From the NCBI RefSeq assembly GCF_036227205.1, contig NZ_CP109442.1:186001-250000 (forward strand): a DNA stretch of 64,000 bases, read 5' to 3'. Made by a program: the position numbers and the translations under genes. The DNA comes from Amycolatopsis sp. NBC_01480. GTDB lineage: Bacteria > Actinomycetota > Actinomycetes > Mycobacteriales > Pseudonocardiaceae. Each line of letters starts with the position of its first letter. Within the stretch, counting starts at the first letter, position 1. A model generated the notes under the pieces. The model saw only the letters and a program-made list of their open reading frames with translations, was not told where the DNA came from and did not search any database. Shown here piece by piece: positions 1 to 64,000 of this stretch.

Positions 1-814
1 AGAAATCGTGCGGGAGATCCGGGAACTGCCGGTGCCGCACCGTGATCGGCGCTTCGGCCAGCTGCCGCACCCAGGCGATGCCTTCGTCACGCAGCACGTC
101 GCAGCCCGCCGTCACGAGCGCGCAGTCCGGCAGCCGGGCCAGCTCGATTTCCGGTAACACGAACGGATCGAAGGCGCGGCCGGTGAAAAACGGCCTGAGG
201 ATCGAGGTGAAACCCCGCATCGCGGCCCGGTCGAGGAAGTAACCCTCCCCGAACGTCCGGTAGGACTCACGCTCGGTGTGCAGGTCCAGGACCGGGTAGA
301 TCAGCACGAGGCGCGAGAAGACGCCGGGCAGCACCCGCAGGCTCAGGTAGAGCGACAGCAGTCCGCCGACGCTGTCCCCGGCGAGGACGAGTTCCCGGTC
401 CCCCAGCTCTTCGCACCGCGCCGCGAGGTGTTTTCCCAGCTGCGCCACCGACTCTTCGACGTCGTACTCTGGCGCCTTCAGGTAGTCGAAGGCCTCCACC
501 GGCGCGTGCAAGGCGGTCGCCAACGTGCGCAGGAACGGCCGGAAGGTGTCGGTCGAGTAGTAGACCATTCCGCCGCCGTGGATGTAGAAGACGTGCGGGG
601 CGGCCTCGGCTTCCTGCGCCGGCCGGACGAGCACCGAATGCGCGCCCGCCTCGACCGACGCGCCGTCGTCCGGCTCAGCGCCGCCGAAGCGCGAAATCCA
701 CCGCTCGGCGTTCGCCCGGTCCACCGTGAGCGAACCGGTGGACGCCGGCACCGCCATCAGCTTCCGGGCGGCGGCCAGCCGCGCGAACTCGGCGTTCAGC
801 AGCCGCTCAGCCAT
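1..814 (-). CDS. HSL-type alpha/beta-hydrolase, C-terminus cut by window edge
   Basis: Serine hydrolase of the hormone-sensitive-lipase type, expected to cleave ester or amide bonds in the cytoplasm; no signal peptide is visible. Reading from the ATG at 814, the oxyanion-hole motif HGGG sits in YIHGGGMVYYS and the nucleophile elbow is GDSVGG. The window ends just after LPHDF, whose His is the likely catalytic base, so only the last residues are missing. The start codon lies inside the end of the adenylation gene (8-base overlap), which implies translational coupling. In this cluster it could release or trim an activated product, but that is inference. The family is firm; the substrate is unknown. 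Confidence 0.85.
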   Translation of the reverse strand, partial: MAERLLNAEFARLAAARKLMAVPASTGSLTVDRANAERWISRFGGAEPDDGASVEAGAHSVLVRPAQEAEAAPHVFYIHGGGMVYYSTDTFRPFLRTLATALHAPVEAFDYLKAPEYDVEESVAQLGKHLAARCEELGDRELVLAGDSVGGLLSLYLSLRVLPGVFSRLVLIYPVLDLHTERESYRTFGEGYFLDRAAMRGFTSILRPFFTGRAFDPFVLPEIELARLPDCALVTAGCDVLRDEGIAWVRQLAEAPITVRHRQFPDLPHDF

Positions 815-2462
815 CGCTGGGCTCGGCTTTTCCTTCGGGCGTCAGGACAAAGTGGTTCGCGCTCGAATCCTGGGCCGCCTCGGCGAGCCTTCGCATCAGC
901 CGGCTCTCGTCCGTCTTCCCGGTTGAGGACACGGTCAGCTCGGGTGACCAGGCGACCAGGCCCGGGCGCATGTACTCGGGCAGCAGGTCGGCCAGCAGCC
1001 GCTCGACGTCGGCCAGCACCGCCTGGTCCGGCGCCATCACCACGAGGGCGATCACGTCGCGGCCGCGGCGCGGGACCAGCGCGACCGCCGCCCGGCCGAC
1101 GCCCGGGCAGCCCAGCGCGAGCTGCCGGATCTCGCCCAGGTGGATGCGGCGGCCGGCGAGCTTCACCTCGTCGTCGTTGCGGCCGTGGAACACGAGGTCG
1201 CCGTTTTCGTCGTAACTGCACAGGTCGCCCGTGCGGTAGTAACGGACTCCGTCGACCTCGACCACGCGGCGGGCGGTCTCCTCCGGCTGGCCGAAGTAAC
1301 CCAGCATCACCTGCTCGCCGCCGATCCACAGCTCGCCGACCTGGCCGGGCTCGCGGACCTCGGCCCCGTTCGTCACCAGGCGTGCCGCCACCCCGCGCAG
1401 GGGCTTGCCGATCGGGTACGAGCTGGTGCGCTCCGGTTCGGCTCGCTTGATCTCATGGGCGACGCAGACGATCGTCGCCTCGGTCGGTCCGTAGACGTTG
1501 ATCACCCGCACCTCGGGCAGCTGGGTCTTCCAGGTGGTGATCACGCCGGGGTCGCAGACCTCCGCGCCGGTCATCACCATCTCCAGCCCGGGGAACTTCT
1601 CCCGGGTGACCTGCCGCCCGCCTTCGGTGATCATGGTCAGCAGCGTGGACACCGCGATCAGGTGCGTGATCCGCTCGCGGGTGATGACCGCGCGCATGAC
1701 CGCGCCGGCGTGCACGCCGCGGAACTGGTGGACGTACGCGCCCAGCGAAAGCGGCAGCAGCGTGTCCTCGATCGACACGTCGAAGTGGAACGGCGACAGG
1801 CTGAAAACCCTTGAGGCGGGCGTGAACCGGAGCACTTCGTTGTGGTTCCCGAAGTACGCGACCAGGCTGGCGACACTGATCTCGACGCCCTTCGGCGTTC
1901 CCGTCGACCCCGAGGTGAAGATGATGTACGCCGTGTCCTCGGGCTCGTGCGCCACGGCCGGCCGCTCCGGGGCGGGACCCGCAAGGATCGCGTCAAGCTG
2001 CGTCCGGCCCGCCCAGCCGACGTCGGTCACCACCGGATCCCGGTCGTCCAGCGCGAGCACGGCCCGCGGTTCCAGCCGGTCGAGCAGGGCGGTCAGCCGG
2101 GCGGCCGGTTGCGCGGCGTCGAGCGGGACGTAAACGGCGCCGCACTTCCAGATCCCGATGGCGAGGCCGGGCATCAGCGCGCTTTTCCCGGCCAGGATCG
2201 CCACCCGGTCACCGCGGCGGACGCCCGCTTCGGTCAGCCAGGCCGCGAGTGCCCGGGCTTGCTGCTCCAGCTCGGCGAACGTGAGCCCGCCGCGCCCGTC
2301 GTGGACCGCCGGGCGGTCCGGCCAGTTGCTCGCCGCGGCCTGGACGAGGTCGCCGAGCGCGGGCGCCGGGGCGGCCCGGTCGGCGGGGTCGAGCGACCAC
2401 GGCGGCAACAAGGCCGGTGACGCCGCCGGAACCACGCTCTCCGCCACGAAAATCTCCGTCAC
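807..2462 (-). CDS. Stand-alone amino-acid adenylation enzyme (NRPS A-domain type)
   Basis: A 551-residue ATP-dependent enzyme that should activate an amino acid as its aminoacyl-AMP. NRPS core motifs occur in order: A3 FTSGSTGTPKG near residues 182-192, A4 FHFDVSIED near 225-233, A5 NVYGPTEAT near 322-330, A7 YRTGDL near 409-414, A8 GRNDDEVKLAGRRIHLGEI near 427-445, and an A10 lysine in TGKTDESRL near the C-terminus. The Asp in FDVS (about 228) is the residue that usually holds the alpha-amino group, favouring an amino-acid substrate. No carrier or condensation domain is fused and none is seen nearby. The GTG start at 2462 overlaps the GNAT stop by 4 bases and is preferred over long upstream extensions that run through other genes. 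A trans-acting loading enzyme or amide ligase is equally possible. Confidence 0.9.
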   Translation of the reverse strand: MTEIFVAESVVPAASPALLPPWSLDPADRAAPAPALGDLVQAAASNWPDRPAVHDGRGGLTFAELEQQARALAAWLTEAGVRRGDRVAILAGKSALMPGLAIGIWKCGAVYVPLDAAQPAARLTALLDRLEPRAVLALDDRDPVVTDVGWAGRTQLDAILAGPAPERPAVAHEPEDTAYIIFTSGSTGTPKGVEISVASLVAYFGNHNEVLRFTPASRVFSLSPFHFDVSIEDTLLPLSLGAYVHQFRGVHAGAVMRAVITRERITHLIAVSTLLTMITEGGRQVTREKFPGLEMVMTGAEVCDPGVITTWKTQLPEVRVINVYGPTEATIVCVAHEIKRAEPERTSSYPIGKPLRGVAARLVTNGAEVREPGQVGELWIGGEQVMLGYFGQPEETARRVVEVDGVRYYRTGDLCSYDENGDLVFHGRNDDEVKLAGRRIHLGEIRQLALGCPGVGRAAVALVPRRGRDVIALVVMAPDQAVLADVERLLADLLPEYMRPGLVAWSPELTVSSTGKTDESRLMRRLAEAAQDSSANHFVLTPEGKAEPSDG

Positions 2463-2932
2463 GAAAGGTCCAGCCCCTCGATTTCGTAGGTGAACCGGGC
2501 CTTGGCTTTGGCCGTCGCGCCCATGCGCCGGTAGAAGCCGATGCCCAGTTCGTTGTCCGGCGGCGTCTGCCATTCGGCCCAGTCGCAGCGGTGGGCGGCG
2601 GCGAATTCCCGCAGCCGCTCGAAGAACGCGCGGCCGAGCCCCATCCGGCGATAGGGCTCGCGCAGGTAGAGGCAATCCAGGTAGGCGAACGGCTTCGCGC
2701 TCCAGGTGGCGAAGTCGACGGTGACGGTCATGAAGCCACAGGGCTCCCCGTTGTCGGTCGCCATCCAGCCGTGCAGCGCGGGCTGCTCCGAGAACATCGC
2801 CGTATGCCAGCGCCCGACCTGGCCGTCCTCGCGGAAATCCGCCTTTTCGTACACCGCGTGCTCGCGGCACAGCTCCAGCAGCGCGTCCAGCTGACCGGGT
2901 TCGATCGGCTGCACTTTGATGTCGTGGTTCAT
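2459..2932 (-). CDS. GNAT-family N-acetyltransferase
   Basis: Predicted 157-residue acyl-CoA-dependent N-acyltransferase. The acetyl-CoA pyrophosphate loop is visible as YRRMGLGRAFFERL about 90 residues in, followed by a typical GNAT C-terminus (IGFYRRMGA). The ATG at 2932 overlaps the preceding stop in an ATGA junction, and its own stop overlaps the GTG of the adenylation gene, so four left-operon genes are translated as one coupled unit. GNATs acylate free amines or hydrazines in several hydrazine pathways, so protection of a hydrazine intermediate is a reasonable but untested role. The acceptor cannot be read from the sequence. Confidence 0.85.
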   Translation of the reverse strand: MNHDIKVQPIEPGQLDALLELCREHAVYEKADFREDGQVGRWHTAMFSEQPALHGWMATDNGEPCGFMTVTVDFATWSAKPFAYLDCLYLREPYRRMGLGRAFFERLREFAAAHRCDWAEWQTPPDNELGIGFYRRMGATAKAKARFTYEIEGLDLS

Positions 2933-3393
2933 ACCCATCCCGAGAAAGTCATGCCGAGGTACGCGTCGAGCGAATCCTGGTCGAGCTTGCCGCGCGCGAG
3001 CACCGTCTTGACCCAGGCGTCGCGCTCGAACTTCAGCACCTCGAGCTCCCAGACGCAGGCGATCACGGCCCGTTCGGCCAGGGGCTCGAACGCCGCGCCC
3101 CCGGCCGAGCCGCGCACCCAGTGCTTGAGCATGTTGGCGTCGAACCACTGGCTGACCAGCAGGTAGTCGCCGTCTCCGCCGCGGTGCAGGATCACGAAGC
3201 CGGCCGGGTGGTCCTCGGGTTCCGGCGGTTCGAGCAGCACCGAGGCGACCTGCTGTCGCAGCCACTCCGGCGACGGCGGGGTGTCGGCGTCCACCGGGTC
3301 CGCGAAGATGCCGTACGCCTTCAGGGCCCGGCCGCGCACGTCCAGCGGCGGGAGTGCCTTGACCAGGCGCGGCGAGTACGTCAGCGAGTTCAC
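2929..3393 (-). CDS. Uncharacterised protein, first main gene of the left operon
   Basis: A 154-residue soluble protein that I do not recognise with certainty. It begins MNSLTYSPRLVKALPPLD and contains the segments YLLVSQWFDANMLKHW and ACVWELEVLKFERDAWV; there is no signal peptide, membrane segment or nucleotide-binding motif. The chosen start is the GTG at 3393, because a 14-codon ORF ends exactly on it (GTGA overlap) and that small ORF has the good ribosome binding site. The stop overlaps the GNAT start. Position and tight coupling make it a dedicated cluster protein, but no function can be assigned from motifs. Confidence 0.7.
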   Translation of the reverse strand: MNSLTYSPRLVKALPPLDVRGRALKAYGIFADPVDADTPPSPEWLRQQVASVLLEPPEPEDHPAGFVILHRGGDGDYLLVSQWFDANMLKHWVRGSAGGAAFEPLAERAVIACVWELEVLKFERDAWVKTVLARGKLDQDSLDAYLGMTFSGWV

Positions 3394-3434
3394 CGGACGG
3401 CGCCCCCGCCGGCCGGCCGTGCAGTGTTGCTCAT
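3390..3434 (-). CDS. Candidate 14-residue leader ORF coupled to the left operon
   Basis: An ATG at 3434 opens a 14-codon frame (MSNTARPAGGGAVR) whose TGA overlaps the GTG start of the next gene by four bases. Upstream on the minus strand is GGAGG about 11 bases before the ATG, whereas the downstream GTG has only a weak G-rich stretch. The arrangement matches the other junctions in this operon and suggests ribosomes load here first. It could be a simple coupling leader or a coincidence; no precursor-peptide features such as a double-glycine site are evident. Confidence 0.4.
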   Translation of the reverse strand: MSNTARPAGGGAVR

Positions 3435-3803
3435 GCGCTCGTTCGCCTCCGAAATGCCCGGATCGTCGAAACGCGATTAATCGCGTTTGATTTCCCGAAG
3501 ATCATTCTGCTACCCGCGGCGGATCCGCCGACGATCTTTTTTCCATCGCCCCTCAGCCCGCACAAAGTTCCCACCCCTGAACCATTGGCCGTCGCCCATC
3601 CTTGCCAGGCCCGGCCGGGCATGTCAAGCCCCGTCCGGTGATCGGAATTCACTCCACAATCACTTCGATAAATGTCGTTACGTCACCGGACGAATACCCG
3701 CAACCACCCGGCCCAACCCCTAGACTGTCCGAGTGAACCCCAATCCGTCCGCTTGAAAGGATCAAGTGTGCCTGGCTAGCCTGGCGAAGCAGGCAGGGGG
3801 AAG
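3435..3803. promoter_or_regulatory. Divergent promoter region of the hydrazine cluster
   Basis: About 370 bases between the two divergent operons, visibly richer in A/T than the flanking genes, as expected of a bidirectional promoter. It holds the 20-bp palindrome at 3469-3488. Just before the right operon there is a small hairpin whose TGCCTG/CAGGCA arms lie within about 3769-3795. No regulator gene lies in either operon. The 73-residue minus frame at 3431-3652 has no domain signature and is not called. Confidence 0.6.
3469..3488. promoter_or_regulatory. 20-bp perfect palindrome, likely operator
   Basis: The half-site AAACGCGATT is followed directly by its exact reverse complement, giving a 20-bp perfect palindrome about 35 bases upstream of the left-operon 14-codon ORF and within the shared intergenic region. 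It lacks a spacer, so it is more likely a dimeric repressor site than a transcript hairpin. Which protein binds it is unknown; the nearest regulator in the window is the LAL protein at 14380-17094. Confidence 0.55.
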
Positions 3804-4295
3804 GTGTGCTTTCTGATGTTCGATTATCGGGCTCCGGACGTGATCGACAGTCCGGCCATTCGGTCCATCGCGGTGCAGGACAATGGTGCATACCGTAATA
3901 GCACTGGATATTATCTTACCTTCTTTCGCGACTTCCCGCGAACTTCATTGGTGGCCACCGACGGGAAGCGGCCGATCGGCTTCGTCATCGGGTACCGCCG
4001 TCCGGCCGAACCCGGCGACTACGTGATCGCCCAGCACGCCCTGCTCCCGGACTTCGACACGGTCGAGGCCAGGACGTCGCTGCTGACCACGGCGATCCGC
4101 GGGCAGGTCCGCGCCGGCGCCCGGCGCGTGGAGCTGGCCGTACCCGACCGCGACCGGACCACCCTGGCCGCCCTCGAGCGGGTCGCCGAAGAGCAGGGCG
4201 CACGGGTGGAAACCGCCGGACGGCCGGCGACGACCGCCGGGCCACCCGATTGTTCACTTTTTCTACTGGGGCCGTTCACGCCCGCAGCCAACTGA
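3804..4295 (+). CDS. EctA-like GNAT acetyltransferase with degenerate acetyl-CoA loop
   Basis: A 163-residue protein resembling L-2,4-diaminobutyrate acetyltransferase (EctA) in its first two thirds: YLTFFRDFPRTSLVATDG followed by GFVIGYRRP matches the EctA pattern around the conserved CRDF/TSVVA and GFVTGY segments. The usual RxxGxG/A loop that grips acetyl-CoA is not present where expected (LLTTAIRGQVRAGARRV), so the activity may be altered or lost. Start is ambiguous: GTG at 3804 sits close behind GGGGGAAG, while ATG at 3816 is the alternative. It leads the right operon, with a 75-base gap before the lysine hydroxylase. With the EctB/Dat-like aminotransferase downstream it hints that diaminobutyrate is a building block. 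Confidence 0.65.
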   Translation: MCFLMFDYRAPDVIDSPAIRSIAVQDNGAYRNSTGYYLTFFRDFPRTSLVATDGKRPIGFVIGYRRPAEPGDYVIAQHALLPDFDTVEARTSLLTTAIRGQVRAGARRVELAVPDRDRTTLAALERVAEEQGARVETAGRPATTAGPPDCSLFLLGPFTPAAN

Positions 4296-4370
4296 TCACG
4301 AACCAGGATTCCACCCGAGCACGCCGGCGCCGCAGTGCGTGCTGCCCTTTTTTCGGCATCAATCCGATTG

Positions 4371-5690
4371 GTGACAAAGACAGTGGATGTAGACGTCCTT
4401 GGTATTGGATTCGGTCCGGCCAACATCGCGACCGCGATAGCGATCGAGGAACTCGGCGTCGATGTCTCGGCGGTCTTCCTCGAACGCCGCCCGGGCCCCA
4501 GCTGGCAATCCGCGATGATGCTGGACGGGAGCGACATCCAGCACAACGCGGTCCGGGACCTCGCGTTGCCGCGAAACCCACGCAGCCGCTACACGTTCCT
4601 CAACTATCTCTTCGAGCACGAGCGGCTGTTCGAGTACCTCAACGTCGGGCTGCCGTTCCCGCTGCGCAAGGACTACGCGCGTTACGTGATCTGGGCGGCC
4701 GAGCAGTTCGCCGGCCAGGTCCGTTACGGCAGCTCGGTCACGACCCTGGACACGGTCACCGAAGCGGGCGAAGACCTCGTCGAAGCGACGCTGGCCGACG
4801 GTTCGGTGATCCGGGCGCGCGCCGCCGTCGTCGCGCCGGGCCGGGCCCCGCGCATTCCCGCCGTTTTCCAGGGCGTCGATGACCCGCGGGTGTTCCACCT
4901 GACCGACTACCTCAACCGGGTCGGCGAGCTGGCCAGGATCGAGCGGCCCCGGGTGGCCGTGATCGGCGGGAGTCAGAGCGCGGTGGAGCTCACCATCGAC
5001 CTGAACAAACGGCTGCAGTACGTGCCGGGTGCCGAGGTGCACAACATCATGCGCGGCTTCGGGTACCGGCAGAAGGACCTCAGCCCGTTCACCAACGAGG
5101 TCTTCTACCCCAGCTTCATCGACTACTTCTACGACAGCAGCGAGCAGTCCAAGCGAGAGCTCTCCGAGGAGCTGCGCTTCACCAACTACTCGGCCGCCGA
5201 CAGCGACGTGATCCAGGCGCTGTACACCACGATGTACGAGCAGGGCCTCGACGGCGACAACCGGATCAAGCTGGTGCGCAACACGGCGATCGAGTCCTGC
5301 GCGGTCGAGCCGGACGGGATCACGCTGCGGCTGCGCGAGGTGCACCGCGGCACCGTCGACCAGGAGCGCTTCGACGCGATCGTGCTCGCCACCGGCTTCG
5401 TCGACCTGACCGACGTGCAGGGCGAGCAGTTCCTGCCCACGGTGCTGTCCGGGATCGCGCCGAAGGTGGGACGCACCGAGTCCGGGCACGCCATGGTCGG
5501 GCGCGAGTACGAGCTCGGCGCCGCGCCGGGCGGCACGCTGCCCCCGATCTACCTCAACGGGCTCTGCGAGACGACCCACGGCCTCGGCGACGCCGGCTCG
5601 TTCAGCCTGCTTTCGCTGCGCGCGACGACCATCGCCGAAAGCCTCGCGAAGGTCTTCACCTCGCTCAAAACGACCGCGGCGGGGGCATGA
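4371..5690 (+). CDS. L-lysine/ornithine N-monooxygenase, likely lysine N6-hydroxylase
   Basis: Flavin N-hydroxylating monooxygenase of the IucD/SidA class (439 residues from GTG 4371). It has the FAD motif GIGFGPANIA near residue 11, the segment SDIQHNAVRDLALPRNPRS followed by YTFLNYLFEHERLF that matches the substrate-proximal region of lysine/ornithine hydroxylases, the NADPH motif VIGGSQSAVEL near 198, and ATGF near 340. It should convert L-lysine (or ornithine) to the N-hydroxy amino acid with O2 and NADPH. In hydrazine pathways this is the Spb38 role. No clear ribosome binding site settles the start; GTG 4383 and GTG 4335 are in frame too. Its stop overlaps the aminotransferase ATG by four bases. 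Confidence 0.88.
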   Translation: MTKTVDVDVLGIGFGPANIATAIAIEELGVDVSAVFLERRPGPSWQSAMMLDGSDIQHNAVRDLALPRNPRSRYTFLNYLFEHERLFEYLNVGLPFPLRKDYARYVIWAAEQFAGQVRYGSSVTTLDTVTEAGEDLVEATLADGSVIRARAAVVAPGRAPRIPAVFQGVDDPRVFHLTDYLNRVGELARIERPRVAVIGGSQSAVELTIDLNKRLQYVPGAEVHNIMRGFGYRQKDLSPFTNEVFYPSFIDYFYDSSEQSKRELSEELRFTNYSAADSDVIQALYTTMYEQGLDGDNRIKLVRNTAIESCAVEPDGITLRLREVHRGTVDQERFDAIVLATGFVDLTDVQGEQFLPTVLSGIAPKVGRTESGHAMVGREYELGAAPGGTLPPIYLNGLCETTHGLGDAGSFSLLSLRATTIAESLAKVFTSLKTTAAGA

Positions 5691-7039
5691 GCACCTCACT
5701 CGGCGCCGGCCTGCGGCCGGACGTGCGCACCGCGATCCCCGGCCCCAAATCGGCGGAACTGCTGGCACGGCAGGAGGAGCGCGAGTCCAACGCCCGCTCG
5801 TACCCGCGGCGGCTGCCGGTCGCGCTCGAACGGGGCCTGGGCGCCTACGTGGAAGACGTGGACGGCAACGTCTTCCTCGACTTCCTGGCCGGCGCCGGCG
5901 TGCTCGCCCTCGGGCACAGCCATCCCGAGGTAGTCGCCGCAGTCGAGGAACAGCTGGGCAAGCTGGTGCACGGCCTGGACCTGCCGACGCCGATCAAGGA
6001 CCGGTTCACCGAAGCGCACCTGGCGCTGCTGCCCGAATCCATGCGGTCCACCACCAAAATCCACTTCTGCGGGCCGACCGGCGCCAACGCGGTGGAGGCG
6101 GCGCTCAAGCTGTGCAAGTCCCACACCGGGCGCTCGGACATCATCTCGTTCCAGGGCGGCTTCCACGGCTCGACGCACGGCGCGATGGCCGTCACCGGGC
6201 TGGTCGGGCCGAAGGCGGCGGTGCCCGGCGGGATGCCGGGCGCGCACTTCTTCCCGTACTCCCACTGTTTCCGGTGCCCGCTGGGGCTGACGCCCACCAG
6301 CTGTGACACGAATTGCGCCACATATCTGGAAAACAGCCTCCGCGACACCCACGGCGGGATCCCGAAGCCGGCCGCTGTGCTGCTGGAGCTGGTGCAGGGC
6401 GAAGGCGGCGTGATCCCGGCGACGCAGGCGTTCGCCACCAGGGTCGCCCGGCTGGCGCGCGAGCTGGACGTGCCGCTGATCGTCGACGAGATCCAGACCG
6501 GCTACGGCCGCACCGGCTCGTGGTTCGCCTTCGAGCGGTACGGGCTGGAGCCGGACGTGGTGCTCGCGTCCAAGGCGGCGGGCGGCATCGGCCTGCCGAT
6601 TTCGGTGATGTTCTACCACCGGCGGCTCGACACCTGGAGCGCCGGCGCGCACATCGGCACCTTCCGCGGGCACCAGCTCGCCTTCGCCGCCAGCGTGGCC
6701 GCGCTCGAGGTGATGCGACGGGACGACGTGCTGGGCAACGTCGCCGCCCGCGCCGAGCAGCTGCGCGCGGGCCTGGACTCGCTCGCGCTGAGGCATCCGG
6801 AAATCGGGGACGTGCGGGGCGTCGGGCTGATGCTCGGGATGGAGATCGTCGACCCGCTGACCGGTGCGCCCGACCCGGCGCGAGCGGCGGCGATCCAGCA
6901 GGCCGCACTGCGGCTGGGGCTGATCGTCGAACTCGGCGGACGCGGCGACGCGGTCGTGCGGCTGCTGCCGCCGCTCACGATCGACCACGAAACCGCCGGG
7001 CTCGCGCTGGAGATCCTGACCGAAGCCGTAGCCGGCTGA
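5687..7039 (+). CDS. Class III aminotransferase, diaminobutyrate/lysine-epsilon type
   Basis: A PLP enzyme of 450 residues. The cofactor-binding Asp is in IVDEIQTGYGR (D267) and the Schiff-base Lys in VLASKAAGGIGLP (about K296); FCGPTGANAVEAALKL is the diagnostic PLP-phosphate region. A Cys-rich insert (HCFRCPLG, then CDTNCATYLE) is typical of the PvdH/Dat-type diaminobutyrate-2-oxoglutarate aminotransferases. It probably makes L-2,4-diaminobutyrate from aspartate semialdehyde. An alternative, attractive here, is return of 2-aminoadipate 6-semialdehyde, the expected by-product of hydrazine release, to lysine. Translation is coupled to the hydroxylase by an ATGA overlap. Confidence 0.88.
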   Translation: MSTSLGAGLRPDVRTAIPGPKSAELLARQEERESNARSYPRRLPVALERGLGAYVEDVDGNVFLDFLAGAGVLALGHSHPEVVAAVEEQLGKLVHGLDLPTPIKDRFTEAHLALLPESMRSTTKIHFCGPTGANAVEAALKLCKSHTGRSDIISFQGGFHGSTHGAMAVTGLVGPKAAVPGGMPGAHFFPYSHCFRCPLGLTPTSCDTNCATYLENSLRDTHGGIPKPAAVLLELVQGEGGVIPATQAFATRVARLARELDVPLIVDEIQTGYGRTGSWFAFERYGLEPDVVLASKAAGGIGLPISVMFYHRRLDTWSAGAHIGTFRGHQLAFAASVAALEVMRRDDVLGNVAARAEQLRAGLDSLALRHPEIGDVRGVGLMLGMEIVDPLTGAPDPARAAAIQQAALRLGLIVELGGRGDAVVRLLPPLTIDHETAGLALEILTEAVAG

Positions 7040-7059
7040 CCGCCGAGAGGAAACACCCG

Positions 7060-7413
7060 ATGCTGATCGACAACCGGGCGGACCTGACCTTCCAACCGGA
7101 CTACAACGTGCACGCCCAGCGGCTCACCCGGCTGCAGGACGAACCCTACGAAGGCGGCGCCTGGGTCCGGGTGGCCCCCGGCGACACGATGACCGAGCAC
7201 GTGAACCCCGGCGGCGAGACCGAGATCTTCTACTTCCTCGAAGGCACCGGCCGGATGACGGTCGGGGACGACACCACGACCGTGGGCCGCGGCGACACCG
7301 TGCTCATCCCGCCGGACACGAAACACGTGCTGGTCAACGAAAGCGACGCACCGCTGCTGGCGCTGGCCCTGTGGTGGGGCGGGGAAACCCACGTCCGGAC
7401 CGCGGTCTCGTGA
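7060..7413 (+). CDS. Single-domain cupin, predicted N-N bond forming partner
   Basis: A 117-residue one-domain cupin. Likely metal ligands are H47 in TEHVNPGG, E53 or E55 in GETEIFYFLEG, and H89 in PPDTKHVLV, matching the two cupin motifs. In the known hydrazine synthases (Spb40, Tri28 and PyrN types) a cupin of this kind is fused to a MetRS-like domain and rearranges the aminoacyl ester of N6-hydroxylysine into an N-N bond. Here it is a separate gene from the MetRS-like protein at 9192. GAGAGG about 9 bases upstream supports the ATG at 7060. The stop overlaps the GTG of the flavoenzyme. Confidence 0.85.
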   Translation: MLIDNRADLTFQPDYNVHAQRLTRLQDEPYEGGAWVRVAPGDTMTEHVNPGGETEIFYFLEGTGRMTVGDDTTTVGRGDTVLIPPDTKHVLVNESDAPLLALALWWGGETHVRTAVS

Positions 7414-8540
7414 CCACAGCCGACGTGGTGGTGGCCGGCGGCGGGGTGATCGGCGCGAGCATCGCGTTCCACCTCGCCGGCCAGGGCATCCGCGTGGTGG
7501 TCTGCGATCAGGGGAATGGCTCGACTCCCCGGTCGGCGGGCCAGGTGCGGCTGACCCACAGCGACCCCGCCGACCTGCGGCTCGCCGCGCTCAGCCTGCC
7601 GGTGTTCGAGCAGTGGGCGGAACGGGTCGGCGGCGACTGCGGCTTCCGGGCCACCGGGTTCGCGCTGCTGGTCGACGAGGACTACCGCTCGGTGGCCGCG
7701 ACTTCGGTGAAGGAGCTGGACGTCCTCGGCATCGAGGCGCGGCTGCTCGAACCCGGCGAGTACGCGCGGCAGCGGCCGGGCCTGCGGTACGACGGCGTCG
7801 CCGCGGTACTGGTCGAACCGCGCTCCGGCTACGCGGATCCCGTGGCGACCACCCAGTCGTTGCTGGACCGAGCGGTTGATCTTGGGGCGCAGGTGCGCAC
7901 CGGCACGCGGGTGGAGAGCCTGGTCGTTTCCGGCGATTCGGTGCGGGGCGTGCGGACCGCGACCGGGGAGATCTCGGCGGCGGAGGTGGTCCTGGCCACC
8001 AACGCCTGGGGCGCCGGGCTGCTCGCCGCGACCGGCGTGACCGTCCCGCTTTCCACCGGGCGCGTCGGCTGGGCCGCGGTGGACGGTGTCGGCCTGCCGG
8101 GGGTGGACGTCACGATCGACGACACGATCGGCACGTACTTCCGGCCCTGGGGCGACCACGGAGTGCTGTACCGCGTGCCGATGAACGAACGCGGCGGCTC
8201 GCCGGACACGCCGTCCGGCCCGGTGCGCACCGACCACGCTCGAACCCTTGTGGCGCAACGCATTCCGGCGCTTGCGGACCGTGACGTCACGGCGACGGGG
8301 TCGGCATGGGAGTCCTACACCCCGGACGGCAAACCCGTGCTCGGCCGGGCCGGGCCCGGCGGGGTCTACCTGGCGCTGGGGCCCTCGGGCGGCGGCTTCA
8401 AGGCGGCGCCCGCGATCGGCCGCGCGGTGGCCGCCGAGCTGAGTGGCGACGGGCCGGCCGGCGAACTCGATCCGTACCGGTTCGCCCGCTTCTCCGGGGA
8501 CGAGCACCGGCCGGTCGCCCGACGCTATCGGCACATGTGA
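7410..8540 (+). CDS. FAD-dependent amine/glycine oxidase-like enzyme (DAO family)
   Basis: A 376-residue flavoprotein of the D-amino-acid oxidase / glycine oxidase / sarcosine oxidase family. The dinucleotide motif is [11 protein letters not shown] near the N-terminus; SAGQVRLTH and the C-terminal TPDGKPVLG ... [11 protein letters not shown] complete the FAD site. Within a lysine hydroxylase, cupin and MetRS-like gene set it fits the Spb39 role: oxidising the N-N linked lysine conjugate so that a hydrazino acid leaves and 2-aminoadipate 6-semialdehyde remains. The GTG start overlaps the cupin stop. The family is firm; the exact substrate is inference from context. Confidence 0.87.
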
Positions 8541-8559
8541 CGCAGAAAGGAGGGCCGCG

Positions 8560-9195
8560 GTGAAGAGATTCCCCGGCCGGGCAGCGCTGGCGCGAGCCCG
8601 CGAAGACATCGAGGTGGTCCGGGCGAAGGACCCGGCCGTGACCTCGACCTGGGAGGTGCTGCTGTACCCGCACCTGCACGCGCTGTGGCTGCACCGGCTC
8701 GCGTACCGGCTCTACCGGCGGCGGCGGTTCGCGCCGGCGCGGGCGATCGCGTTGTTCGCCAGGGCCGTCTCGGGCATCGACATCCATCCCGGCGCCCGAA
8801 TCGGCCGCCGGTTCTTCATCGACCACGGCGCCGGGGTGGTGATCGGGGAAACGGCAGAGATCGGCGACGACGTGATGCTCTACCACCTGGTCACCCTCGG
8901 CTCGGTGGGCTGGTGGCGGGACTTCGCCCGGACCAAGGGCGCCAAACGCCACCCGACGCTCGGCGACGGCGTGGTGCTCGGCACCGCCGCCACGATCCTG
9001 GGCCCGGTGGTGGTCGGCTCGGGCAGCATCGTCGGCGCGCACGCCGTGGTCCTGCGGTCGCTGCCGGAACAGTCGCGGGTGGCGCCCGGACATGTGGTCC
9101 GCCGCGAGGCCGTGGCCGGGGACGAAAAGGTCCCGGCCGAGGAAACCTGGTACTCCGCCGACGAGATCGACGCGCACGAGGAGGCACGGAAGTGA
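8560..9195 (+). CDS. Serine O-acetyltransferase-like (CysE/EpsC) hexapeptide-repeat protein
   Basis: A 211-residue acyltransferase of the serine acetyltransferase type. The N-terminal helical part ([20 protein letters not shown], then [15 protein letters not shown]) is followed by left-handed beta-helix hexapeptides: [36 protein letters not shown] and the loop VTLG. It should make O-acetyl-L-serine from serine and acetyl-CoA, either as an electrophilic building block or acting on another hydroxyl in the pathway. AAAGGAGG six bases before GTG 8560 fixes the start. Its end overlaps the MetRS-like start by four bases. No O-acetylserine-using PLP enzyme is seen in the window. Confidence 0.85.
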
Positions 9196-10817
9196 CCACG
9201 AGGACCGGCCGGGTGCTGATCACCTGCGCACCCCCGAACCCCAACGGCGACCTGCACCTCGGGCACCTGTCCGGGCCGTTCTTCGGCGCGGACGTGCTGC
9301 GGCGGTACCTGATCGCCCGCGGCGCCTCGGTCAGCTACGTCAGCTACACCGACGACCACTCGTGCTACATCCCGCGCCGCGGCGCGGAAATCGGCTACCC
9401 GGCGCACGAAACGGCGCTGCGGTACACCCGCCGGATCGAGCAGTCGCTCGCGCTGGCGGGCATGCTCCCCGACTACTACGAGCACCCGCACCGCGAGCCC
9501 GTGCACAACGAGGTCGTGCGGCGCGAGTTCGGCAAGCTCTGGGCCGCTGGCATGATCGAGGAACAGGAGCTGCCCACGGCGTACTGCGAGCCCTGCGGCG
9601 CCTACCGCTACGAGGCCCAGCTGCGCGGCCTGTGCCGGTTCTGCGAATCGCCGTCCGACGGCACGTATTGCGAGGAATGCGGGCTGCCGCAAGATGTCGA
9701 GGGGCTGCACGAGGCGAAGTGCACCACCTGCGGCACCCTGGCGACCACCCGGCTGTCCCGGCGGCTGGTGTTCCCGCTCGCCCGCTGGGCCGGTCAGCTT
9801 TCGGCGCTGTACGACGAACGGCCGTGGCGCCGCCGGGTGCTGGACTACTGCGAGAAGCTGGTCGCGGCCGGGCTCCCGGACGTCCCGATCAGCCGCATCG
9901 ACTCGTACGGCATCGAGGTGCCGCTGCCCGGCTGGGAGGGGCACATCCTCGACACCTGGTTCAGCGGGATTTTCGGTTACATGGCGGCGACTGAGGCGTA
10001 CGCGGCCGCGCTCGGCACGCCCGAACTCGCCGAGGAGCTGTGGACCGACCCGGACACCACGCTGGTGCATTTCATCGGGTTCGACTGCTCGTTCTCCCAC
10101 GCGGCGCTGTGGCCCGCGCTGCTGCTGGCGCTGGGCCGGCCGGTGCTGCCGGAGCACGTGATCTCGAACGAGTTCTACGCACTCGAAGGCGGTAAGTTCT
10201 CCACCAGCCGTGGCTGGGCCATCTGGGCCTCGGACTTTCTGCGCGAAGTGCCGGCCGACGCGGCGCGGTTCCACCTCGCGCTGACCAACCCGGAAACCGA
10301 GCGGACCGACTTCCGCCGCACCGAGTTCGACCACACCCTGCACACGGTGCTCGGCTCCCAACTCGACGGCTGGACCGGCGCGGTGCTCGCCGGCCTGGCC
10401 GCCGAATGCGACTCGACCGTGCCCGCTTCGCGCGCGCCCGAACCCCGGGCCCGTGCGGCCGCCCTCACGGAGAAAGTGGCCGCAGCACTGGAACCCGACG
10501 TGTTCCTGCCCCGCTCGGCGGCGTCCGCCATCGCCGAAACGGTGGCCTGGGCTGCTGAGGATCTCCGGACTGCCGCGCCCGAGCTTTCCGTGGTGCTCGC
10601 CGGTCACGCCGAACTGCTGGCCACGCTCGCCGCCGTGGCCGCGCCCCTGCTGCCGGACTGGTCCCGGCGAGTGGCCGGGCTCTTCGCCCTGCCCACCATC
10701 GGACTGGACGAACTCCCGGCCTGGCCGTCGGACGGCGTGGCGGTGCTGGCAGCCGGTCAGCGCGTCGGGACGGGGTACCAGAAGATCTTCGCTGCCCGGT
10801 CCGACGTCGGTGGCTGA
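9192..10817 (+). CDS. MetRS-like amino-acid ligase, predicted hydrazine synthase subunit
   Basis: A 541-residue class I aminoacyl-tRNA-synthetase homologue closest to methionyl-tRNA synthetase. The HIGH motif is HLGH (residues 22-25) in [17 protein letters not shown]; a zinc-knuckle region has CEPCG, CRFC, CEECG and CTTCG pairs around residues 132-180; the KMSKS loop is KFSTSR at about 335-340, so the second catalytic Lys is replaced by Thr. There is no C-terminal tRNA-binding extension, and the helical end is short. In Spb40/Tri28/PyrN-type systems such a domain activates glycine or glutamate and loads it on N6-hydroxylysine. The GTG at 9192 overlaps the acetyltransferase stop; the end overlaps the permease start by 8 bases. 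A housekeeping MetRS is unlikely given the context and the altered KMSKS. Confidence 0.87.
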
Positions 10818-12087
10818 GCCCACGCCCCGCGGCGCCGCCGCGTCGCTGGCCCTGGCCGCCGGCGTGGTCGGGGTCGGTGCCCTGTTCCTGCCGTGGCTCG
10901 CCGTGGCGCGCGACGGCTGGGTTTCGGTTGGGGCGTGGGGGTTTCATGTCGTTGTCGGCGGGCTGTTGGTGGTCGCGCTTGGCGCTCGGGAGGACTCGGG
11001 CGAGCGGGCTGGCGGTCTCGCTCGTGCCCGGCAGAGCTCTGGCGAGCGGGCTGGCTCCGTACCGCTCGCCGCTGCGCGGCAGGACTCGGCCGAGCAGGCC
11101 AGCAGCGGATCGGTCGGCCATGTTCGACAGGACTCGGCCGAGCAGGCTGACTCCGGCCTGCTCGACGTGGCCCGGCGGGCGGTGCCGCGCTACTACCTGC
11201 TCGGCGTGAGTGTGGGGCAGGCTGTGGTCGCGTCGCTGGCGGGCGGTTTCCTGGCCACCGCTGTCGGCGCGCCCGGCTCCTGGCCGGTGTTCGCGCTCGT
11301 CGTGCTGGTGCCCGCCGCCGTAGCCGGTGCTGCCGAGTGGCGGGGTCCGGCATGGACCTCATATGCGATGTTCGCCGTGATCGTGGTGGTGGCAGGGATC
11401 GCGGCCGCCAGTGGTGGGGTCGCGGCGGGTCCGGATTCGGTCGCGGGTGTGGGGCGGGCGGCGTTCCTCGTGTTGTTCGCGTTTGTCGGCTGGGAGGGTG
11501 CCGCTCGGCTACGCGGCGCGCGGATCGGCTGGCTGCTGGGCGGTGTGGCACTGGTCGGAGTGGTATACGTCGGCTTGGCCCTGTTCGCCGCGAGCACCAG
11601 CACCGGGGCGAGTGCGGGACTGCCGTTCTCGCTCGCCCCGTTCGGCCACGACGCACTCGGCCGTTCCGTCGCCGCGCTGGCCGGAGTGGTCTGCGCTGTA
11701 GCCTGCGCCCGCAACTTCGCGCTGGTAAAAACTCTTGGCGGCCAGCAATTTACCCATCTCAAAAGTCCACTATGGATGGTCGTGCCAGCCGCCATCGCCG
11801 CAGCCGGAGTGCTCCTGCTGACCGCCCACCTGGTCCGTCTCGAAGACCTGCTGAGCGTCCCCAACGCCATGGCGCTCGCCGTCTTCGCCACCGCAGCCGC
11901 AGGCGTACTCACCACCGGCAGAACCGCCGCCCGGCTCGCCGCCGGGGCCGCGCTGCTCGGTTACGCGTTGCTGATCCCGTTCGCCGGCCTCGCTCTCGCG
12001 TGGCCGGCCGCAGTGCTGCTCGCCACCGCGTTCGCCCGCTACGCAAGGAGGAATTCCGGTGCCCCTCATCAGCTCCGGCGCTTATGA
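10810..12087 (+). CDS. APC-superfamily permease with a repetitive loop
   Basis: A 425-residue membrane protein with roughly 11 hydrophobic segments, beginning LALAAGVVGVGALFLPWLAV as in amino acid/polyamine permeases. In the place where relatives carry a short conserved loop (ARxPDSGGL) it has about 55 extra residues built from four imperfect copies of DSGERAG / DSAEQA. It may export the cluster product or import a precursor. The GTG at 10810 overlaps the MetRS-like stop, and its 3' end overlaps the next gene by 29 bases. The family call is moderate; transport direction and substrate are unknown. Confidence 0.75.
   Translation: MAEPTPRGAAASLALAAGVVGVGALFLPWLAVARDGWVSVGAWGFHVVVGGLLVVALGAREDSGERAGGLARARQSSGERAGSVPLAAARQDSAEQASSGSVGHVRQDSAEQADSGLLDVARRAVPRYYLLGVSVGQAVVASLAGGFLATAVGAPGSWPVFALVVLVPAAVAGAAEWRGPAWTSYAMFAVIVVVAGIAAASGGVAAGPDSVAGVGRAAFLVLFAFVGWEGAARLRGARIGWLLGGVALVGVVYVGLALFAASTSTGASAGLPFSLAPFGHDALGRSVAALAGVVCAVACARNFALVKTLGGQQFTHLKSPLWMVVPAAIAAAGVLLLTAHLVRLEDLLSVPNAMALAVFATAAAGVLTTGRTAARLAAGAALLGYALLIPFAGLALAWPAAVLLATAFARYARRNSGAPHQLRRL
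10990..11152 (+). repeat. Imperfect tandem repeat inside the permease gene
   Basis: Four related units begin near 10991, 11031, 11080 and 11128. Each contains a version of GACTCGGCCGAGCAGGCT (encoding DSAEQA) or the diverged GAGCGGGCTGG form. Spacing is 40-49 bases, in-frame in effect, and the units expand one cytoplasmic-loop position. The last two units are almost identical, which points to recent slippage or copying. Confidence 0.7.
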
Positions 12088-12796
12088 CCGGTTCAGCGCC
12101 ACCGCCGGCGGCCCGGCCGCGACCGAGTACGGACTGGACAGCGTGCAGCCGTTCGCGGTGCTGCGCGAGGTCACCCGGCCGTTGCAGCCGGTTCCGCTGA
12201 CCTTCGCCGCCACCGGCGCGCCGGTCGGGCTTGATCTGGCCGACGTCCACCTGTCCCGGCAGTGCCGCGCGATGATGCGCCGGACCGCCGATCCCGAGCT
12301 GCCCATGCACGTGCTGGCGTGGTGGTGGGACCTCGGCGGCGGCGGTCCCCACGTCGTCGGCGCGCGCGATGAAGCCGAGGAAAAGCTGTGGTCGCTGGAG
12401 GTCGACGCGGAGGGCACCCGAACCTCGCACGCCGATCTCCGGCTCGTGCCGCCCCGCGAACTCGTCGCGGGTGTTGCGGTGCGGGTGATCCTGTGGCAGA
12501 CGCCGGGGGTCCCCGCGGCCCAGGTCACCGAAGAGGTCGAGGAGGCCATGCGGCACACCAAGCTCAACGGGATGCTCGACCTGTTGCGCGGCCTGTCGGG
12601 CACCTCGATGCACACCGTCGGCCTCGTGCGGGAAGCCGCGGGGGCGCTCGGCGGGGAGATCGCCCCGGTGCTGCGCGGGCTCTGCACCGACTACCTGGAC
12701 TTCTACGAAGGCCTGTACCCGGTCGCGGACCTCACCGAGCCCGAGTGGGCGGTCCGGGGTTTCCACAGTGGACTGCGGATCCGCCGCACCAGCTGA
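12059..12796 (+). CDS. Uncharacterised cluster protein
   Basis: A 245-residue protein I cannot assign. Segments include MHVLAWWWDLGGGGPHVVG, EEAMRHTKLNGMLDLLRGL and a C-terminus rich in acidic and aromatic residues; there is no signal peptide or membrane span. A near-perfect AAGGAGG seven bases before GTG 12059 fixes the start inside the 3' end of the permease, so it is clearly part of the same transcript. It might be a scaffold or an enzyme of an unrecognised family. Confidence 0.7.
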   Translation: MPLISSGAYDRFSATAGGPAATEYGLDSVQPFAVLREVTRPLQPVPLTFAATGAPVGLDLADVHLSRQCRAMMRRTADPELPMHVLAWWWDLGGGGPHVVGARDEAEEKLWSLEVDAEGTRTSHADLRLVPPRELVAGVAVRVILWQTPGVPAAQVTEEVEEAMRHTKLNGMLDLLRGLSGTSMHTVGLVREAAGALGGEIAPVLRGLCTDYLDFYEGLYPVADLTEPEWAVRGFHSGLRIRRTS

Positions 12797-12814
12797 GCAC
12801 CCCACGGAGCAGTG

Positions 12815-13228
12815 ATGCGCTTTTCCAAACTCCGCGCCGAAGGCCACAGCCACATCGTGGTCAACACCATCGACTGCCCCCACGACGACTGGAAACGGCT
12901 GGCGGCGATGTTCTGCGCCGAGTCGTCCGGCGTATCCGGCGACGGGTTCGCCGTGCTCTCCCACCGCGGCCGCGCGGCCTTCGACCTGCTGTGTTTCGAA
13001 CCGGACGGCACCCCCGCCGAAACCGACGCGCCCCCGGCCGCCTGCGCGGCCCTGTCGATCCGCCGCCGCTACGGCTACCAACGCGCGCTGCTGCACAGCA
13101 ACGGACGCGCGTACTCGACGCAGGTAACCGGGGAAACCGTGTCCCTCCAGCCGTGGCCGGCGGGGGAAAGCGCATCGCTGCGGAAAGTCCGGGTCACCTA
13201 CCTGCTCGAAGGCGAGCTGATCGGCTGA
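12815..13228 (+). CDS. Half-length diaminopimelate-epimerase-like protein lacking the catalytic Cys
   Basis: A 137-residue protein that resembles only the N-terminal half of DapF. MRFSKLRAEGHSHIVVNTID aligns with the DapF opening MxFxKxxGxGNDFVVxD; GVSGDGFAVL with GIGADGLLLL; and LLCFEPDGTPAET with the FNPDGSEAEM segment. Where DapF has the catalytic cysteine motif CGNG, this protein reads TDAPPAAC, so the first catalytic Cys and the substrate loop are gone, and the whole second domain with the second Cys is absent. GGAG five bases before ATG 12815 supports this start over GTG 12812. It is probably a binding or partner protein rather than an epimerase. DapF relatedness is my own alignment by eye. 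Confidence 0.6.
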   Translation: MRFSKLRAEGHSHIVVNTIDCPHDDWKRLAAMFCAESSGVSGDGFAVLSHRGRAAFDLLCFEPDGTPAETDAPPAACAALSIRRRYGYQRALLHSNGRAYSTQVTGETVSLQPWPAGESASLRKVRVTYLLEGELIG

Positions 13229-13256
13229 CCGTCGGCCCCTCGCTTGCCGCACAACC

Positions 13257-14285
13257 TCAGAGCTTCGCGACATCCATGATCGCCGTGGCGAACGACTGCG
13301 GCGCCTCCTGCGGCACGTTGTGCCCGATGCCGTCGAGGATCCGGTGCTCGTACTTGCCGGTGAAGCGGGCGCGGTAGGCCTTGCCGTCCTTGGCGGCCCC
13401 GTCGAAGTCGCTGGACAGGGTGATCGACGGGACGCCGATGGTCGCGCCGGCGGCGAGTTTCTGTTCGTACGCCTCGTAGTGCGGCTCCCCCGGCGCGAGG
13501 CTCAGCCGCCAGCGGTAGTTGTGGATGACGATGGCGACGTGGTCCGGGTTGTCGAACGCGGCGGCGCTGCGGTCGTACGTCGCGTCGTCGAAGTTCCACG
13601 CCGGGGACGCCGTTTTCCAGATCAGCTTGTTGAAGTCGTGACGGTTCGCCGCGTAGCCCGCGCGGCCGCGTTCGGTCGCGAAGTAGTATTGGTACCACCA
13701 GCCCAGCTCGGCGGCCGGGGCCAGCGGCTGCTGGTTCGCCTTGAGGTCGGTGACGATGTACCCGCTGACCGGGACGAGGGCCTGGCACCGCTCGGGCCAC
13801 AGCGCCGCGATGACAGCGGCGGTCCTTGAACCCCAGTCGTACCCACCGAGAATCGCCTTGCCGATCTTGAGCGTGTCCATCAGGGCCACCACGTCGAGCG
13901 CGACGGCCGTCTGCTGTCCATTGCGGACCGTGGCCGCCGACTTGAAGACCGTCGGGCCGTACCCGCGCAGGAACGGAACGATCACCCGGAAGCCCGCGGC
14001 GGCAAGCAGCGGCGCGACATCCGCGTAGCTGTACGGGTCGTACGGCCAGCCGTGCAGCAGCACCACCGGCTGCCCGCCTGCCGGGCCGAACTCGGCGTAC
14101 GCCATGGACACCGCGCCGGCGTCGGCCTGCTTGATCGGGCCCAGCGAGGTGTTCTTGCCCGAGCCCGCGCGCAGCCCGGCACCAACCGGCGCGACGGCCG
14201 CGGGAGCCGACGACGAGCAGGCGGCCAGTGAGGTCGCCGCCACGCCGGCCGCGAACGCCTGGGTGAATCGTCTCCTGCTGATCAT
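13257..14285 (-). CDS. Tat-exported lipoprotein, epoxide-hydrolase-like alpha/beta-hydrolase
   Basis: A 342-residue hydrolase. The N-terminus ISRRRFTQAFAAGVAATSL is a twin-arginine signal, followed by the lipobox LAACS, so it should be a membrane-anchored exported lipoprotein. The fold motifs are HGWPYDPYSY (oxyanion hole) and GGYDWGSRTAA, where Asp occupies the nucleophile position as in epoxide hydrolases and haloalkane dehalogenases; DGIGHNVPQEAP holds the catalytic His. AGGAG seven bases upstream supports the ATG at 14285. It lies downstream of the LAL regulator on the same strand with a 94-base gap. The substrate is unknown. Confidence 0.85.
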   Translation of the reverse strand: MISRRRFTQAFAAGVAATSLAACSSSAPAAVAPVGAGLRAGSGKNTSLGPIKQADAGAVSMAYAEFGPAGGQPVVLLHGWPYDPYSYADVAPLLAAAGFRVIVPFLRGYGPTVFKSAATVRNGQQTAVALDVVALMDTLKIGKAILGGYDWGSRTAAVIAALWPERCQALVPVSGYIVTDLKANQQPLAPAAELGWWYQYYFATERGRAGYAANRHDFNKLIWKTASPAWNFDDATYDRSAAAFDNPDHVAIVIHNYRWRLSLAPGEPHYEAYEQKLAAGATIGVPSITLSSDFDGAAKDGKAYRARFTGKYEHRILDGIGHNVPQEAPQSFATAIMDVAKL

Positions 14286-14379
14286 CTGATGCTCCTGTGC
14301 GAAAAGACCGTGGGACGGCCTCGACGCTAAGGAGCCCGGCCCGCCGCCCGCGCCCGTCGGATGACGCACCCGGTGTAAG

Positions 14380-17094
14380 TCAGTCCCGGCGGGCCTGCAA
14401 CGCACCGGCCAGTTCGGCGCGGGAGGTCACGCCGAGCTTCGGGAAGATCCGGTGCAGGTGGGTGCCGACGGTCCGGTGCGAGAGGTAGAGCCGCTGCCCG
14501 ATCTCCCGGTTCGTCAGCCCTTCGGCGGCCAGCTGCGCGATGCCCAGCTCGTGCGGGGTCAGCTTCTCCCGCGCGTCCGGGCCCCGGTTCGGGCTCGATT
14601 CGCCGGCGCTGCGCAACTCCCGCCGGGCGCGCTCGGCCCAGGCGTTCAGGCCGAGCGCGTCGAAGGTCTCCCGGGCCGTACGCAGGTGGGCGCGAGACTC
14701 GACGACCCGGCGCTGCCGCCGCAGCCATTCGCCGAATGCCAGGTGGACGCGCCCGCGTTCGGCCGGCCAGCCGCTCAGGTCCGCCCGCAATGCCGCCGTG
14801 AACCGGTCTTCGGCGGATTCGACCGGCGCGAGCACGGCCCGCGCGTACCGCAGCCCGATGTGCAGCGCCGGTGACGGCGTCGCGGCGGCCAGCGGCTCCA
14901 GTTCGGCCAGGATTTCCCGCATCGCGTCCGCTTCCCCGGCCCGAACGGCGGCCTCGGTCAGCTCCGCGACGCAGTACGCGCGCAGGGCCAGCTGATACGC
15001 CGGGTCGGCGGGATCGAACAGCCGGCGCAGGTCGGCGAACGCGTCCTCGAACCGGCCCTCGCCCAGCGCCAGCAGCCCGCGCGCGAGCTGGACGGTGGCC
15101 AGCACCGGCCGGGCCCCGGCCGCGAGCCCGGCGCGTTCGGCCTCGTCGGCCAGCGCGTTCGCCTGCTTGGGCTCACCGCGCAGGGCGGCGATCTCGGCCT
15201 GCACGGCCAGCGCCAGCCCGCCCATGAACGGCTGGCCCGTCTCCCGCGCGAGGCGGACGGCCTCCGCGGCGGCCGGCGCCGCCCCGGCCAGGTCGCCGAG
15301 CCGGGCCCGGCTCCACGCCTGGACGGCCAGCGCCCGCGGCAGCAGCCCGAGCCGGCCCTGGGCGCGCAGGCCCGGCGCCGCGGCCATCGCGAAGCGCGCG
15401 GCCAGGTCGAACGCGCCCACCTGCAAGGACGCGCTGGCCAGGTATCGGTCGACCTCCGGATCGGCCCCGGCCACCCGGGCGAAGGCCCGCAGCCGCTCGA
15501 GCACGACCGCACCCCGTTCGAAGGGCGCGACGTACGCGGCGACGGCGACCAGGCGTGGATCGTCGTCCGGGACGGGCAGCCGGTCGGCCACGCCGAGCAG
15601 CGTCCGGCGCGCATCCGGACCGGGCTCAGCCCAGAAGCAGCGCATCGCGGCGCCCCACAGGACCCGCATGGCCGCGCCGTCCTGCCCGTCGTCGGCGACC
15701 GACGCGGCGAGCGCGGCCAGCTCCCCGATCCGGGCGGGGTCCTCGCGGACACCGTCCTCGAAGCCGCTGAGCACCTGGCTCGCGAAAGCGTTGCGGCGGG
15801 CGGAAAGCGGCCCGCCCCGGGCGTCGCGTACCAGTCGCTCGGCCGTCTCCCTGCGGCCGGACTCGACCGCCAGTCCGGCCGCCCGCAACAGCCGGTCCGC
15901 CCGTGCGCCCGGGTCTTCGCTGAGCCGCGCCGCCTGCTCCAGCGCCGCGATCGCGGCCGCGGCCCCGCCCCGGTGCCGGGCCCGCTCGGCGGCCGATTCC
16001 AGCGCTGTGGCAACGGTTTCGTCCGGGCCGGCGGTCGCCCTCGCCTGGTGCCAGGCCTGCCGGTCCGGCTGGTCTCGCAGCGTCTCGGCCAGCGCGAGCT
16101 GTGCCCGCCGCCGCTCGCCGAGCGCCGCGGCCGCCGGAATGGCCGAGCGCATCAGCGGGTGCCGGAAGCTCACGCAGCCGGCCCCGAGCTCGACCAGACG
16201 GGCGTCGACGGCGGGGGTCAGCACCTCGGGCTCGATCGGCGTGCCGAGCAGGATCGCCGTCGCCGCAAGGTTTTCGGCGATCGAGCCGGCCTCGTTGAGC
16301 GCGGCGACCAGCAGGACGGCCCGGGTGGCCGCCGGCAGCGCCGCGACCCGGGCGGTGAACGCGCGGGCCAGCCGCTCGGTCAGCGGCAGGACCGGGTCGA
16401 GAGCGTCGAGGTCCGCGACGGCCGAGGGCAGTTCGGTCAGGGCGAGCGGGAGACCCGCGGCCTCGGCGAGCAGCCGGGCCCGGACCGCCGGGTCGAGCCG
16501 GGGCGCCACCGAGTCCAGCAGTTCCGCGGCGACGTCACCGCGGAGGCGGTCGAGCGGCATCGGCGACAGACCGGCGTCGAGCAGCGGTGATTCAGCACCG
16601 TCGCGAAGGGTGGCGATCAGGACAACCGGCTCGGCCTCGATCCGCCGGGCCACGAAGGCCAGGACGTCGGCGCTGGCGCGGTCCAGCCAGTGCACGTCCT
16701 CGGCGACGACCAGCACCGGTTTCCCGGCGGCCTCGTCGGTCAGCAGGGTCAGCGCGGCGAGCCCGACCAGGTAGGCGCTGGGCTCCGGCCCGTCCGCGAG
16801 CCCGAGCGCGGTCCCGACGGCGGCCCGCTGCGGCGCGGGCAGCCCGGCCACACCCGCGCGGACGGGGTGGAGCAGCTGGTGCAGCCCGGCGTAGGCGAGA
16901 TCCTGCTCGGCCTCGGCGCCGGTCGTCCGCAGCACCCGCAGGCCCGCGACCGAGGCGGCCGCGGCGGCCGCGGCGACGAGGGCCGACTTCCCGATCCCGG
17001 CTTCACCCCGGATGAGGACGCCGCCGCGCCCTTCGGGGCCGTCGACGAGCTCGGTCAGGTCCTTCAGCTCGGCGTCCCGCCCGTACAGCTTCAT
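14380..17094 (-). CDS. LAL-family (large ATP-binding LuxR) transcriptional regulator
   Basis: A 904-residue activator of the MalT/LAL class. The Walker A motif GEAGIGKSAL lies near residues 30-39, a Walker-B-like strand follows in PVLVVAEDVHWLD, the middle is a helical repeat region, and a LuxR helix-turn-helix ends the protein (LTPHELGIAQLAAEGLTNRE, then IGQRLYLSHRTVGTHL). The length is normal for the family. ATG 17094 starts just before the AAA domain; longer upstream extensions cross the divergent promoter. It is transcribed divergently from the tannase-like gene, so control of that gene and of the similar promoter at 18786-18840 is plausible. Confidence 0.9.
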   Translation of the reverse strand: MKLYGRDAELKDLTELVDGPEGRGGVLIRGEAGIGKSALVAAAAAAASVAGLRVLRTTGAEAEQDLAYAGLHQLLHPVRAGVAGLPAPQRAAVGTALGLADGPEPSAYLVGLAALTLLTDEAAGKPVLVVAEDVHWLDRASADVLAFVARRIEAEPVVLIATLRDGAESPLLDAGLSPMPLDRLRGDVAAELLDSVAPRLDPAVRARLLAEAAGLPLALTELPSAVADLDALDPVLPLTERLARAFTARVAALPAATRAVLLVAALNEAGSIAENLAATAILLGTPIEPEVLTPAVDARLVELGAGCVSFRHPLMRSAIPAAAALGERRRAQLALAETLRDQPDRQAWHQARATAGPDETVATALESAAERARHRGGAAAAIAALEQAARLSEDPGARADRLLRAAGLAVESGRRETAERLVRDARGGPLSARRNAFASQVLSGFEDGVREDPARIGELAALAASVADDGQDGAAMRVLWGAAMRCFWAEPGPDARRTLLGVADRLPVPDDDPRLVAVAAYVAPFERGAVVLERLRAFARVAGADPEVDRYLASASLQVGAFDLAARFAMAAAPGLRAQGRLGLLPRALAVQAWSRARLGDLAGAAPAAAEAVRLARETGQPFMGGLALAVQAEIAALRGEPKQANALADEAERAGLAAGARPVLATVQLARGLLALGEGRFEDAFADLRRLFDPADPAYQLALRAYCVAELTEAAVRAGEADAMREILAELEPLAAATPSPALHIGLRYARAVLAPVESAEDRFTAALRADLSGWPAERGRVHLAFGEWLRRQRRVVESRAHLRTARETFDALGLNAWAERARRELRSAGESSPNRGPDAREKLTPHELGIAQLAAEGLTNREIGQRLYLSHRTVGTHLHRIFPKLGVTSRAELAGALQARRD

Positions 17095-17122
17095 GATCGG
17101 CGACGATACCGGCCGGACGACG

Positions 17123-17178
17123 TACGGCGGCGACGTCGTCCGACGGTCGCGAAGACTCCACCCCTGCGGCTTGGCTTC
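17123..17178 (+). promoter_or_regulatory. Promoter/operator block A upstream of tannase-like gene
   Basis: A 34-base block (TACGGCGGCGACGTCGTCCG then ACGGTCGCGAAGAC) followed after 10-11 bases by CGGCTTGGCTTC. It matches a second block at 18786-18840 at about 30 of 34 positions with nearly the same downstream spacing. The core CGACGTCG is palindromic. It lies between the LAL regulator and the secreted esterase, so it is a good candidate LAL binding site or a shared promoter. Confidence 0.6.
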
Positions 17179-17209
17179 AAGGGAAAGCGACCCTCCACAA
17201 AGGAAATCG

Positions 17210-18736
17210 ATGAGACACCCACGAAAACTCCTGACGGCGCTCCCGCTCGCGGCGCTGCTGGTGACCGCCGTCGTCCAGCTCGCCCCCGGCGCGTCGGCGG
17301 CCGGGCCCGCCTGCGCCGCTGTCCCCGTCTCCGCCCCGGCCGGCGCGAAGATCGAGTCGGTGCTGGCCGAGGCGAAGACCGGGGAGCCCGCGTATTGCGC
17401 GATGACCGTCACGCTCACCCACCCGGGGGCCGGCGACCACGTCAAGGTCGAGGTCGCGCTGCCAATGACCGGGTGGACCGGGCGGCTCCAGGCCGTCGGC
17501 GGGAGTGCGTACGCCGCCGGTGACTTCGGCGCGCCGCTGGTCCAGGCGGTCAAGGACGGCTACAGCGCGGTGACGACCGACGCCGGGGTGCTGTCCGAAC
17601 TGGACACCTCGTGGGCGCTGACCGCGCCCGGGCAGGTCAACCGGCCGCTGCTGACGAACTTCGCCACCCGCTCGGTGCACGAGGCCGCGCTGATCGGCAA
17701 GGACGTCACACAGCGGTTCTACCAGCGGCCGGTGACGTACTCGTACTGGAACGGCTGCTCGACCGGCGGCCGCCAGGGTTATGCCGAGGCGCAGGACTAC
17801 GCGGCCGACTTCGACGGGATCCTGGCCGACGCGCCGGCCGTGCACTGGGCCCAGTTCGCGGTGGCGACCCTCTGGCCGCAGACCGTGATGAACGCCGAGC
17901 ACGACTTCCCGAGCAGCTGCGTGTTCACCGCGTTCCGGCAGGCCGCGATCAAGGCGTGCGACGCGCAGGACGGCGTCACGAACGGCGTCGTCGACCGGCC
18001 GGACGAGTGCGGCTACGACCCGCGTGGCCTGATCGGCGCGAAGGTCGTCTGCGAGGGCCGGGAAATCACCGTCACGGCAGCGGACGCCGAGGTGATGCGC
18101 AAGATCTGGGCCGGCCCGACCGACGAGCGTGGCCGGAAACTGTGGGACGGGCTCCCGAAGGGCGCGGACTCCAGCTGGCTGGCGGGCACCGGCGACAGCC
18201 CGTACGCGACTGGTTTCCCGGTCGCCGTCCAGTGGGTGCAGTCGTTCCTGGCGAAGGACCCCGGTTTCGACGTCTCGAAGCTCACTTACGCCCAGTTCGC
18301 TGCGGTGTTCCGCCAGTCGGTGCGGGAGTACGACGACGTGATCGGCACGGCCGACCCGGACCTCTCGGCGTTCCGGCGGGCTGGCGGCAAGCTGTTGAGT
18401 TGGGTCGGCACGGACGACCAGCTCATCCCGCCGCGCGGGACCCTGGCCTACCGCACGGCGGTCGAGCGCACGATGGGCGGCGCCCAGCGGGTGAACGACT
18501 TCTACCGGCTCTTCCTCGCTCCTGGCGTGGAGCATTGCGGCGGCGGAGTGGGCGCGGTGCCGTCGAATCCGCTGGGTGCGTTGGTCGATTGGGTTGAGCA
18601 CGGCAAGGCGCCGGCGACGCTGGCGGCTGTGACTACGGATGGGAAGCAGGCTCGGGATCTGTGCGCGTATCCGCGGGTCTCGCGCTATACGGGACGCGGT
18701 GATCCGGCGGTTGCTTCCAGTTACCGCTGCCGCTGA
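17210..18736 (+). CDS. Secreted tannase/feruloyl-esterase family enzyme
   Basis: A 508-residue exported serine esterase. MRHPRKLLTALPLAALLVTA begins a Sec signal peptide ending near GASA-AGP. The tannase-family nucleophile box is GCSTGGRQG; the acid is in VGTDDQLIPP and the His in GVEHCGGG, with the paired Cys residues that characterise the family. It should hydrolyse phenolic esters such as feruloyl or galloyl esters outside the cell, which fits the aromatic catabolic block 3 kb downstream. AAAGGAA before ATG 17210 is the binding site. Block A lies upstream. Confidence 0.88.
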   Translation: MRHPRKLLTALPLAALLVTAVVQLAPGASAAGPACAAVPVSAPAGAKIESVLAEAKTGEPAYCAMTVTLTHPGAGDHVKVEVALPMTGWTGRLQAVGGSAYAAGDFGAPLVQAVKDGYSAVTTDAGVLSELDTSWALTAPGQVNRPLLTNFATRSVHEAALIGKDVTQRFYQRPVTYSYWNGCSTGGRQGYAEAQDYAADFDGILADAPAVHWAQFAVATLWPQTVMNAEHDFPSSCVFTAFRQAAIKACDAQDGVTNGVVDRPDECGYDPRGLIGAKVVCEGREITVTAADAEVMRKIWAGPTDERGRKLWDGLPKGADSSWLAGTGDSPYATGFPVAVQWVQSFLAKDPGFDVSKLTYAQFAAVFRQSVREYDDVIGTADPDLSAFRRAGGKLLSWVGTDDQLIPPRGTLAYRTAVERTMGGAQRVNDFYRLFLAPGVEHCGGGVGAVPSNPLGALVDWVEHGKAPATLAAVTTDGKQARDLCAYPRVSRYTGRGDPAVASSYRCR

Positions 18737-18785
18737 GTCTGTGCCGTGCGTGGCGGCCTGGCACGCACGGCACTTCCCGGCGACC

Positions 18786-18840
18786 TACGGCAACGACGTC
18801 GCCCGACGGGCGCGAAGACGATCATCGTCGGCCTAGCTTC
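18786..18840 (+). promoter_or_regulatory. Promoter/operator block B upstream of DUF6130-like lipoprotein
   Basis: TACGGCAACGACGTCGCCCG followed by ACGGGCGCGAAGAC, then CGGCCTAGCTTC, repeats block A at 17123-17178 with four mismatches in the first 34 bases and one base of spacing difference. TAGCTT fits a -10 hexamer (TAnnnT) and lies only a few bases before ATG 18847, suggesting a very short or absent leader. Confidence 0.6.
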
Positions 18841-18846
18841 GCCTTC

Positions 18847-19320
18847 ATGGTTCACTTCATCCGCACCGCTGTCCTCGGCGTCGTCGCCTCGACGGCGATC
18901 GCCTGTTCCGCGAGCGCCCCGGCTGCCTCTTCTGCCGCTGTGCCCACGCCGGCCGCGGATTGGCCGCCCGCCCCGGTCGTACCGCTGCCGTCAAAGCCGC
19001 CGCCTGCCCTCGTCGTCGACGCGCCGTTGCCGGACCAGCTGGCGATGGGCCTGGTCGTCGTCCGGTACCGGGCGGAGAACCTGCGGATCGTCCCGGTCTA
19101 CGGCCCGGCTGCCCTGGACGTCTCCCCCCGGATCGGCCACATCCACGTCACCGTCGACGACGCGCCCTGGCACTGGGCCGACGCCAGCGGCGAACCGCTC
19201 GTCATCCAGTCCCTCCCGCCCGGCCCGCACAAGATCCGGATCGGCCTCGCCGACCCGACGCACAAGATCCTGGACAGCAAGACCATCAGCTTCGTGGTCC
19301 CCGCGGGCGGCCACCACTGA
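18847..19320 (+). CDS. Small lipoprotein of the DUF6130 type
   Basis: A 157-residue exported lipoprotein: a short hydrophobic N-terminus and lipobox STAIACS, then a Pro/Ala-rich linker and one compact domain with GHIHVTVDDAPWHWADASGE and GPHKIRIGLADPTHKILDS. That pattern matches what I recall of DUF6130 proteins, whose function is unknown. No ribosome binding site is visible because the promoter block ends almost at the ATG. It shares a promoter block with the tannase-like gene. Confidence 0.7.
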   Translation: MVHFIRTAVLGVVASTAIACSASAPAASSAAVPTPAADWPPAPVVPLPSKPPPALVVDAPLPDQLAMGLVVVRYRAENLRIVPVYGPAALDVSPRIGHIHVTVDDAPWHWADASGEPLVIQSLPPGPHKIRIGLADPTHKILDSKTISFVVPAGGHH

Positions 19321-19411
19321 GTGGATGCAAGGGCATTACCGTTTACGTCGACGGGTCACGGTCCGTCCAGCCGCAAGCCCTCGCCACCGCGACCGCCAGC
19401 TGAGGAGACCC

Positions 19412-19891
19412 ATGGCCGCCCCGCAGTACGCGTTCGACACCAAACACGACCGCTACCCGCTCGCCGTGCACGTCTTCCTTGTCCGGCAAGGGAAAATCCT
19501 CCTCATGCGGCGGGCTGGGAGCGGCTACGGAGACGGCCGGCTTGGCCTGCCGGCCGGGCACGTCGACCTCGGCGAGACCCCGACCGCCTGTGCCGTCCGC
19601 GAAATCGCCGAGGAGCTCGGCATCGTCCTGAACCCCGAGGACCTGCAGCCCGGAGGGACGATGTTCCGCAACTCCCAGGAACCACGCGTGGACCTCTTCT
19701 TCCACACCCGGTCGTGGGCCGGCACCCCGGAGATCCGCGAACCGCACAAGTGCACCGAACTCCTCTGGGCCGACCCGGCGCACCTTCCCGCGGACACGCT
19801 GGACTTCATCGCGGTGGCGTGGAACGACGCCCAGAACGGCCGCGGGCTACGGGAATTCGGCTTCACACCAAAAGCTCGTGAGTGTTCATGA
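19412..19891 (+). CDS. Nudix hydrolase
   Basis: A 159-residue Nudix protein that should hydrolyse a nucleoside diphosphate derivative. The Nudix box is intact: GHVDLGETPTACAVREIAEELGI (split here as GHVDLGETPTACAVR and REIAEELGI). GAGGAGA just before ATG 19412 fixes the start. The last codons (ARECS and the TGA) are written in the 5' arm of the hairpin repeat at 19878-19917, so the repeat supplies the C-terminus and stop codon. The gene converges on folD. Confidence 0.88.
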   Translation: MAAPQYAFDTKHDRYPLAVHVFLVRQGKILLMRRAGSGYGDGRLGLPAGHVDLGETPTACAVREIAEELGIVLNPEDLQPGGTMFRNSQEPRVDLFFHTRSWAGTPEIREPHKCTELLWADPAHLPADTLDFIAVAWNDAQNGRGLREFGFTPKARECS

Positions 19892-19917
19892 CGGTGAGAA
19901 CCGTCCTGAACACTCAC
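19878..19917. terminator. Palindromic repeat / bidirectional terminator between Nudix gene and folD
   Basis: The arms GTGAGTGTTCA-GACGGT and ACCGTC-TGAACACTCAC form a long hairpin with a four-base loop and one mismatch. It lies at the 3' ends of two convergent genes, as a bidirectional terminator would. A close relative occurs at 28229-28274. There is no U-run, so termination is inferred from position. Confidence 0.65.
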
Positions 19918-19923
19918 AAGGCG

Positions 19924-20790
19924 CTACCCGCTGGTCGTGGCCCGCTCGGCGGCGGCGATCACGTTGCGGAACAACATGGCCACAGTGGTGGGTCCGACGC
20001 CGCCGACTCGCGGCGTGATGGCGCTCGCCACTTCGGCGCACCGTTCATCGACGTCGGGCAGCAGCCGGCGGCCTTCGTACCGCACGCCGCCACCGATCAC
20101 GACGGCTCCGGGTTTGACGTGCTCCGGCTGGATGATGCCGGGGACTCCGGCGGCGGCGATGAGGATATCCGCGCGCCTGGTGTGGTTCGCCCAGTCGGGC
20201 ACACCACTGTGGACGACGGTGACCGCGGCGTTCGCCGTCGGGCGTTTCTGCGCGAGCAGCAGGGCGAGCGGGCGGCCGAGGGTGGCACCCCGCCCCAGGA
20301 TCACGACGTCGCGCCCGGCCACGGGAACCTCGTGAAAGGCAAGGAGCCGCTCGATGCCCGCGGGCGTACAGGGAAGCGGCCCCGGCAGCCCGATCGCGAG
20401 CCGCCCCACGTTGACCGGGTGCATCCCGTCGACGTCCTTGTCCGGGTCCACAAGCGACAGTGCGGCGTCGTAGTCGAAGTGTCCTGGCACCGGGTACTGG
20501 ATCAGGATCCCGTGCACGCCGGGGTCCGCGTTGTAGGCCAGGATCGCTTCCGCCAGCTCCTCCTGCTTTCCGGCCGCCGCGATGTGGGTGTGCGGTGAGC
20601 GGATGCCGAGCTCCGTGGCCTGCCGCTGCTTGATCCGGATGTAGCCCGCGCTCGCGTCGTCGTCACCGACCAGAATCGTGGCCAGGCTCGGCACGACGCC
20701 CCGCTCACGAAGGGCGGTGACTCTGGTCCGGACCTCGCCGAGGACGGCTTCGGCGACGGGCTTTCCAGGCAGCAGCCGGGCGGAGGGCAT
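19924..20790 (-). CDS. folD: FolD, methylene-THF dehydrogenase/cyclohydrolase
   Basis: Bifunctional enzyme converting 5,10-methylene-THF to 10-formyl-THF (288 residues). Visible motifs are the N-terminal SAGYIRIKQRQATELGI with the catalytic Lys, ILIQYPVPGHFD, PDKDVDGMHPVNVG, the dinucleotide-binding GRGATLGRPLA and VIGGGVRYEG. It is the last gene of the minus-strand C1 operon, 7 bases from folP. Together with PurU and MetF it can route the methyl group removed by the LigM-type demethylase to formate or methyl-THF pools. GAGGTG nine bases upstream supports ATG 20790. Confidence 0.93.
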   Translation of the reverse strand: MPSARLLPGKPVAEAVLGEVRTRVTALRERGVVPSLATILVGDDDASAGYIRIKQRQATELGIRSPHTHIAAAGKQEELAEAILAYNADPGVHGILIQYPVPGHFDYDAALSLVDPDKDVDGMHPVNVGRLAIGLPGPLPCTPAGIERLLAFHEVPVAGRDVVILGRGATLGRPLALLLAQKRPTANAAVTVVHSGVPDWANHTRRADILIAAAGVPGIIQPEHVKPGAVVIGGGVRYEGRRLLPDVDERCAEVASAITPRVGGVGPTTVAMLFRNVIAAAERATTSG

Positions 20791-20797
20791 CAGGTGT

Positions 20798-21769
20798 TCA
20801 CCTCGGGATCGGGCCGGTGACCGTTTCGTCAGGCCGGGGCGGAGTGGGCGCGGAGCGGAACATCGGTGACACACCGGCGGTTTCCCACGCGGCGAGCACC
20901 CGGAGCGCGGCGATCGTACCGGGAACGTCGTGGACCCGTAGGCAATCAGCACCGGCGAGAGCGGCGAGGACCGAGACGGCGGCGGTGGCGCCGTCCCGGT
21001 GCTCGGGTGGTGGCACCGCGTCGCCGTCCGCCAGCAGCCGACCGAGGAACGACTTGCGGGACGCCCCGATCAGCAGGGGCCGGCCGAGCTCGCGCAGCTC
21101 GTCGAGCCGGGCCAGAAGCTGCCAGTTGTGCGTGGGCGTCTTCGCGAAACCGAGGCCGGGATCGAGGATCACGCGGTCGGGATCGACACCGGCGGCCACG
21201 AGTGCGTCGAGGCGATGGAGAAGCTCGGTGCGCACGTCGGCGACGACGTCGCCGTAGCCGGCGAACCGGTGCATGTCCCGGCTGGGCGCCCGCCAGTGCG
21301 TGAGCACGTAAGGCACTCGCGCCGCGGCGACGCATCGGGCCATGTCCGGATCCCCGAGGCCGCCGCTGACGTCGTTGACGAGGACCGCGCCGGCTTCGAG
21401 TGCCGCTTCGGCCACCCGGGCCCGCATCGTGTCGATGCTGACGGGCACGCCGCGGGCGGCGAGTCCGCGGACCACCGGGAGCACGCGGCGCAGTTCCTCT
21501 CGAACCGGCACCGGCCGTGCGCCCGGCCGGGTCGACTCGCCGCCGATGTCGACTACGTCCGCGCCTTGGCCGGCGAGCACGAGCCCGTGTTCGACGGCTC
21601 GGGCGGGGACGAGGTACCGGCCGCCGTCGGAGAAGGAATCGGGGGTCACGTTGAGGACACCCATGACCAGGCAGCGATTGCGGATGGGCAGTCCGGTCAC
21701 CGGCCGCGGTACCGGCTCGGCACCGCGGTTCCCGGCCGAGGGCGGGAAATCCCCTCCAGACCGTGCCAT
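20798..21769 (-). CDS. folP: Dihydropteroate synthase
   Basis: A 323-residue DHPS that condenses 4-aminobenzoate with dihydropterin pyrophosphate in folate synthesis. Signature motifs are present: MGVLNVTPDSFSDGG, DIGGESTRPGA, NDVSGG, DPGLGFAKT and IGASRKSFLG. About 35 residues precede the usual start; AAGGAG seven bases before ATG 21769 supports the longer form. A folate biosynthesis gene inside a THF-dependent demethylase operon suggests it raises the folate supply for demethylation rather than serving as the only housekeeping copy. Confidence 0.93.
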   Translation of the reverse strand: MARSGGDFPPSAGNRGAEPVPRPVTGLPIRNRCLVMGVLNVTPDSFSDGGRYLVPARAVEHGLVLAGQGADVVDIGGESTRPGARPVPVREELRRVLPVVRGLAARGVPVSIDTMRARVAEAALEAGAVLVNDVSGGLGDPDMARCVAAARVPYVLTHWRAPSRDMHRFAGYGDVVADVRTELLHRLDALVAAGVDPDRVILDPGLGFAKTPTHNWQLLARLDELRELGRPLLIGASRKSFLGRLLADGDAVPPPEHRDGATAAVSVLAALAGADCLRVHDVPGTIAALRVLAAWETAGVSPMFRSAPTPPRPDETVTGPIPR

Positions 21770-21796
21770 GGCGGATTCTCCTTGCCGGGTAACAGC

Positions 21797-22642
21797 TCAG
21801 GCCAGGCCGGCTTGGTCCGACGGAGTGGTGGCGTGGCGCTGCCAGTCGGCGGCGAGGTCGATCTGGTTGAAGCTGAACAGGTGCAGCCCCTCGATGCCGA
21901 GCGCCTGGTGCTGTGCCTCGTCGCCGAGCCGGGACAGCAGCTGCTCCGGCCGGTAGGCATTGCCGCGCACCAGGTTCTTGACCATGCCGTGCTGTTTGGT
22001 CAGGTACCGGACCGACGAGCCGACGCCGATCCGCATCGAGAGCTCGATCAGCTTGCGGATCTGGACCGGCCCCGCGACGCCGACGCGTAGTGGCAGGGTG
22101 AGGCCGTCGGCCCGCCTTCGCGTCAGCCAGCGCAGGAGCGCGGGAGCGTCGAAACACAGCTGGCTCACCATGTAGCCGGCGTGGCGCTGCTTGCGGTGCA
22201 GGTCCGCGTCCAGCACCTCTTCGCCGATCGACGGGTGGCCTTCGGGATAGCAGCCGACGCCGATCCGGGTGATCGGGTGCTCGATGGCCGCCAGTGCCTC
22301 GAGCAGGTCGGCGGCGCACGAATAGGGCCCGGCCGGGTCCTCGACGTCCCCGCCGATGACGAACAGGTCCCGGACCCCGGCCTGCCCCAGCCTGCCGACC
22401 AGCTCGTGCAGCGCGGCCTCGCTCTCGACCTGGCGGGCAGCGAGGTGCGGGACGGCCCGGTAGCCGAGGCCGGCGACCGTCTCGGCGGTTTCGATCGTCC
22501 GCTCGAGGCCGAGCTTCGGCGAGCAGGTGATGGTGAACGTGGTGCCCGCGGGAGTGGCGAGCATTTTCTCGACGGCTCCCCGCATGGGGATGACTTCGAT
22601 GTCGGTGGATCGGGCGAGCGTGCCGACGGCGTCGCTGGGCAC
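21797..22642 (-). CDS. metF: Methylenetetrahydrofolate reductase family protein
   Basis: A 281-residue MetF-type TIM-barrel flavoprotein expected to interconvert 5-methyl-THF and 5,10-methylene-THF. Recognisable parts are TFTITCSPKLGLERTIETAE at the N-terminus, AVPHLAARQVESEAALHELV, FVIGGD, and GVGCYPEGHP. AAGGAGG six bases before GTG 22642 fixes this start; the upstream ATG at 22660 is inside the binding site. Placement between purU and folP in the LigM operon indicates it oxidises the methyl-THF made by demethylation. Confidence 0.88.
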   Translation of the reverse strand: MPSDAVGTLARSTDIEVIPMRGAVEKMLATPAGTTFTITCSPKLGLERTIETAETVAGLGYRAVPHLAARQVESEAALHELVGRLGQAGVRDLFVIGGDVEDPAGPYSCAADLLEALAAIEHPITRIGVGCYPEGHPSIGEEVLDADLHRKQRHAGYMVSQLCFDAPALLRWLTRRRADGLTLPLRVGVAGPVQIRKLIELSMRIGVGSSVRYLTKQHGMVKNLVRGNAYRPEQLLSRLGDEAQHQALGIEGLHLFSFNQIDLAADWQRHATTPSDQAGLA

Positions 22643-22683
22643 GGTGTTCCTCCTTGTCATGGGGTGCCCCGGGAACGGGGGGT

Positions 22684-23586
22684 TCAGGTGAAGACGACGG
22701 TGCGGTGTTCGTCGAGCAGCACGCGGTTCGTGGTGTGCCAGTGGACGGCGCGGGCGAGGGCGAGGCATTCGGTGTCCCGGCCCCGCGCGGAGACCTCGTC
22801 GGCCGACATCGAGTGGTCGATCCGGGCGAGTTCCTGCTCGATGATCGGCCCCTCGTCGAGGTCGGTCGTGACGTAGTGCGCGGTGGCGCCGACGAGCTTG
22901 ACGCCGCGGTCGTAGGCCTGGTGGTAGGGCCGGGCTCCCTTGAAGCTGGGCAGCATCGAGTGGTGGATGTTGATCGCCCGGCCCTCGAGCTGCTTGCACA
23001 GGTCCTCGGACAGGACCTGCATGTAGCGGGCCAGCACGACCAGATCCACGTCGAGGTCCTCGACGAGCTCCAGCAGCCTGCGTTCGGCGGCCGGCTTGGT
23101 CTCGGCCGTGACCGGGATGTGGTGGAAGGGCACGTCGTTGTGCTCGGCGAGCGGCCTCAGGTCGGGATGGTTGGACACGACCGCGACGACGTCGATGCCG
23201 AGCGCTCCGGTGCTCGCCCGGTACAGCAGGTCGTTGAGGCAGTGCCCGAACTTGCTGACCATGATCAGCACGCGCTGGCGGGCGCGCGCATCGGTGAGGC
23301 GCCAGGCCATGCCGAAGGAGTCGGCGATGCGGCCGAAATCCCCGCGCAGGACTTCCGGGTCGGGCAACGCGTCGCCGGCGGCCTCGAACTGCACGCGCAT
23401 GAAGAAGCGGCCTGTGCGCCGATCGCCGTACTGCTGGCTTTCCACGACGTTGCCGCCATGGTCGAACACGAAGGTCGAGACGGTCTGGATGATGCCCGCG
23501 CGGTCGGGGCAGGACAGCGTCAGCACGAGATGCGCCGCGTCGTCCGCCCGCGCTCGCGCGGGACTGGGTACGGAGGTCAAGGACAT
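22684..23586 (-). CDS. purU: PurU/LigH-type formyltetrahydrofolate deformylase
   Basis: A 300-residue enzyme that hydrolyses 10-formyl-THF to THF and formate. An N-terminal ACT domain (LTLSCPDRAGIIQTVSTFVF) is followed by a formyltransferase-fold catalytic domain with VVSNHPDLRPLAE, INIHHSMLPSFKGARPY (the His and Asn region) and GATAHYVTTDLDEGPII. In Sphingobium SYK-6 the homologue ligH lies beside ligM and metF; the same grouping here supports C1 disposal. GGGAG precedes ATG 23586. Confidence 0.92.
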   Translation of the reverse strand: MSLTSVPSPARARADDAAHLVLTLSCPDRAGIIQTVSTFVFDHGGNVVESQQYGDRRTGRFFMRVQFEAAGDALPDPEVLRGDFGRIADSFGMAWRLTDARARQRVLIMVSKFGHCLNDLLYRASTGALGIDVVAVVSNHPDLRPLAEHNDVPFHHIPVTAETKPAAERRLLELVEDLDVDLVVLARYMQVLSEDLCKQLEGRAINIHHSMLPSFKGARPYHQAYDRGVKLVGATAHYVTTDLDEGPIIEQELARIDHSMSADEVSARGRDTECLALARAVHWHTTNRVLLDEHRTVVFT

Positions 23587-23605
23587 GGGCGCTCCCAGGA
23601 GGCGA

Positions 23606-24961
23606 TCACGCGAGCGGAGTGGTGCTGACGGTCGCGCGGATCTCGGTCTGCACGTGGTTTTCGACGTCGGGCTTGGCCGAGCCGCCGTCCGGTTCGCCCC
23701 ACACGACGGTGACCTCGGCACCGTCGACCGCGTCCGCTTCGTCGATCATGGCCAGCGACGACCAGCCACCGACGTTGACGGTGTAGCCGGTCCGGTTGGA
23801 GATGCCGACGACGCGATCGCCTGCGCGGACGGTGTCGTACTGGAAGGTCGCGTAGACGGCGTACGGCACTTGCAGGTACTTCGTCCGTGCCTTGCCGCCG
23901 AAGAGTCCGCCGGCCAGCAGCCGGGTGACGTCTTCGTCGTGCCAGCGCAGCCAGACCTTGCGCCGGTGCGGCCGGCCGGCCATCCGCTCGAGTGCCGACC
24001 GGCCGAGGAAGTCGTGGTCGAACTTGACGACGTTGCCGTAGCCGAGCTCCCAGGGCGTGGGGTAGTAGTCCTCGATGTCGGCGGAGTCGAAGCTGCCGCC
24101 GAGGCAGGCCCGCCCGGCGAACGACGCGTCCGCGCTCAGCCATTCGCGGAACGCCCGGGTGGATTCGCCGGAGTAGATCGCCGGGACGGGCAGGCCGATC
24201 CAGCCTGACTCCAGCGCCGTCGTGGAGTAGGCGATCGCCCCACCTTCGCGCAGGCCGAACTCCTCGCCCGCGCGCAGGAGCGCCTCCAGGACGGCGGGCC
24301 CCTCGGCGAGTGGCCCGAACAGTTCGAGGCCGGTCATCTCCATGCCGGGGGTGCCGGTCATGGTGTGGTTCAGCGCGCGCACCACGTGCCCGGCGACGGT
24401 GAACCGGCCCATGCGGAAGAACTTGATGCGGTCGATGGGCCCGCCGTGGGCCTTTTCCGCGATCTTCAGCGCCGCCGGTCCCTGCAGCTGGTAGCGGTAC
24501 AGGAGCCGCCGGCCCTGGTTCAGCGGTGTGCTCTCGTCCCGGGTCACCTCGACCCGGTAGCCGCCCGTTTCGGCCTGGAAGGTGATCCAGTCGTGCACCG
24601 ACGCTCCCCCGACCAGGCTGACCTTGTCGTCCGCCATGCCGAAGAGGATCGCGTCGCCCACGAAGTAGCCGTCCTCGCGAACGGCGACGTACTGCTTGGC
24701 CCGGTCGGTGCCGAACGTGGCGAAGCTGTTGACGCCGAAGTCGCTCATCAGCCGGTGTGCGTCCGGGCCGGTGAACGTGACGTCGAGCATGTGGTGGGAC
24801 TGGTCGAACAGGACCGCGGTTTCTTTCCACGACGCCTGTTCGTCGCGCCAGTTCGAATACTCGCTCTTGATCGGGAACGGGTGTGCTCCGCCCGGGGTGT
24901 GCCTCAGCATCGGCACCGGCCCGCCGGATCGCCGGATCTTGGTTTCGAGGCTCTCTGACAT
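23606..24961 (-). CDS. ligM: LigM/DesA-type THF-dependent aromatic O-demethylase
   Basis: A 451-residue GcvT-fold enzyme that transfers a methyl group from a methoxylated aromatic (vanillate, syringate or 3-O-methylgallate type) to THF. The sequence follows LigM/DesA closely by eye: NWRDEQASWKETAVLFDQSH, HMLDVTFTGPDAHRLMSDFG, VHDWITFQAETGGYRVEV, LESGWIGLPVPAIYSGE and ELGYGNVVKFDHDFLGR. The symbol is given by family likeness; the true substrate is not known. AAGGGAA supports ATG 24961. It lies between a thioredoxin-reductase-like gene and purU, in an operon downstream of the duplicated promoter element and the AraC gene. Confidence 0.87.
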   Translation of the reverse strand: MSESLETKIRRSGGPVPMLRHTPGGAHPFPIKSEYSNWRDEQASWKETAVLFDQSHHMLDVTFTGPDAHRLMSDFGVNSFATFGTDRAKQYVAVREDGYFVGDAILFGMADDKVSLVGGASVHDWITFQAETGGYRVEVTRDESTPLNQGRRLLYRYQLQGPAALKIAEKAHGGPIDRIKFFRMGRFTVAGHVVRALNHTMTGTPGMEMTGLELFGPLAEGPAVLEALLRAGEEFGLREGGAIAYSTTALESGWIGLPVPAIYSGESTRAFREWLSADASFAGRACLGGSFDSADIEDYYPTPWELGYGNVVKFDHDFLGRSALERMAGRPHRRKVWLRWHDEDVTRLLAGGLFGGKARTKYLQVPYAVYATFQYDTVRAGDRVVGISNRTGYTVNVGGWSSLAMIDEADAVDGAEVTVVWGEPDGGSAKPDVENHVQTEIRATVSTTPLA

Positions 24962-25037
24962 GCGAATTCCCTTCTGCGGCCGTCGAAGACCGCCGTGTGC
25001 TCGGAGGCTCTGTGCGTGGGCTGTCCCGGAGCGGCGG

Positions 25038-25976
25038 TCAGCCGGCCGGTGCGGCGGCCAGCCAGCGCTCGGCGTCGATCGCCGCCGAGCAGCCGGAACC
25101 GGCAGCGGTGATCGCCTGGCGGTAGCTGCGGTCGACCAGGTCACCGCAAGCGAACACGCCGTCGGCGGTGGTGCGGGTGGACGGGGATCCGACGGTCACG
25201 TAGCCGTCCGGGTCGGTCGCGACGACGCCGCGGACCAGCTCGCTGCGCGGATCGTGCCCGATCGCGACGAACATCCCGGTGACGCCGAGAGCGGATTCCC
25301 GTCCGGTCTTGGTGTCGCGCAAGGTCAGGTGCGTGACCTTGCCGTCGCTTTCGCCGTGGACGGCGGCGACCGCGGCCCCGGTGTGCCAGCGGATCTTCGC
25401 GTCGGCACGGGCTCGCTCGAGCATGATGCGCGAGGCCCGGAATTCATCGCTGCGGTGCACGATCGTGACCGAGCGGGCGAATCGGGTGAGGAAGGTGGCC
25501 TCTTCCATCGCGGAGTCACCGCCGCCGATCACCGCGATGTCCTGGTCCCGGAAGAAGAACCCGTCACAGGTCGCGCAGGACGACACGCCGTGGCCCAGAA
25601 GCTCCTGCTCGCCGGGAACACCGAGATAGCGCGCCGCCGCCCCCATGGCGAGGACCACCGCGCGGGCGTGATGGGTGACGCCGCCCGCGGAGACGGACTT
25701 GACCGGCCCGGTCAGGTCGACGGACTCGACGTCCTCGGCGCGCAATTCGGCTCCGAAGTGCGCCGCCTGCTTGCGGAGCTGCTCCATGAGCGCGGGACCG
25801 GAGACCCCCTCGGGGAAACCCGGGAAGTTCTCGACCTCCGTCGTGGTCATCAGCGCGCCACCGAACTGGGTGCCCTCGAACACGAGCGGGCGGAGCTGGG
25901 CGCGGGCGGCGTACACCGCCGCGGTGTATCCCGCCGGGCCGGAGCCGATGATGATGAGGTCATGGAACAAGGGCAT
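25038..25976 (-). CDS. Thioredoxin-reductase-like flavoprotein
   Basis: A 312-residue NADPH-dependent disulfide reductase. It has the FAD motif [18 protein letters not shown], the redox-active CATC in [11 protein letters not shown], the NADPH motif [13 protein letters not shown] and the C-terminal [24 protein letters not shown] before ATG 25976 fixes the start. It is the first gene of the O-demethylase operon, with no thioredoxin beside it; a role as an electron-transfer or redox-maintenance partner of the pathway is possible but unproven. A second housekeeping trxB is expected elsewhere. Confidence 0.88.
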
Positions 25977-26116
25977 GGCAAATCTCCTCGGCGGCGATGC
26001 GAATGGAACGCCGGAGTGACGATGGAATTGATGTCCTGAAAGGACAGATGAAAACGAATCAGCGGGCGCGGTAACTTGCGTGTTCCTTCACCAGGAAGGT
26101 TATCGGCCGCGCCGGT

Positions 26117-26186
26117 ACCGGCCGAGTCGTTGCCCGAAGCCGGAGGTGCCGGTTAACGAACCGCGGTACCGGACCGCAGCGTCGTG
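26117..26186 (-). promoter_or_regulatory. Duplicated promoter element, copy 1 (O-demethylase operon)
   Basis: On the minus strand the block reads GCACCTCCGGCTTCG, two variable bases, CAACG, one base, CTCGGCCGGT. It lies upstream of the thioredoxin-reductase-LigM operon and runs back into the 3' end of the AraC gene. A copy with about 90 percent identity over its first 53 bases occurs at 34678-34752 before the ring-cleavage operon. The shared part is the natural candidate for the AraC regulator's binding site. Confidence 0.6.
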
Positions 26187-27193
26187 GCCGGACGGACCCC
26201 GAAGCGCTCGCTGTAACTGGTCGCGAACCGGCCGGCGTGCCAGAAGCCCCAGCGGCACGAGACTTCGGTGACGGTGGTGCCGTCTCCGGGATTGGCCCGC
26301 TGAAGCTCCTCGTGCGCGCGAATCAACCGCTGCTCACGAATGAACTCCCGCGGAGTCTTGCCCAGTTCCTTCCGGAAGCCCAGCTCGAGCGCCCGGACCG
26401 TGACACCCACCGCGTGGGCCAGCTCGGGGATCGTCCAGGTGGCCTGTTCCTCGGCCGAAACCAGGTCGATCGCCTCGCGGACGCTGCGGCGGCCCGGCCG
26501 CACTCGCTCCCCCAGGAGCCGGGCCCGGTAGTTGTGGTCCAGGCCCAGCAGCACCGTGAAGAGGATCTGCTCTTCGAGCCGGCGGGTGACCACGGCCGGC
26601 AGGGGTGAATCCGGGTCCTTCGCGTCGTAGCTGGCCGCCAGCAGTTCGGCGGTCCCCGCCAGCGACAGGCGAGCCGGGCCGGTGACCGGGCCGGACCGGA
26701 AGCGCAGGTCCGTGGGCGGCGGCTCCAGGAGCAGGTTCCCCAGCGCGTGCTCGACCGCGTGCGAGTCGATGCGCAGCGTGAGTACCGAGGCCTGGTCGCT
26801 CCACCGCGCGTGCATGGCGTCGCGCGAGCTGGTGACCCCCGCCGTCTCCCCGGCCACGAGGTCGAACTCGCTGCCCTGGTGGCGCAGCTGCACGTGGCCG
26901 TCGATCGGGAGCACGACCGCCAGGTAGTCACCGCGCGAAGTACCGAGCCGGTCCACGACGACATCGGTGCCGTAGCTCATGTACAGGAGCCAGGCGGAGT
27001 GGACCCGGACCGCGCGGCAGGTGGCCTCGAACCGCTGGTCCTGATCGCTGACGACCAGCTGGTTCGTCGACAGAATCGCCGCCGACAGGGCCAGCGCCTC
27101 CACCGGGTCTTTCGTGCTGTAGCGCTCGTAGGCGTGCAACGGGCCGTCGTGGTGGCTGCTCCCCGGGGCGACGAGGCTGTCGTGTTCGAGCAT
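26153..27193 (-). CDS. AraC-family regulator of aromatic catabolism
   Basis: A 346-residue regulator with an N-terminal ligand-binding half of the AraC_binding_2 type (SAWLLYMSYGTDVVVDRLGT, VVLPIDGHVQLRHQG) and a C-terminal double helix-turn-helix (ELAHAVGVTVRALELGFRKE, then CRWGFWHAGRFATSYSERFG). GGAGGAG six bases before ATG 27193 fixes the start. It lies between the two catabolic operons on the same strand. Its 3' end is part of the duplicated element, of which a decayed second copy sits at 34678-34790. Confidence 0.88.
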   Translation of the reverse strand: MLEHDSLVAPGSSHHDGPLHAYERYSTKDPVEALALSAAILSTNQLVVSDQDQRFEATCRAVRVHSAWLLYMSYGTDVVVDRLGTSRGDYLAVVLPIDGHVQLRHQGSEFDLVAGETAGVTSSRDAMHARWSDQASVLTLRIDSHAVEHALGNLLLEPPPTDLRFRSGPVTGPARLSLAGTAELLAASYDAKDPDSPLPAVVTRRLEEQILFTVLLGLDHNYRARLLGERVRPGRRSVREAIDLVSAEEQATWTIPELAHAVGVTVRALELGFRKELGKTPREFIREQRLIRAHEELQRANPGDGTTVTEVSCRWGFWHAGRFATSYSERFGVRPATTLRSGTAVR

Positions 27194-27264
27194 TCCGCTC
27201 TCCTCCCGAACTCCTTTGTGCCCTGTTCGCCCCGAGTTTGACGACGGAAGTCGGAAAACCGATC

Positions 27265-28203
27265 TTACCATTGTTGCTTCGGCCGGAAAGGAATCACGGG
27301 ACGGCCTTCGCGGATGCGCGCGTCGACGGCGCCGAGCGGGCCGCCTTCCAGGCGGACCCGGTCGCCAGGACCGAGGTAAGGGTAGGCGTCGGCGCCGTGC
27401 ACCCGGGACAGCTCGAGGATGCATCCAGTGCCCACGGTGCCGCTGGCGATGACGTCGCCGGGCACGAGCCGGGTGCCGCGAGAGGCGTAGCAGATCATCT
27501 CGCCGAACGACCAGTACAAGTCGGCCAGATTGCCGCTGCTGTAGGTCACGCCGTTGACCGACCCGGTCAGCTCGACGTCGTAAGCGCGGCCCGAGGCCAG
27601 TGCCTCGAACTCGTCGGTCGTGACCAGCCAGGGGCCGAAGCTGCTCGCCGAGTCCTTGCCCTTGGCCGGCCCGAGGCCCACCCGCATCTCGGCGGCCTGC
27701 AGGTCGCGGTTGCTCCAGTCGCAGAACAGCGTGAACCCGGCGATGTGGCCGACCGCCTCGTCCGGCGACAGGTCGGCGCCGGCCCGCCCGATGACGGCGG
27801 CCACCTCGATCTCGTAGTCGAGCGCGGCGCTGCCCGGCGCGATCTCCACGTCCGCGTGCGCGCCGCGCACTGCCGCCGGATTGGTGAAGTAGAACACCGG
27901 CAGCTCGTACCAGAGCGGGTCCACCGGCTGCCCGAGCGCGACGCTCGAGGTCACCACGTGTTCCTCGAACGCCATGAAGTCCCTGATCGACGGCGGCACC
28001 GGCACCGGCGCCAGCAGTTCCACCGCCGCCGGGTCGGTGCCCGGTTCCCGGGCCGCCGCCATCTCCGCGGCGCGGAGGCGGGAGCCGTCGTCACCGAGCA
28101 GGTCGATCAGCCTCGATGCGCCGGGAACCCGATGAAGCTGCCCGCCCTGCCAGATCCCCACTCGCTCGGCGCCGTCAGGCCCCCGGTAGCTGCTGATCCG
28201 CAT
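27265..28203 (-). CDS. Fumarylacetoacetate-hydrolase family protein
   Basis: A 312-residue FAH-fold enzyme. The metal site is expected at the acidic cluster LDYEIEVAAVIG and FTLFCDWSNRDLQ; KGKDSASSFGPWLVTTDE and VIASGTVGTGC are family signatures. Members hydrolyse acylpyruvates or hydrate/decarboxylate ring-cleavage products. GAGGGAG before ATG 28203 is a good binding site. It stands between the AraC gene and the hairpin repeat, so it may be transcribed with the regulator. Substrate unknown. Confidence 0.88.
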   Translation of the reverse strand: MRISSYRGPDGAERVGIWQGGQLHRVPGASRLIDLLGDDGSRLRAAEMAAAREPGTDPAAVELLAPVPVPPSIRDFMAFEEHVVTSSVALGQPVDPLWYELPVFYFTNPAAVRGAHADVEIAPGSAALDYEIEVAAVIGRAGADLSPDEAVGHIAGFTLFCDWSNRDLQAAEMRVGLGPAKGKDSASSFGPWLVTTDEFEALASGRAYDVELTGSVNGVTYSSGNLADLYWSFGEMICYASRGTRLVPGDVIASGTVGTGCILELSRVHGADAYPYLGPGDRVRLEGGPLGAVDARIREGRPVIPFRPKQQW

Positions 28204-28228
28204 GACTGTACTCCCTCTGCTGATCAGG

Positions 28229-28274
28229 CTCGTGAGTGTTCATGACGGTTAGAACCGTCATAGACACTCACGAG
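28229..28274. terminator. Palindromic repeat, second copy
   Basis: CTCGTGAGTGT and its complement ACACTCACGAG, with inner arms ATGACGGTT / AACCGTCAT, form a near-perfect 46-base hairpin in the 87-base gap between the SDR gene and the FAH gene. The first 30 bases are nearly identical to the hairpin at 19878-19917. It probably ends the ring-cleavage transcript. Two copies in one window suggest a dispersed repeat family. Confidence 0.65.
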
Positions 28275-28290
28275 TCGTTGGGGCGCAGCG

Positions 28291-29007
28291 CTAGAGCAGG
28301 TGCGCGCCCGCGTCCACGACGAGGTTCTCGCCGTTGACGCTCGAACAGGTCAGCAGGAACAGCACCGCCGCGACGATGTCCTGCGGAGTGGGCAGCCGCT
28401 TGGCCGGCGTGCGCAGGCGCTGCGCCTCGAAGAACTCGGCGCGGATCGGGTCGGCGTTGTCGATGGCCTCCGTGCCCGCGACCGTGCCGGGCGTGATGGC
28501 GTTCACCCGCACCGGGGCGATCTCGACCGCCAGCGAGTTGACCAGGCCGGGAATGGCGGAGTTGGCCATCGACATGGTCGTGGACCCCGGCGAGGGCCGC
28601 CACATGGACAGGCCGCTGAACAGCACGACGGAGCCGTCCGGGTCGAGCTTGGGCAATGCGTGCGCGACGGCGTTCGCGTAGCCGACCGTCTTGATCAGCA
28701 TCATCCGCGCGGCGGCGTCCGCCCGGAAGCCGGCCGCGGTGTTGTGGTCCCGCTCGATGGCGGTGAGCACCAGATGGTCGACCACGTCGAGGTCGCTGAA
28801 CAGCCGGCCGATGGAGCCGGCGTCCAGCAAGTCGCAGGCGAGCCCGCGAGCCGACGGGCCGAGTTCGGCGGCACGGGCGGCCGCGACGTCCGCGTCCCGC
28901 CCGGTGACCGTCACCCGCGCGCCCTGTTCCGCCGCGGTCCGGGCCAGTGCGAACCCCAGGCCACGCGCTCCGCCGATGACGAGCAGGTGTGCGTCTTTCT
29001 TGAGCAT
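28291..29007 (-). CDS. SDR-family protein lacking the YxxxK motif
   Basis: A 238-residue Rossmann-fold protein with GGARGLGFALA for the cofactor and a C-terminal NGENLVVDAGAHLL typical of SDRs. The catalytic Ser region (LFSGLSMWRPSPG) is there, but where YxxxK should stand the sequence reads MSMAN, so both Tyr and Lys are replaced. It may be a non-canonical reductase or a non-catalytic member. AAAAGGATG six bases upstream favours the ATG at 29007 over the ATG at 29016. It is the last gene of the ring-cleavage operon. Confidence 0.8.
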   Translation of the reverse strand: MLKKDAHLLVIGGARGLGFALARTAAEQGARVTVTGRDADVAAARAAELGPSARGLACDLLDAGSIGRLFSDLDVVDHLVLTAIERDHNTAAGFRADAAARMMLIKTVGYANAVAHALPKLDPDGSVVLFSGLSMWRPSPGSTTMSMANSAIPGLVNSLAVEIAPVRVNAITPGTVAGTEAIDNADPIRAEFFEAQRLRTPAKRLPTPQDIVAAVLFLLTCSSVNGENLVVDAGAHLL

Positions 29008-29025
29008 CGTGCCCATCCTTTTCTT

Positions 29026-30513
29026 CTACGCCGCCGATACGGCGGACGGCAGCAACACGGTCTCGAGTGCGGCGGCCAAGGCGTCCAATTCGGCCGAGGT
29101 GCCTGCGGCGCCGAAGAGGTACCGATCGGGCCTGATGATCACGGCGGCTGAGCCCAGACTCGTTACCCAGTCCCGAATCTCCTCGGAGAACTCGTCGAGG
29201 ACCCGGGCGCCGAGCGACTTCAGCAACGCCTTCGTCCGATCGCTGGTCCCGGAAAGGACCGCCGGATCTCCCACCACGGCGAAGCGGTAGCCCACGACAT
29301 CGTCGAGGAGCCGGCCACTCGCGGTTCTCGGCTGGGCGCTCAGCGTTCCGGCGAGTTCGTTCGTCTCGTCCCGGACGCCCGGGCCGAGCCGCGGGCGCAG
29401 TGCCTCGGCCCGGAACACGGGCGGGTCCTCCTCCGCCGCCACCAGAGCCTCGATCTTGTTCGCCAGCTGCGCGGACAGCTTTGTGTACGCGTCCACATGC
29501 GGCCGGCGCTCGGTCTCGTAGGTGTCCAGCAGCCCGATCGGCGAGTCGCCGCGGACTACCCGGCCGAGCTTCCAGGCGAGATTCGTGGCGTCCCGGATGC
29601 CGGAACACATCCCCTGGCCGAGGTGGGGCGGCATGGTGTGGGCGGAGTCCCCGGCGATCAGGACCCGGCCGGCGCGCCACGGGCTGGCCGTGAGCGACCG
29701 CCACTCGTAGACGTCACAGCGGAGCAGCCGGTACTGGTCCGGGCTGAACCACGGCGAAAGCAGTTCGTACGCCTTCTCGGTCCGCTCGAAGGCCGCCGCG
29801 TCGTCATCCGGGCGAAGCATCAGTTCGAGCCGCAAGCGAGGCGCGGCGATCGGCGTGAACGTCAGCGGATTGCGGATCGCGCCCTGGATGAAGGCATCGC
29901 GGCCGGTGAGATTTTCGTTGGTGACAAAGGGAGTGATGTCGATGATCAGGGAGCGGTGGGTCGCGTGGTGATCGATCTGCGCGCAGCCCATGAACCCGCG
30001 CACACTCGAGTTGGCGCCGTCGCACCCCACCACGAACCGCGCCCGGATCCGGCGGTCCTGCGCGGTGGCGATCTCGCGGACGTGCACCAGCACGCCGTCG
30101 CCGGCGTCCTCCAGCGCGGTGACCTCCCAGCCGAAGTACGTGCTCGCCTTGGCGTAGCTGTGGACCTTGCCGCGCAACACGGCCTCGAAGTCGGGCTGGT
30201 GGAACATGTAGTCCGACTGCCAGCCCTGCTCGGTGCGTCCCCGGTTCATCGCCATCTGCATCACGATGCGCCACTTCGAGTCGTAGTGGCGGTAGATGCC
30301 CATCAGCGAGAAGTCCTTCTCGAGGTGCTGCACACCGAGCGTCTGGAACGCTCTCATCGTCTCGTCGTCGACGTGAGTCGCGCGGGGACGGGCCATCGGC
30401 ATCCGGCCGCGGTCGATGACCGCGACCCGGAGGCCCTCCGTCTCCAGGAGTCGCGCGAGCGCCAGACCTGTTGTCCCGCAACCGATTACGGCGACATCAA
30501 CCGCACTGTTCAT
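29026..30513 (-). CDS. FAD-dependent aromatic hydroxylase (MhpA/PheA type)
   Basis: A 495-residue flavin monooxygenase. Signature motifs: GCGTTGLALARLLE (FAD ADP part), VVGCDGANSSVRGF (the DG motif) and LIAGDSAHTMPPHLGQGM (the GD motif); a C-terminal thioredoxin-like tail follows. It should hydroxylate a phenolic ring with NAD(P)H and O2 to give a substrate for the extradiol dioxygenase encoded upstream in the operon. GAGGG precedes ATG 30513. Confidence 0.9.
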   Translation of the reverse strand: MNSAVDVAVIGCGTTGLALARLLETEGLRVAVIDRGRMPMARPRATHVDDETMRAFQTLGVQHLEKDFSLMGIYRHYDSKWRIVMQMAMNRGRTEQGWQSDYMFHQPDFEAVLRGKVHSYAKASTYFGWEVTALEDAGDGVLVHVREIATAQDRRIRARFVVGCDGANSSVRGFMGCAQIDHHATHRSLIIDITPFVTNENLTGRDAFIQGAIRNPLTFTPIAAPRLRLELMLRPDDDAAAFERTEKAYELLSPWFSPDQYRLLRCDVYEWRSLTASPWRAGRVLIAGDSAHTMPPHLGQGMCSGIRDATNLAWKLGRVVRGDSPIGLLDTYETERRPHVDAYTKLSAQLANKIEALVAAEEDPPVFRAEALRPRLGPGVRDETNELAGTLSAQPRTASGRLLDDVVGYRFAVVGDPAVLSGTSDRTKALLKSLGARVLDEFSEEIRDWVTSLGSAAVIIRPDRYLFGAAGTSAELDALAAALETVLLPSAVSAA

Positions 30514-30559
30514 AGCACCCTCGAGTCTGGTGTGGATGGATGGGGACGCGGCACACTGC

Positions 30560-30982
30560 TCAGCCGAGGCTGAACTTGTCGGCGAGCAGGCTGAAGCTGA
30601 GCCGGACGGTCCCCTCGTTCAGTTGCCAGCCGTGCACGGTGTTCACCCGGAGGCCTTCGCGGTGGAAGGGTTCGGTGTCGGAGATGGCCACCGCGGCGGC
30701 CAGGGAGGATGCCCTGATGATGGCGGTGCCGCTGCCGTCCCACTGGTCACCGGCGGCGTTGGCGCCGGACAGGAACAACACACCGTTCTCCTCCTGCTCT
30801 TCCAGCCAGAGGATGTGTTCCCGGAGGTGGGGGGCCAGATAGTCCAGCGGTGCGTCCACGGAATGCGTCATGTCCATCCGGATCATGTAGAACTGCACCT
30901 GACGCAGGTTTTGCAAGTGCTCTTCGAGGGTGCGCGAGTCCGGCCCGGGGCCGGGCCGGTTTTCGGTTCCACTGGTGGTCAT
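30560..30982 (-). CDS. YciI-like protein
   Basis: A 140-residue protein with a YciI-type ferredoxin-like fold: the segment RQVQFYMIRMDMTHSVDAPL, then LAPHLREHILWLEEQEENGV (the conserved His-containing helix) and AIIRASSLAAAVAISDTEPF. Close relatives include muconolactone-isomerase-like enzymes and accessory proteins. Its place between the flavin hydroxylase and the SMP-30 protein suggests isomerase or accessory duty in the ring-cleavage route. GAGGAGA precedes ATG 30982. Confidence 0.75.
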   Translation of the reverse strand: MTTSGTENRPGPGPDSRTLEEHLQNLRQVQFYMIRMDMTHSVDAPLDYLAPHLREHILWLEEQEENGVLFLSGANAAGDQWDGSGTAIIRASSLAAAVAISDTEPFHREGLRVNTVHGWQLNEGTVRLSFSLLADKFSLG

Positions 30983-30994
30983 CTCGGATTCTCC

Positions 30995-31828
30995 TCAGCG
31001 GACAGCGTCTGGTTCGTAAACCTCGACGTGGGTTTTCAAGGTCTTGGCGGCGACTGCCTCCAGGACGGAGCCGCCGCCGGTTTCGGCCACGGTCACGAAA
31101 AGCCGGCCTTCCGGGTCCAGGCAGCACGCGACCGGCTGACCCTCACCCGTGCCGATCCGGTCCAGCCGACCGGATTCGTCGACGAGGGCGACCGCGTGGG
31201 CGCTGAGTGTGCAGACCCAGACGCCTTGCGCGGCGGCGCAGATCCCGTCGGGCCGCGCTTCAGGGTGCACCAGCGCGGCGAGGTCGGCGAACAGCCGCCG
31301 ATCGGTGAGCTGTCCGTCCACACCGACGGTGAAGGCGGTCAGCCGCTGGGCCCAGGTTTCGGCGACGACCAGGGTGCGGCCGTCGTCGATGATCGCCAGC
31401 CCGTTCGGGAACTCGACGTCTTCCGCCGCCACCGTCGCCCGGCCGTCCGGAGCGACCCGGATCAGGCGGCCCGGCCGCGGCTGTTCACCGAGGTGGGCGG
31501 CGTAGCCGACATCGCCGACATAAAGACCGCCGTGGCGGTCGCCGACCATGTCTCCCAAGGGGCCCGCGGCGACGTCGGACAGGTCGGCGTACGCCCCGAA
31601 GCCGGCTCCGTCCCAGAGCCCGACTCTCTTTTCGCGCATGATCGCGCCGGCCAGGCGGCCGCCGGGCAGGAACCACAATCCGTTCGATTGCGCGGTCAGC
31701 GGGGTGAAGGCCCAGGTGCCGCCGCTGTCGGTCCAGATCCCGCCCTTCTGCGGGTCCGAGACCCACAGCGCGCCGTCATTCCACCGTGGGCCTTCGCCCA
31801 GGGTCAGTCCGTCGCGGTACCGGCTCAT
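30995..31828 (-). CDS. SMP-30/gluconolactonase-family lactonase
   Basis: A 277-residue six-bladed beta-propeller. LGEGPRWNDGALWVSDPQKG carries the first metal-binding Glu, and FPNGLAIIDDGRTLVVAETW and RPDGICAAAQGVWV supply the Asn and Asp ligands. It should open a lactone formed in the pathway. The ATG at 31828 overlaps the dioxygenase stop by four bases; the much longer open frame upstream runs antisense-like through that gene and is rejected. Confidence 0.88.
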   Translation of the reverse strand: MSRYRDGLTLGEGPRWNDGALWVSDPQKGGIWTDSGGTWAFTPLTAQSNGLWFLPGGRLAGAIMREKRVGLWDGAGFGAYADLSDVAAGPLGDMVGDRHGGLYVGDVGYAAHLGEQPRPGRLIRVAPDGRATVAAEDVEFPNGLAIIDDGRTLVVAETWAQRLTAFTVGVDGQLTDRRLFADLAALVHPEARPDGICAAAQGVWVCTLSAHAVALVDESGRLDRIGTGEGQPVACCLDPEGRLFVTVAETGGGSVLEAVAAKTLKTHVEVYEPDAVR

Positions 31829-32751
31829 GGCGTTCCGTGCGCCCCGGTCATGTGGGCGGCGAGGTCCTCCGGGCGGATGAAGGACGGCGGAAGCGGCGGC
31901 CCCCAGCTGTAGGCGGCCTTGTCGTCCTCCCAGACCTGCGGGGACCACAGCGCGTCGTCGACGATGCAGTCGAGGTCGGAGTAGTACTCGGAGAACGTCC
32001 CCGCGGGGTCCCTGAGGTACCAGAAGAAGTTGGAGCCGATGAAATGGCGTCCCAGCCCCCACGCGTGGCGCTCGGGGTTGTCTTCGAGCATCGCCATCGC
32101 ACCTCGCCCGACTTCGTCGACGTCGTCGACCTGCCAGGCGGTGTGGTGCAGGAAGTTGACCGGCGCCCCCTGGACCAGCACGTTGTGATGGTCAGACGAG
32201 CACCTCATGAACGCCGCGGTGTCGCGGACCTCGTCGGACACCTTCAGCCCGAAGCCGTCGGTGAAGAACCTCTGACTGGTGGCCTGATCGACGGAGCCGA
32301 TCACGACGTGACCGAGTTTGCGCGGCCGCACCTTGCCTTCACGCAGGATCGCGGGCGCGCGGGCTTCCGGCCGCTCGATGAGTCCCGGCTGGTTGTGCGG
32401 GGCCTCCGGGGACGGGTGCTGAACCAGCCGCCGGGTCACCTTGGCCGTGACCTCGACCCCGGTGACCGGCTCGAGCGCCGTCACGGAGTCCGGGGAGAGC
32501 TGGGAAACGGCGACGTCGATCCGGCGGAGCCGGCCGGCGATCCAGCCGATGTCGTCGGGGTCGTCGACCCCGATCTCCATGCGCAGCAACTGCCGGTGCG
32601 GTGCCGGCACCAGCCGGAGCTGCTTGCCGCCGTCGGCCGTCGACAGCCAGCCGCCGTCCTCGCCGGCGAGCCCGAAGTCCTCGTAGTAGCCGCGGACCGC
32701 TGTCGCATCGGGCACCCCGATGGTCAGCGCGTTCAAGTTGTGCAGTGGCAT
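31825..32751 (-). CDS. Extradiol ring-cleavage dioxygenase (VOC/BphC type)
   Basis: A 308-residue two-module VOC protein. The Fe(II) ligands are readable as His in KLGHVVIGS, His in FLHHTAWQVDD and Glu in AGTFSEYYSD, the 2-His-1-Glu set of type I extradiol dioxygenases. It should cleave a catechol-like ring next to a hydroxyl. AAGGGAA precedes ATG 32751. Upstream is a second FAH-family gene and downstream the coupled lactonase. Confidence 0.87.
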   Translation of the reverse strand: MPLHNLNALTIGVPDATAVRGYYEDFGLAGEDGGWLSTADGGKQLRLVPAPHRQLLRMEIGVDDPDDIGWIAGRLRRIDVAVSQLSPDSVTALEPVTGVEVTAKVTRRLVQHPSPEAPHNQPGLIERPEARAPAILREGKVRPRKLGHVVIGSVDQATSQRFFTDGFGLKVSDEVRDTAAFMRCSSDHHNVLVQGAPVNFLHHTAWQVDDVDEVGRGAMAMLEDNPERHAWGLGRHFIGSNFFWYLRDPAGTFSEYYSDLDCIVDDALWSPQVWEDDKAAYSWGPPLPPSFIRPEDLAAHMTGAHGTP

Positions 32752-32768
32752 GAGCTGTTCCCTTCGAT

Positions 32769-33632
32769 TCAGGCAGTCCGCGAGACGTGCCGGGGACCTT
32801 CGGCGAACGTGTTGCGAAGGCGGCCGATGCCGGAGATCCACGTCTCGAGGACGTCGCCGGGCGCGAGGTAACGCCGCGGTGCCCGGGAATGCCCCACGCC
32901 GGACGGCGTACCGGTGAAGATGAGGTCGCCGGGGACCAGCGGGAGGATCGCGGAGAGCCGCTCGACGAGGGAGGCGACCGGGAAGATGAGGTCGCCGGTG
33001 CGGGCGCGCTGGACGACCTCGCCGTTGACGCTGCAGCCGATCTCCAGATCGTCGCGATCGGTGAGCTCGCCGGGTGTGACGATCTCGGGTCCGATGGGGC
33101 CGAAGCCCGGGAAGGACTTGCCGATGCTGAACTGGGGCGGGACGCCGACGAGCTGACGAGTCCGTTCGGACAGGTCCTGCCCGACCGTGACACCCGCGAC
33201 GTGGTCCCAGGCCCGGGCCGCCTCGACGTGGACCGCCCGCCGGCCGATGACGACCACCAGTTCCGCCTCCCAGTCCACTGTGGACGTCGGTAGCCGCACC
33301 TCGTCGTTCGGGCCCGCCAGTGAAGTCGGGAACTTGGTGAACACGGCCGGTTCGGGCGGCAGCGGCAGTCCTCCCTCGGCGGCGTGGTCGGCGTAGTTCA
33401 TCCCGATCGCGAACACCTGTGAGGGGCGCGGCACGGGCGCCCTGAGACGGCTCGGGTCGCCGGGCTCGGCTCGGGGCCCGCGAAGCTCGCCCGCCCAGGC
33501 GATGAACTCGTCCCAGCGGGAGAACACGGCCTGCGGGTCCGCGGAGAACCGTCCGTCGCTGGCGACCTCGACGTCGGTGACGCCGTCCGGGTACTTGAGC
33601 ACGAGCCGGCCGTCAAGATTGGTGATACGCAT
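32769..33632 (-). CDS. Fumarylacetoacetate-hydrolase family protein (second copy)
   Basis: A 287-residue FAH-fold enzyme of the 2-hydroxyhepta-diene-dioate isomerase / acylpyruvase group: VFAIGMNYADHA, VDWEAELVVVIGRRA (metal-binding acidic residues), GQDLSERTRQ, SIGKSFPGFGPIGPEIVT and IFTGTPSGVG. It probably acts just after ring cleavage. ATG 33632 follows AAGGGAAG. The gene is paired with the dioxygenase (17-base gap). Confidence 0.9.
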   Translation of the reverse strand: MRITNLDGRLVLKYPDGVTDVEVASDGRFSADPQAVFSRWDEFIAWAGELRGPRAEPGDPSRLRAPVPRPSQVFAIGMNYADHAAEGGLPLPPEPAVFTKFPTSLAGPNDEVRLPTSTVDWEAELVVVIGRRAVHVEAARAWDHVAGVTVGQDLSERTRQLVGVPPQFSIGKSFPGFGPIGPEIVTPGELTDRDDLEIGCSVNGEVVQRARTGDLIFPVASLVERLSAILPLVPGDLIFTGTPSGVGHSRAPRRYLAPGDVLETWISGIGRLRNTFAEGPRHVSRTA

Positions 33633-33661
33633 GCGGCGCACTTCCCTTTTGCTCGATGCGG

Positions 33662-34591
33662 TCAGCAGGCGCACCGGATGGCGAACTCGTGCTCGTTCCC
33701 GCCGCCCAGGACCTGCGCGTGGGCCGCCGCATTCGTCCGGACGGCGCCGCGGATCTCGTTGTCGAGGCGGTAAACGTCCGCGACGAGGGCTTCCCAGTCC
33801 CGGTTGCCGTCCGCGGCCCACTGGAAGGGCAGCCGGTTCAGTGCCCAGTCCGGCCCGGCCTGCTCGGCGTGCTGCAGCGCGGCCTTGACGATCTCCCGTT
33901 GCTGCGCCTTCTCCCGGGGCCGGCCGGCCGTGCACCCCAGCGGGAAATCGAGGAACGAGGCACGAGGCGGCTTCAGGTAAGTGGCGTGTTTGTACAGCGT
34001 GGTGATGCTGGTGGTCGGCAGGCCCCGCCGTTCGAGCGCGCGGGCGAGCACCCCGAAGGCCACGTGGCACTGCGGGCAGAACGGCACCACCAGCACCAGG
34101 TCGACGCCCATGGCTTCGAACTCCTCGACGATCCGGGGAGCCACCTCGGTCGCCAGCTCGTCGAACTGGCTGATCGAGCCGGTCATCGACACGGCGTTGT
34201 CCGCGTACCGGCCGATGACTCCGTCTCGTTCCAGGTCGAGCATGGTGTCCCTCGGGTAGGCCACGTTGGGGTCGGCGAGGGCGAAGGCGCGGATCGGGGT
34301 CATGTGCCCGAACAGCACCTCGTCGAGGTCACGCTCCCTGGGCAGCAGCCGGTAGGACAGGTCGCTGTGCTGCCGGAGCCGCGGCTGGTCCGGGAAGTAG
34401 GCGCCGGAGGACACCAGCAGCCCGACCGTGGCCTCCCGCAACGGGACCCGCAGCGGGGTCAGGGCCGGGGAATCGAAGTCGGGCAGCGGTTCGGGCTCTA
34501 TCCCCAGCACGTTCCGGAGCAGGTCGTCCGGGTCGAACACCGGGAAACCAGGATCGGCCAAGCGGGAAGTCGTCTGATCGACGTCGGTCAC
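33662..34591 (-). CDS. GrdB-like (glycine/sarcosine/betaine reductase component B family) protein
   Basis: A 309-residue protein whose middle resembles the GrdB/PrdB reductase family: GLLVSSGAYFPDQP, MTPIRAFALADPNVAYPRD and VDLVLVVPFCPQCHVAFGVL, followed by ALERRGLPTTSI. Classical members are anaerobic selenoenzymes; this one has no in-frame TGA or other sign of selenocysteine and ends in IRCAC. First gene of the ring-cleavage operon, just downstream of duplicated element copy 2. Function in an aerobic aromatic pathway is unknown; a C-X bond-cleaving step is a guess. Confidence 0.65.
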   Translation of the reverse strand: MTDVDQTTSRLADPGFPVFDPDDLLRNVLGIEPEPLPDFDSPALTPLRVPLREATVGLLVSSGAYFPDQPRLRQHSDLSYRLLPRERDLDEVLFGHMTPIRAFALADPNVAYPRDTMLDLERDGVIGRYADNAVSMTGSISQFDELATEVAPRIVEEFEAMGVDLVLVVPFCPQCHVAFGVLARALERRGLPTTSITTLYKHATYLKPPRASFLDFPLGCTAGRPREKAQQREIVKAALQHAEQAGPDWALNRLPFQWAADGNRDWEALVADVYRLDNEIRGAVRTNAAAHAQVLGGGNEHEFAIRCAC

Positions 34592-35108
34592 GTCATCACC
34601 TCGGAAGGAGCGGCTGAATACGTTCCGGGAGGGCGGGAAATCGCACCTCGGAAAGGGACGCTATCGCCCCGTCCCGCACCGGCCGAGCCGTTGAGCGAAG
34701 CCGGAGGTGCCAGTTAACGAACCCCGGTACCAGCCCGTACCGCAGCGCCGTGTCGACTTCGGCGCTTCGTCCGAAAGGAACCGCAGCCGCCCTTGAGCGG
34801 CTTCACGCTATTTCGCAATCAGGTACATCAATTTCCCGCTGACGCTTGTTTCACGTCTCTTCGGATACGCAAATAATTCGAAAGGCCCGGAACCTCCGTA
34901 GTGCGACTCCTGCTCCACTGTGGACCGCGAGCCCCGTCCGTGTCCAAGCCCTCTTGCAGCTCCTGTGATACCCGCAGGACATCAGCGTGGTTCTTTCAGG
35001 CCTTGACGAAACAGGCGCGGTGGATGTCTCATGGATCACGCCGCCGCCACGGGCCCCGTCCGGTTTCACGATCGCGTGGAGAGCTCGTCCTCCGCGGCAA
35101 GGAGCGTC
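34592..35108. other. Intergenic region with AraC 3' remnant and promoter element copy 2
   Basis: About 517 bases between the divergent GrdB-like and secreted SMP-30 genes. It holds the promoter element copy at 34678-34752, a further decayed stretch to about 34790 that resembles the 3' end of the AraC gene at 26153, an AT-rich stretch near 34809-34880, and a TCCACTGTGGA palindrome at 34914-34924. No gene is supported; the long minus-strand frame from 36434 through here is a shadow. Confidence 0.55.
34678..34752 (-). promoter_or_regulatory. Duplicated promoter element, copy 2 (ring-cleavage operon)
   Basis: Matches 26117-26186 with a handful of substitutions and a four-base insertion. The shared minus-strand core is GCACCTCCGGCTTCG-N2-CAACG-N-CTCGGCCGGT, followed toward the gene by GATAGCG (GATAACC in copy 1). 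It lies about 90 bases before the GrdB-like start. The homology includes the last codons of the AraC gene, so this copy arose by duplication of the AraC 3' end together with its downstream promoter. Confidence 0.6.
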
Positions 35109-36152
35109 ATGCCCTCGACCCCAGGCAGTCCCTGCCTCCTGACGGCCGCCGCGGTGGCCGTCGCCCTCGGCACGTCCCTGGTGTCCCCCGCCTTCGCGAC
35201 TGCGCAGCTCACCACCCCGGACCGAGCCACCTCGTTCGACCGGCCAGGCGGCCCGTTCCCCGGCCCCCTGCCCTCCCCGACGCTGACCGCGACCAAGATC
35301 AAGGACGGGTTCAACTTCCTGGAAGGCCCCACCTGGGACGCGGCGACGCAGACGTTGCTGCTGACGAACATCCACGACGGCACCGGCCCGCACAAGGTCC
35401 AGCCGTCCGACATCCTGCGCTACACCCCGGGGGACGGCACGTTCACCACTTTCCTGTCCGGCTCGGGTAGCAACGGCCTGGCCCTGAGCCGGGACGGCAA
35501 GTCCGTCCTGGCGGCGACGCACGACCAGCGCAGCGTGTCGTCCTACGACCTGGCGACGAAACAGCGCACGACTCTCGCGGCGACCTACCAAGGCCACCTG
35601 TTCAACTCGCCGAACGACCTCACCCAGTCCGCGGACGGCACGGTGTACTTCACCGACCCCGACTTCCAGCGCGCGGACCGCCCGGACGAGATGTCGGGCT
35701 GCACCGGCGTCTACCGGATCAGCGACGGCGCCGTCTCCCTGATCGACGACACCATCCGCGAGCCCAACGGAATCGAACTGTCCCCGGACGGCAAGACCCT
35801 GTACGTGGGCGGAAACGCCACCGGCAACATCTACCGCTACCCGGTAAACCCCGACGGCAGCACCGGCCCCCGCACGGACTTCACCTCGCTGGACGGCACC
35901 GACGGCGGCACGATCGACTGCGCGGGAAACGTTTACCAAATCACTTACGGCGACGGAAAGGTGCACGTCTTCTCCCCCTCCGGTCAGACGCTGGGAACGA
36001 TCTCGGCCGGGCCTGACGCAACCAACGTGACCTTCGGCGGGGCGGATCGCCGGACGCTCTACATAACGTCTGGCGTCCCGTCCAGTGGTGGTGACAGTGG
36101 GAACTTCGGGCTCTACCGCATCCGGTTGGACGTGCCAGGCTGGCCGTACTGA
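35109..36152 (+). CDS. Secreted SMP-30-type beta-propeller protein
   Basis: A 347-residue exported protein: signal peptide SPCLLTAAAVAVALGTSLVS ending near AFA-TAQ, then an SMP-30/gluconolactonase propeller (DGFNFLEGPTWDAATQTLLL with the Glu ligand, NSPNDLTQSADGTVYFTDPD, REPNGIELSPDGKTLYVGGN). AAGGAG four to five bases before ATG 35109 favours this start over the upstream GTG at 35031. Probably an extracellular lactonase or esterase; substrate unknown. Confidence 0.83.
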   Translation: MPSTPGSPCLLTAAAVAVALGTSLVSPAFATAQLTTPDRATSFDRPGGPFPGPLPSPTLTATKIKDGFNFLEGPTWDAATQTLLLTNIHDGTGPHKVQPSDILRYTPGDGTFTTFLSGSGSNGLALSRDGKSVLAATHDQRSVSSYDLATKQRTTLAATYQGHLFNSPNDLTQSADGTVYFTDPDFQRADRPDEMSGCTGVYRISDGAVSLIDDTIREPNGIELSPDGKTLYVGGNATGNIYRYPVNPDGSTGPRTDFTSLDGTDGGTIDCAGNVYQITYGDGKVHVFSPSGQTLGTISAGPDATNVTFGGADRRTLYITSGVPSSGGDSGNFGLYRIRLDVPGWPY

Positions 36153-36194
36153 GCCAACCCCACTCCGCTGTCCGGATTCACCAGGAGATTTACG

Positions 36195-36413
36195 TTGATC
36201 GAGCAGTATGCCAAGGTGCGAATATTGACAAACCGGTTTCATGCGGATGGTGTGCGCGCAGGCGATACCGGTTACGCCATCGAATGCTATCCGAAAGGAC
36301 GCTACGAAGTGGAAATTTCCAAGTCCGATGGCGTGACGATCGCACAATTTGTTGCCGAAGAGGCCGAGCTTCAGCAAAATGATCACCGAACGCCCAAGAA
36401 AGACAGGAAGTAG
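36195..36413 (+). CDS. DUF4926 small protein, TTG start
   Basis: A 72-residue protein (MIEQYAKVRILTNRFHADGV, then GYAIECYPKGRYEVEISKSD) that matches the DUF4926 pattern, small beta-rich proteins often found as immunity-like partners of toxins. AGGAG seven bases upstream fixes the TTG start. Its GC content is clearly lower than its neighbours, suggesting transfer. No toxin gene is adjacent, so it may be an orphan. Confidence 0.7.
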   Translation: MIEQYAKVRILTNRFHADGVRAGDTGYAIECYPKGRYEVEISKSDGVTIAQFVAEEAELQQNDHRTPKKDRK

Positions 36414-36506
36414 ACGTGAGTCAAGCGATGGCATGGTTACGTTCGTGGTGACGGTGAAGCCCTGAAATTCCGCCCGCTGTTCGTCGCGCGATCGGGCTTC
36501 ACCGGC

Positions 36507-36875
36507 GTGAACGGCCGGCCGGCGAACAACCAGGAGAACTGGCCCGAGCCGGTCGAACCGGAGGATCTGGACAAAGGCGGGATCATCCAGGTCGACGACG
36601 CCGGCACCGCGCGGCGGCTCGTCAAGGAGTTACTCGACCAGGTCGAGCTCCCACTGTTCGCGAAGGCCGGGCTTCCCTGCGCCGAGATCATCGCCACCGC
36701 CACCGCCAACGCCGCCGAAAAGGTCGGCAAACGGGACAGCATGGGCACAATCGCCGTGGACTCGGCCGCCGACGCGGTCCTGCTCGACGCCGATCCACTC
36801 AGCGACATCACCCGCCTCACCGGCCCGGGCCACCGCCGGGCCGTCATCAACGCCGGGCACCTCGTCCGCCGCTGA
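36507..36875 (+). pseudogene. C-terminal remnant of an amidohydrolase
   Basis: The frame ends with GLPCAEIIATATANAAEKVG, RDSMGTIAVDSAADAVLLDA, DPLSDI and VINAGHLVRR, which is the C-terminal end of imidazolonepropionase-like metal-dependent amidohydrolases. The catalytic barrel with its HxH motif is absent, and no other frame upstream supplies it before the DUF4926 gene. It is therefore a truncated relic; the first 40 residues are unrelated. Confidence 0.6.
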
Positions 36876-36966
36876 GCGTGGTTCGTCACTGCGGGGCAAC
36901 CAACCCGTGGCCGGCGCGTCAGGCCCTCAAGAAGACGATGTGTACCGAAGTCGAGAGGGGTCTGCT

Positions 36967-38625
36967 GTGGACGGTCGTGATGGGGACCGGTTCGGGCCCG
37001 CACCCGGACGACGGCGGCCGGTTCCCCCGCCGCCTGTCCAGCGGGGTTCCGCGCGCCGGATGGGAGCGCGCCGCAGTGGCGCCGTGGTGGCCGGGGTCCT
37101 GTCGCTGCTGGTGCTGTGCCTGACCGGTTACGGCTGGACGCAGTACAACAACCTGGTCGCCGGACTGCACACCTCGGACGCGCTCGGCGGCGACACGAAA
37201 TCGGCCAACGGGGACACCAACATCCTCATCATGGGCCTGGACAGCCGGCTCGACGAGAACGGCAACGCGCTGCCGCAGGACATCTACGACGCGCTGCACG
37301 CCGGCGACCAGCAGGACGGCGGCAACAACGCCAACGTCCTGATGCTGCTGCACGTCCCCGGTGACGGCAGCAAGGCGACCTCGCTGTCCATCCCCCGGGA
37401 CGACTACGTCGACATCCCCGGCTGCCCGGACGGGCAGTGCAAGGGCAAGATCAAGCAGGCCTACGGGCTGGCGTTCGACCAGAAGGCCAAGCAGCTGGTC
37501 AACGAGGGCGGCGACAAGAGCCAGCGCGAGCAGCAGGAGCGCGAAGCCGGTCGCAAGGCCGAAATCGACACCGTGCGCCAGTTCCTCGGCGGAGTCCCGG
37601 TGGACCACTTCGCCGAAGTCACCCTTGTCGCGTTCTTCCAGATCGCGCAGGTCGTGCAGCCGGTAACCGTTTGCCTCAACGAAGACACCCAGGACAGCTA
37701 CTCCGGCGCCGACTTCCACCAGGGCCGGCAGCAGATCAACGCCGCGCAGGCGGTGGCGTTCGTGCGCCAGCGCCGCGATGTGGTCCACCCGCAGCTGAAC
37801 TTCACCGACCTGGACCGCGAGGTCCGCCAGCAGGCCTTCATCTCTTCCCTGGCCTATCAGCTGAAGCAGGGCGGGGTGTTCACCAATCCGTCGCAGTTGC
37901 AAGGCATCCTGAACGTCGCCAAGCAGAACATGGCCGTCGACGCCGGTCTGGACCTGATGTCGTTCGCCGGCCAGGCCGCGAACCTGACCGGCGGCAACAT
38001 CAGCTTCGTCACGCTCCCGATCGTCAAGTTCGGCAAGAACACCTCCGGCGAAGACGTCAACATCGTCGACGTCGCCCAGGTGCAGGGCGTGGTCCGGCAG
38101 CTGATCGGCGGCACCGCACCCGCCCCGCCGTCGTCGTCCGCGCCGTCGAGTGCCGGCAGCGGTGCCCAGGCGGGGCAGGCGACCGTGGACGTCGTCAACG
38201 GCACCAGCCGCACCGGCCTGGCCTCCACCGTCTCCCACGCGTTGGCCGCCAAGGGATACGCCGCCGGCACCACCTCCACCGACCCGCGCCACGTCAGCCG
38301 GACGGTGGTCTACTACGGCAGCGGCGGCAGCACATCCGCGTCGGCGGTGGCCAAGCTGCTGGGCGGCGTCACCACCGAGCACGACTCCACCGTGCCGTCC
38401 GGGCACGTCCGGGTGGTCATCGGCACCGCGTTCACCATGCCGTCCGCACTGGCCGCAGCCGGTGGGGGCACCTCCGGCGGCCAGCCGTCGGCCCCGCCCG
38501 CTTCCGGTGGGGGCGCCTCCGGCAGCCAGCCGTCGGCCCCGCCCACTTCCGGTGCTGCCGGAGCACCGGACAGTTCGGCCCCACCCAACGGCCTGTCCGG
38601 CGGCGGCATTCCCTGCGTCAAGTAG
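36967..38625 (+). CDS. LytR-CpsA-Psr (LCP) family cell-wall glycopolymer ligase
   Basis: A 552-residue membrane protein that should attach polymers to peptidoglycan. After about 35 cytoplasmic residues there is one membrane helix (SGAVVAGVLSLLVLCLTGYG), an LCP domain (DTNILIMGLDSR, NVLMLLHVP, SLSIPRDDYVDIPG, HFAEVTLVAFFQI, FVRQRRDV), a LytR_C domain (VDVVNGTSRTGLASTVSHAL) and a Pro/Ser/Gly tail with two near-identical SGGQPSAPP / SGSQPSAPP repeats. GAGAGGGG six bases before GTG 36967 favours this start over GTG 36907. Confidence 0.88.
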   Translation: MDGRDGDRFGPAPGRRRPVPPPPVQRGSARRMGARRSGAVVAGVLSLLVLCLTGYGWTQYNNLVAGLHTSDALGGDTKSANGDTNILIMGLDSRLDENGNALPQDIYDALHAGDQQDGGNNANVLMLLHVPGDGSKATSLSIPRDDYVDIPGCPDGQCKGKIKQAYGLAFDQKAKQLVNEGGDKSQREQQEREAGRKAEIDTVRQFLGGVPVDHFAEVTLVAFFQIAQVVQPVTVCLNEDTQDSYSGADFHQGRQQINAAQAVAFVRQRRDVVHPQLNFTDLDREVRQQAFISSLAYQLKQGGVFTNPSQLQGILNVAKQNMAVDAGLDLMSFAGQAANLTGGNISFVTLPIVKFGKNTSGEDVNIVDVAQVQGVVRQLIGGTAPAPPSSSAPSSAGSGAQAGQATVDVVNGTSRTGLASTVSHALAAKGYAAGTTSTDPRHVSRTVVYYGSGGSTSASAVAKLLGGVTTEHDSTVPSGHVRVVIGTAFTMPSALAAAGGGTSGGQPSAPPASGGGASGSQPSAPPTSGAAGAPDSSAPPNGLSGGGIPCVK

Positions 38626-38741
38626 ACCCGGCGGACTCCGCCGTCCGCTCGACGCTGGCCACACATTGGCTCCGTAGCGATAGCCATTCTGGGACCAGTC
38701 ACGGAAGCACCGGTCCCCTGTCATTGCGGTACCGTCCGGCA

Positions 38742-39791
38742 ATGGCCGACGCGCCGAAGGAGACCGGCCGCCGGGGTCCCGCGCCCACCGGGCGGCCGAC
38801 GATGCGTGATGTCGCGATGGCGGCATCGGTGAGCGTGAAGACCGTCTCCCGGGTGGTGCACAACTACCCGTTCATCAGCGACGACGTCCGCGGGCGGGTC
38901 CAAGCCGAGATCCGCCGCCTCGGGTTCCGGCCCAACGGGTACGCCGTGGGCCTGCGGCGGACCGACCGGATCGGCGGTGGTATCGGCGTGCTCGCCGCGG
39001 ACCTTGCCGACCCGTTCTACGCGGCGATGGTCAGCGCCGTCGAAGAAGTCAGCACCGGGCGGTCGTTCACCACGCTCGTGGCCGGTTCAGGCGAGGATCC
39101 CGCCCGTGAACGCGCGCTGCTGACCTCCTTCGTCGAACGCCGGCTCGACGGGCTCGTGGTCGTTTCGGCCGACCGCGTGCACGACCACCTGCGCCCCTAC
39201 CTCGATGCCGGGACCCGGATCGTGTTCGCCGACCGGCCACCGCGACGGCTGCCGGTGGACTGCGTCCTCGCCGGGCACGCGGACGGAGCCGCGCAGGCAG
39301 TGCGGCACCTGCTCGGGCAGGGCCACACGAGCATCGCCTACGTGGGGCACTCCCCCGCGGTTCACACGGCGGCCGAACGGCTGCGGGGCTTCCGCGCCGA
39401 ACTGGGTGAGGCCGGGCACGAGCCGCACTCCGTCCACACCGACGCGATCGACTCGTCGGCGGCGTTCCGGGTGACCGCCGGACTGCTCGCCGCCGGCACC
39501 GCCCCGACCGCGATCTTCGCCGACAATCCCCGGATCGTCGGCGGCGTGGCGCGGGCCATCGCGGCGTCCCGCGCGCCGGGGACGGCCTTGGTCGCCTTCG
39601 ACGACTCCGAGCTCGCCGAAGCCCTGGGCGTGACGGTGGTCGCCCAGGATGTCCGGGAGCTGGGCGGCCAAGCCGCGAGGTTGTTGTTCGCGCGTCTCGA
39701 CGGCGAACGATCACGCCCGCGGCGAGTTGTCCTGCCGACCACGCTCATCCCCCGCGGCTCGGGGGAAGGTCTCGGCACAACCCTGCGCTGA
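38742..39791 (+). CDS. LacI-family regulator
   Basis: A 349-residue repressor with the LacI N-terminal helix-turn-helix (TMRDVAMAASVSVKTVSRVV), hinge and sugar-binding periplasmic-like domain (GVLAADLADPFYAAMVSAVE, FADRPPRRLPVDCVLAGHAD, VALVAFDDSELAE-like segment near the end). It precedes the GH92 gene by 170 bases, and two palindromic operators lie in that gap, so it most likely represses the extracellular glycosidase operon. Confidence 0.9.
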   Translation: MADAPKETGRRGPAPTGRPTMRDVAMAASVSVKTVSRVVHNYPFISDDVRGRVQAEIRRLGFRPNGYAVGLRRTDRIGGGIGVLAADLADPFYAAMVSAVEEVSTGRSFTTLVAGSGEDPARERALLTSFVERRLDGLVVVSADRVHDHLRPYLDAGTRIVFADRPPRRLPVDCVLAGHADGAAQAVRHLLGQGHTSIAYVGHSPAVHTAAERLRGFRAELGEAGHEPHSVHTDAIDSSAAFRVTAGLLAAGTAPTAIFADNPRIVGGVARAIAASRAPGTALVAFDDSELAEALGVTVVAQDVRELGGQAARLLFARLDGERSRPRRVVLPTTLIPRGSGEGLGTTLR

Positions 39792-39858
39792 CCCGGTCTC
39801 CCAGGCCGGTCCGGCGACCTGCCCGAAGCGCTGTTGACCAGGTTTCTGTCCTGTTCAG

Positions 39859-39873
39859 AGCGTTGACAACGCT
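39859..39873. promoter_or_regulatory. LacI-type operator O1
   Basis: AGCGTTGACAACGCT has perfect six-base arms around a three-base centre, about 90 bases before the GH92 start and downstream of the LacI gene. Position and TTGACAACG core fit LacI-family operators of actinomycetes. Confidence 0.55.
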
Positions 39874-39901
39874 GACAAGCGCAGCCGACACTTAGCGCCG
39901 C

Positions 39902-39915
39902 TGCCAACGTTGTCA
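39902..39915. promoter_or_regulatory. LacI-type operator O2
   Basis: TGCCAACGTTGTCA is a palindrome with one mismatch around the central CG step, about 45 bases before the GH92 GTG. With O1 it gives two sites 43 bases apart, suitable for cooperative binding by the adjacent LacI regulator. Confidence 0.55.
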
Positions 39916-39960
39916 ATCCAGCGGGCCGACCTGCCCGGCTGATCCACGAGGGAGCCCGCC

Positions 39961-42900
39961 GTGGCCGTTGTCCCCCACCGACTGCTGGCTGCCGCCACCG
40001 CGGCCGTGGTCGTCTCGAGCCTGCTCGCCGCGACGCCGGCCGGCGCGGCCGTCTCCGCCTTCCGGTCCTCGTTCGAGACCGGAGATCCCGCGTTGTCCTG
40101 GGAAAGCACTCCCGAACCGGGCGCGCACGACGTGGTCCCGGGCGCGGCTCTGCCGGCGGCGGCCGCGCCGGCCGCGGTGAGCGGTGACGGGACCGCACCC
40201 GGATCCGCGGTCGACCGCGACCCCGCCACCAGCTGGCAGGTTCCCGCCACCCGCGGCACCTTGACCTTGGCGCTCGGCACCACGACGGCGGTCGTCACCT
40301 ACACCCTGACCTCCGCCGGGGACGCCCCGGCGCGCGACCCGAAGACCTGGACCCTGCAGGGCTCGGCCGACGGGACCCGCTGGCAGACCGTCGACGACCG
40401 GCGCGACCAGGACTTCACCCAGCGCGGCCAGACCCGGGTGTTCGCCGTCGCGCGCCCCGGGGCCTACCGGCACTACCGGCTCGCCGTGACCGCGAACCAC
40501 GGCGACGCGCATCTCCAGCTGGCCGAAATCGCGCTGGGTGGCCAGGGCGGCGCCCCCGGGATGACCGCGGAAGTCGGTGACGGTCCCGCGGCCGGCCCGA
40601 CCGTCAAACCACACCAGGGTTTCAGCGGCACACACTCCCTGCACTACGAGGGCTGGCAGACCGGCGCCCGCGGGACCGTCACCGACCGGCTCTACGACGT
40701 CCGGGTGCCGGTGGGACGCACCACGCGGCTGTCGTACGTGATCTTCCCCGAGTTCACCGGGAACGACACCACCTACCCGAGCACCTACGCCGCGGTGGAC
40801 CTGCAGTTCACCGACGGCTCGAAGCTCAGCGGCCTGCCCGTCACCGACCAGAACGGCGTCCGGCTCACCGCGCCGGCCCAGGGGGCGGCGCAGACTCTCC
40901 ACGCCGGACAGTGGAACCAGGTCACCGCCGACCTCGGCGCCTTCGCGGCCGGCAAGACCGTCGCCCGGATCCAGCTCACCTGGACCGGGCCGGGCGACCG
41001 GGCCCACTTCGCCGGCTGGGTCGACGACATCGCCATCGCGGACGGGCCGGCCGGGTCGTGCGCCGACCGGCACGTCACCGAGTGCGCCGTGACCACCCGC
41101 GGCACCAACTCCTCCGGCGACTACTCCCGCGGCGCCACCATCCCGGCCACCTCGCTACCGCACGGCTTCAACTTCTGGACGCCGATGACCGACGCGTCCT
41201 CCACCGGCACCCTCTACCAGTACTCCCGCGACAACACCCCGGCCGGGCGCCCCGCTCTGCAAGCCTTCTCCGTCAGCCACGAGCCGAGCCCCTGGGTCGG
41301 CGACCACCAGACGTTCCAGGTCATGCCGTCCACTTCGGACACTCCCGGAACCGCCGACCGCGCGAAGCGGGCCCTCACCTTCGGCCACGACCACGAATCC
41401 GCGCGTCCCGACCGGTACGGCGTCACCTTCGACAACGGCCTGAGCACCGAGATGACGCCGACCGACCACGCCGCCGTCTTCCGGTTCCGCTTCCCCGCCG
41501 GGGGCGACAGCCTCATCTTCGACAACGTCGACGGCCGCTCCGGCGTCACCGTCGACCGCGCGGCCGGGGTGGTCACCGGGTTCTCCGACGTCAGCGGCTT
41601 CTGGGGCGCACCACGGATGTTCGTCTACGCCACCTTCGACCGGCCGATGACCGCGTCCGGCTCACTGACCGGCGGCGGTGGCCCTGCGGCCTACGCGGGC
41701 TTCGGGCTCGGCGCCGACCGCACCCTGACCATGCGGATCGCGACGTCGTTCCTCAGCGTCGACCAGGCCAAGCACAACCTGGAGCTGGAGGTCGGCGCCC
41801 GCGGCTTCGACCAGGTCCGCGCCGACGCCCAGCGGACGTGGGACCGGCAGCTCGGCGTGATCACCGTCGACGGCGCGACCGAGGACCAGCTGACCACGCT
41901 CTACTCGAGCCTCTACCGCCTCAACCTGTACCCGAACGAGCTGGCCGAGAACACCGGCGACGCACAACGGCCCGACTACCGTTACGCCAGCCCGTATTCC
42001 GGCAGCGCCGGGCCGAACACACCGACCACGACGGGGTCCACGATCAAGAACGGGCGGCCGTACGCCAACGAAGGGTTCTGGGACACCTACCGCAGCGCGT
42101 GGTCGCTGGACTCGCTGCTCTACCCGAGCCTGACCGGGCAGATGATCGACGGGTTCGTGCAGCAGTACCGCGACGGTGGCTGGGTCGGCCAGTGGACCGC
42201 GCCCGGCTACCTCGGCTTCAGCGGCACCAGCTCCGACGTCGCCATCGCCGACGCCTACCTGCGCGGCGTCACGAACTTCGACGTCGCCTCGGCCTACGAA
42301 GCCGCGGTGAAGGACGCGATGGTGCCCTCGTCCGGGCTGACCGGCCGCCCGGACGTGCAGCACACGACGTTCCTCGGCTACACACCGTCCGAAACGGGCT
42401 CGAGCGCGTCGGCGTCGCTGGAAGACTGGATCGCCGACTACGGCATCGCGCAGATGTCGCTGAAGCTCTACCACACCGCCAAGCCAAGCGATCCCCGGCG
42501 CGACGAGTACCTGACCAACTACCACTACTTCCTCGACCGCTCCTCCGGCTACGCGAAGATCTTCGAACCCCAGACCGGCTTCTTCCAGCCCAAGAACACC
42601 GCCGGTGAGTGGGCCCACGCGCCCGGGACGTACAACCCGCTCGACTGGAACGCCGGCGACTACACCGAAGGCGACGGCTGGACGTACGCGTTCTCCGTCC
42701 CGCAGGACGGCGCCGGCCTGGCCGGCCTCTACGGCGGCCGTGCGGGACTCGCGAAGAAGCTCGACCAGTTCTTCGCCACGCCGGAAACCGCGCAGTACGG
42801 CGGCGGCTGGGGCGGGCCCTACCACGAGATGTTCGAGTCCCGTGACGACCGGTTCGGCCAGTGGGCCTACAACGACCAGCCCGCCATGCACGTGCCTTAC

Positions 42901-43728
42901 ATGTACGACTACGCCGGGCAGCCGTCGAAGGCCGCCGGGCTCGTGCGGTCGATGCTCGCGCGGTCGTTCACCGGCAGCGGCATCGGCCAGGGCTACCCCG
43001 GCGACGAGGACAACGGCTCGATGTCGGCGTTCTACGTGATGAACGCCCTCGGGTTCTACCCGCTGCAGAGCGGTGCGCCGACGTTCGCGATCGGCTCGCC
43101 GCTCTACGATCGGGCGACGCTCCACCTGGAGAACGGCCGCACGCTCACCATCACCGCGTCCGGCAACTCCGCGCGCAACGTCTACGTGCAGGCGATGTTC
43201 GTCAACGGCCGCCCGAGCAGCCGTACCTGGGTGAACCACGACGACCTCGCGAACGGCGGCCGGATCGACTTCCTGATGGGTCCCCTGCCGTCGCGGTGGG
43301 GCACCGGGCCGCAGGACGCTCCACCGTCAGCGGACGCCGCTCCGCAGCAGGACTTCGCCGCGCCGGGCACCACGACGACCGCCGCGGTCACGGACAACAC
43401 TTCCGCCACCGTCGCCGACCTGCCCGCGACGGGCGGGAACGTGAGCTTCACGCTGCCGGCCGCGCACCAGGTCGAGCAGTACACGGTCACCGCGGGCTCG
43501 GCCGGCGGGGCCGATCCGGCGACGTGGACGCTGTCCGGCTCCACGGACGGCATCCACTGGACGACGCTCGACCGGCGTCAGGACCAGAAGTTCGCCTGGC
43601 GCAACCAGACCCGCGTCTTCACACCGTCCCAGGGCGGCACCTACCGGTACTACCGGCTCGACGTCGCCGCCGCGCCGGGCGCCACGAAGACGTCGATCGC
43701 CGAACTCGAACTGCTCGGGCACCGCTGA
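39961..43728 (+). CDS. Secreted GH92 alpha-mannosidase with two flanking beta-sandwich domains
   Basis: A 1255-residue exported glycosidase. A signal peptide (LLAAATAAVVVSSLLAATPA) is followed by a carbohydrate-binding-like domain near residues 75-200, the GH92 N-terminal beta domain from about 380 (TRGTNSSGDYSRGATIPATS), and the catalytic (alpha/alpha)6 barrel with NDQPAMHVPYMYDYAG near 970 and GDEDNGSMSAFYVMNALGFY near 1014. A second copy of the first accessory domain ends the protein (DPATWTLSGSTDGIHW matches DPKTWTLQGSADGTRW). It should trim alpha-mannans or N-glycans with Ca2+. GAGGGAG seven bases before GTG 39961 fixes the start. Confidence 0.92.
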   Translation: MAVVPHRLLAAATAAVVVSSLLAATPAGAAVSAFRSSFETGDPALSWESTPEPGAHDVVPGAALPAAAAPAAVSGDGTAPGSAVDRDPATSWQVPATRGTLTLALGTTTAVVTYTLTSAGDAPARDPKTWTLQGSADGTRWQTVDDRRDQDFTQRGQTRVFAVARPGAYRHYRLAVTANHGDAHLQLAEIALGGQGGAPGMTAEVGDGPAAGPTVKPHQGFSGTHSLHYEGWQTGARGTVTDRLYDVRVPVGRTTRLSYVIFPEFTGNDTTYPSTYAAVDLQFTDGSKLSGLPVTDQNGVRLTAPAQGAAQTLHAGQWNQVTADLGAFAAGKTVARIQLTWTGPGDRAHFAGWVDDIAIADGPAGSCADRHVTECAVTTRGTNSSGDYSRGATIPATSLPHGFNFWTPMTDASSTGTLYQYSRDNTPAGRPALQAFSVSHEPSPWVGDHQTFQVMPSTSDTPGTADRAKRALTFGHDHESARPDRYGVTFDNGLSTEMTPTDHAAVFRFRFPAGGDSLIFDNVDGRSGVTVDRAAGVVTGFSDVSGFWGAPRMFVYATFDRPMTASGSLTGGGGPAAYAGFGLGADRTLTMRIATSFLSVDQAKHNLELEVGARGFDQVRADAQRTWDRQLGVITVDGATEDQLTTLYSSLYRLNLYPNELAENTGDAQRPDYRYASPYSGSAGPNTPTTTGSTIKNGRPYANEGFWDTYRSAWSLDSLLYPSLTGQMIDGFVQQYRDGGWVGQWTAPGYLGFSGTSSDVAIADAYLRGVTNFDVASAYEAAVKDAMVPSSGLTGRPDVQHTTFLGYTPSETGSSASASLEDWIADYGIAQMSLKLYHTAKPSDPRRDEYLTNYHYFLDRSSGYAKIFEPQTGFFQPKNTAGEWAHAPGTYNPLDWNAGDYTEGDGWTYAFSVPQDGAGLAGLYGGRAGLAKKLDQFFATPETAQYGGGWGGPYHEMFESRDDRFGQWAYNDQPAMHVPYMYDYAGQPSKAAGLVRSMLARSFTGSGIGQGYPGDEDNGSMSAFYVMNALGFYPLQSGAPTFAIGSPLYDRATLHLENGRTLTITASGNSARNVYVQAMFVNGRPSSRTWVNHDDLANGGRIDFLMGPLPSRWGTGPQDAPPSADAAPQQDFAAPGTTTTAAVTDNTSATVADLPATGGNVSFTLPAAHQVEQYTVTAGSAGGADPATWTLSGSTDGIHWTTLDRRQDQKFAWRNQTRVFTPSQGGTYRYYRLDVAAAPGATKTSIAELELLGHR

Positions 43729-43746
43729 CCACGGAAAGGATCGGCC

Positions 43747-44850
43747 ATGATCGCCCGCCGCACCCTGGCGCTGTGCGCCGCCATGACTGCTTCACTCGCC
43801 CTCGCCGGGCCGGCCGCCGCGGCCGACCGGCCACTGAGGATCGTCGGCGCGCAGGCCGACACCGCGCTCACCCAGCGCTGGCAGGATTTCGGCCGCCGCC
43901 CCGGCGTCGGCTGGGCGGCCGCGGACGGCACCTACTCGACCCGGCTGCCCTCCGGGCTGGTCGCGTGGCTGTTCAACGACACATTCTTCGGGCCGGTGCG
44001 CGCCGACGACAGCCTGCCGGAGACGGCGCCGTTCACCCACAACTCGGCCGTGCTGTCCACATCGGACGCCAAGCACCTGCTGACGACCATCGCGCCGGGC
44101 CCGCCGGACCACCCGCAGTCACTCGTCGGCCCGACCCCGCAGGGCCCGGGCGCACCGAACGACCACTGGTACTGGAACGGTGACGGCATCGTCGACGGCG
44201 GAAAGCTGCGCGTGATCGAGTTCGAGCAGGCGCCGACCGACGACCCGCCGCCGTTCAACTTCACCTGGACGCGCACGAAGCTGGCTACCCTCGATCCGCT
44301 GACGTTCCGGCTGGAGAAGCTCGCCGAAGTACCGTCGGCCGGCGGTGTCCAATGGGGCACCGAGCTCATGCGCGACGGCGCGTGGACCTACATCTACGGC
44401 GTCGAAGGTGACGGCTTCACGAAGTACCTGCACCTCGCCCGCGCCCCGCTCGGCCGGCTCGACGGGCCCTGGCAGTTCTGCACCGCGACCGGCTGGACGG
44501 ACGACCCGGCGGCGTCGGCGCGGCTGCTCGGCAACGTCGGCAGTTCCTTCGGCGTGACACCGGTCGGTGGCGAGTACCTGCTCACGACGTTCGACTCGGG
44601 CCTGACCAGCACCATCCACGCCTACCACGCGCCCGGCCCGGCCGGCCCGTTCACCGGCGGCGAGACGGTCTACACCGCGCCGGAGGCCGGCAACGGCCGC
44701 TACACCTACAACGTCGCCGCTCATCCGGAGATCAGCCGTCCCGGGCACCTGGTCATCTCCTACAACACCAACAGCGAAAAACTCGCCGACCTCTACGCGA
44801 ACATCGACAACAACCGGCCGCGGTTCGTCGACCTCCAGCTCTCCCGATAA
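43747..44850 (+). CDS. Secreted five-bladed beta-propeller protein (DUF4185/DUF5005-like)
   Basis: A 367-residue exported protein: signal peptide LALCAAMTASLALAGPAAAA, then a glycosidase-like propeller with SGLVAWLFNDTFFGPV, NDHWYWNGDGIVDGGKLRVI, WTYIYGVEGDGFTKYLHLAR and HPEISRPGHLVISYNTNS. These features recall DUF4185/DUF5005 propellers, which are relatives of GH43/GH32-type enzymes with unknown substrates. It is 18 bases after the GH92 gene, so part of the same LacI operon. Confidence 0.7.
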   Translation: MIARRTLALCAAMTASLALAGPAAAADRPLRIVGAQADTALTQRWQDFGRRPGVGWAAADGTYSTRLPSGLVAWLFNDTFFGPVRADDSLPETAPFTHNSAVLSTSDAKHLLTTIAPGPPDHPQSLVGPTPQGPGAPNDHWYWNGDGIVDGGKLRVIEFEQAPTDDPPPFNFTWTRTKLATLDPLTFRLEKLAEVPSAGGVQWGTELMRDGAWTYIYGVEGDGFTKYLHLARAPLGRLDGPWQFCTATGWTDDPAASARLLGNVGSSFGVTPVGGEYLLTTFDSGLTSTIHAYHAPGPAGPFTGGETVYTAPEAGNGRYTYNVAAHPEISRPGHLVISYNTNSEKLADLYANIDNNRPRFVDLQLSR

Positions 44851-44863
44851 GGAGTCCTGCCCC

Positions 44864-47800
44864 GTGAGCGATGTTTCCCGCCGCCGGTTCCTCCAGTCCA
44901 ACGCCGTCCTGCTCGCCGGGCTGGGCCTCCCGGCCGCGTTGCCCGGACCCGCCGAAGCCCGGCCGCCGGCGACCGACCTCGCGCGCTACCGGCCGGTGTC
45001 GGCGTCCTCGACCGCGTACGCGCCGACGCCGGCGTGGTTCGCCGTGGACGGGCTGGCCGAGACCGGTGTCCGCGGCTCCGGCTGGCGCGCCGGCGCGGGC
45101 GCCCCGCAATGGCTCGCCGTCGACCTGCAGGCGCCTTGCACCGTCGAGTCGGTGGTCCTGGTGTTCGAGGCGACCGCCACCGACCCGGCCTTCACGCCCG
45201 CTTCGGGTATCAACCCGTTCCTCGACACCACCGGCTGGGAAGTCCTCTCCAGCTCCGCGGTCGCGTTCACCCTCGACGTCTCCGCCGACGGACGCGCCTG
45301 GCAGACCGTCCACGCGGCCACCGACAGTCCCGGTGGCCGCGTGGTGATCACGCTCGACCAGCCGGTGACCGCCCGCTGGGTGCGGCTCTCGGCCACGGAA
45401 CAAGCGAACGCCAATCCGCTCGGGGTCAACGGGTTCGAGGTGTACGGGCACACCGACCGCCCTCGCCCGGCCGCCACCGGGTGGACCGACTGGGGCCACC
45501 ACCCCGGCCCGGCGCCCGCGTTGACCACGGCGGACGACGGCACCGTCCCGCTGGAGTCGGGCTGGGCGCTGACCATGGACTCCCGCGTGAGCGCCGACGG
45601 GCCCGCGCTCGCCCGCGCCGGTGCCGACACTTCGGCCTGGCTGCCCGCGACCGTGCCCGGCACCGTGCACACGGCACTGGTCGAGCAGGGCAAGCTGCCC
45701 GAGCCGACCAGCGGGTTCGGCAACATGCGTGCTCCGGAAGCACTGTCGCGGCACAGCTGGTGGTACCGCCGCGAGTTCTCGCTCCCCCACGGGTTCGACG
45801 CGGGCCGCCGCGTCTGGCTGGAGTTCGACGGCGTCGACCACCACGCGCAGGCGTGGGTGAACGGGGTTTCCGTCGGCGAGCTGACCCATCCCGTGGCGCG
45901 GGCGGCCTTCGACATCACCGCTGTCCTGCCCGGCCACGGCACCCACGCCCTCGCCGTGCGGATCGACCCGATGCCGCACCCGGGCAACCCCGGCGACAAG
46001 GGCCCCGACGGCGTCTCGACGTTGAACTCCAACGCCGAGCAGAAGGACCTGCCCGGCTACATCTCGATCAGCGGCTGGGACTGGATGCCCGGCGTCCGCG
46101 ACCGCGGCGCCGGCCTCTGGAACCACGTCCGGCTGCGCTCGACCGGCGACGCCGTGCTCGGCGAACCCCGCGTCGACACCAAGCTGCCGAACCTGCCCGA
46201 CACCACGGTCGCCGAAGTGACCGTGGTCGTCCCGGTGCGCAATGCCTCGGCCGGGACTCTCTCGGTAACCGTCGCCATCGAACTGGCGGGCGCGCGGGCC
46301 GCCCGCCGGGTGGACGTCGCGGCGGGCGCCTCGGCCGACGTCACGTTCAGCCCGGCGACCGACCCGGCACTGCGGCTGTCCCGGCCGGAACTGTGGTGGC
46401 CCAACGGTTACGGCGAACCGAAACTGCACCCGCTGACGACCACCGCCACCGTCGACGACCGGGTCAGCGACCGCCGCACGGTGCGTACGGGCCTGCGGCA
46501 GTTCGGCTACACCGCGACCCAGCCGATCGTGGTCGACCCGGCCACCGACCACTCCCCGCCGCAGACGGTCGAATTCGACCGGACCACCGCCCGGCACGTG
46601 CGGGTCCAGGGCGGGAAGCGTGCGACCGGCTACGGGATTTCGCTGTGGACACTGTCCGTTGCAGACGGCGCCGGGCCCGATCTGGCCCGGGCGAAGACCG
46701 CGACCGCGTCGTCGGAGGACAATGCGAACGACACCGCCCCGAACGCCGTGGACGGCCGCGACGACACCCGCTGGTCTTCGGGGTACTCCGATGGCCAGTG
46801 GATCCAGGTCGATCTCGGCGCGCCGACGGCGTTCGACCGCGTCGTGCTCACCTGGGAAACCGCGTACGCGCTGACCTTCACCGTGCAGGTGTCCGACGAC
46901 GGCGGCACCTGGCGTGACGTGAAGCAGGTCAGCAACGCCGGCACCCCGCTGCAGATCAGCGTCAACGGGGTGCGCGTGTTCGCCAAGGGCGGCAACTGGG
47001 GCTTCGACGAGCTGCTGCGCCGCGTGCTCCCCCACCGGATGGCCGACACCGTCGAACTGCACCGCGACATGAACTTCACCATGATCCGCAACTGGGTCGG
47101 CTCCAGCAACCGGGAAGAGTTCTTCGCTGCCTGCGACGAGAACGGCATCCTGGTGTGGAACGACTTCTGGGCCGGTGACGCGATCTTCCCGCCCGACAAC
47201 AACGTCTTCCTGGCCATCGCCGCGGACACCGTCGTGCGCTACCGGCACCACCCCTCGATCGCGGTGTGGTGCGCCACCAACGAGAGCGACCCGCCCGCGG
47301 CCATGGACGCCGGGCTGCGCGCCCTGCTCGCCCGGGAACAGCCGGAGCTGTGGTACCAGGGCAACTCCGCGGGCGGCGTCGTCACCGGGCATGGGCCGTA
47401 CTCCTGGATCGACCCCGCCCGCTACTTCGACGGCGACACGTACTCGATCGGCAGCTACGGCTTCCACACCGAGATCGGCCTGCCGACCGTGCCGGTCGCG
47501 GAAAGCATGCGGCACCTCGCGGGCGATCAGCCGGCCTGGCCGATCGGACCGGTGTGGTTCAACCACGACTGGTGCACCCGCGGCGGCCAGAACCCCGACA
47601 CCTATCGCGCCGCGATCGAAGACCGGTTCGGGACCGCGTCCTCGCTCGAGGATTTCTGCGCCAAGGCCCAGCTGGTCAACTACGAGAGCATGCGCGCCAT
47701 TTTCGAGGCCTACAACGCGGCCCTGTGGAACGACGCGTCAGGTGTGCTGCTGTGGATGTCCCACCCGGCGCACCACAGCACGGTCTGGCAGACCTACGAC

Positions 47801-48457
47801 TACGACCTCGACACCAACGGCAGCTTCCACGGCGCCCGCAAGGGCTGCGAACCCCTGCACGTCCAGGCGCGGCTCTCGGACTGGCAGGTCCACGCGGTCA
47901 ACCAGACCGCGCGGCCCCTCGACGGCGCCACGGTGCGCGCCGAGCTGCTCGACCTGCGCGGCCGATCACTGGGCGCTCCGCTGACCGCGCCGGTGTCGGT
48001 TCCGGCATCCTCGGTTTCGGCGGCCTTCACCGTGCCCTTCACCGCGGCGCTGCCGCCCCTGCACCTGCTGCGGCTGCGCCTGGCCGGCGACGACGGCGCC
48101 GAGCTCTCGCGCAACGTCTACTGGCGCTACCGGACCCCGGCCGACGCGCGGGAGCTGGCCCGGACCACCACCGACGTCGACCTGCGCACCGGCCCGGTCC
48201 GCCGCACCGGCGACCGCTCCGAAGTGGTGGTCACCGTGCGCAACACCGGCCGCGCGGTCGCCGCGGGCGTCCGCCTCTCGGCCCGCGACGCGCGAACCGA
48301 TCAGCGGGTGCTTCCGTTGCGCTGCAGCGAGAACTACCTGTGGCTGCTCCCGGGCGAGACCGCCGAGGTGACGGTCTCCTGGCCCAGCCGGGCCCTTTCG
48401 TCCGGGCGGCCGCGCTTGGTGGCGGAAGGTCTCAACCTCCCGCGTCGCACGACCTGA
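44864..48457 (+). CDS. Tat-exported GH2 glycosidase with an inserted F5/8-type domain
   Basis: A 1197-residue exported enzyme with a twin-arginine signal (VSRRRFLQSNAVLLAGLGL). A discoidin-like domain spans about residues 40-200; the GH2 jelly-roll and Ig-like domains run to about 545; an additional F5/8-type C domain (TASSEDNANDTAPNAVDGRD) lies near 600-690; and the TIM barrel follows. Likely acid/base is E807 in WCATNESDPP and nucleophile E870 in GSYGFHTEIGLPTVP, the pattern of exo-beta-glucosaminidase/mannosidase-like GH2 members. It follows the propeller gene by 13 bases. Probably removes beta-linked mannose or glucosamine from the same glycan that GH92 attacks. Confidence 0.88.
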   Translation: MSDVSRRRFLQSNAVLLAGLGLPAALPGPAEARPPATDLARYRPVSASSTAYAPTPAWFAVDGLAETGVRGSGWRAGAGAPQWLAVDLQAPCTVESVVLVFEATATDPAFTPASGINPFLDTTGWEVLSSSAVAFTLDVSADGRAWQTVHAATDSPGGRVVITLDQPVTARWVRLSATEQANANPLGVNGFEVYGHTDRPRPAATGWTDWGHHPGPAPALTTADDGTVPLESGWALTMDSRVSADGPALARAGADTSAWLPATVPGTVHTALVEQGKLPEPTSGFGNMRAPEALSRHSWWYRREFSLPHGFDAGRRVWLEFDGVDHHAQAWVNGVSVGELTHPVARAAFDITAVLPGHGTHALAVRIDPMPHPGNPGDKGPDGVSTLNSNAEQKDLPGYISISGWDWMPGVRDRGAGLWNHVRLRSTGDAVLGEPRVDTKLPNLPDTTVAEVTVVVPVRNASAGTLSVTVAIELAGARAARRVDVAAGASADVTFSPATDPALRLSRPELWWPNGYGEPKLHPLTTTATVDDRVSDRRTVRTGLRQFGYTATQPIVVDPATDHSPPQTVEFDRTTARHVRVQGGKRATGYGISLWTLSVADGAGPDLARAKTATASSEDNANDTAPNAVDGRDDTRWSSGYSDGQWIQVDLGAPTAFDRVVLTWETAYALTFTVQVSDDGGTWRDVKQVSNAGTPLQISVNGVRVFAKGGNWGFDELLRRVLPHRMADTVELHRDMNFTMIRNWVGSSNREEFFAACDENGILVWNDFWAGDAIFPPDNNVFLAIAADTVVRYRHHPSIAVWCATNESDPPAAMDAGLRALLAREQPELWYQGNSAGGVVTGHGPYSWIDPARYFDGDTYSIGSYGFHTEIGLPTVPVAESMRHLAGDQPAWPIGPVWFNHDWCTRGGQNPDTYRAAIEDRFGTASSLEDFCAKAQLVNYESMRAIFEAYNAALWNDASGVLLWMSHPAHHSTVWQTYDYDLDTNGSFHGARKGCEPLHVQARLSDWQVHAVNQTARPLDGATVRAELLDLRGRSLGAPLTAPVSVPASSVSAAFTVPFTAALPPLHLLRLRLAGDDGAELSRNVYWRYRTPADARELARTTTDVDLRTGPVRRTGDRSEVVVTVRNTGRAVAAGVRLSARDARTDQRVLPLRCSENYLWLLPGETAEVTVSWPSRALSSGRPRLVAEGLNLPRRTT

Positions 48458-48495
48458 ACAATCCGCGGTTCCCGGCGACCCGAAGGAAGACCAAG

Positions 48496-49773
48496 ATGAG
48501 AAGAGCATTCGCAGCGGTGGCCGCCGGCGTCACCGCGTTGTCACTGGCGACCGCCGTTCCGGCCAGTGCCCGGCCCGCGGTCCCGGCGGTGGGCACCTGG
48601 GCGGCGGCACCGGTCGCCGGGGAGACCCTGTTCGGCTGTCCGGGCGGTGATGGCGGGCTGCAGGACCAGACGGTGCGCGATGTCGTCTACCCGAGCGTCG
48701 ACGGGTCGAAGGTGCGGGTCCGGCTGAGCAACCAGTTCGGCACGTCGCCGCTCGTCGTCCCCGCCTCTTCGATCGGCGTGGTCCTCTCCGGTGCACAACT
48801 GGTGCCCGGGTCGAGCCACCCGCTCACCTTCGGCGGGCGCAACGCGGTGACGATCGTGCCCGGCTCGTCGGTGGTCAGCGACTGGCTCGACATGCCGGTG
48901 CAGGCGCGCCAGGAACTCGCCGTGAGCGTGTACGTGCCGCGGTTCAGCGGCCCGGCCACCGAGCACCCGTCGGCGCAGCAGGACAACTTCGTGTCCAAGA
49001 CCGGCGACTGGTCCGCCGCCGAGGACTCCAGCGGCTACCCGGCCACGATCCCGTGCTGGTTGTTCGCCGGCGGGGTCGACGTACAACCACCGTCCACTGT
49101 GGTCGGTTCGGTGGTCGGGTTCGGTGACTCGATCACCGACGGCGCGAACTCGGCGATGAACGCGAACGACCGGTGGCCGGACGAACTGGGACGGCGGCTG
49201 CACGAGCTCCGGGGCAAGACGCTGTCGGTGGTGAACGAGGGCCTCGGCGGCAACCAGGTGCTGCAGGACTCGGGACTGTCCGGGGTCAGCGCGCTGGCGC
49301 GGTTCGACCGCGACGTGCTGGGCCAGCCGGGAGTGCGGGCCGTCATCTTGCTCGAAGGCGTCAACGACATCGGCGCCAGCGATCTCGGTACCCGGCCGCA
49401 CCTCTCGCCCGACGACCTGATCGCCGGCTATCGGCAGCTGATCGCCCGTGCGCACGCCGCCGGCGTGCGGATCTACGGCGCGACCCTGCTGCCGTTCAAG
49501 GGCGCCCTCTACTGGTCGGAGGACGGCGAACACACCCGCGCGGCGGTGAACGACTGGATCTTGCACAGCGGCGAGTTCGACGGCACGGCCGACTTCGCCG
49601 CGGCCGTTGCGAACCCCGCGGACCCCCAGGTATACGACCCCCAGTACGACAGCGGTGACCACCTCCACCCCGGCGACGCCGGCTATCGGGCGATGGCCCG
49701 CGCCGTCGACCTGTCCATGCTGGTGCGCGGAGCTACCGGTCCCCGTCCGATGAGTGCCCCGTCGGCGCGGTGA
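48496..49773 (+). CDS. Secreted SGNH-family esterase
   Basis: A 425-residue exported GDSL/SGNH hydrolase: signal peptide FAAVAAGVTALSLATAVPAS, an N-terminal jelly-roll-like part, then the SGNH blocks FGDSITDGANS (Ser), NEGLGGNQVL (Gly), LLEGVNDIGAS (Asn) and SGDHLHPGDAGY (Asp/His). It should deacylate a glycan and is the last gene of the mannosidase operon. AAGGAAG precedes ATG 48496. Confidence 0.9.
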   Translation: MRRAFAAVAAGVTALSLATAVPASARPAVPAVGTWAAAPVAGETLFGCPGGDGGLQDQTVRDVVYPSVDGSKVRVRLSNQFGTSPLVVPASSIGVVLSGAQLVPGSSHPLTFGGRNAVTIVPGSSVVSDWLDMPVQARQELAVSVYVPRFSGPATEHPSAQQDNFVSKTGDWSAAEDSSGYPATIPCWLFAGGVDVQPPSTVVGSVVGFGDSITDGANSAMNANDRWPDELGRRLHELRGKTLSVVNEGLGGNQVLQDSGLSGVSALARFDRDVLGQPGVRAVILLEGVNDIGASDLGTRPHLSPDDLIAGYRQLIARAHAAGVRIYGATLLPFKGALYWSEDGEHTRAAVNDWILHSGEFDGTADFAAAVANPADPQVYDPQYDSGDHLHPGDAGYRAMARAVDLSMLVRGATGPRPMSAPSAR

Positions 49774-50377
49774 GGACGCGCGCCCCCTGATCCGCTCGGC
49801 CGGCGGTGAGACAGATGCTCTCGCCACGGCGGATCGCGTCTCGCCGCGAAAGCGCACGGTCGGCAGCCGACCACAGCAACCGGACGACCCCTCACTGGAC
49901 GATCGTCAAAGTCACCCGTAAATCACCCCTGCTCCTGGGTAGCAAAAAAGCCCAGGCCGTTGACCTGGGCTTTGCTCCCCGAGCGGACTCGAACCGAGAA
50001 CCCTCCGGTTGATTGCTTCCTGCACTTTCTTTTCGACGTCGTTCGACGCCGCTGGGAGGTTGGCAAAAGATCATGTGTTCAGCCGGTGCGTTCCGCCCTT
50101 CACGCATCGCCACCCCTGCGTATGCGTGAACCTGCTTGATCAGCTCCCCAAAGGCCCCGCCGGCTTGTTCAGACTCGATTACACGTGCGTTCCCTCCTGC
50201 GGCCAAGCCGCGGCGCCGCCAACCACCGCCCGGCTCCCCACAGTCAGAGGCCGATCCTTCAACGACCGAAACCTCCTAAGCGAAGATCATGAACTTGCCG
50301 ATAATGCGCGTGTCGTGGCGTGACCGGGTGAGACCTGATTGGATCGGCGACTGAGCAGTGACGAACGAGGAGGCGCA
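49774..50377. other. Non-coding left boundary of the island
   Basis: About 600 bases without a supported gene. It contains the first tRNA-Asn-derived repeat (49941-50012) and, just to its left (49862-49940), a stretch that also matches the sequence left of the real tRNA's terminator (60368-60434). To the right, about 50 bases resemble the DNA that follows repeat copy 2. Remaining frames are short and without domain signatures. Confidence 0.6.
49941..50012 (-). repeat. att-like direct repeat, copy 1 (tRNA-Asn 3' half plus terminator)
   Basis: Contains the hairpin AAAAGCCCAGG ... CCTGGGCTTT followed by GGACTCGAACC-GAGAACCCTCC, which is the reverse complement of the 3' half of tRNA-Asn with its terminator, as found intact at 60435-60508. 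The T-stem is no longer fully complementary and the 5' half is missing, so it is not a tRNA gene but a relic attachment site. Confidence 0.75.
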
Positions 50378-50791
50378 ATGAACATCGACTTTCTCGCGAC
50401 AGTGGCCGTGATCGCTCCCGAACCGATCAGCAGCCGCAACCTGTACGTCGAGACTCTGGGTCTCCCGCTCCAGGGCGAGGGCGACGGCTACTACCACAGC
50501 GAGGAGATCGCGGGGTGTAAGTCGTTCGGTATTTGGCCGTTGTCCCAGGCCGCTCAGGCGTGCTTCGGAACCGATCAGTGGCCTGACGGCCGGCCGGTGC
50601 CGCAGGTCAGCATCGAGTTTGATGTGGACGCCGCCGCCGCAGTCGCACCGGCGGCACGAGAACTCGAACAGGCCGGCCATGAGCTGCTGCACGGAGCTCG
50701 CGAGGAACCATGGGGTCAGACAGTCGCCCGGCTGCAGTCACCCGAAGGCGCGATTATCGGCATCTCCTACGCGCCCGTGCTGCACAGCTGA
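50378..50791 (+). CDS. VOC-family (glyoxalase/bleomycin-resistance-like) protein
   Basis: A 137-residue single-module-pair VOC protein: NIDFLATVAVIAPEPISSRN, LYVETLGLPLQGEGDGYYHS, VSIEFDVDAAAAV and a C-terminal SPEGAIIGISYAP. Members bind small molecules or metals and include resistance proteins and lyases. GAGGAGG five bases upstream fixes ATG 50378. First gene inside the island, convergent with ilvD-like gene. Function not assignable further. Confidence 0.8.
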   Translation: MNIDFLATVAVIAPEPISSRNLYVETLGLPLQGEGDGYYHSEEIAGCKSFGIWPLSQAAQACFGTDQWPDGRPVPQVSIEFDVDAAAAVAPAARELEQAGHELLHGAREEPWGQTVARLQSPEGAIIGISYAPVLHS

Positions 50792-51114
50792 CCCGAGCCG
50801 GGACCCTGTCGACCGCGGACCGCGGCCGAGCACGAGGTCTACACCCCCGTGCCGGCGCCGGCGGCAGCCTCGCATTTCCTCCTCTGCCTTCCCAGTCCAC
50901 TGTGGACTTTCCAGCTGGAGATCGAAACGCTCGGCGTCACCGCGGCCCATGCCGTGGACGATCCTGCCGCCGAGTTTTTCCTCGGCGAATCGCTGAGCAC
51001 GCCGGAACGGTGGGACGAGGCAGAGGCCGCTTTCACCGGCCTTGACATACCACGCAATCCTCAGCGCTACGAAAGTTCATGTACCCCCGCAGCCCTGAGA
51101 TGTAGTGCGGAGCG
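50792..51114. other. Gap without a supported gene
   Basis: Some 320 bases between the VOC gene and the IlvD-family gene. A plus frame from 50849 continues into the IlvD gene on the other strand and has no recognisable domain; it may carry a short relic (LEIETLGVTAAHAVDDPAAE, FFLGESLSTPERWDEAEAAF). A palindromic AGTCCACTGTGGACT sits at 50894-50908. Confidence 0.4.
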
Positions 51115-52887
51115 TCAGGTACCGGAAGGCGTGGCCATCCCGGCGCCCTCCAGCGCCGTGGCGGCAGCAGCCCGCATGCGACGCAACAACCGCGTCGTGA
51201 CCGGCCGGACAAGGGGATGCTCGCCGCCGTGGGAGGCGGCTTCGTCCTGCCAACGCTGTTGCCTCGCCTCGAACGTCGCCGGGTCGGCCAATTCGGTGCA
51301 GTCGAGGGTGTCGTGGTCGAGGTCGACGGTGATCGTGTCGCCGTCCTCGATCAGCGCGATCGGCCCGCCGAGCGCGGCCTCCGGACCGACGTGCCCGATG
51401 ACCAGGCCGACCGATCCGCCGGAGAAACGCGCGTCCGTCATCAGCGCGATGGAGATCCCCTTCTGCCGGCACAGGGCGGTGATGCGCGACGTCGGATCCA
51501 GCATCTCCGGCATTCCGGGCGCGCCGCGCGGACCCTCGTAGCGAATGACGACCATGTCCTGATCCGCGAAGATGTCCGGCGTGTCGATCAGGGCGCCCAA
51601 CAGGTCCCGCTCGCTGTCGAACACCCGGGCACGACCGACGAACCGGTTGTCCACGATGCCCGTCTCGACACCGGCCAGCTTGATCACCGCACCGCCGTTC
51701 GGGGCGAGATTGCCCGAGAGCAGACGGAGGCCACCGGTCGGTTTGAACGGCGCGGCCACGCTGAGGACGACCTCGCCATCCGGTGCCGGCGGGTCGAGGC
51801 GCGCGATCTGCTCGGCCAGGGTCTCGCCGGTGCACGTCAGCGTCGAGCCGTCGAGCACGCCGTGGTCGAGGAGGTCCTTGACGATCACCGGGAGACCGCC
51901 GACCGCGTCGATGTCCACCATGCTGTACTTCCCGAACGGGCGGGCGTTGATCAGCACCGGCACGGTCCGGGAGAGCTGGTTGAACTCCTGCTGGGACATG
52001 ACCTCGGCCCAGAAGTCGATCCCGGTGGCCCGGGCGATCTCGGGCGCGTGCAGCAGCACGTTCGTCGATCCGCCCATCGCGATGGCCACGACCGTGGCAT
52101 TGCGGAACGCGGCGGGCGTGGCGAGGTCGCGGGGGGTGATGGCCCGCTGGGTCATGATCTCCAGGCAGTCCACGAGCTGCTCGGGGAACACCTCGGTCCG
52201 GCGCGGGTCCTCGGACGCGGGCGACACCATGTGCAGCGGTTCGAGCCCCAGCAGCGCGATGAAGGTCTGCATGGTGTTGTAGGTGAACATCCCGCCGCAG
52301 CTGCCGTGCCCGGGGCAGGCGTTGCGGGCCCAGCGCTCGCGCTTGTCCGCATCCGGGTCCCCCGCGACCTGGAAGCAGCTGACGAGGTCGATCGTCTCGC
52401 CGGTCAGCGGATCCGTGCCCGGACGGATGGAGCCGTCCGAGAGCACCACGGCGGGAACGTTGCGTTCCATGATCGCCGCGGTGGTACCCACGGGCGGCTT
52501 GTCACAGGCGACGACGGCGACCACACCACGGATGTCGCTGCCCTCGAAGTGCAGGGACAGCCCGTCATTGGTCGTCTCCCGGCCGATCAGGGAGTAGCGC
52601 ATCTGCGGTGTGCCGTTGCGCTGCCCGTCCGAGATCCCGCCCGAGTAGTTCGGCGCCAGCAACCGGACCGGCAGGTCCCGCTCCGCGATCCGGCGCCCCA
52701 TGGCGGCGTGGATGGCGTCGACCTTGTCGTTCACGCCGACGTAGCAAATGCTGTCACCCAGGGTTCCGACGACACCCCACGGCGCTCCGTGGATCCGGTC
52801 CACGTCCTGGCCCAGCGCCAGCGCCGTGGCCACGGCCTGACAGTCCTGCCCGGGCCGCCAGAGGTCTCGACCGCTCGATTCGCTCAT
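51115..52887 (-). CDS. IlvD/Edd-family dehydratase
   Basis: A 590-residue Fe-S dehydratase. Cluster-binding and active-site motifs are present: VACDKPPVG (first Cys), ARNACPGHGSCGGMFTYNTM (second Cys region), IAMGGSTNVLLHAPEIAR, and LMTDARFSGGSVGLVIGHVG with the catalytic Ser. It should dehydrate a 2,3-dihydroxy acid or a sugar acid; divergence from housekeeping IlvD and its island position favour an accessory substrate such as an aldonic acid. GAGGAGA before ATG 52887 fixes the start. It is intact despite its decayed surroundings. Confidence 0.88.
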   Translation of the reverse strand: MSESSGRDLWRPGQDCQAVATALALGQDVDRIHGAPWGVVGTLGDSICYVGVNDKVDAIHAAMGRRIAERDLPVRLLAPNYSGGISDGQRNGTPQMRYSLIGRETTNDGLSLHFEGSDIRGVVAVVACDKPPVGTTAAIMERNVPAVVLSDGSIRPGTDPLTGETIDLVSCFQVAGDPDADKRERWARNACPGHGSCGGMFTYNTMQTFIALLGLEPLHMVSPASEDPRRTEVFPEQLVDCLEIMTQRAITPRDLATPAAFRNATVVAIAMGGSTNVLLHAPEIARATGIDFWAEVMSQQEFNQLSRTVPVLINARPFGKYSMVDIDAVGGLPVIVKDLLDHGVLDGSTLTCTGETLAEQIARLDPPAPDGEVVLSVAAPFKPTGGLRLLSGNLAPNGGAVIKLAGVETGIVDNRFVGRARVFDSERDLLGALIDTPDIFADQDMVVIRYEGPRGAPGMPEMLDPTSRITALCRQKGISIALMTDARFSGGSVGLVIGHVGPEAALGGPIALIEDGDTITVDLDHDTLDCTELADPATFEARQQRWQDEAASHGGEHPLVRPVTTRLLRRMRAAAATALEGAGMATPSGT

Positions 52888-52987
52888 CCGCCCGATCTCC
52901 TCGTTTCGCGTAGCTCTCCGCGAACATACCCAGGTCCGCGCTGCGGCACCGCACGGGCTCGGCCTCTCGCCCGATCAATGCCCGGAC

Positions 52988-53060
52988 AGCAAAAAGCCCA
53001 GGCCGTTGACCTGGGCTTTGCTCCCTCGCCTGGACTCGAAGCAAGAACCCTCCGGTTAAC
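52988..53060 (-). repeat. att-like direct repeat, copy 2
   Basis: Same structure as copy 1: the CCCAGG / CCTGGG hairpin, then GGACTCGAAGCAAGAACC and CTCCGGTTAAC. It retains the tRNA anticodon-loop bases GTTAAC but has lost T-stem pairing. Downstream (53061-53135) a stretch with TTTTCG, GACGTC, GTCGAT and CTCAGCCG resembles the DNA following copy 1, so homology extends beyond the tRNA part into element sequence. Confidence 0.75.
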
Positions 53061-53337
53061 TGGTTTGACTGATTTTTCGTCGACGTCAGTCGATCTAGCT
53101 GGGATGTTTGCGATCGCTCATGCTCTCAGCCGATGTCAGTCGACCACGTTCGACCTGCAATTTCGCCCTTGAATCGCCCCTGGTTCCAGCAGCTGCCGCC
53201 GTCCGACGCGGCCGGTCCATGGGCTGACGCGGCGGAGGCTCCGGTCCGCCGAAAAAGTTTCGCCGCCGGGTTACCAGGGCTCGGCCTCGCGCGCCAACTG
53301 GCCGAGGTCCTGCAACGGGGCCGCGGAAGGAGCGGCG

Positions 53338-53613
53338 ATGAGCGCCGAGAAGCAGGTCACCGAGGTCGACGTGGATCTCATCGAGATCGACGAGGTCACT
53401 GTGAGCGAACGAGAAGACCGACGTAAGAAGGCCTACATCGTCGAGGTGCGGACCCCGGCGGGATTCGAAGCCCGGTTCCGTGTCCACCCGCAGGAGAAGC
53501 TGGAGGGCGGGACGTCAGTGCCGCTGGTCCCGTCGGCGACGCTGAAGGAGGCGGGCGTAGTGGCCGGCACGGTGTGCGTCCTGGTCGTCGCGGACCCGCA
53601 GGTCGACGGATGA
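53338..53613 (+). CDS. Small acidic protein, possibly ubiquitin-like
   Basis: A 91-residue protein: an acidic N-terminus (VDVDLIEIDEVTVSERED) followed by a beta-rich domain (KAYIVEVRTPAGFEARFRVH, then ATLKEAGVVAGTVCVLVVAD). Size, predicted beta-grasp pattern and the overlapping downstream gene recall bacterial ubiquitin-like/E2-type gene pairs, but this is a weak structural guess. AAGGAG five bases before ATG 53338 fixes the start; its stop overlaps the next ATG. Confidence 0.5.
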   Translation: MSAEKQVTEVDVDLIEIDEVTVSEREDRRKKAYIVEVRTPAGFEARFRVHPQEKLEGGTSVPLVPSATLKEAGVVAGTVCVLVVADPQVDG

Positions 53614-54102
53614 CGACGGACCCCGCACTGCTCACGCAGCTGCTCGATGACGAGGTCGAGGTCGCCCGGTCCCGGCTCGGAGACTGGGTGACGGGGATCG
53701 AGCGCGTCGGTCCAGCAGTCCGCGTGCCGCTGTCCGCGCCCGACGGCGGCCCGCCGCTCCTCATGTTGGGCGGTGCGAACTTCGACGCCGAGCCCTTCGG
53801 TGTAGCTGTCACTGAGACGAATGGATCCCCGGCGGTGCTGGAGCGTTGGCCAGCGGGGCTGGGCGCGTTGGCCAGCGGGGCTGGGCGCGTCGGTGCACCC
53901 GATCTTGAACCGGCCGTTCGTGTGTGTCCGGGGGTGCGCGGAGTACTACAGCCACCCCAGCCATGTTCAGGAGCGCTGGGACACGGTCCACCCCCCAGGG
54001 AACTCTAGAATACCTTCCATGGTGTTTCACGAGTGGCGCGCCCGTCGAGATCTACGCCGCCTTCGCCGAGCAGCGGATCGCTTGCGCGAGGGAAGAATTG
54101 CG
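53610..54102 (+). pseudogene. Cys/His-motif partner gene broken by a 22-bp tandem duplication
   Basis: Begins at ATG 53610, overlapping the previous stop (MTTDPALLTQLLDDEVEVAR ...). An exact 22-base segment, 53843-53864, is repeated at 53865-53886. Removing one copy joins the first frame to the frame that continues SVHPILNRPFVCVRGCAEYY, SHPSHVQERWDTVHP; with both copies the protein runs into a wrong frame and stops at 54008. The rejoined product carries a Cys-x4-Cys (CVRGC) and Y-Y-S-H-P-S-H motif that looks metal-binding or catalytic. The lesion could revert by slippage, so the gene may be switchable rather than dead. Confidence 0.65.
53843..53886 (+). repeat. Exact 22-bp tandem duplication
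   Basis: GCGTTGGCCAGCGGGGCTGG plus GC occurs twice in direct succession (53843-53864 and 53865-53886). 22 is not a multiple of three, so it shifts the frame of the surrounding gene by one. Confidence 0.9.
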
Positions 54103-54393
54103 ATGAGCCCCGACCCGATTCTTGGGGAGATAGTTATTGACGAGGGCTCCGAGGTTCGCATGAGATCATTAGAGGCGCTGGCAATCAGAATCGCGCAGAT
54201 TGGATATCCTGGCCTCTACGAGAACCGAGATGAGGTTCGCGCCATCGGGCAGGATCTGCACACTGCAGGCGGCAAGGCTCTCATGGTCACAGTCCTTCGT
54301 CGAGCAGATGCCATCTGCCTAGCTTCGGCAGAGCCGTCGATAGCCGGCCCGCTTGAGAGTGAATGGGACGGTATTGGCGATTGGCAATGCTAG
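54103..54393 (+). CDS. Small protein of lower GC content, unknown
   Basis: A 96-residue frame (MSPDPILGEIVIDEGSEVRM ... ALAIRIAQIGYPGLYENRDE) with GAGGGAAG seven bases before ATG 54103. It lies in the same frame as the rejoined pseudogene and could instead be that protein's C-terminal part. Its base composition is noticeably less GC-rich than the neighbours. No family recognised. Confidence 0.45.
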   Translation: MSPDPILGEIVIDEGSEVRMRSLEALAIRIAQIGYPGLYENRDEVRAIGQDLHTAGGKALMVTVLRRADAICLASAEPSIAGPLESEWDGIGDWQC

Positions 54394-54491
54394 GGATGTC
54401 TCGTAACCCGGTGATCAACAGCGACCGGTGATCGTTGATCATGATCGGGTGCAGGTGATCTCGGCGTCGCGGTCGGAGCGGGTCAGCCCGT

Positions 54492-54668
54492 TCACGGGTT
54501 TGGATCCTGGACAGTTCCAGTCGCCGAGGGCACCCGGTCCAGGTTAATCGCCACGACGCCCAGCTTACTACCGGCCACGTTAAAGCCCTCCGCGACGCTC
54601 CGATCCAAAGATGTCGAGATCCACGGGTCGTTGGCCCACGAGGTGCGCGATGAGCCCGTTACAAGGTG
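54492..54668 (-). pseudogene. Fragment resembling the C-terminus of a polymorphic toxin
   Basis: On the minus strand about 58 codons read SWANDPWISTSLDRSVAEGF, NVAGSKLGVVAINLDRVPSA and TGTVQDPN, the kind of FISTS ... VAINLDRVP pattern found in ADP-ribosyltransferase-like toxin domains. The frame upstream (above 54668) switches to non-coding antisense of a subtilase fragment, so only the tail is left. Identification is tentative. Confidence 0.4.
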
Positions 54669-55171
54669 GTCGACCCGAACGCCCGCGCCGCGGTCGAGCA
54701 TGCCTTCCAGCGCGGTGCCCTGGTCGTCGCCGCTGTCGGCAACAACGGAAATACGGGAAACTCCGCCAACTATCCGGCCTCCTTTCCCGGAGTCGTCGCA
54801 GTGAGCGGTATCGACTCCGGCAACCAGTTCTGGCCCAGCAGCGCCTCCGGACCACACACCACACTGGCCGCCCCGGGCGTGGACATCCGCTCCGCGAACG
54901 ACCACGGCGGCTACCTGCACGGCGACGGCACCAGCTACGCAGCCCCTACGTAGCGGCCAACGCCGCACTACTGCGGTCGCAACACCCGAATATGACGGCA
55001 GGACAAGTCACCCGGCAGATGATCAACACCGCCGACCGCCACAGCGACGACCAACGCGATGACCAATTCGGGTTCGGAATCGTCCACCCGCTACGGGCGC
55101 TCATCGCACCGGCCACGTCCGACTCCGGAGTAGTGTTTCACCGCATTCGCCGCGGAAGAAGACCCGCATGA
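54666..55171 (+). pseudogene. Frameshifted fragment of an S8 subtilisin-family protease
   Basis: The first frame carries RGALVVAAVGNNGNTGNSAN, YPASFPGVVAVSGIDSGNQF, LAAPGVDIRSANDHGGYLHG and DGTSYAAP with the catalytic Ser, and stops at 54953. The protein continues one frame over (YVAANAALLRSQHPNMTAGQ, VTRQMINTADRHSDDQ, FGFGIVHPLRAL), so one base is missing near 54945. The Asp and His parts of the catalytic triad are absent upstream, where the toxin fragment begins. Resembles mycosin-like subtilases. Confidence 0.75.
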
Positions 55172-55499
55172 CATTGTCCTTTTCGGACTCGATCGTTCTG
55201 GGCATCCCAGTGCCCCGCCGAGCCGCTGAAAATTGGCGGTCAGCGCAAAGCTGCACCCGCAACGCGACCAACTCGACGGCAGCGGTCTCGCCGCGTCTGG
55301 GGGACGGCTCTTCATCGACCTGGTCCGAGGGCAGGTCCCGAGGATGTTCCGGATCGGCCATCAACCCAAGCCATGAGACCGGCGCAGGCCGCGTCGCAGC
55401 GTCCGGGGTCCGGACATCCAGCCGACGCGCGGGTCTCGGGGTCGATCTCGGGGATCATCCCGGATGTTCTCCGGCACCGGCGCGGCTAGCGTCGATCGA
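55172..55499. other. Gap without a supported gene
   Basis: About 330 bases between the protease remnant and the membrane-protein gene. A minus frame at 55101-55364 has no domain signature. Near the right end is TAGCGT, a plausible -10 element 7-10 bases before GTG 55500. Confidence 0.4.
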
Positions 55500-56390
55500 G
55501 TGTTCCGACGTGCGCTTCTCGCCATCCTTGCCGGTATCGCGGTGTTCCTGGTGCCGTGGACCGTCTACCTCGGCTTGACCCTGCCCGAACGCTTCGACAC
55601 GAGCCAGTGGCGGTTCGCGTGGGTCGGCTTCGACATCGTCCTGCTGCTGTGTTTCGCCTCGACCGTCCTGCTCGGGATGCGCCGCAGCCGCGCGTCCGTG
55701 CCGATGCTGGCCGCGACGGCGACGCTGCTGTTCTGCGACGCCTGGTTCGACGTCGTCCTCGACTGGGGCGGTCCCGACCAGTGGGTGAGCCTGGGCACAG
55801 CGCTGCTGGCCGAGGTGCCCATCGCGGTGTTCCTGCTGCTCCGGGCCCGAGCCCTGCTCGCCGGCAACGCGCGGCCGAGACCGCTGACCATGCGCGACAT
55901 CGCCGTGCACACGAACCCGGACTACCAGCGTCTTCTCCGTCTCCTGCCCGCCACTTCCGCCGAGCTGAGCGCGCAGGTCCCGGAGATCGACGTCCCGGCC
56001 GCGCTGTCGACCCTCGCCCAGGCCGGCTACACCCGCCGCACTCGCGACGGCCGCTGGCACCCCGTCCCGCAGAGCACGAACGAAGCGAAGCCGGAAGACT
56101 TCCCCGAAGCCGACCGGGCCACGCTGGCCGCCTACCTGGACGCGAAGTACGACCGCGAGGTCCGGCTGCTGGCCTGGGCCGCCGAGCGCCGCGAGACGTT
56201 CGACGGCTGGACCGCCGGGAGCCGCGCCGGGATGCGACTGAGCTTCAAGGACTTGAAGGAGTTCGAGGCGGAGTACCTGGAGCTGGTCCACCGCTACGCG
56301 GCCCGCAAGCCCGCGGCGGCCGGCGAGGCGCGCGACCTTTCAGTGCGGTTCTACGCGTTCCCGGAACCGAAACCCGCCGAGCTGGCGTAG
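55500..56390 (+). CDS. Membrane protein with cytoplasmic C-terminal domain, unknown
   Basis: A 296-residue protein with four hydrophobic segments (ALLAILAGIAVFLVPWTVYL, FDIVLLLCFASTVLLGM, MLAATATLLFCDAWFDVVL, LGTALLAEVPIAVFLLL) followed by a soluble part of about 170 residues containing a short winged-helix-like stretch (IDVPAALSTLAQAGYTRRTR). GTG 55500 follows TAGCGT so closely that the transcript is probably leaderless; the upstream in-frame start at 55464 lacks a binding site. Family not recognised. Confidence 0.65.
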   Translation: MFRRALLAILAGIAVFLVPWTVYLGLTLPERFDTSQWRFAWVGFDIVLLLCFASTVLLGMRRSRASVPMLAATATLLFCDAWFDVVLDWGGPDQWVSLGTALLAEVPIAVFLLLRARALLAGNARPRPLTMRDIAVHTNPDYQRLLRLLPATSAELSAQVPEIDVPAALSTLAQAGYTRRTRDGRWHPVPQSTNEAKPEDFPEADRATLAAYLDAKYDREVRLLAWAAERRETFDGWTAGSRAGMRLSFKDLKEFEAEYLELVHRYAARKPAAAGEARDLSVRFYAFPEPKPAELA

Positions 56391-57014
56391 ATTTCCCGGC
56401 ACCATACGGCTGCTGGACAAGGAGCCGGACAACGCCCGGCGAATCCGCAGGCGCTCACGCTGATCGACAAGGTCACTCAGATCACCGAGCCACGGACCGA
56501 GGTGGGCGAGCCGTTCCTTGGCAGAGGCAGGTCCGCGGTCGGAACCCAGCACAGCCTCGACAAAGGCATCCACATCGAACCAGGCGGCGGCTCGCATCGG
56601 CTGGAAGCCCTACCCCACGGTGAAGTCCTGTGCGTACCCCACAACCGGGCGCACGCTGGCAACGTGGCGCAATGGCGGGGCTGCTTCGCAAGCCGCAACG
56701 TCGCGCGCCGTCGCCTCCCCGTATCCTGGTGGCAGTGGGCGTGCCCGAAGGTGAAGCCGGTGGCCGCTACAGACGTTGAATGGCCGGCATTACGGTGGTT
56801 CCGGGTCGAGTCCAGTGTGAGCGAGGAACGCGTCGAGCAGCCCGGGTCGGTACTGGATGCGTTTGAGCCGATTCTTCACCGCCAGGTCGAATACGAATGC
56901 TGTGGCTGCGGCTTTCGACATACCTCGCCACGGCCGCCACGCCCGTGCCCCCCGCTTGACCGTGACGGGCGGATGCCGAGGCGTCGTTGGTTACTTCCTA
57001 CGAGGGGCGAGCAG
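56391..57014. other. Relic-rich gap
   Basis: About 620 bases with no firm gene. Two minus-strand frames may be relics or small genes: 56340-56597 (begins MRAAAWFDVDAFVEAVLGSD) and the 43-codon frame at 56790-56921. Plus-strand frames lack domains. I see no inverted repeats or transposase. Confidence 0.4.
56790..56921 (-). CDS. Possible 43-residue protein
   Basis: ATG 56921 opens a 43-codon frame (MSKAAATAFVFDLAVKNRLK, RIQYRPGLLDAFLAHTGL) with natural amino-acid composition and GGCGAGG directly upstream, though the spacing is very short. It may be a small protein or the tail of a lost gene. No family recognised. Confidence 0.25.
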   Translation of the reverse strand: MSKAAATAFVFDLAVKNRLKRIQYRPGLLDAFLAHTGLDPEPP

Positions 57015-57833
57015 TCATGCGATTCCTTGCGGGTTGGCGATGATCATGCGCCAACCGTGCTCGGGCGTGTGCTTCAGGACGTTCGTGGCGGTGCCGCGCG
57101 AGTCGACCTGCTGCCCGTCGGGTGTGGTGATCCGCAACGTGTAGTCGACGATGATCAGCGCCACGTCACCTCGGCGGAAAACATGTCGCGTCCGGTTCTC
57201 CAGACGGGCCTGAACGGCGATCAGGTTCTTCAGCTCCTGACCGACGAGATCGTGACCTTCGACGACGGACCCGTCCGAGGTCCGCATGGTCGCTTCCGGG
57301 TCGTAGAGAGCCTGGAGACGGTCGTGGTCCCCTGAGTTGAGCGCGTGGTCGAACGCGGTGGCGAAGGTGGCAGGGTCGGTGATCTTCTGGTCCATCGTGG
57401 TGTCCTCTCCGGCGACGAGCGCGCGCAGCGTGGCGAGTGAAGTGGCCTGGCCTCCGACGACGAGGTCGCCGTCGGCGATTTCCAGGAAGCGCACCCAGAT
57501 GCGCTGGGCGTTCTCCTCGGTCGGGGCGCAGCCTTCGATCATCATGAGCTCGTGGGTGATCCGCGCGCCCAGGTCGAGCTTCGACGGTTCGGTCATCGCG
57601 CCGCGCAGCGTGGTGACCTCGACGTAGTAGTGCGGCTTCGACGAGGTGCCGGTGGCCTTGAGGAACGCCGTCTCGGGTAGCTGCTCGAACAGCACCCAGG
57701 TCAGTTCCGGGGCGACGGTGCTGCCGGCGAATCCCTCGGCGGAGTAGGTCAGTTCGCCGAGCGCGGCGGCGATCCGCTCCGGGTCATGTCCGGGGAACGC
57801 GGTTTCGCTGGTGGTGATCTTCACCAGTGCCAT
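57015..57833 (-). CDS. Fusion of a tautomerase-like domain and an NTF2/SnoaL-like domain
   Basis: A 272-residue protein in two parts. Residues 1-130 resemble a tautomerase-type subunit (ALVKITTSETAFPGHDPERI, PHYYVEVTTLRGAMTEPSKL, DGDLVVGGQA). Residues 140-272 are an NTF2-like domain of the DUF4440/SnoaL kind (DPATFATAFDHALNSGDHDR, LQALYDPEATMRTSDGSVVE, GDVALIIVDYTLRI). The junction follows LRALVAGEDTTMDQ and there is no stop between. The start overlaps the end of the hydrolase gene by 13 bases, so the two are translated together. Role unknown, probably small-molecule isomerisation. Confidence 0.75.
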   Translation of the reverse strand: MALVKITTSETAFPGHDPERIAAALGELTYSAEGFAGSTVAPELTWVLFEQLPETAFLKATGTSSKPHYYVEVTTLRGAMTEPSKLDLGARITHELMMIEGCAPTEENAQRIWVRFLEIADGDLVVGGQATSLATLRALVAGEDTTMDQKITDPATFATAFDHALNSGDHDRLQALYDPEATMRTSDGSVVEGHDLVGQELKNLIAVQARLENRTRHVFRRGDVALIIVDYTLRITTPDGQQVDSRGTATNVLKHTPEHGWRMIIANPQGIA

Positions 57834-58615
57834 GAGGTGAGCTCCTTGCAGAAGGTGTCGATGCGTGCGGCGAGCTGTTCGGGACGTTCCAGCGGTAGGA
57901 GGTGCCCGGCGCCGGGAACCACGTCGAGCCGGGCGCCGGGGATGACGCCGGCGACGTTCCCGCGCATCACCTCGACCGGCTCGACCCGGTCGTGTTCCCC
58001 CACCACCACGAGCACCGGGACGTCGATCCGCGCCAGGTCCGCCGAGACGTCCTCCAGGATCGTGCGCGCCGGCCACTCGCGTTTCGCCGCTGAGGCGCCC
58101 GCCAGGCTGTCCTCGACGACCTGCTCGCGGAGCGCGTCCGAGAGGGGTGCGTGGCTCAGCACGACGTCCAGCGCCGCCAGCACCGACTCACGACTCTCGT
58201 AAGCCGTAGCCATCTGTGCACGGACCCCGTCGGGGATCGGGACGGGCTTGGCCGGCGCCGGCGCGACCAAGACCGCACCGCGCAGTCCCGCCGGGCGGCG
58301 GGTCGCGAGCAGTTGCGCGACCTTGCCGCCCATGCTGTGCCCGACCAGGACGTAGTCGTCGAGGTCCAGCGCGGTGATCACGGCCTGCGCGTCGCCGGCG
58401 AGGTCGGCCGTCGCGTAGCCGGTTTCCGGTGCACTGGACCGGCCCCAGCCCCGGTGGTCGAGCGCGACGCAGCGCGCGGTCAAGCACTCGATCACCGGGT
58501 ACCAGGTGCGGACCGACCCGCCCCAGTAGTGCAGGAACACCAGCGCCGGCCCGGCTCTGCCGGTGTCCTCGACGTGCACTGACGCCGTATCGGTGATGAT
58601 ATGAGAATCGGTCAT
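57821..58615 (-). CDS. Alpha/beta-hydrolase
   Basis: A 264-residue cytoplasmic hydrolase with LVFLHYWGGS (oxyanion hole), VLVGHSMGGKVAQL (Ser nucleophile), VVVGEHDRVEP (Asp) and VPGAGHLLPLERPEQ (His), a full catalytic triad. Likely an esterase or C-C hydrolase. ATG 58615 is 27 bases from the divergent AraC gene, which probably controls it. Longer upstream extensions would run through the AraC gene and are rejected. Confidence 0.88.
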   Translation of the reverse strand: MTDSHIITDTASVHVEDTGRAGPALVFLHYWGGSVRTWYPVIECLTARCVALDHRGWGRSSAPETGYATADLAGDAQAVITALDLDDYVLVGHSMGGKVAQLLATRRPAGLRGAVLVAPAPAKPVPIPDGVRAQMATAYESRESVLAALDVVLSHAPLSDALREQVVEDSLAGASAAKREWPARTILEDVSADLARIDVPVLVVVGEHDRVEPVEVMRGNVAGVIPGARLDVVPGAGHLLPLERPEQLAARIDTFCKELTSWHW

Positions 58616-58642
58616 GCTTCGACACGATAGGGAGGAACACGG

Positions 58643-59491
58643 GTGAAAGGCGGACCTCGATCTGTGAAAACGAGACAAGTGATCCGCCGTGTGCCGTTCC
58701 AGGCTCCCGCACCGTTCGGAGTCGAGGTGCTGACGATCGCGCAGCTGTGGGCGATGGCTCCGCCGGGTTATCTCGCCTCGCCGCAGCGTCCGGACTTCCA
58801 CCTGCTGCTCCTGGTGACCGGTGGGGCGACGACCCATTCCCTCGACTTCGAGCGGTATCGGCTGGAGCGCGGTTCGGCGCTGTGGGTCCGGCCCGGCCAG
58901 GTCCAGGTCTTCGGCGAGCGCGCCACCGGCGACCTCGTCCTGTTCCAGCCGGACTTCCTCATCCCCGGCACCCACGCCGCCACTCTCGCCGGCGATCGCG
59001 CCGGCCTGGTCGCCGCGACCGCACCCGTCGAGCCGGCCCGCCGGGCGCTGCGCCGCGAGTACGACCGCGCCCGGCAGCCGACCACCGTCCAGACCGAGAC
59101 ACTGCGGCACCTGCTGTCGGTCCTCATCCTGGGCCTGGCCCGCCATACCCCGGACCGCACACCGGACGCCGCTGGCCTCGACGCCCGCTTCCGGGCCCTG
59201 CTCGAACGCGACTTCGCCACCGCGCACGACGTCGCCTACTACGCCCGCCGCCTCGGCTACTCCGCCCGCACCCTCAGCCGAGCCACGCAGGCCGCGGCCG
59301 GCGAGTCACCGAAGCAAGCCATCAACGACCGGCTCGCCCTCGAAGCCCGCCGTCTCCTCGCCCACACCGACCAGCCGGTCTCCCAGCTCGCCCGCCGCCT
59401 GGGCTTCCGTGACCCGTCGAACTTCTCGACGTTCTTCACCATCCACACCGGACAGCCACCGACGGTGTTCCGCGCAGGCACTCGGCCGTGA
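58643..59491 (+). CDS. AraC-family regulator
   Basis: A 282-residue regulator: an N-terminal cupin-like sensor (HLLLLVTGGATTHSLDFERY, LWVRPGQVQVFG) and C-terminal double helix-turn-helix (VAYYARRLGYSARTLSRATQ, VSQLARRLGFRDPSNFSTFF). GGGAGGAA seven bases before GTG 58643 fixes the start. It is divergent from the hydrolase/tautomerase pair across a 27-base gap, so it most likely regulates them. Confidence 0.88.
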   Translation: MKGGPRSVKTRQVIRRVPFQAPAPFGVEVLTIAQLWAMAPPGYLASPQRPDFHLLLLVTGGATTHSLDFERYRLERGSALWVRPGQVQVFGERATGDLVLFQPDFLIPGTHAATLAGDRAGLVAATAPVEPARRALRREYDRARQPTTVQTETLRHLLSVLILGLARHTPDRTPDAAGLDARFRALLERDFATAHDVAYYARRLGYSARTLSRATQAAAGESPKQAINDRLALEARRLLAHTDQPVSQLARRLGFRDPSNFSTFFTIHTGQPPTVFRAGTRP

Positions 59492-59505
59492 TACAGCAGC
59501 TGCGC

Positions 59506-59881
59506 CGGACACGATCACCGTCACCGTCGGCCCCGACGGGCACCGCGGTCCCTTCTCCCGCGCCTGGCTCGAAGCGCAGCTGAACGCCTCGAGCGGGGAC
59601 GGCCGCACCGAAGCCGGCAAACGGCTGTGGCAGGCCCGCGACCTCGACGGCCGGCTGCCCGCCGCGGACTGGGCCGCCTACCGCGACGACCCGGCCGAGC
59701 GCGCGCGGGTCCTGAGAGCCGTACGCGACCTCGGATTCGCCCTCCTGCACGGCACCCCGACCGAGGAGGAGACCGTGCTCACCATCGCCCGGACGTTCGG
59801 CTACCCGCGCGAGACGAACTACGGCACGCTCCTCGACGTCCGAGTCGAACCCGACCCCAGCAACCTCGCGAGAACACCCGT
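59506..59881 (+). pseudogene. N-terminal fragment of a gamma-butyrobetaine-hydroxylase-like gene
   Basis: The frame reads ITVTVGPDGHRGPFSRAWLE, then RVLRAVRDLGFALLHGTPTE and ARTFGYPRETNYGTLLDVRV, matching the N-terminal domain and early catalytic part of gamma-butyrobetaine / trimethyllysine dioxygenases. It breaks off after EPDPSNLARTP; the Fe-binding His-x-Asp and distal His are absent, and there is no clear start. A truncated relic at the edge of the island. Confidence 0.65.
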
Positions 59882-60434
59882 CGACCAGAGGAAAAGTCTT
59901 GTCCGGCATCACTCGACACCGTCCGACACGCCATGGTGCTGGCTCTCAACCAGCGGGTTCGGGGTCCACGGCCCGATCGCTGGCAGTGAGGGGGTCAGCA
60001 ATGCTATTCGCGCAGGTCGAACACACGTGGCAGACAGAAGCCCGGACAAGGTTGCCGCCGCTCGCAGTCAGGCATCCGCACTGGGCCGGCAGGGATCCCG
60101 CAACATCGGCCAGGACGTGAAAGTAGGCGCCGTGCCGGAAGACGCGGGCCGACGCGACAGCGCAAGCCGTCCGGCGATCCGACAAGCGGCGCACCTCCTC
60201 CACGACCAAGTAAGGAAGTCAGTCCCACGCTCGGTCAAGCGCGGCGGCCGGCGCCGCCGACCATCCGTCTCCAGGACGCACTCATACCCGCTTGCCGAGC
60301 GCACCGGCACAACCACACCGAGGGAGACGGCGTCAACGCAGGACAGCGAGGTCCCCAAGCACCATCGGCGGCCACCGACGACAGCCGGACGCCCCATCAC
60401 TGGACGACCGTCAAAATCGCCCCTGCTCACGGGT
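59882..60434. other. Gap at the right end of the island
   Basis: About 550 bases without a gene signature. The last 65 bases (60368-60434) repeat DNA found left of att copy 1 (shared GACG-CGTCAAA and CCCCTGCTC segments), so this is element-derived sequence adjoining the tRNA terminator. Open frames here are shadows. Confidence 0.5.
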
Positions 60435-60437
60435 AGC

Positions 60438-60466
60438 AAAAAAGCCCAGGTCGTTGACCTGGGCTT
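60438..60466 (-). terminator. Rho-independent terminator of tRNA-Asn
   Basis: Read on the minus strand, AAAGCCCAGGTC and GACCTGGGCTTT form a 12-bp hairpin with a three-base loop followed by a run of T, directly after the tRNA 3' end. Copies of this hairpin recur in the att-like repeats at 49941 and 52988. Confidence 0.9.
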
Positions 60467-60468
60467 TG

Positions 60469-60541
60469 CTCCCCCGCTTGGACTCGAACCAAGAACCCTC
60501 CGGTTAACAGCCGAATGCTCTGCCAGTTGAGCTACAGGGGA
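60469..60541 (-). tRNA. tRNA-Asn (anticodon GTT)
   Basis: A 73-base cloverleaf on the minus strand: acceptor arms TCCCCTG and CGGGGGA pair, the D arm is in GCTCAACTGGCAGAGC, the anticodon GTT is at 60506-60508 in CTGTTAA, and the T arm is CTTGG-TTCGAGT-CCAAG. The 3' CCA is not encoded. Its 3' half is the integration target duplicated at the other two att-like repeats. Confidence 0.95.
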
Positions 60542-60692
60542 TCATCGCTCTCAGTCGGATCTCTCCGGCTGATGGGGGAAACTTTAGCGCACGCCCTGAG
60601 CCGCCCGGACAGGACCCCCCACCGAAGCCGATCACCACCGCCGGGCGCGGTTTGCTGGACAATGGGAGGCGGGAGTCCGACCGAGGAGAGGT

Positions 60693-60875
60693 GTGCCGGC
60701 GATGAAGAAGTTCCTGCTGGGTGTGGGCCTGGGGTACGTGCTGGGCACCAAGGCCGGCCGGGGACGGTACGAGCAGATGGTGCGCACCTACCGCAAACTG
60801 ATCGACCATCCCATGGTCCAGGGCGCCGCCGGAGTGGCGCGCGCCAAGGTGAGCGAGAAGTTCGGCCGGAAGTGA
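60693..60875 (+). CDS. Small YtxH-like membrane-associated protein
   Basis: A 60-residue protein: a glycine-rich hydrophobic start (KKFLLGVGLGYVLGTKAGRG) then a basic amphipathic helix (YEQMVRTYRKLIDHPMVQGA). This is the usual pattern of short YtxH-type proteins in actinomycetes. GAGGAGAG lies just upstream; it suits GTG 60693, while relatives usually begin at the Met corresponding to ATG 60702, so the start is open. Confidence 0.65.
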   Translation: MPAMKKFLLGVGLGYVLGTKAGRGRYEQMVRTYRKLIDHPMVQGAAGVARAKVSEKFGRK

Positions 60876-60942
60876 GGTACCACCCGGGGAACACCGGACC
60901 GGCCGGCCCGCCGAGCCGAGAAGGGCTCAAAGCGGCAAACCC

Positions 60943-61716
60943 TCAACCACGTGACGGGGTCTGCGCCACAAAGAAAATGCGCCGGAACTCGAACCACGTG
61001 GTGCCGTCGGGGCGGGGCGGGTAGGCGGCGGCCAGCAAGGGGGCGAGCTGGTCGCGGAAGGCGGCCCACTCCGTGTCGTCCAGGGCTGCGCGGATGGGGC
61101 GCAGCGCGGTGCCCGTGATCCACTCCAGCACGGCGCGTTCGCCGGACAAGCGCTGCATGTACGTGGTCTCCCAGGCGTCCACCGCGCAGCCCTCGTCGGC
61201 CAGGAGGTCGGCGTACGCGTGCGGGGTGGCGACCGCGTCGTCCTCGCGCAGGACCAGCGTGCCCAGCCGCGAAGCCCACTCCTGTGAGCCCGCCAGCTCA
61301 CGCGTGATGCGGTGCGACGGCGCCCCGAAATTGCCCGGCACCTGCACGGCCAGGAACGCGCCCGCCGGCAGCTGCCCGGCCCAGCGGCGCAGCAGGTCCT
61401 GGTGCCCGGGTACCCACTGCAGCACCGCGTTGGAGACGACCACGTCGGTGTCCGGCCGCGGCGTCCAGTCGCGCACGTCGAGGACCTGCGCGTCGACGCC
61501 GCGGGCGCGGGCGGCGTCCACCATCTCCGGGGAGCTGTCGGACGCCTCGAGCACCGCGTCGGGCCAGCGTTTCGGCAGGTCGACGGTCAGATTGCCGGGT
61601 CCGCAGCCCAGGTCGACCACTCGACGGGCGGACGTGGCCGGGATGCGCGCGATCAGGTCGTGGAACGGCCGCGCGCGCAGGTCGGAGTAGTCGAGGTACT
61701 TGGCCGGATCCCACAT
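60943..61716 (-). CDS. tam: Trans-aconitate 2-methyltransferase-like SAM methyltransferase
   Basis: A 257-residue class I methyltransferase very close by eye to Tam: MWDPAKYLDYSDLRARPFHD at the N-terminus, the SAM motif VVDLGCGPGNLT, ASDSSPEMV, SNAVLQWVPGHQDLLRRW and VQVPGNFGAPSH. It should methyl-esterify trans-aconitate, a by-product that inhibits aconitase. GGAGGT lies upstream of ATG 61716, and two palindromes (61741-61770) overlap the promoter. Confidence 0.88.
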   Translation of the reverse strand: MWDPAKYLDYSDLRARPFHDLIARIPATSARRVVDLGCGPGNLTVDLPKRWPDAVLEASDSSPEMVDAARARGVDAQVLDVRDWTPRPDTDVVVSNAVLQWVPGHQDLLRRWAGQLPAGAFLAVQVPGNFGAPSHRITRELAGSQEWASRLGTLVLREDDAVATPHAYADLLADEGCAVDAWETTYMQRLSGERAVLEWITGTALRPIRAALDDTEWAAFRDQLAPLLAAAYPPRPDGTTWFEFRRIFFVAQTPSRG

Positions 61717-61740
61717 GAGACGTCCACCTCCGCAAGTAAA

Positions 61741-61770
61741 CAGTACGGCTGTACTGAGTACGAGCGTACT
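61741..61770. promoter_or_regulatory. Tandem palindromes upstream of tam-like gene
   Basis: CAGTAC-GGCT-GTACTG is followed one base-step later by AGTAC-GAGC-GTACT, two inverted repeats with the same AGTAC/GTACT arms and four-base centres. They lie 25-54 bases before ATG 61716 and overlap a TACTGT that could be its -10. Two adjacent dyads suggest a dimeric (TetR-like) repressor; no such gene is in the window. Confidence 0.5.
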
Positions 61771-61771
61771 G

Positions 61772-62296
61772 CTAGCGCTGCGGACCCGCCAGCTTCTCCG
61801 CGACCTCTTCGGCGATGGCCGAGACCAGCGCCGGGTCCGTGCCCGGGTCGGGGCGCACCTGCAGCACCGTGCCGTCGTGGCCGGGCACCTTGCGCTGCAC
61901 GAACCAGGCGCCGCCGCCGGGCAGCTCGTGGCGGTGGCGCGTGCGCACCGAGCCGTCGACGCGCAGCCGCACCTGCTGCGGCACCTTGCCCGGGTCCGGC
62001 AGCCGGAACCGCACCGGCTCGAGGTCGCTCAGCACGACGACCCCGCCGGCGCGCTCGGTTTCCGCCGACTCGGTCAGTGTGAAGACGCCGTCGGCCCAGG
62101 TCGCCTTGGCCACCAGGTGCCAGCCGACGCGCCGGGCGCCGCCCTCGCCGTCCGGGAGCCACAGGCCGAGCGAGGTGACGACCAGGTGCCCGCCGCCCTC
62201 GACCGCCGCCGCGGCGATCACGTTCTCACCCGGCTCCGGGCGCGCCGGGAATCCTTCCGGGAGCCCGTTTCCGAAGATCCGGCTCAGCCAGCCCAT
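61772..62296 (-). CDS. Conserved hypothetical protein
   Basis: A 174-residue soluble protein (MGWLSRIFGNGLPEGFPARP, VVTSLGLWLPDGEGGARRVG, LRVDGSVRTRHRHELPGGGA). It looks like the small actinobacterial protein usually found beside dnaG, probably with a PH-like beta fold, but its function is unknown. It starts one base after the dnaG stop, so the two are transcribed together. Confidence 0.75.
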   Translation of the reverse strand: MGWLSRIFGNGLPEGFPARPEPGENVIAAAAVEGGGHLVVTSLGLWLPDGEGGARRVGWHLVAKATWADGVFTLTESAETERAGGVVVLSDLEPVRFRLPDPGKVPQQVRLRVDGSVRTRHRHELPGGGAWFVQRKVPGHDGTVLQVRPDPGTDPALVSAIAEEVAEKLAGPQR

Positions 62297-62297
62297 C

Positions 62298-64000
62298 TCA
62301 GTCCCATCCGCTGGCGGCCTGCTGCCGCAGCGCTTTCCGGTACTGCTCCAGCGCCACCAGGTCGCCGAACAGCGCGCGGTAGTCGTCCGGCGCCTCGACC
62401 GGCGAAAGCCGCTGCAGCTTCGATTTGATCTCGCCGATCTGCCGGCCGACGAGGCTCTCCTGCACGCCCGCGAGCACTCCCGAGATGTACCGGGAGTCGA
62501 CTTCGCCCAAGGCGCGCAACGGTTCCACGGACAGCTCGCTGAGCACCCGCCGGACCGTCCCTTCCGGACAGTGCTGCGCCGCGGCGTCCAGCAGCGCCGG
62601 GCCGGTGAGCCCGGACGCCGCGCCGCCCGCCTTGAGCACGGCCAGGTGGATCGCGACGTACACCGGGTGCGTGAACGCCTCCTCCGGCAGCGAGTCGTAC
62701 TCCGGGCCGGCGATCGCGGGCTGCTGCAGCGCGGCCTTGAGCGCCTCGCGCTGGCCGGTGAACCGCGGGTCGCCCGGCGCGGGCCGCGGCAGATCCTGTT
62801 CCTTGGGCTCCGGCTCGGGCGCCTGCCTCGAGGCCGCCTGGCGCAACGGCGGCCCGCCGCGCTTCGCCGTGGCGCCCGCGCTGCCGCGCACCCGGTTCAC
62901 CACCTGGGCCACGTCCTGCCAGCCCACCCACCAGGCCAGCTTGGACGCGTAGCCGTCGCGGCTGGCGCGGTCCTTGATCGACGCCACCATCGGCACCGTC
63001 TTCTGCAGCGCGGCGACCTGCCCGTCGACCGAGTCGAGGTCGAACTGCTTGAGCATGCTCTTGATCGCGAACTCGAACAGCGGCGTCCGGCGCGCGACCA
63101 GGTCCTTCACCGCCGCGTCGCCCTTGGCGATGCGCAGCTCGCACGGGTCCATGCCGTCCGGCGCGACCGCGATGTAGGTCTGCCCGGCGAAGGTCTGGTC
63201 GCCCTCGAACGCCTTGAGCGCGGCCTTCTGGCCCGCCGCGTCGCCGTCGAAGGTGAAGATCACCTCGCCGCGGAACGCGTCGTCGTCCATCATCAGCCGG
63301 CGCAGCACCTTCATGTGGTCCTCGCCGAACGCGGTGCCCGAGGACGCGACGGCCGTGGGCACCCCGGAAGCGTGCATCGCCATCACGTCGGTGTAGCCCT
63401 CGACCACGACCACCTGGTGCCGCTTCGCGATCTCGCGCTTGGCCTGGTCGAGGCCGAACATCACCTGCGACTTCTTGTAGATCGGCGTCTCGGAGGTGTT
63501 GAGGTACTTGGCCTCGATCCGGTCGTCGTCGAACAGCCGGCGCGCGCCGAAGCCCACCACGTCGTTGCCGACGTCGCGGATCGGCCAGACCAGCCGCCGG
63601 TGGAAGCGGTCCATCGGGCCGCGCTGGCCCTCCTTGGACAAGCCCGACGCGAGCAGCTCCTTGACCTCGAACCCGTGGTTGAGCAGGTACTTCGTCAGCT
63701 TGTCCCAGCCGCCGGGCGCGTAGCCGCAGCCGAACTGCTTCGCGGCCGCCGCGTCGAATCCGCGCTCCGACAGGAAGTCGCGGGCTGTGCGAGCCTCGTC
63801 GGTGGCCAATTGCTCGATGTAGAACGCGCTCGCCGCCCGGTGCGCCTCGATCAGCCGCGCGCGGGTGCCGCGGTCGCGCTGAGCCGCCCCGCCCCCGCCG
63901 CCCTCGTAGGTCAGCCGGAGCCCGGCCCGGTCGGCCAGCCGCTCGACCGCCTCGACGAACGAGACGAGGTCGATCTTCTGGATGAACTTGATGACGTCGC
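62298..64000 (-). CDS. dnaG: DNA primase, N-terminus beyond window edge
   Basis: Synthesises RNA primers at the replication fork. The visible 567 codons start inside the zinc-binding/linker part (FIQKIDLVSFVEAVERLADR at the right edge), then the catalytic core: YLNTSETPIYKKSQVMFGLD, the TOPRIM acidic motif VVVEGYTDVMAMHASG, and FTFDGDAAGQKAALKAF. The C-terminal helicase-binding region ends at 62298 (LEQYRKALRQQAASGWD). The true start lies to the right of the window. Confidence 0.95.
   Translation of the reverse strand, partial: DVIKFIQKIDLVSFVEAVERLADRAGLRLTYEGGGGGAAQRDRGTRARLIEAHRAASAFYIEQLATDEARTARDFLSERGFDAAAAKQFGCGYAPGGWDKLTKYLLNHGFEVKELLASGLSKEGQRGPMDRFHRRLVWPIRDVGNDVVGFGARRLFDDDRIEAKYLNTSETPIYKKSQVMFGLDQAKREIAKRHQVVVVEGYTDVMAMHASGVPTAVASSGTAFGEDHMKVLRRLMMDDDAFRGEVIFTFDGDAAGQKAALKAFEGDQTFAGQTYIAVAPDGMDPCELRIAKGDAAVKDLVARRTPLFEFAIKSMLKQFDLDSVDGQVAALQKTVPMVASIKDRASRDGYASKLAWWVGWQDVAQVVNRVRGSAGATAKRGGPPLRQAASRQAPEPEPKEQDLPRPAPGDPRFTGQREALKAALQQPAIAGPEYDSLPEEAFTHPVYVAIHLAVLKAGGAASGLTGPALLDAAAQHCPEGTVRRVLSELSVEPLRALGEVDSRYISGVLAGVQESLVGRQIGEIKSKLQRLSPVEAPDDYRALFGDLVALEQYRKALRQQAASGWD

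Follow-up and report, generated by a model that had tools for sequence, protein, structure and literature searches.

Nitrogen-nitrogen bond formation is known from only a few enzyme families, and a use of hydrazine synthetases as biocatalysts is under discussion (PMC11705231). Their gene signature consists of a flavin N-hydroxylase (NMO), a cupin and a MetRS-like ligase, fused or stand-alone, and family members that use serine do exist (PMC8664883). In the actinopyridazinone pathway, Apy11 forms the N4-hydroxy derivative of L-2,4-diaminobutyrate (DABA), Apy9 couples N4-hydroxy-DABA to alanine, and Apy10 cuts the acceptor side of DABA-Ala with release of pyruvate (PMC11705231). All three signature genes lie together in the window, the 64,000-nucleotide stretch of Amycolatopsis sp. 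NBC_01480 analysed here. Their presence supports the initial annotation of an N-N (hydrazine synthetase type) cluster, and the operon that carries them is probably a cassette of this N-N bond-forming kind.

Gene content of the locus

Ten same-strand genes (3804-13228) make up this right operon (Table 1). From the NMO onward, neighbouring genes overlap or lie no more than 20 bases apart, with 4-base overlaps between NMO and aminotransferase, cupin and DAO, and SAT and MetRS-like genes. The operon is a genuine gene set, and its arrangement is not due to chance, as the same arrangement is found in other genera. Every gene named in the initial annotation was found in the window, and family matches confirmed its lysine N6-hydroxylase-type NMO, cupin, glycine-oxidase-like DAO and MetRS-like protein; the inventory omitted the permease-like gene, the left-operon GNAT and the 154-residue protein. 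Gene calls come from our own GC-bias script, which leaves the larger part of the permease-like gene uncalled, as well as the DapF-like half gene of locus L029.

Table 1. Features of the two divergent operons
Feature	Coordinates	Strand	Evidence
Alpha/beta hydrolase, esterase-like by eye, crossing the left window edge	1..814	-	307-residue frame
Stand-alone adenylation (AMP-binding) enzyme	807..2462	-	PF00501 E 1.5e-79
GNAT N-acetyltransferase	2459..2932	-	PF00583 E 1.9e-14
154-residue protein	2929..3393	-	No family match
EctA-like GNAT	3804..4295	+	TIGR02406 E 9.4e-10, 38.7 bits, far under cut-off 120.6
Flavin N-hydroxylase (NMO), Lys/Orn type	4335..5690	+	PF13434 E 1.9e-85
Class-III aminotransferase, diaminobutyrate-2-oxoglutarate family	5687..7039	+	TIGR00709 'dat' 454.9 bits, cut-off 401.6
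Stand-alone one-domain cupin, N-N rearrangement candidate	7060..7413	+	PF07883 (Cupin_2) E 1.4e-17
DAO-family FAD oxidase, glycine/sarcosine oxidase-like	7410..8540	+	PF01266 E 1.6e-54 (longer frame starting 7371)
Serine O-acetyltransferase (SAT), CysE/EpsC type	8560..9195	+	NF041874 180.6 bits, cut-off 150
MetRS-like stand-alone ligase	9192..10817	+	PF09334 E 1.2e-70 (longer frame starting 8685); class I synthetase ATP motifs HLGH and KFSTS
Membrane protein, permease-like by eye	10810..12087	+	Relatives by blastp in 6 loci
Conserved 245-residue protein	12059..12796	+	33 homologs; in 4/27 named loci
Half-length DapF-like protein	12812..13228	+	TIGR00652 E 6.7e-4, PF01678 E 0.044, both under cut-off

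The NMO, for which an alternative start is possible at 4371, matches the ornithine hydroxylase structure 3s5w (E 1.4e-69), the lysine hydroxylase structure 5cqf (E 2.4e-66) and KtzI (E 1.5e-55), and falls in the NMO-1 clade of a tree of 76 proteins, those of 250 residues or less being left out. The 'lysine' of its label is a family name only; its predicted substrate is DABA. The neighbouring aminotransferase matches the diaminobutyrate transaminase structure 6rl5 (E 3.5e-76), and a second TIGR00709 gene above the cut-off is found elsewhere in the genome. For the EctA-like GNAT, an ATG at 3816 is a candidate alternative start, and no relative was found in 27 related loci (see below). We also compared three of five loci with more distant MetRS-like proteins (L061, L063 and L065) that we call azaserine-type from their gene order, and in which no GNAT match was found at E 0.1. 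Identity to their NMOs is only 27-29%, and the window DAO, which matches PDB 1y56_B (E 2.6e-33), shares at most 26% identity (223 residues, E 7.7e-4) with their NMO-adjoining DAOs; a DAO-family gene elsewhere in L065 shows 31% over 356 residues.

A profile built from 12 of the 28 cassette cupins (alignment A2) matches RHS1 (5UQP) with an E-value of 3.9e-13. Glu55 is invariant in the 12 aligned proteins and corresponds to RHS1 Glu69 and PyrN Glu56, a residue invariant among the cupins investigated in that work (PMC8664883); the equivalents of both RHS1 Glu69 and His103 are retained in the cassette cupin. At the position of the RHS1 zinc ligand His65 (PyrN His52), the window cupin has Asn49, and this Asn, together with a 2-residue insertion, is shared by 9/28 cassette cupins including that of the window, the other 19 having His. 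The RHS1 H65A variant loses zinc (PMC8664883), and we did not count this metal-binding His as family-defining; Glu53 or Asn49 may serve as metal ligand in the window protein.

Against TIGR01172 the SAT scores 184.2 bits, under the cut-off of 210.65. The Asp-His of the DHG motif and the Arg-His of RHP are retained in all 28 cassette SATs, and the acidic residue that precedes them is Asp in 10 of these proteins and Glu in the other 18. The SAT lacks the genus-wide spread expected of the CysE of primary cysteine biosynthesis: of 60 genus genomes, 50 are without a CysE-type match at E 1e-20 or better. The cassette copy is also the sole strong CysE-type match in its genome, so that the SAT is not a standard primary-metabolism gene in the genus.

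The MetRS-like protein scores 209.9 bits, under the MetRS family cut-off of 336.35, and the genome holds two further MetRS genes above that cut-off. It has 288 homologs, 120 of them listed (alignment A1 covers 30 of the 288 plus the window); among the matches listed, six carry a SAT fused to the MetRS-like part, and in the tree these six fall into two clades apart from each other (local support 0.94 and 0.98). In the pocket, Tyr263 aligns with Tyr260 of E. coli MetRS, where it has a contact role, and is Ile in azaserine-type proteins. Several other positions also differ, while Trp256 and His303 are kept in azaserine-type proteins too, so the pocket argument discriminates only in part. This alignment shows 28 of the 31 other loci; L056, L057 and L059 have no MetRS-like gene call. 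O-acetylserine is similar to methionine in size.

Further downstream, the permease-like protein has no Pfam or NCBIfam match and shares 35% identity over 438 residues with a membrane protein of L031. The 245-residue protein has a predicted AlphaFold model with pLDDT 93.5, and none of its 33 homologs (24 of which, with the window, form alignment A3) has a precomputed Pfam domain. The DapF-like half protein, with 5 homologs and 35% identity over 115 residues to its L029 counterpart, is probably not an epimerase.

The left operon is divergent from the right one and continues past window base 1 for about another 6.5 kb; this outer part encodes a transporter, an ATP-grasp protein, an FAD enzyme and a carrier-rhodanese fusion. 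Its adenylation enzyme scores 348.5 bits against TIGR01733, above the cut-off of 317.4. The GNAT has a sole match among the 27 loci (36% over 104 residues, in L052), the 154-residue protein has no Pfam (E 1) or NCBIfam (E 0.01) match, and the genes called in the 27 relatives include nothing that corresponds to the 154-residue protein, the hydrolase or the FAD enzyme.

Conservation in related loci

Relatives of the window's MetRS-like subfamily were retrieved by MetRS-like peptide patterns, giving 27 named actinobacterial loci which, because of this retrieval, sample one lineage, mostly Streptomyces. NMO, cupin, DAO and MetRS-like genes are each present in 27/27. So is the SAT, which lies on the same strand directly upstream of the MetRS-like gene in 26 loci and is fused to it in L033. 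An aminotransferase was called in 22/27 and adjoins the NMO-1 gene in 18/27; it is of a different type, with 39-41% identity, in L030, L031, L046 and L047. Among the five loci without a called aminotransferase, tblastn found a distant or partial one in L049 and L050; L049 appears fragmented. A further 13 loci with more distant MetRS-like proteins (L054-L065 and L067; flanks of at most 10 kb, some ending at contig ends) gave an NMO match in 12, a cupin match in 12, no SAT match and one weak aminotransferase match (26%, L060).

In all, NMO, aminotransferase, cupin, DAO, SAT and MetRS-like genes form a cassette common to other genera. The initial annotation had described the companion genes as matching no hydrazine cluster. 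No characterised cluster was matched in the literature searched, although some members may already have been assayed in a 2024 substrate survey; the aminotransferase and SAT, however, belong to the shared cassette. A second NMO is found in 19/27 loci and a P450 in 7/27, with one or the other in 25/27. Both are absent near the window cluster, so the pathway here may differ or be incomplete.

Proposed pathway and alternatives

The sequences establish which genes are present, how they are conserved and fused, and to which families they belong. Since SAT and aminotransferase accompany the 27-locus subfamily and gave almost no match in the 13 distant loci, N-hydroxy-DABA and serine or O-acetylserine are the expected substrates rather than lysine and glycine. 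Our tentative reading, to which we give somewhat less than an even chance, is a six-step hydrazine-synthetase-type cassette with DABA as nitrogen donor and serine, possibly O-acetylserine, as acceptor. The aminotransferase would convert aspartate semialdehyde to DABA, the NMO would hydroxylate its side-chain nitrogen, and the SAT would acetylate serine. The MetRS-like protein would then adenylate (acetyl)serine and, with no tRNA involved, esterify it with N-hydroxy-DABA, and the metal cupin would rearrange the O-acyl hydroxylamine to the N-N bond. Finally, the DAO would oxidise one of the hydrazine's C-N bonds, the one towards DABA being the likeliest, returning aspartate semialdehyde to the first step and releasing a hydrazino acid with the carbons of serine. 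Loading, tailoring, coupling and export of this hydrazino acid would fall to the left operon with its adenylation enzyme, carrier-rhodanese, FAD enzyme, GNAT, ATP-grasp protein and transporter.

Several observations run against the DABA/serine scheme. We propose that the DAO cuts on the donor side, whereas Apy10, the characterised example with DABA, cleaves on the acceptor side (PMC11705231). The EctA-like gene is outside its family cut-off and without relatives in the 27 loci, five of these loci lack a called aminotransferase, and the cupin has Asn49 at the His65 position. A more specific version, which we regard as unlikely, has the synthetase activating O-acetyl-L-serine from its partner SAT and coupling it to N-hydroxy-DABA, with acetate leaving and DABA serving as a recycled nitrogen carrier: the aspartate semialdehyde released by the DAO would be re-aminated by the aminotransferase. 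Acetate being a built-in leaving group, the N-N product could then eliminate or cyclise, giving a kind of N-N group so far unreported for the hydrazine synthetase family.

A DAO cutting the acceptor side in the same DABA cassette would leave 2-amino-4-hydrazinobutanoate, from which ring closure could give a pyridazinone; the SAT would then act elsewhere. Apy10 on DABA-Ala is a DABA precedent (PMC11705231), and the DAO-family enzyme of all 27 loci is in keeping with it. There would be little point, however, in acetylating serine and then throwing away its carbons, and the SAT-MetRS-like fusions in two clades also speak against this outcome, which we consider unlikely. The initial annotation had followed the logic of s56-p1 and triacsin, in which N6-hydroxylysine and glycine yield hydrazinoacetic acid. 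The same enzyme families are indeed at hand, including a DAO, and the NMO matches the lysine hydroxylase nearly as well as the ornithine one; but the NMO and adjoining DAO are distant from their azaserine-type partners, the MetRS-like pocket differs, and neither the SAT nor the DABA-type aminotransferase would have a role. We therefore do not retain lysine and glycine, and think this route very unlikely.

The DABA-serine hydrazine might also be kept whole and become an azo or azoxy amino acid, acetate leaving to give dehydroalanine. Valanimycin offers a precedent for serine as a leaving-group bearer on the route to dehydroalanine. The second NMO or P450 of most relatives and the FAD enzyme of the left operon would fit such a product. 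The window cluster, though, has neither the second NMO nor the P450, and nothing resembling VlmO or VlmB turned up in scans that were not aimed at these proteins by name; we see this as quite improbable, if less so than the lysine route. The two other MetRS genes, which make the cassette copy unnecessary for housekeeping, could suggest that MetRS-like protein and SAT confer self-protection in a methionine/cysteine antimetabolite cluster, neither of them forming an N-N bond. Such a role is hard to square with a score under the MetRS cut-off, with cupin and NMO alongside in 27/27 loci or with the SAT fusions, and we give it hardly any weight.

Should the DABA/serine scheme hold, a lineage that supplies its donor through the aminotransferase and modifies its acceptor through the SAT would widen the acceptors of the family from plain to activated amino acids, and would point to products bearing new N-N groups. 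The conserved cassette is a directly testable enzyme set in named Streptomyces and Amycolatopsis genomes.

Comparison with known systems

Like ectoine EctABC loci, the window has EctA-like and EctB-family genes, here flanking the NMO. An ectoine operon was rejected: the EctA-like protein falls far short of its cut-off, the aminotransferase reaches 349.3 bits against the ectB cut-off of 552.2, and no EctC is among the operon's family matches. The s56-p1, triacsin and azaserine modules share NMO, DAO and cupin/MetRS chemistry with the window, and the azaserine cluster table includes AMP-binding, carrier, N-acetyltransferase, ATP-grasp and MFS transporter entries, as in the left operon (PMC11705231; PMC10445470). 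The hydrazinoacetic acid modules use lysine and glycine and a fused cupin-MetRS (PMC11705231; PMC10445470); the fusion of the Spb38/39/40, Tri26-28 and AzsL-N modules is absent here, the window genes being separate. Albofungin Afn8/Afn9/Afn18 also comprises separate MetRS-like and cupin genes plus an NMO, but is proposed to supply free hydrazine to a polyketide, with SAT and aminotransferase unmentioned in the relevant part of the source (PMC11705231). Actinopyridazinone Apy9/Apy10/Apy11, likened here by description, resembles the window in its hydrazine synthetase and DAO-family oxidase and in N4-hydroxy-DABA, the intermediate predicted here; Apy9, however, accepts alanine only, and the part of the paper covering the pathway mentions no SAT (PMC11705231). 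In Rhodococcus jostii RHA1, the RHS1 system likewise has separate cupin and MetRS-like genes plus an NMO, and couples N6-hydroxylysine and glutamate, unlike the substrates predicted here (PMC8664883); relative to that system the window core adds SAT, aminotransferase and DAO, and has Asn at the equivalent of His65.

Genes of the right operon and their setting

The window (C1:186001-250000 within a 10.1 Mb genome) carries the gene set described in the initial annotation, borne out here as ten plus-strand genes that, from the flavin N-hydroxylase (NMO) onward, overlap or almost touch. Six of these, the NMO, an aminotransferase, a cupin, a FAD oxidase (DAO), a serine O-acetyltransferase (SAT) and a MetRS-like protein, are treated below as the cassette. 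Among the MetRS-like homologs listed, the nearest stands at 89% and the nearest with an organism name at 81% (Amycolatopsis sp. PS_44_ISF1). Besides the cassette copy, the genome holds two further MetRS genes above the family cut-off (C1:5622494-5623948 and C1:1986487-1988037). The 245-residue protein belongs to a family of 33 homologs without a Pfam domain; its predicted model is confident, and its PDB matches are weak and confined to C2-like beta-sandwiches. Five homologs of the DapF-like half-length protein were found, and the motif that we take to hold the catalytic Cys of DapF is apparently lost from it, as judged by eye from the alignment.

Features of the right operon and of the left operon beyond the window edge (window-relative positions)
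Feature	Position	Position in upstream stretch L068	Strand	Remarks
Right operon	3804-13228		+	Ten genes: EctA-like GNAT, NMO, aminotransferase, cupin, DAO, SAT, MetRS-like, permease-like, 245-residue unknown, DapF-like half
245-residue protein	12059-12796		+	
DapF-like half	12812-13228		+	
Second adenylation enzyme	-1745 to -189	18255-19811	-	60% identical to adenylation enzyme 807-2462
Carrier domain-rhodanese fusion	-2437 to -1745	17563-18255	-	PF00550 E 2.6e-4, PF00581 E 3.1e-12
FAD enzyme	-3709 to -2456		-	PF01494
MFS transporter	-5056 to -3758		-	
ATP-grasp protein	-6479 to -5184		-	PF13535

Conservation of the cassette

Genome contigs from 84,980 species were scanned, and a relative of the MetRS-like protein turned up at 40 loci, of which 27 (L028-L053 and L066, hereafter related loci) have a MetRS-like identity of at least 39%. 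Their hosts are Streptomyces, Amycolatopsis pithecellobii, Symbioplanes, Paractinoplanes, Actinacidiphila, Nocardia and unplaced actinobacteria. NMO, cupin, DAO and MetRS-like genes are present in all 27. In 26 of them SAT has a gene of its own, each time directly upstream of the MetRS-like gene and in the same orientation; in L033 the two are fused. The aminotransferase occurs in 22 related loci and adjoins the gene for the first type of NMO (NMO-1) in 18. The other 13 loci of the scan (L054-L065 and L067) served as a control set: 12 have an NMO match and 12 a cupin match, while tblastn at E 1e-4 found SAT in none of the 13 and the aminotransferase in one, at 26% identity.

Within the genus, 19 of 80 genomes have a MetRS-like match at E 1e-60 or better; only the genome's own match falls in this MetRS-like subfamily, the other 18 being 34-37% identical. 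Those 18, out of 79 other genus genomes searched, carry a different MetRS-like cassette (L010-L027; 34-37% identical), with an NMO match within short flanks in 17 and a cupin match in nine. Separately, the control locus L060 from Lentzea nigeriaca encodes a fused cupin-MetRS whose pocket letters resemble those of PDB 9l8v/9vq4, entries deposited as methionine-tRNA ligase that may belong to the hydrazine synthetase group.

Predicted substrates

On the donor side, the aminotransferase scores above the curated cut-off of TIGR00709 (diaminobutyrate transaminase family) and below that of EctB; among solved structures, a diaminobutyrate transaminase is the one it matches best. NMO substrates are not fixed by sequence, and the window NMO resembles ornithine and lysine enzymes of solved structure about equally; we infer that it acts on L-2,4-diaminobutyrate (DABA). 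Use of N4-hydroxy-DABA as a substrate has a precedent in Apy11, as described in part of PMC11705231. In a FastTree phylogeny with midpoint root, the window protein falls in clade NMO-1, sister to a clade NMO-2, and both lie apart from two other strong NMOs encoded in the genome and from the NMOs of loci called azaserine-type by gene order.

On the acceptor side, where serine or O-acetylserine is predicted, an N-terminal hexapeptide SAT is carried by 6 of 120 listed MetRS-like homologs. In a tree of 121 sequences these fusions fall into two clades, one with four members and one with two, which can be read as two fusions or as one with losses; whichever their origin, they tie SAT to the MetRS-like protein. 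All 28 cassette SATs keep Asp-His in the DHG motif and Arg-His in RHP, residues with presumed roles in the enzyme. Apart from the cassette SAT, nothing in the genome gives a strong CysE-type match, and at E 1e-20 such a match is missing in 50 of 60 genus genomes. MetRS-like residues Trp256, Tyr263 and His303 correspond in alignment to Trp253, Tyr260 and His301 of E. coli; the Trp and His carry little weight as they are also kept in azaserine-type proteins, which have Ile at the Tyr263 position and Tyr at the Gly259 position. The pocket is thus unlike the azaserine type, with room for a Met-like side chain and no more. As serine-using members of the hydrazine synthetase family are reported in part of PMC8664883, plain serine is the conservative choice of acceptor, as against O-acetylserine.

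Proposed N-N bond formation and later steps

In PyrN and RHS1, the MetRS-like part forms an O-acyl hydroxylamine that the zinc cupin then rearranges, and separate MetRS-like and cupin proteins are able to perform the step jointly (sections of PMC8664883). In the window cupin, the counterparts of RHS1 Glu69 and His103 are retained, and His47 occupies the position of RHS1 Asp63 and PyrN His50. Where RHS1 has His65, the window protein has Asn49, accompanied by an insertion of two residues; nine of the 28 cassette cupins show this pattern, and 19 have His. Asn49 is a real caution, because zinc is lost in RHS1 H65A (same sections of PMC8664883). Glu53 and Glu55, both invariant among 12 aligned cupins, could share the metal in the window protein.

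For cleavage of the coupled hydrazine both directions have precedent, Spb39 cutting the donor side and Apy10 the acceptor side, as set out in part of PMC11705231. The window DAO is family-typical but far from the NMO-adjoining DAO of the azaserine-type loci L061, L063 and L065, at most 26% identical; to another DAO-family gene in L065 it is 31% identical. We prefer donor-side cleavage, since aspartate semialdehyde would go back to the aminotransferase and the acetylated serine carbons, SAT's predicted product, would be retained. A second NMO occurs in 19 of the 27 related loci and a P450 in seven, with neither in L046 and L049; the window cluster likewise has no second NMO or P450 nearby. As a guess, the left-operon FAD enzyme might take their place.

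The left operon

The divergent left operon is truncated by the window edge, and its continuation on the same strand is visible in the upstream stretch. The core motifs usual for the family appear degraded, by eye, in the second adenylation enzyme, which is possibly an inactive partner. The carrier-rhodanese fusion hints at a sulfur reaction on an acyl group held by the carrier. By blastp against the 27 related loci, the ATP-grasp protein has relatives in 12 (best 30-35%), the rhodanese in nine (best 48%), and the GNAT and the adenylation enzymes in one each; the FAD enzyme, the hydrolase and the 154-residue protein have them in none. From these counts, the left operon is probably part of the same cluster as the right, with most of it particular to this strain.

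Relation to known hydrazine synthetases

Further cupin/MetRS pairs were reportedly assayed in a 2024 survey, and a member of this cassette lineage may already be among them. The assignment of the cassette is based on gene content, gene order, conservation and protein families, by which it is a variant, new in its make-up, of the hydrazine synthetase type, with all of its reactions predicted.
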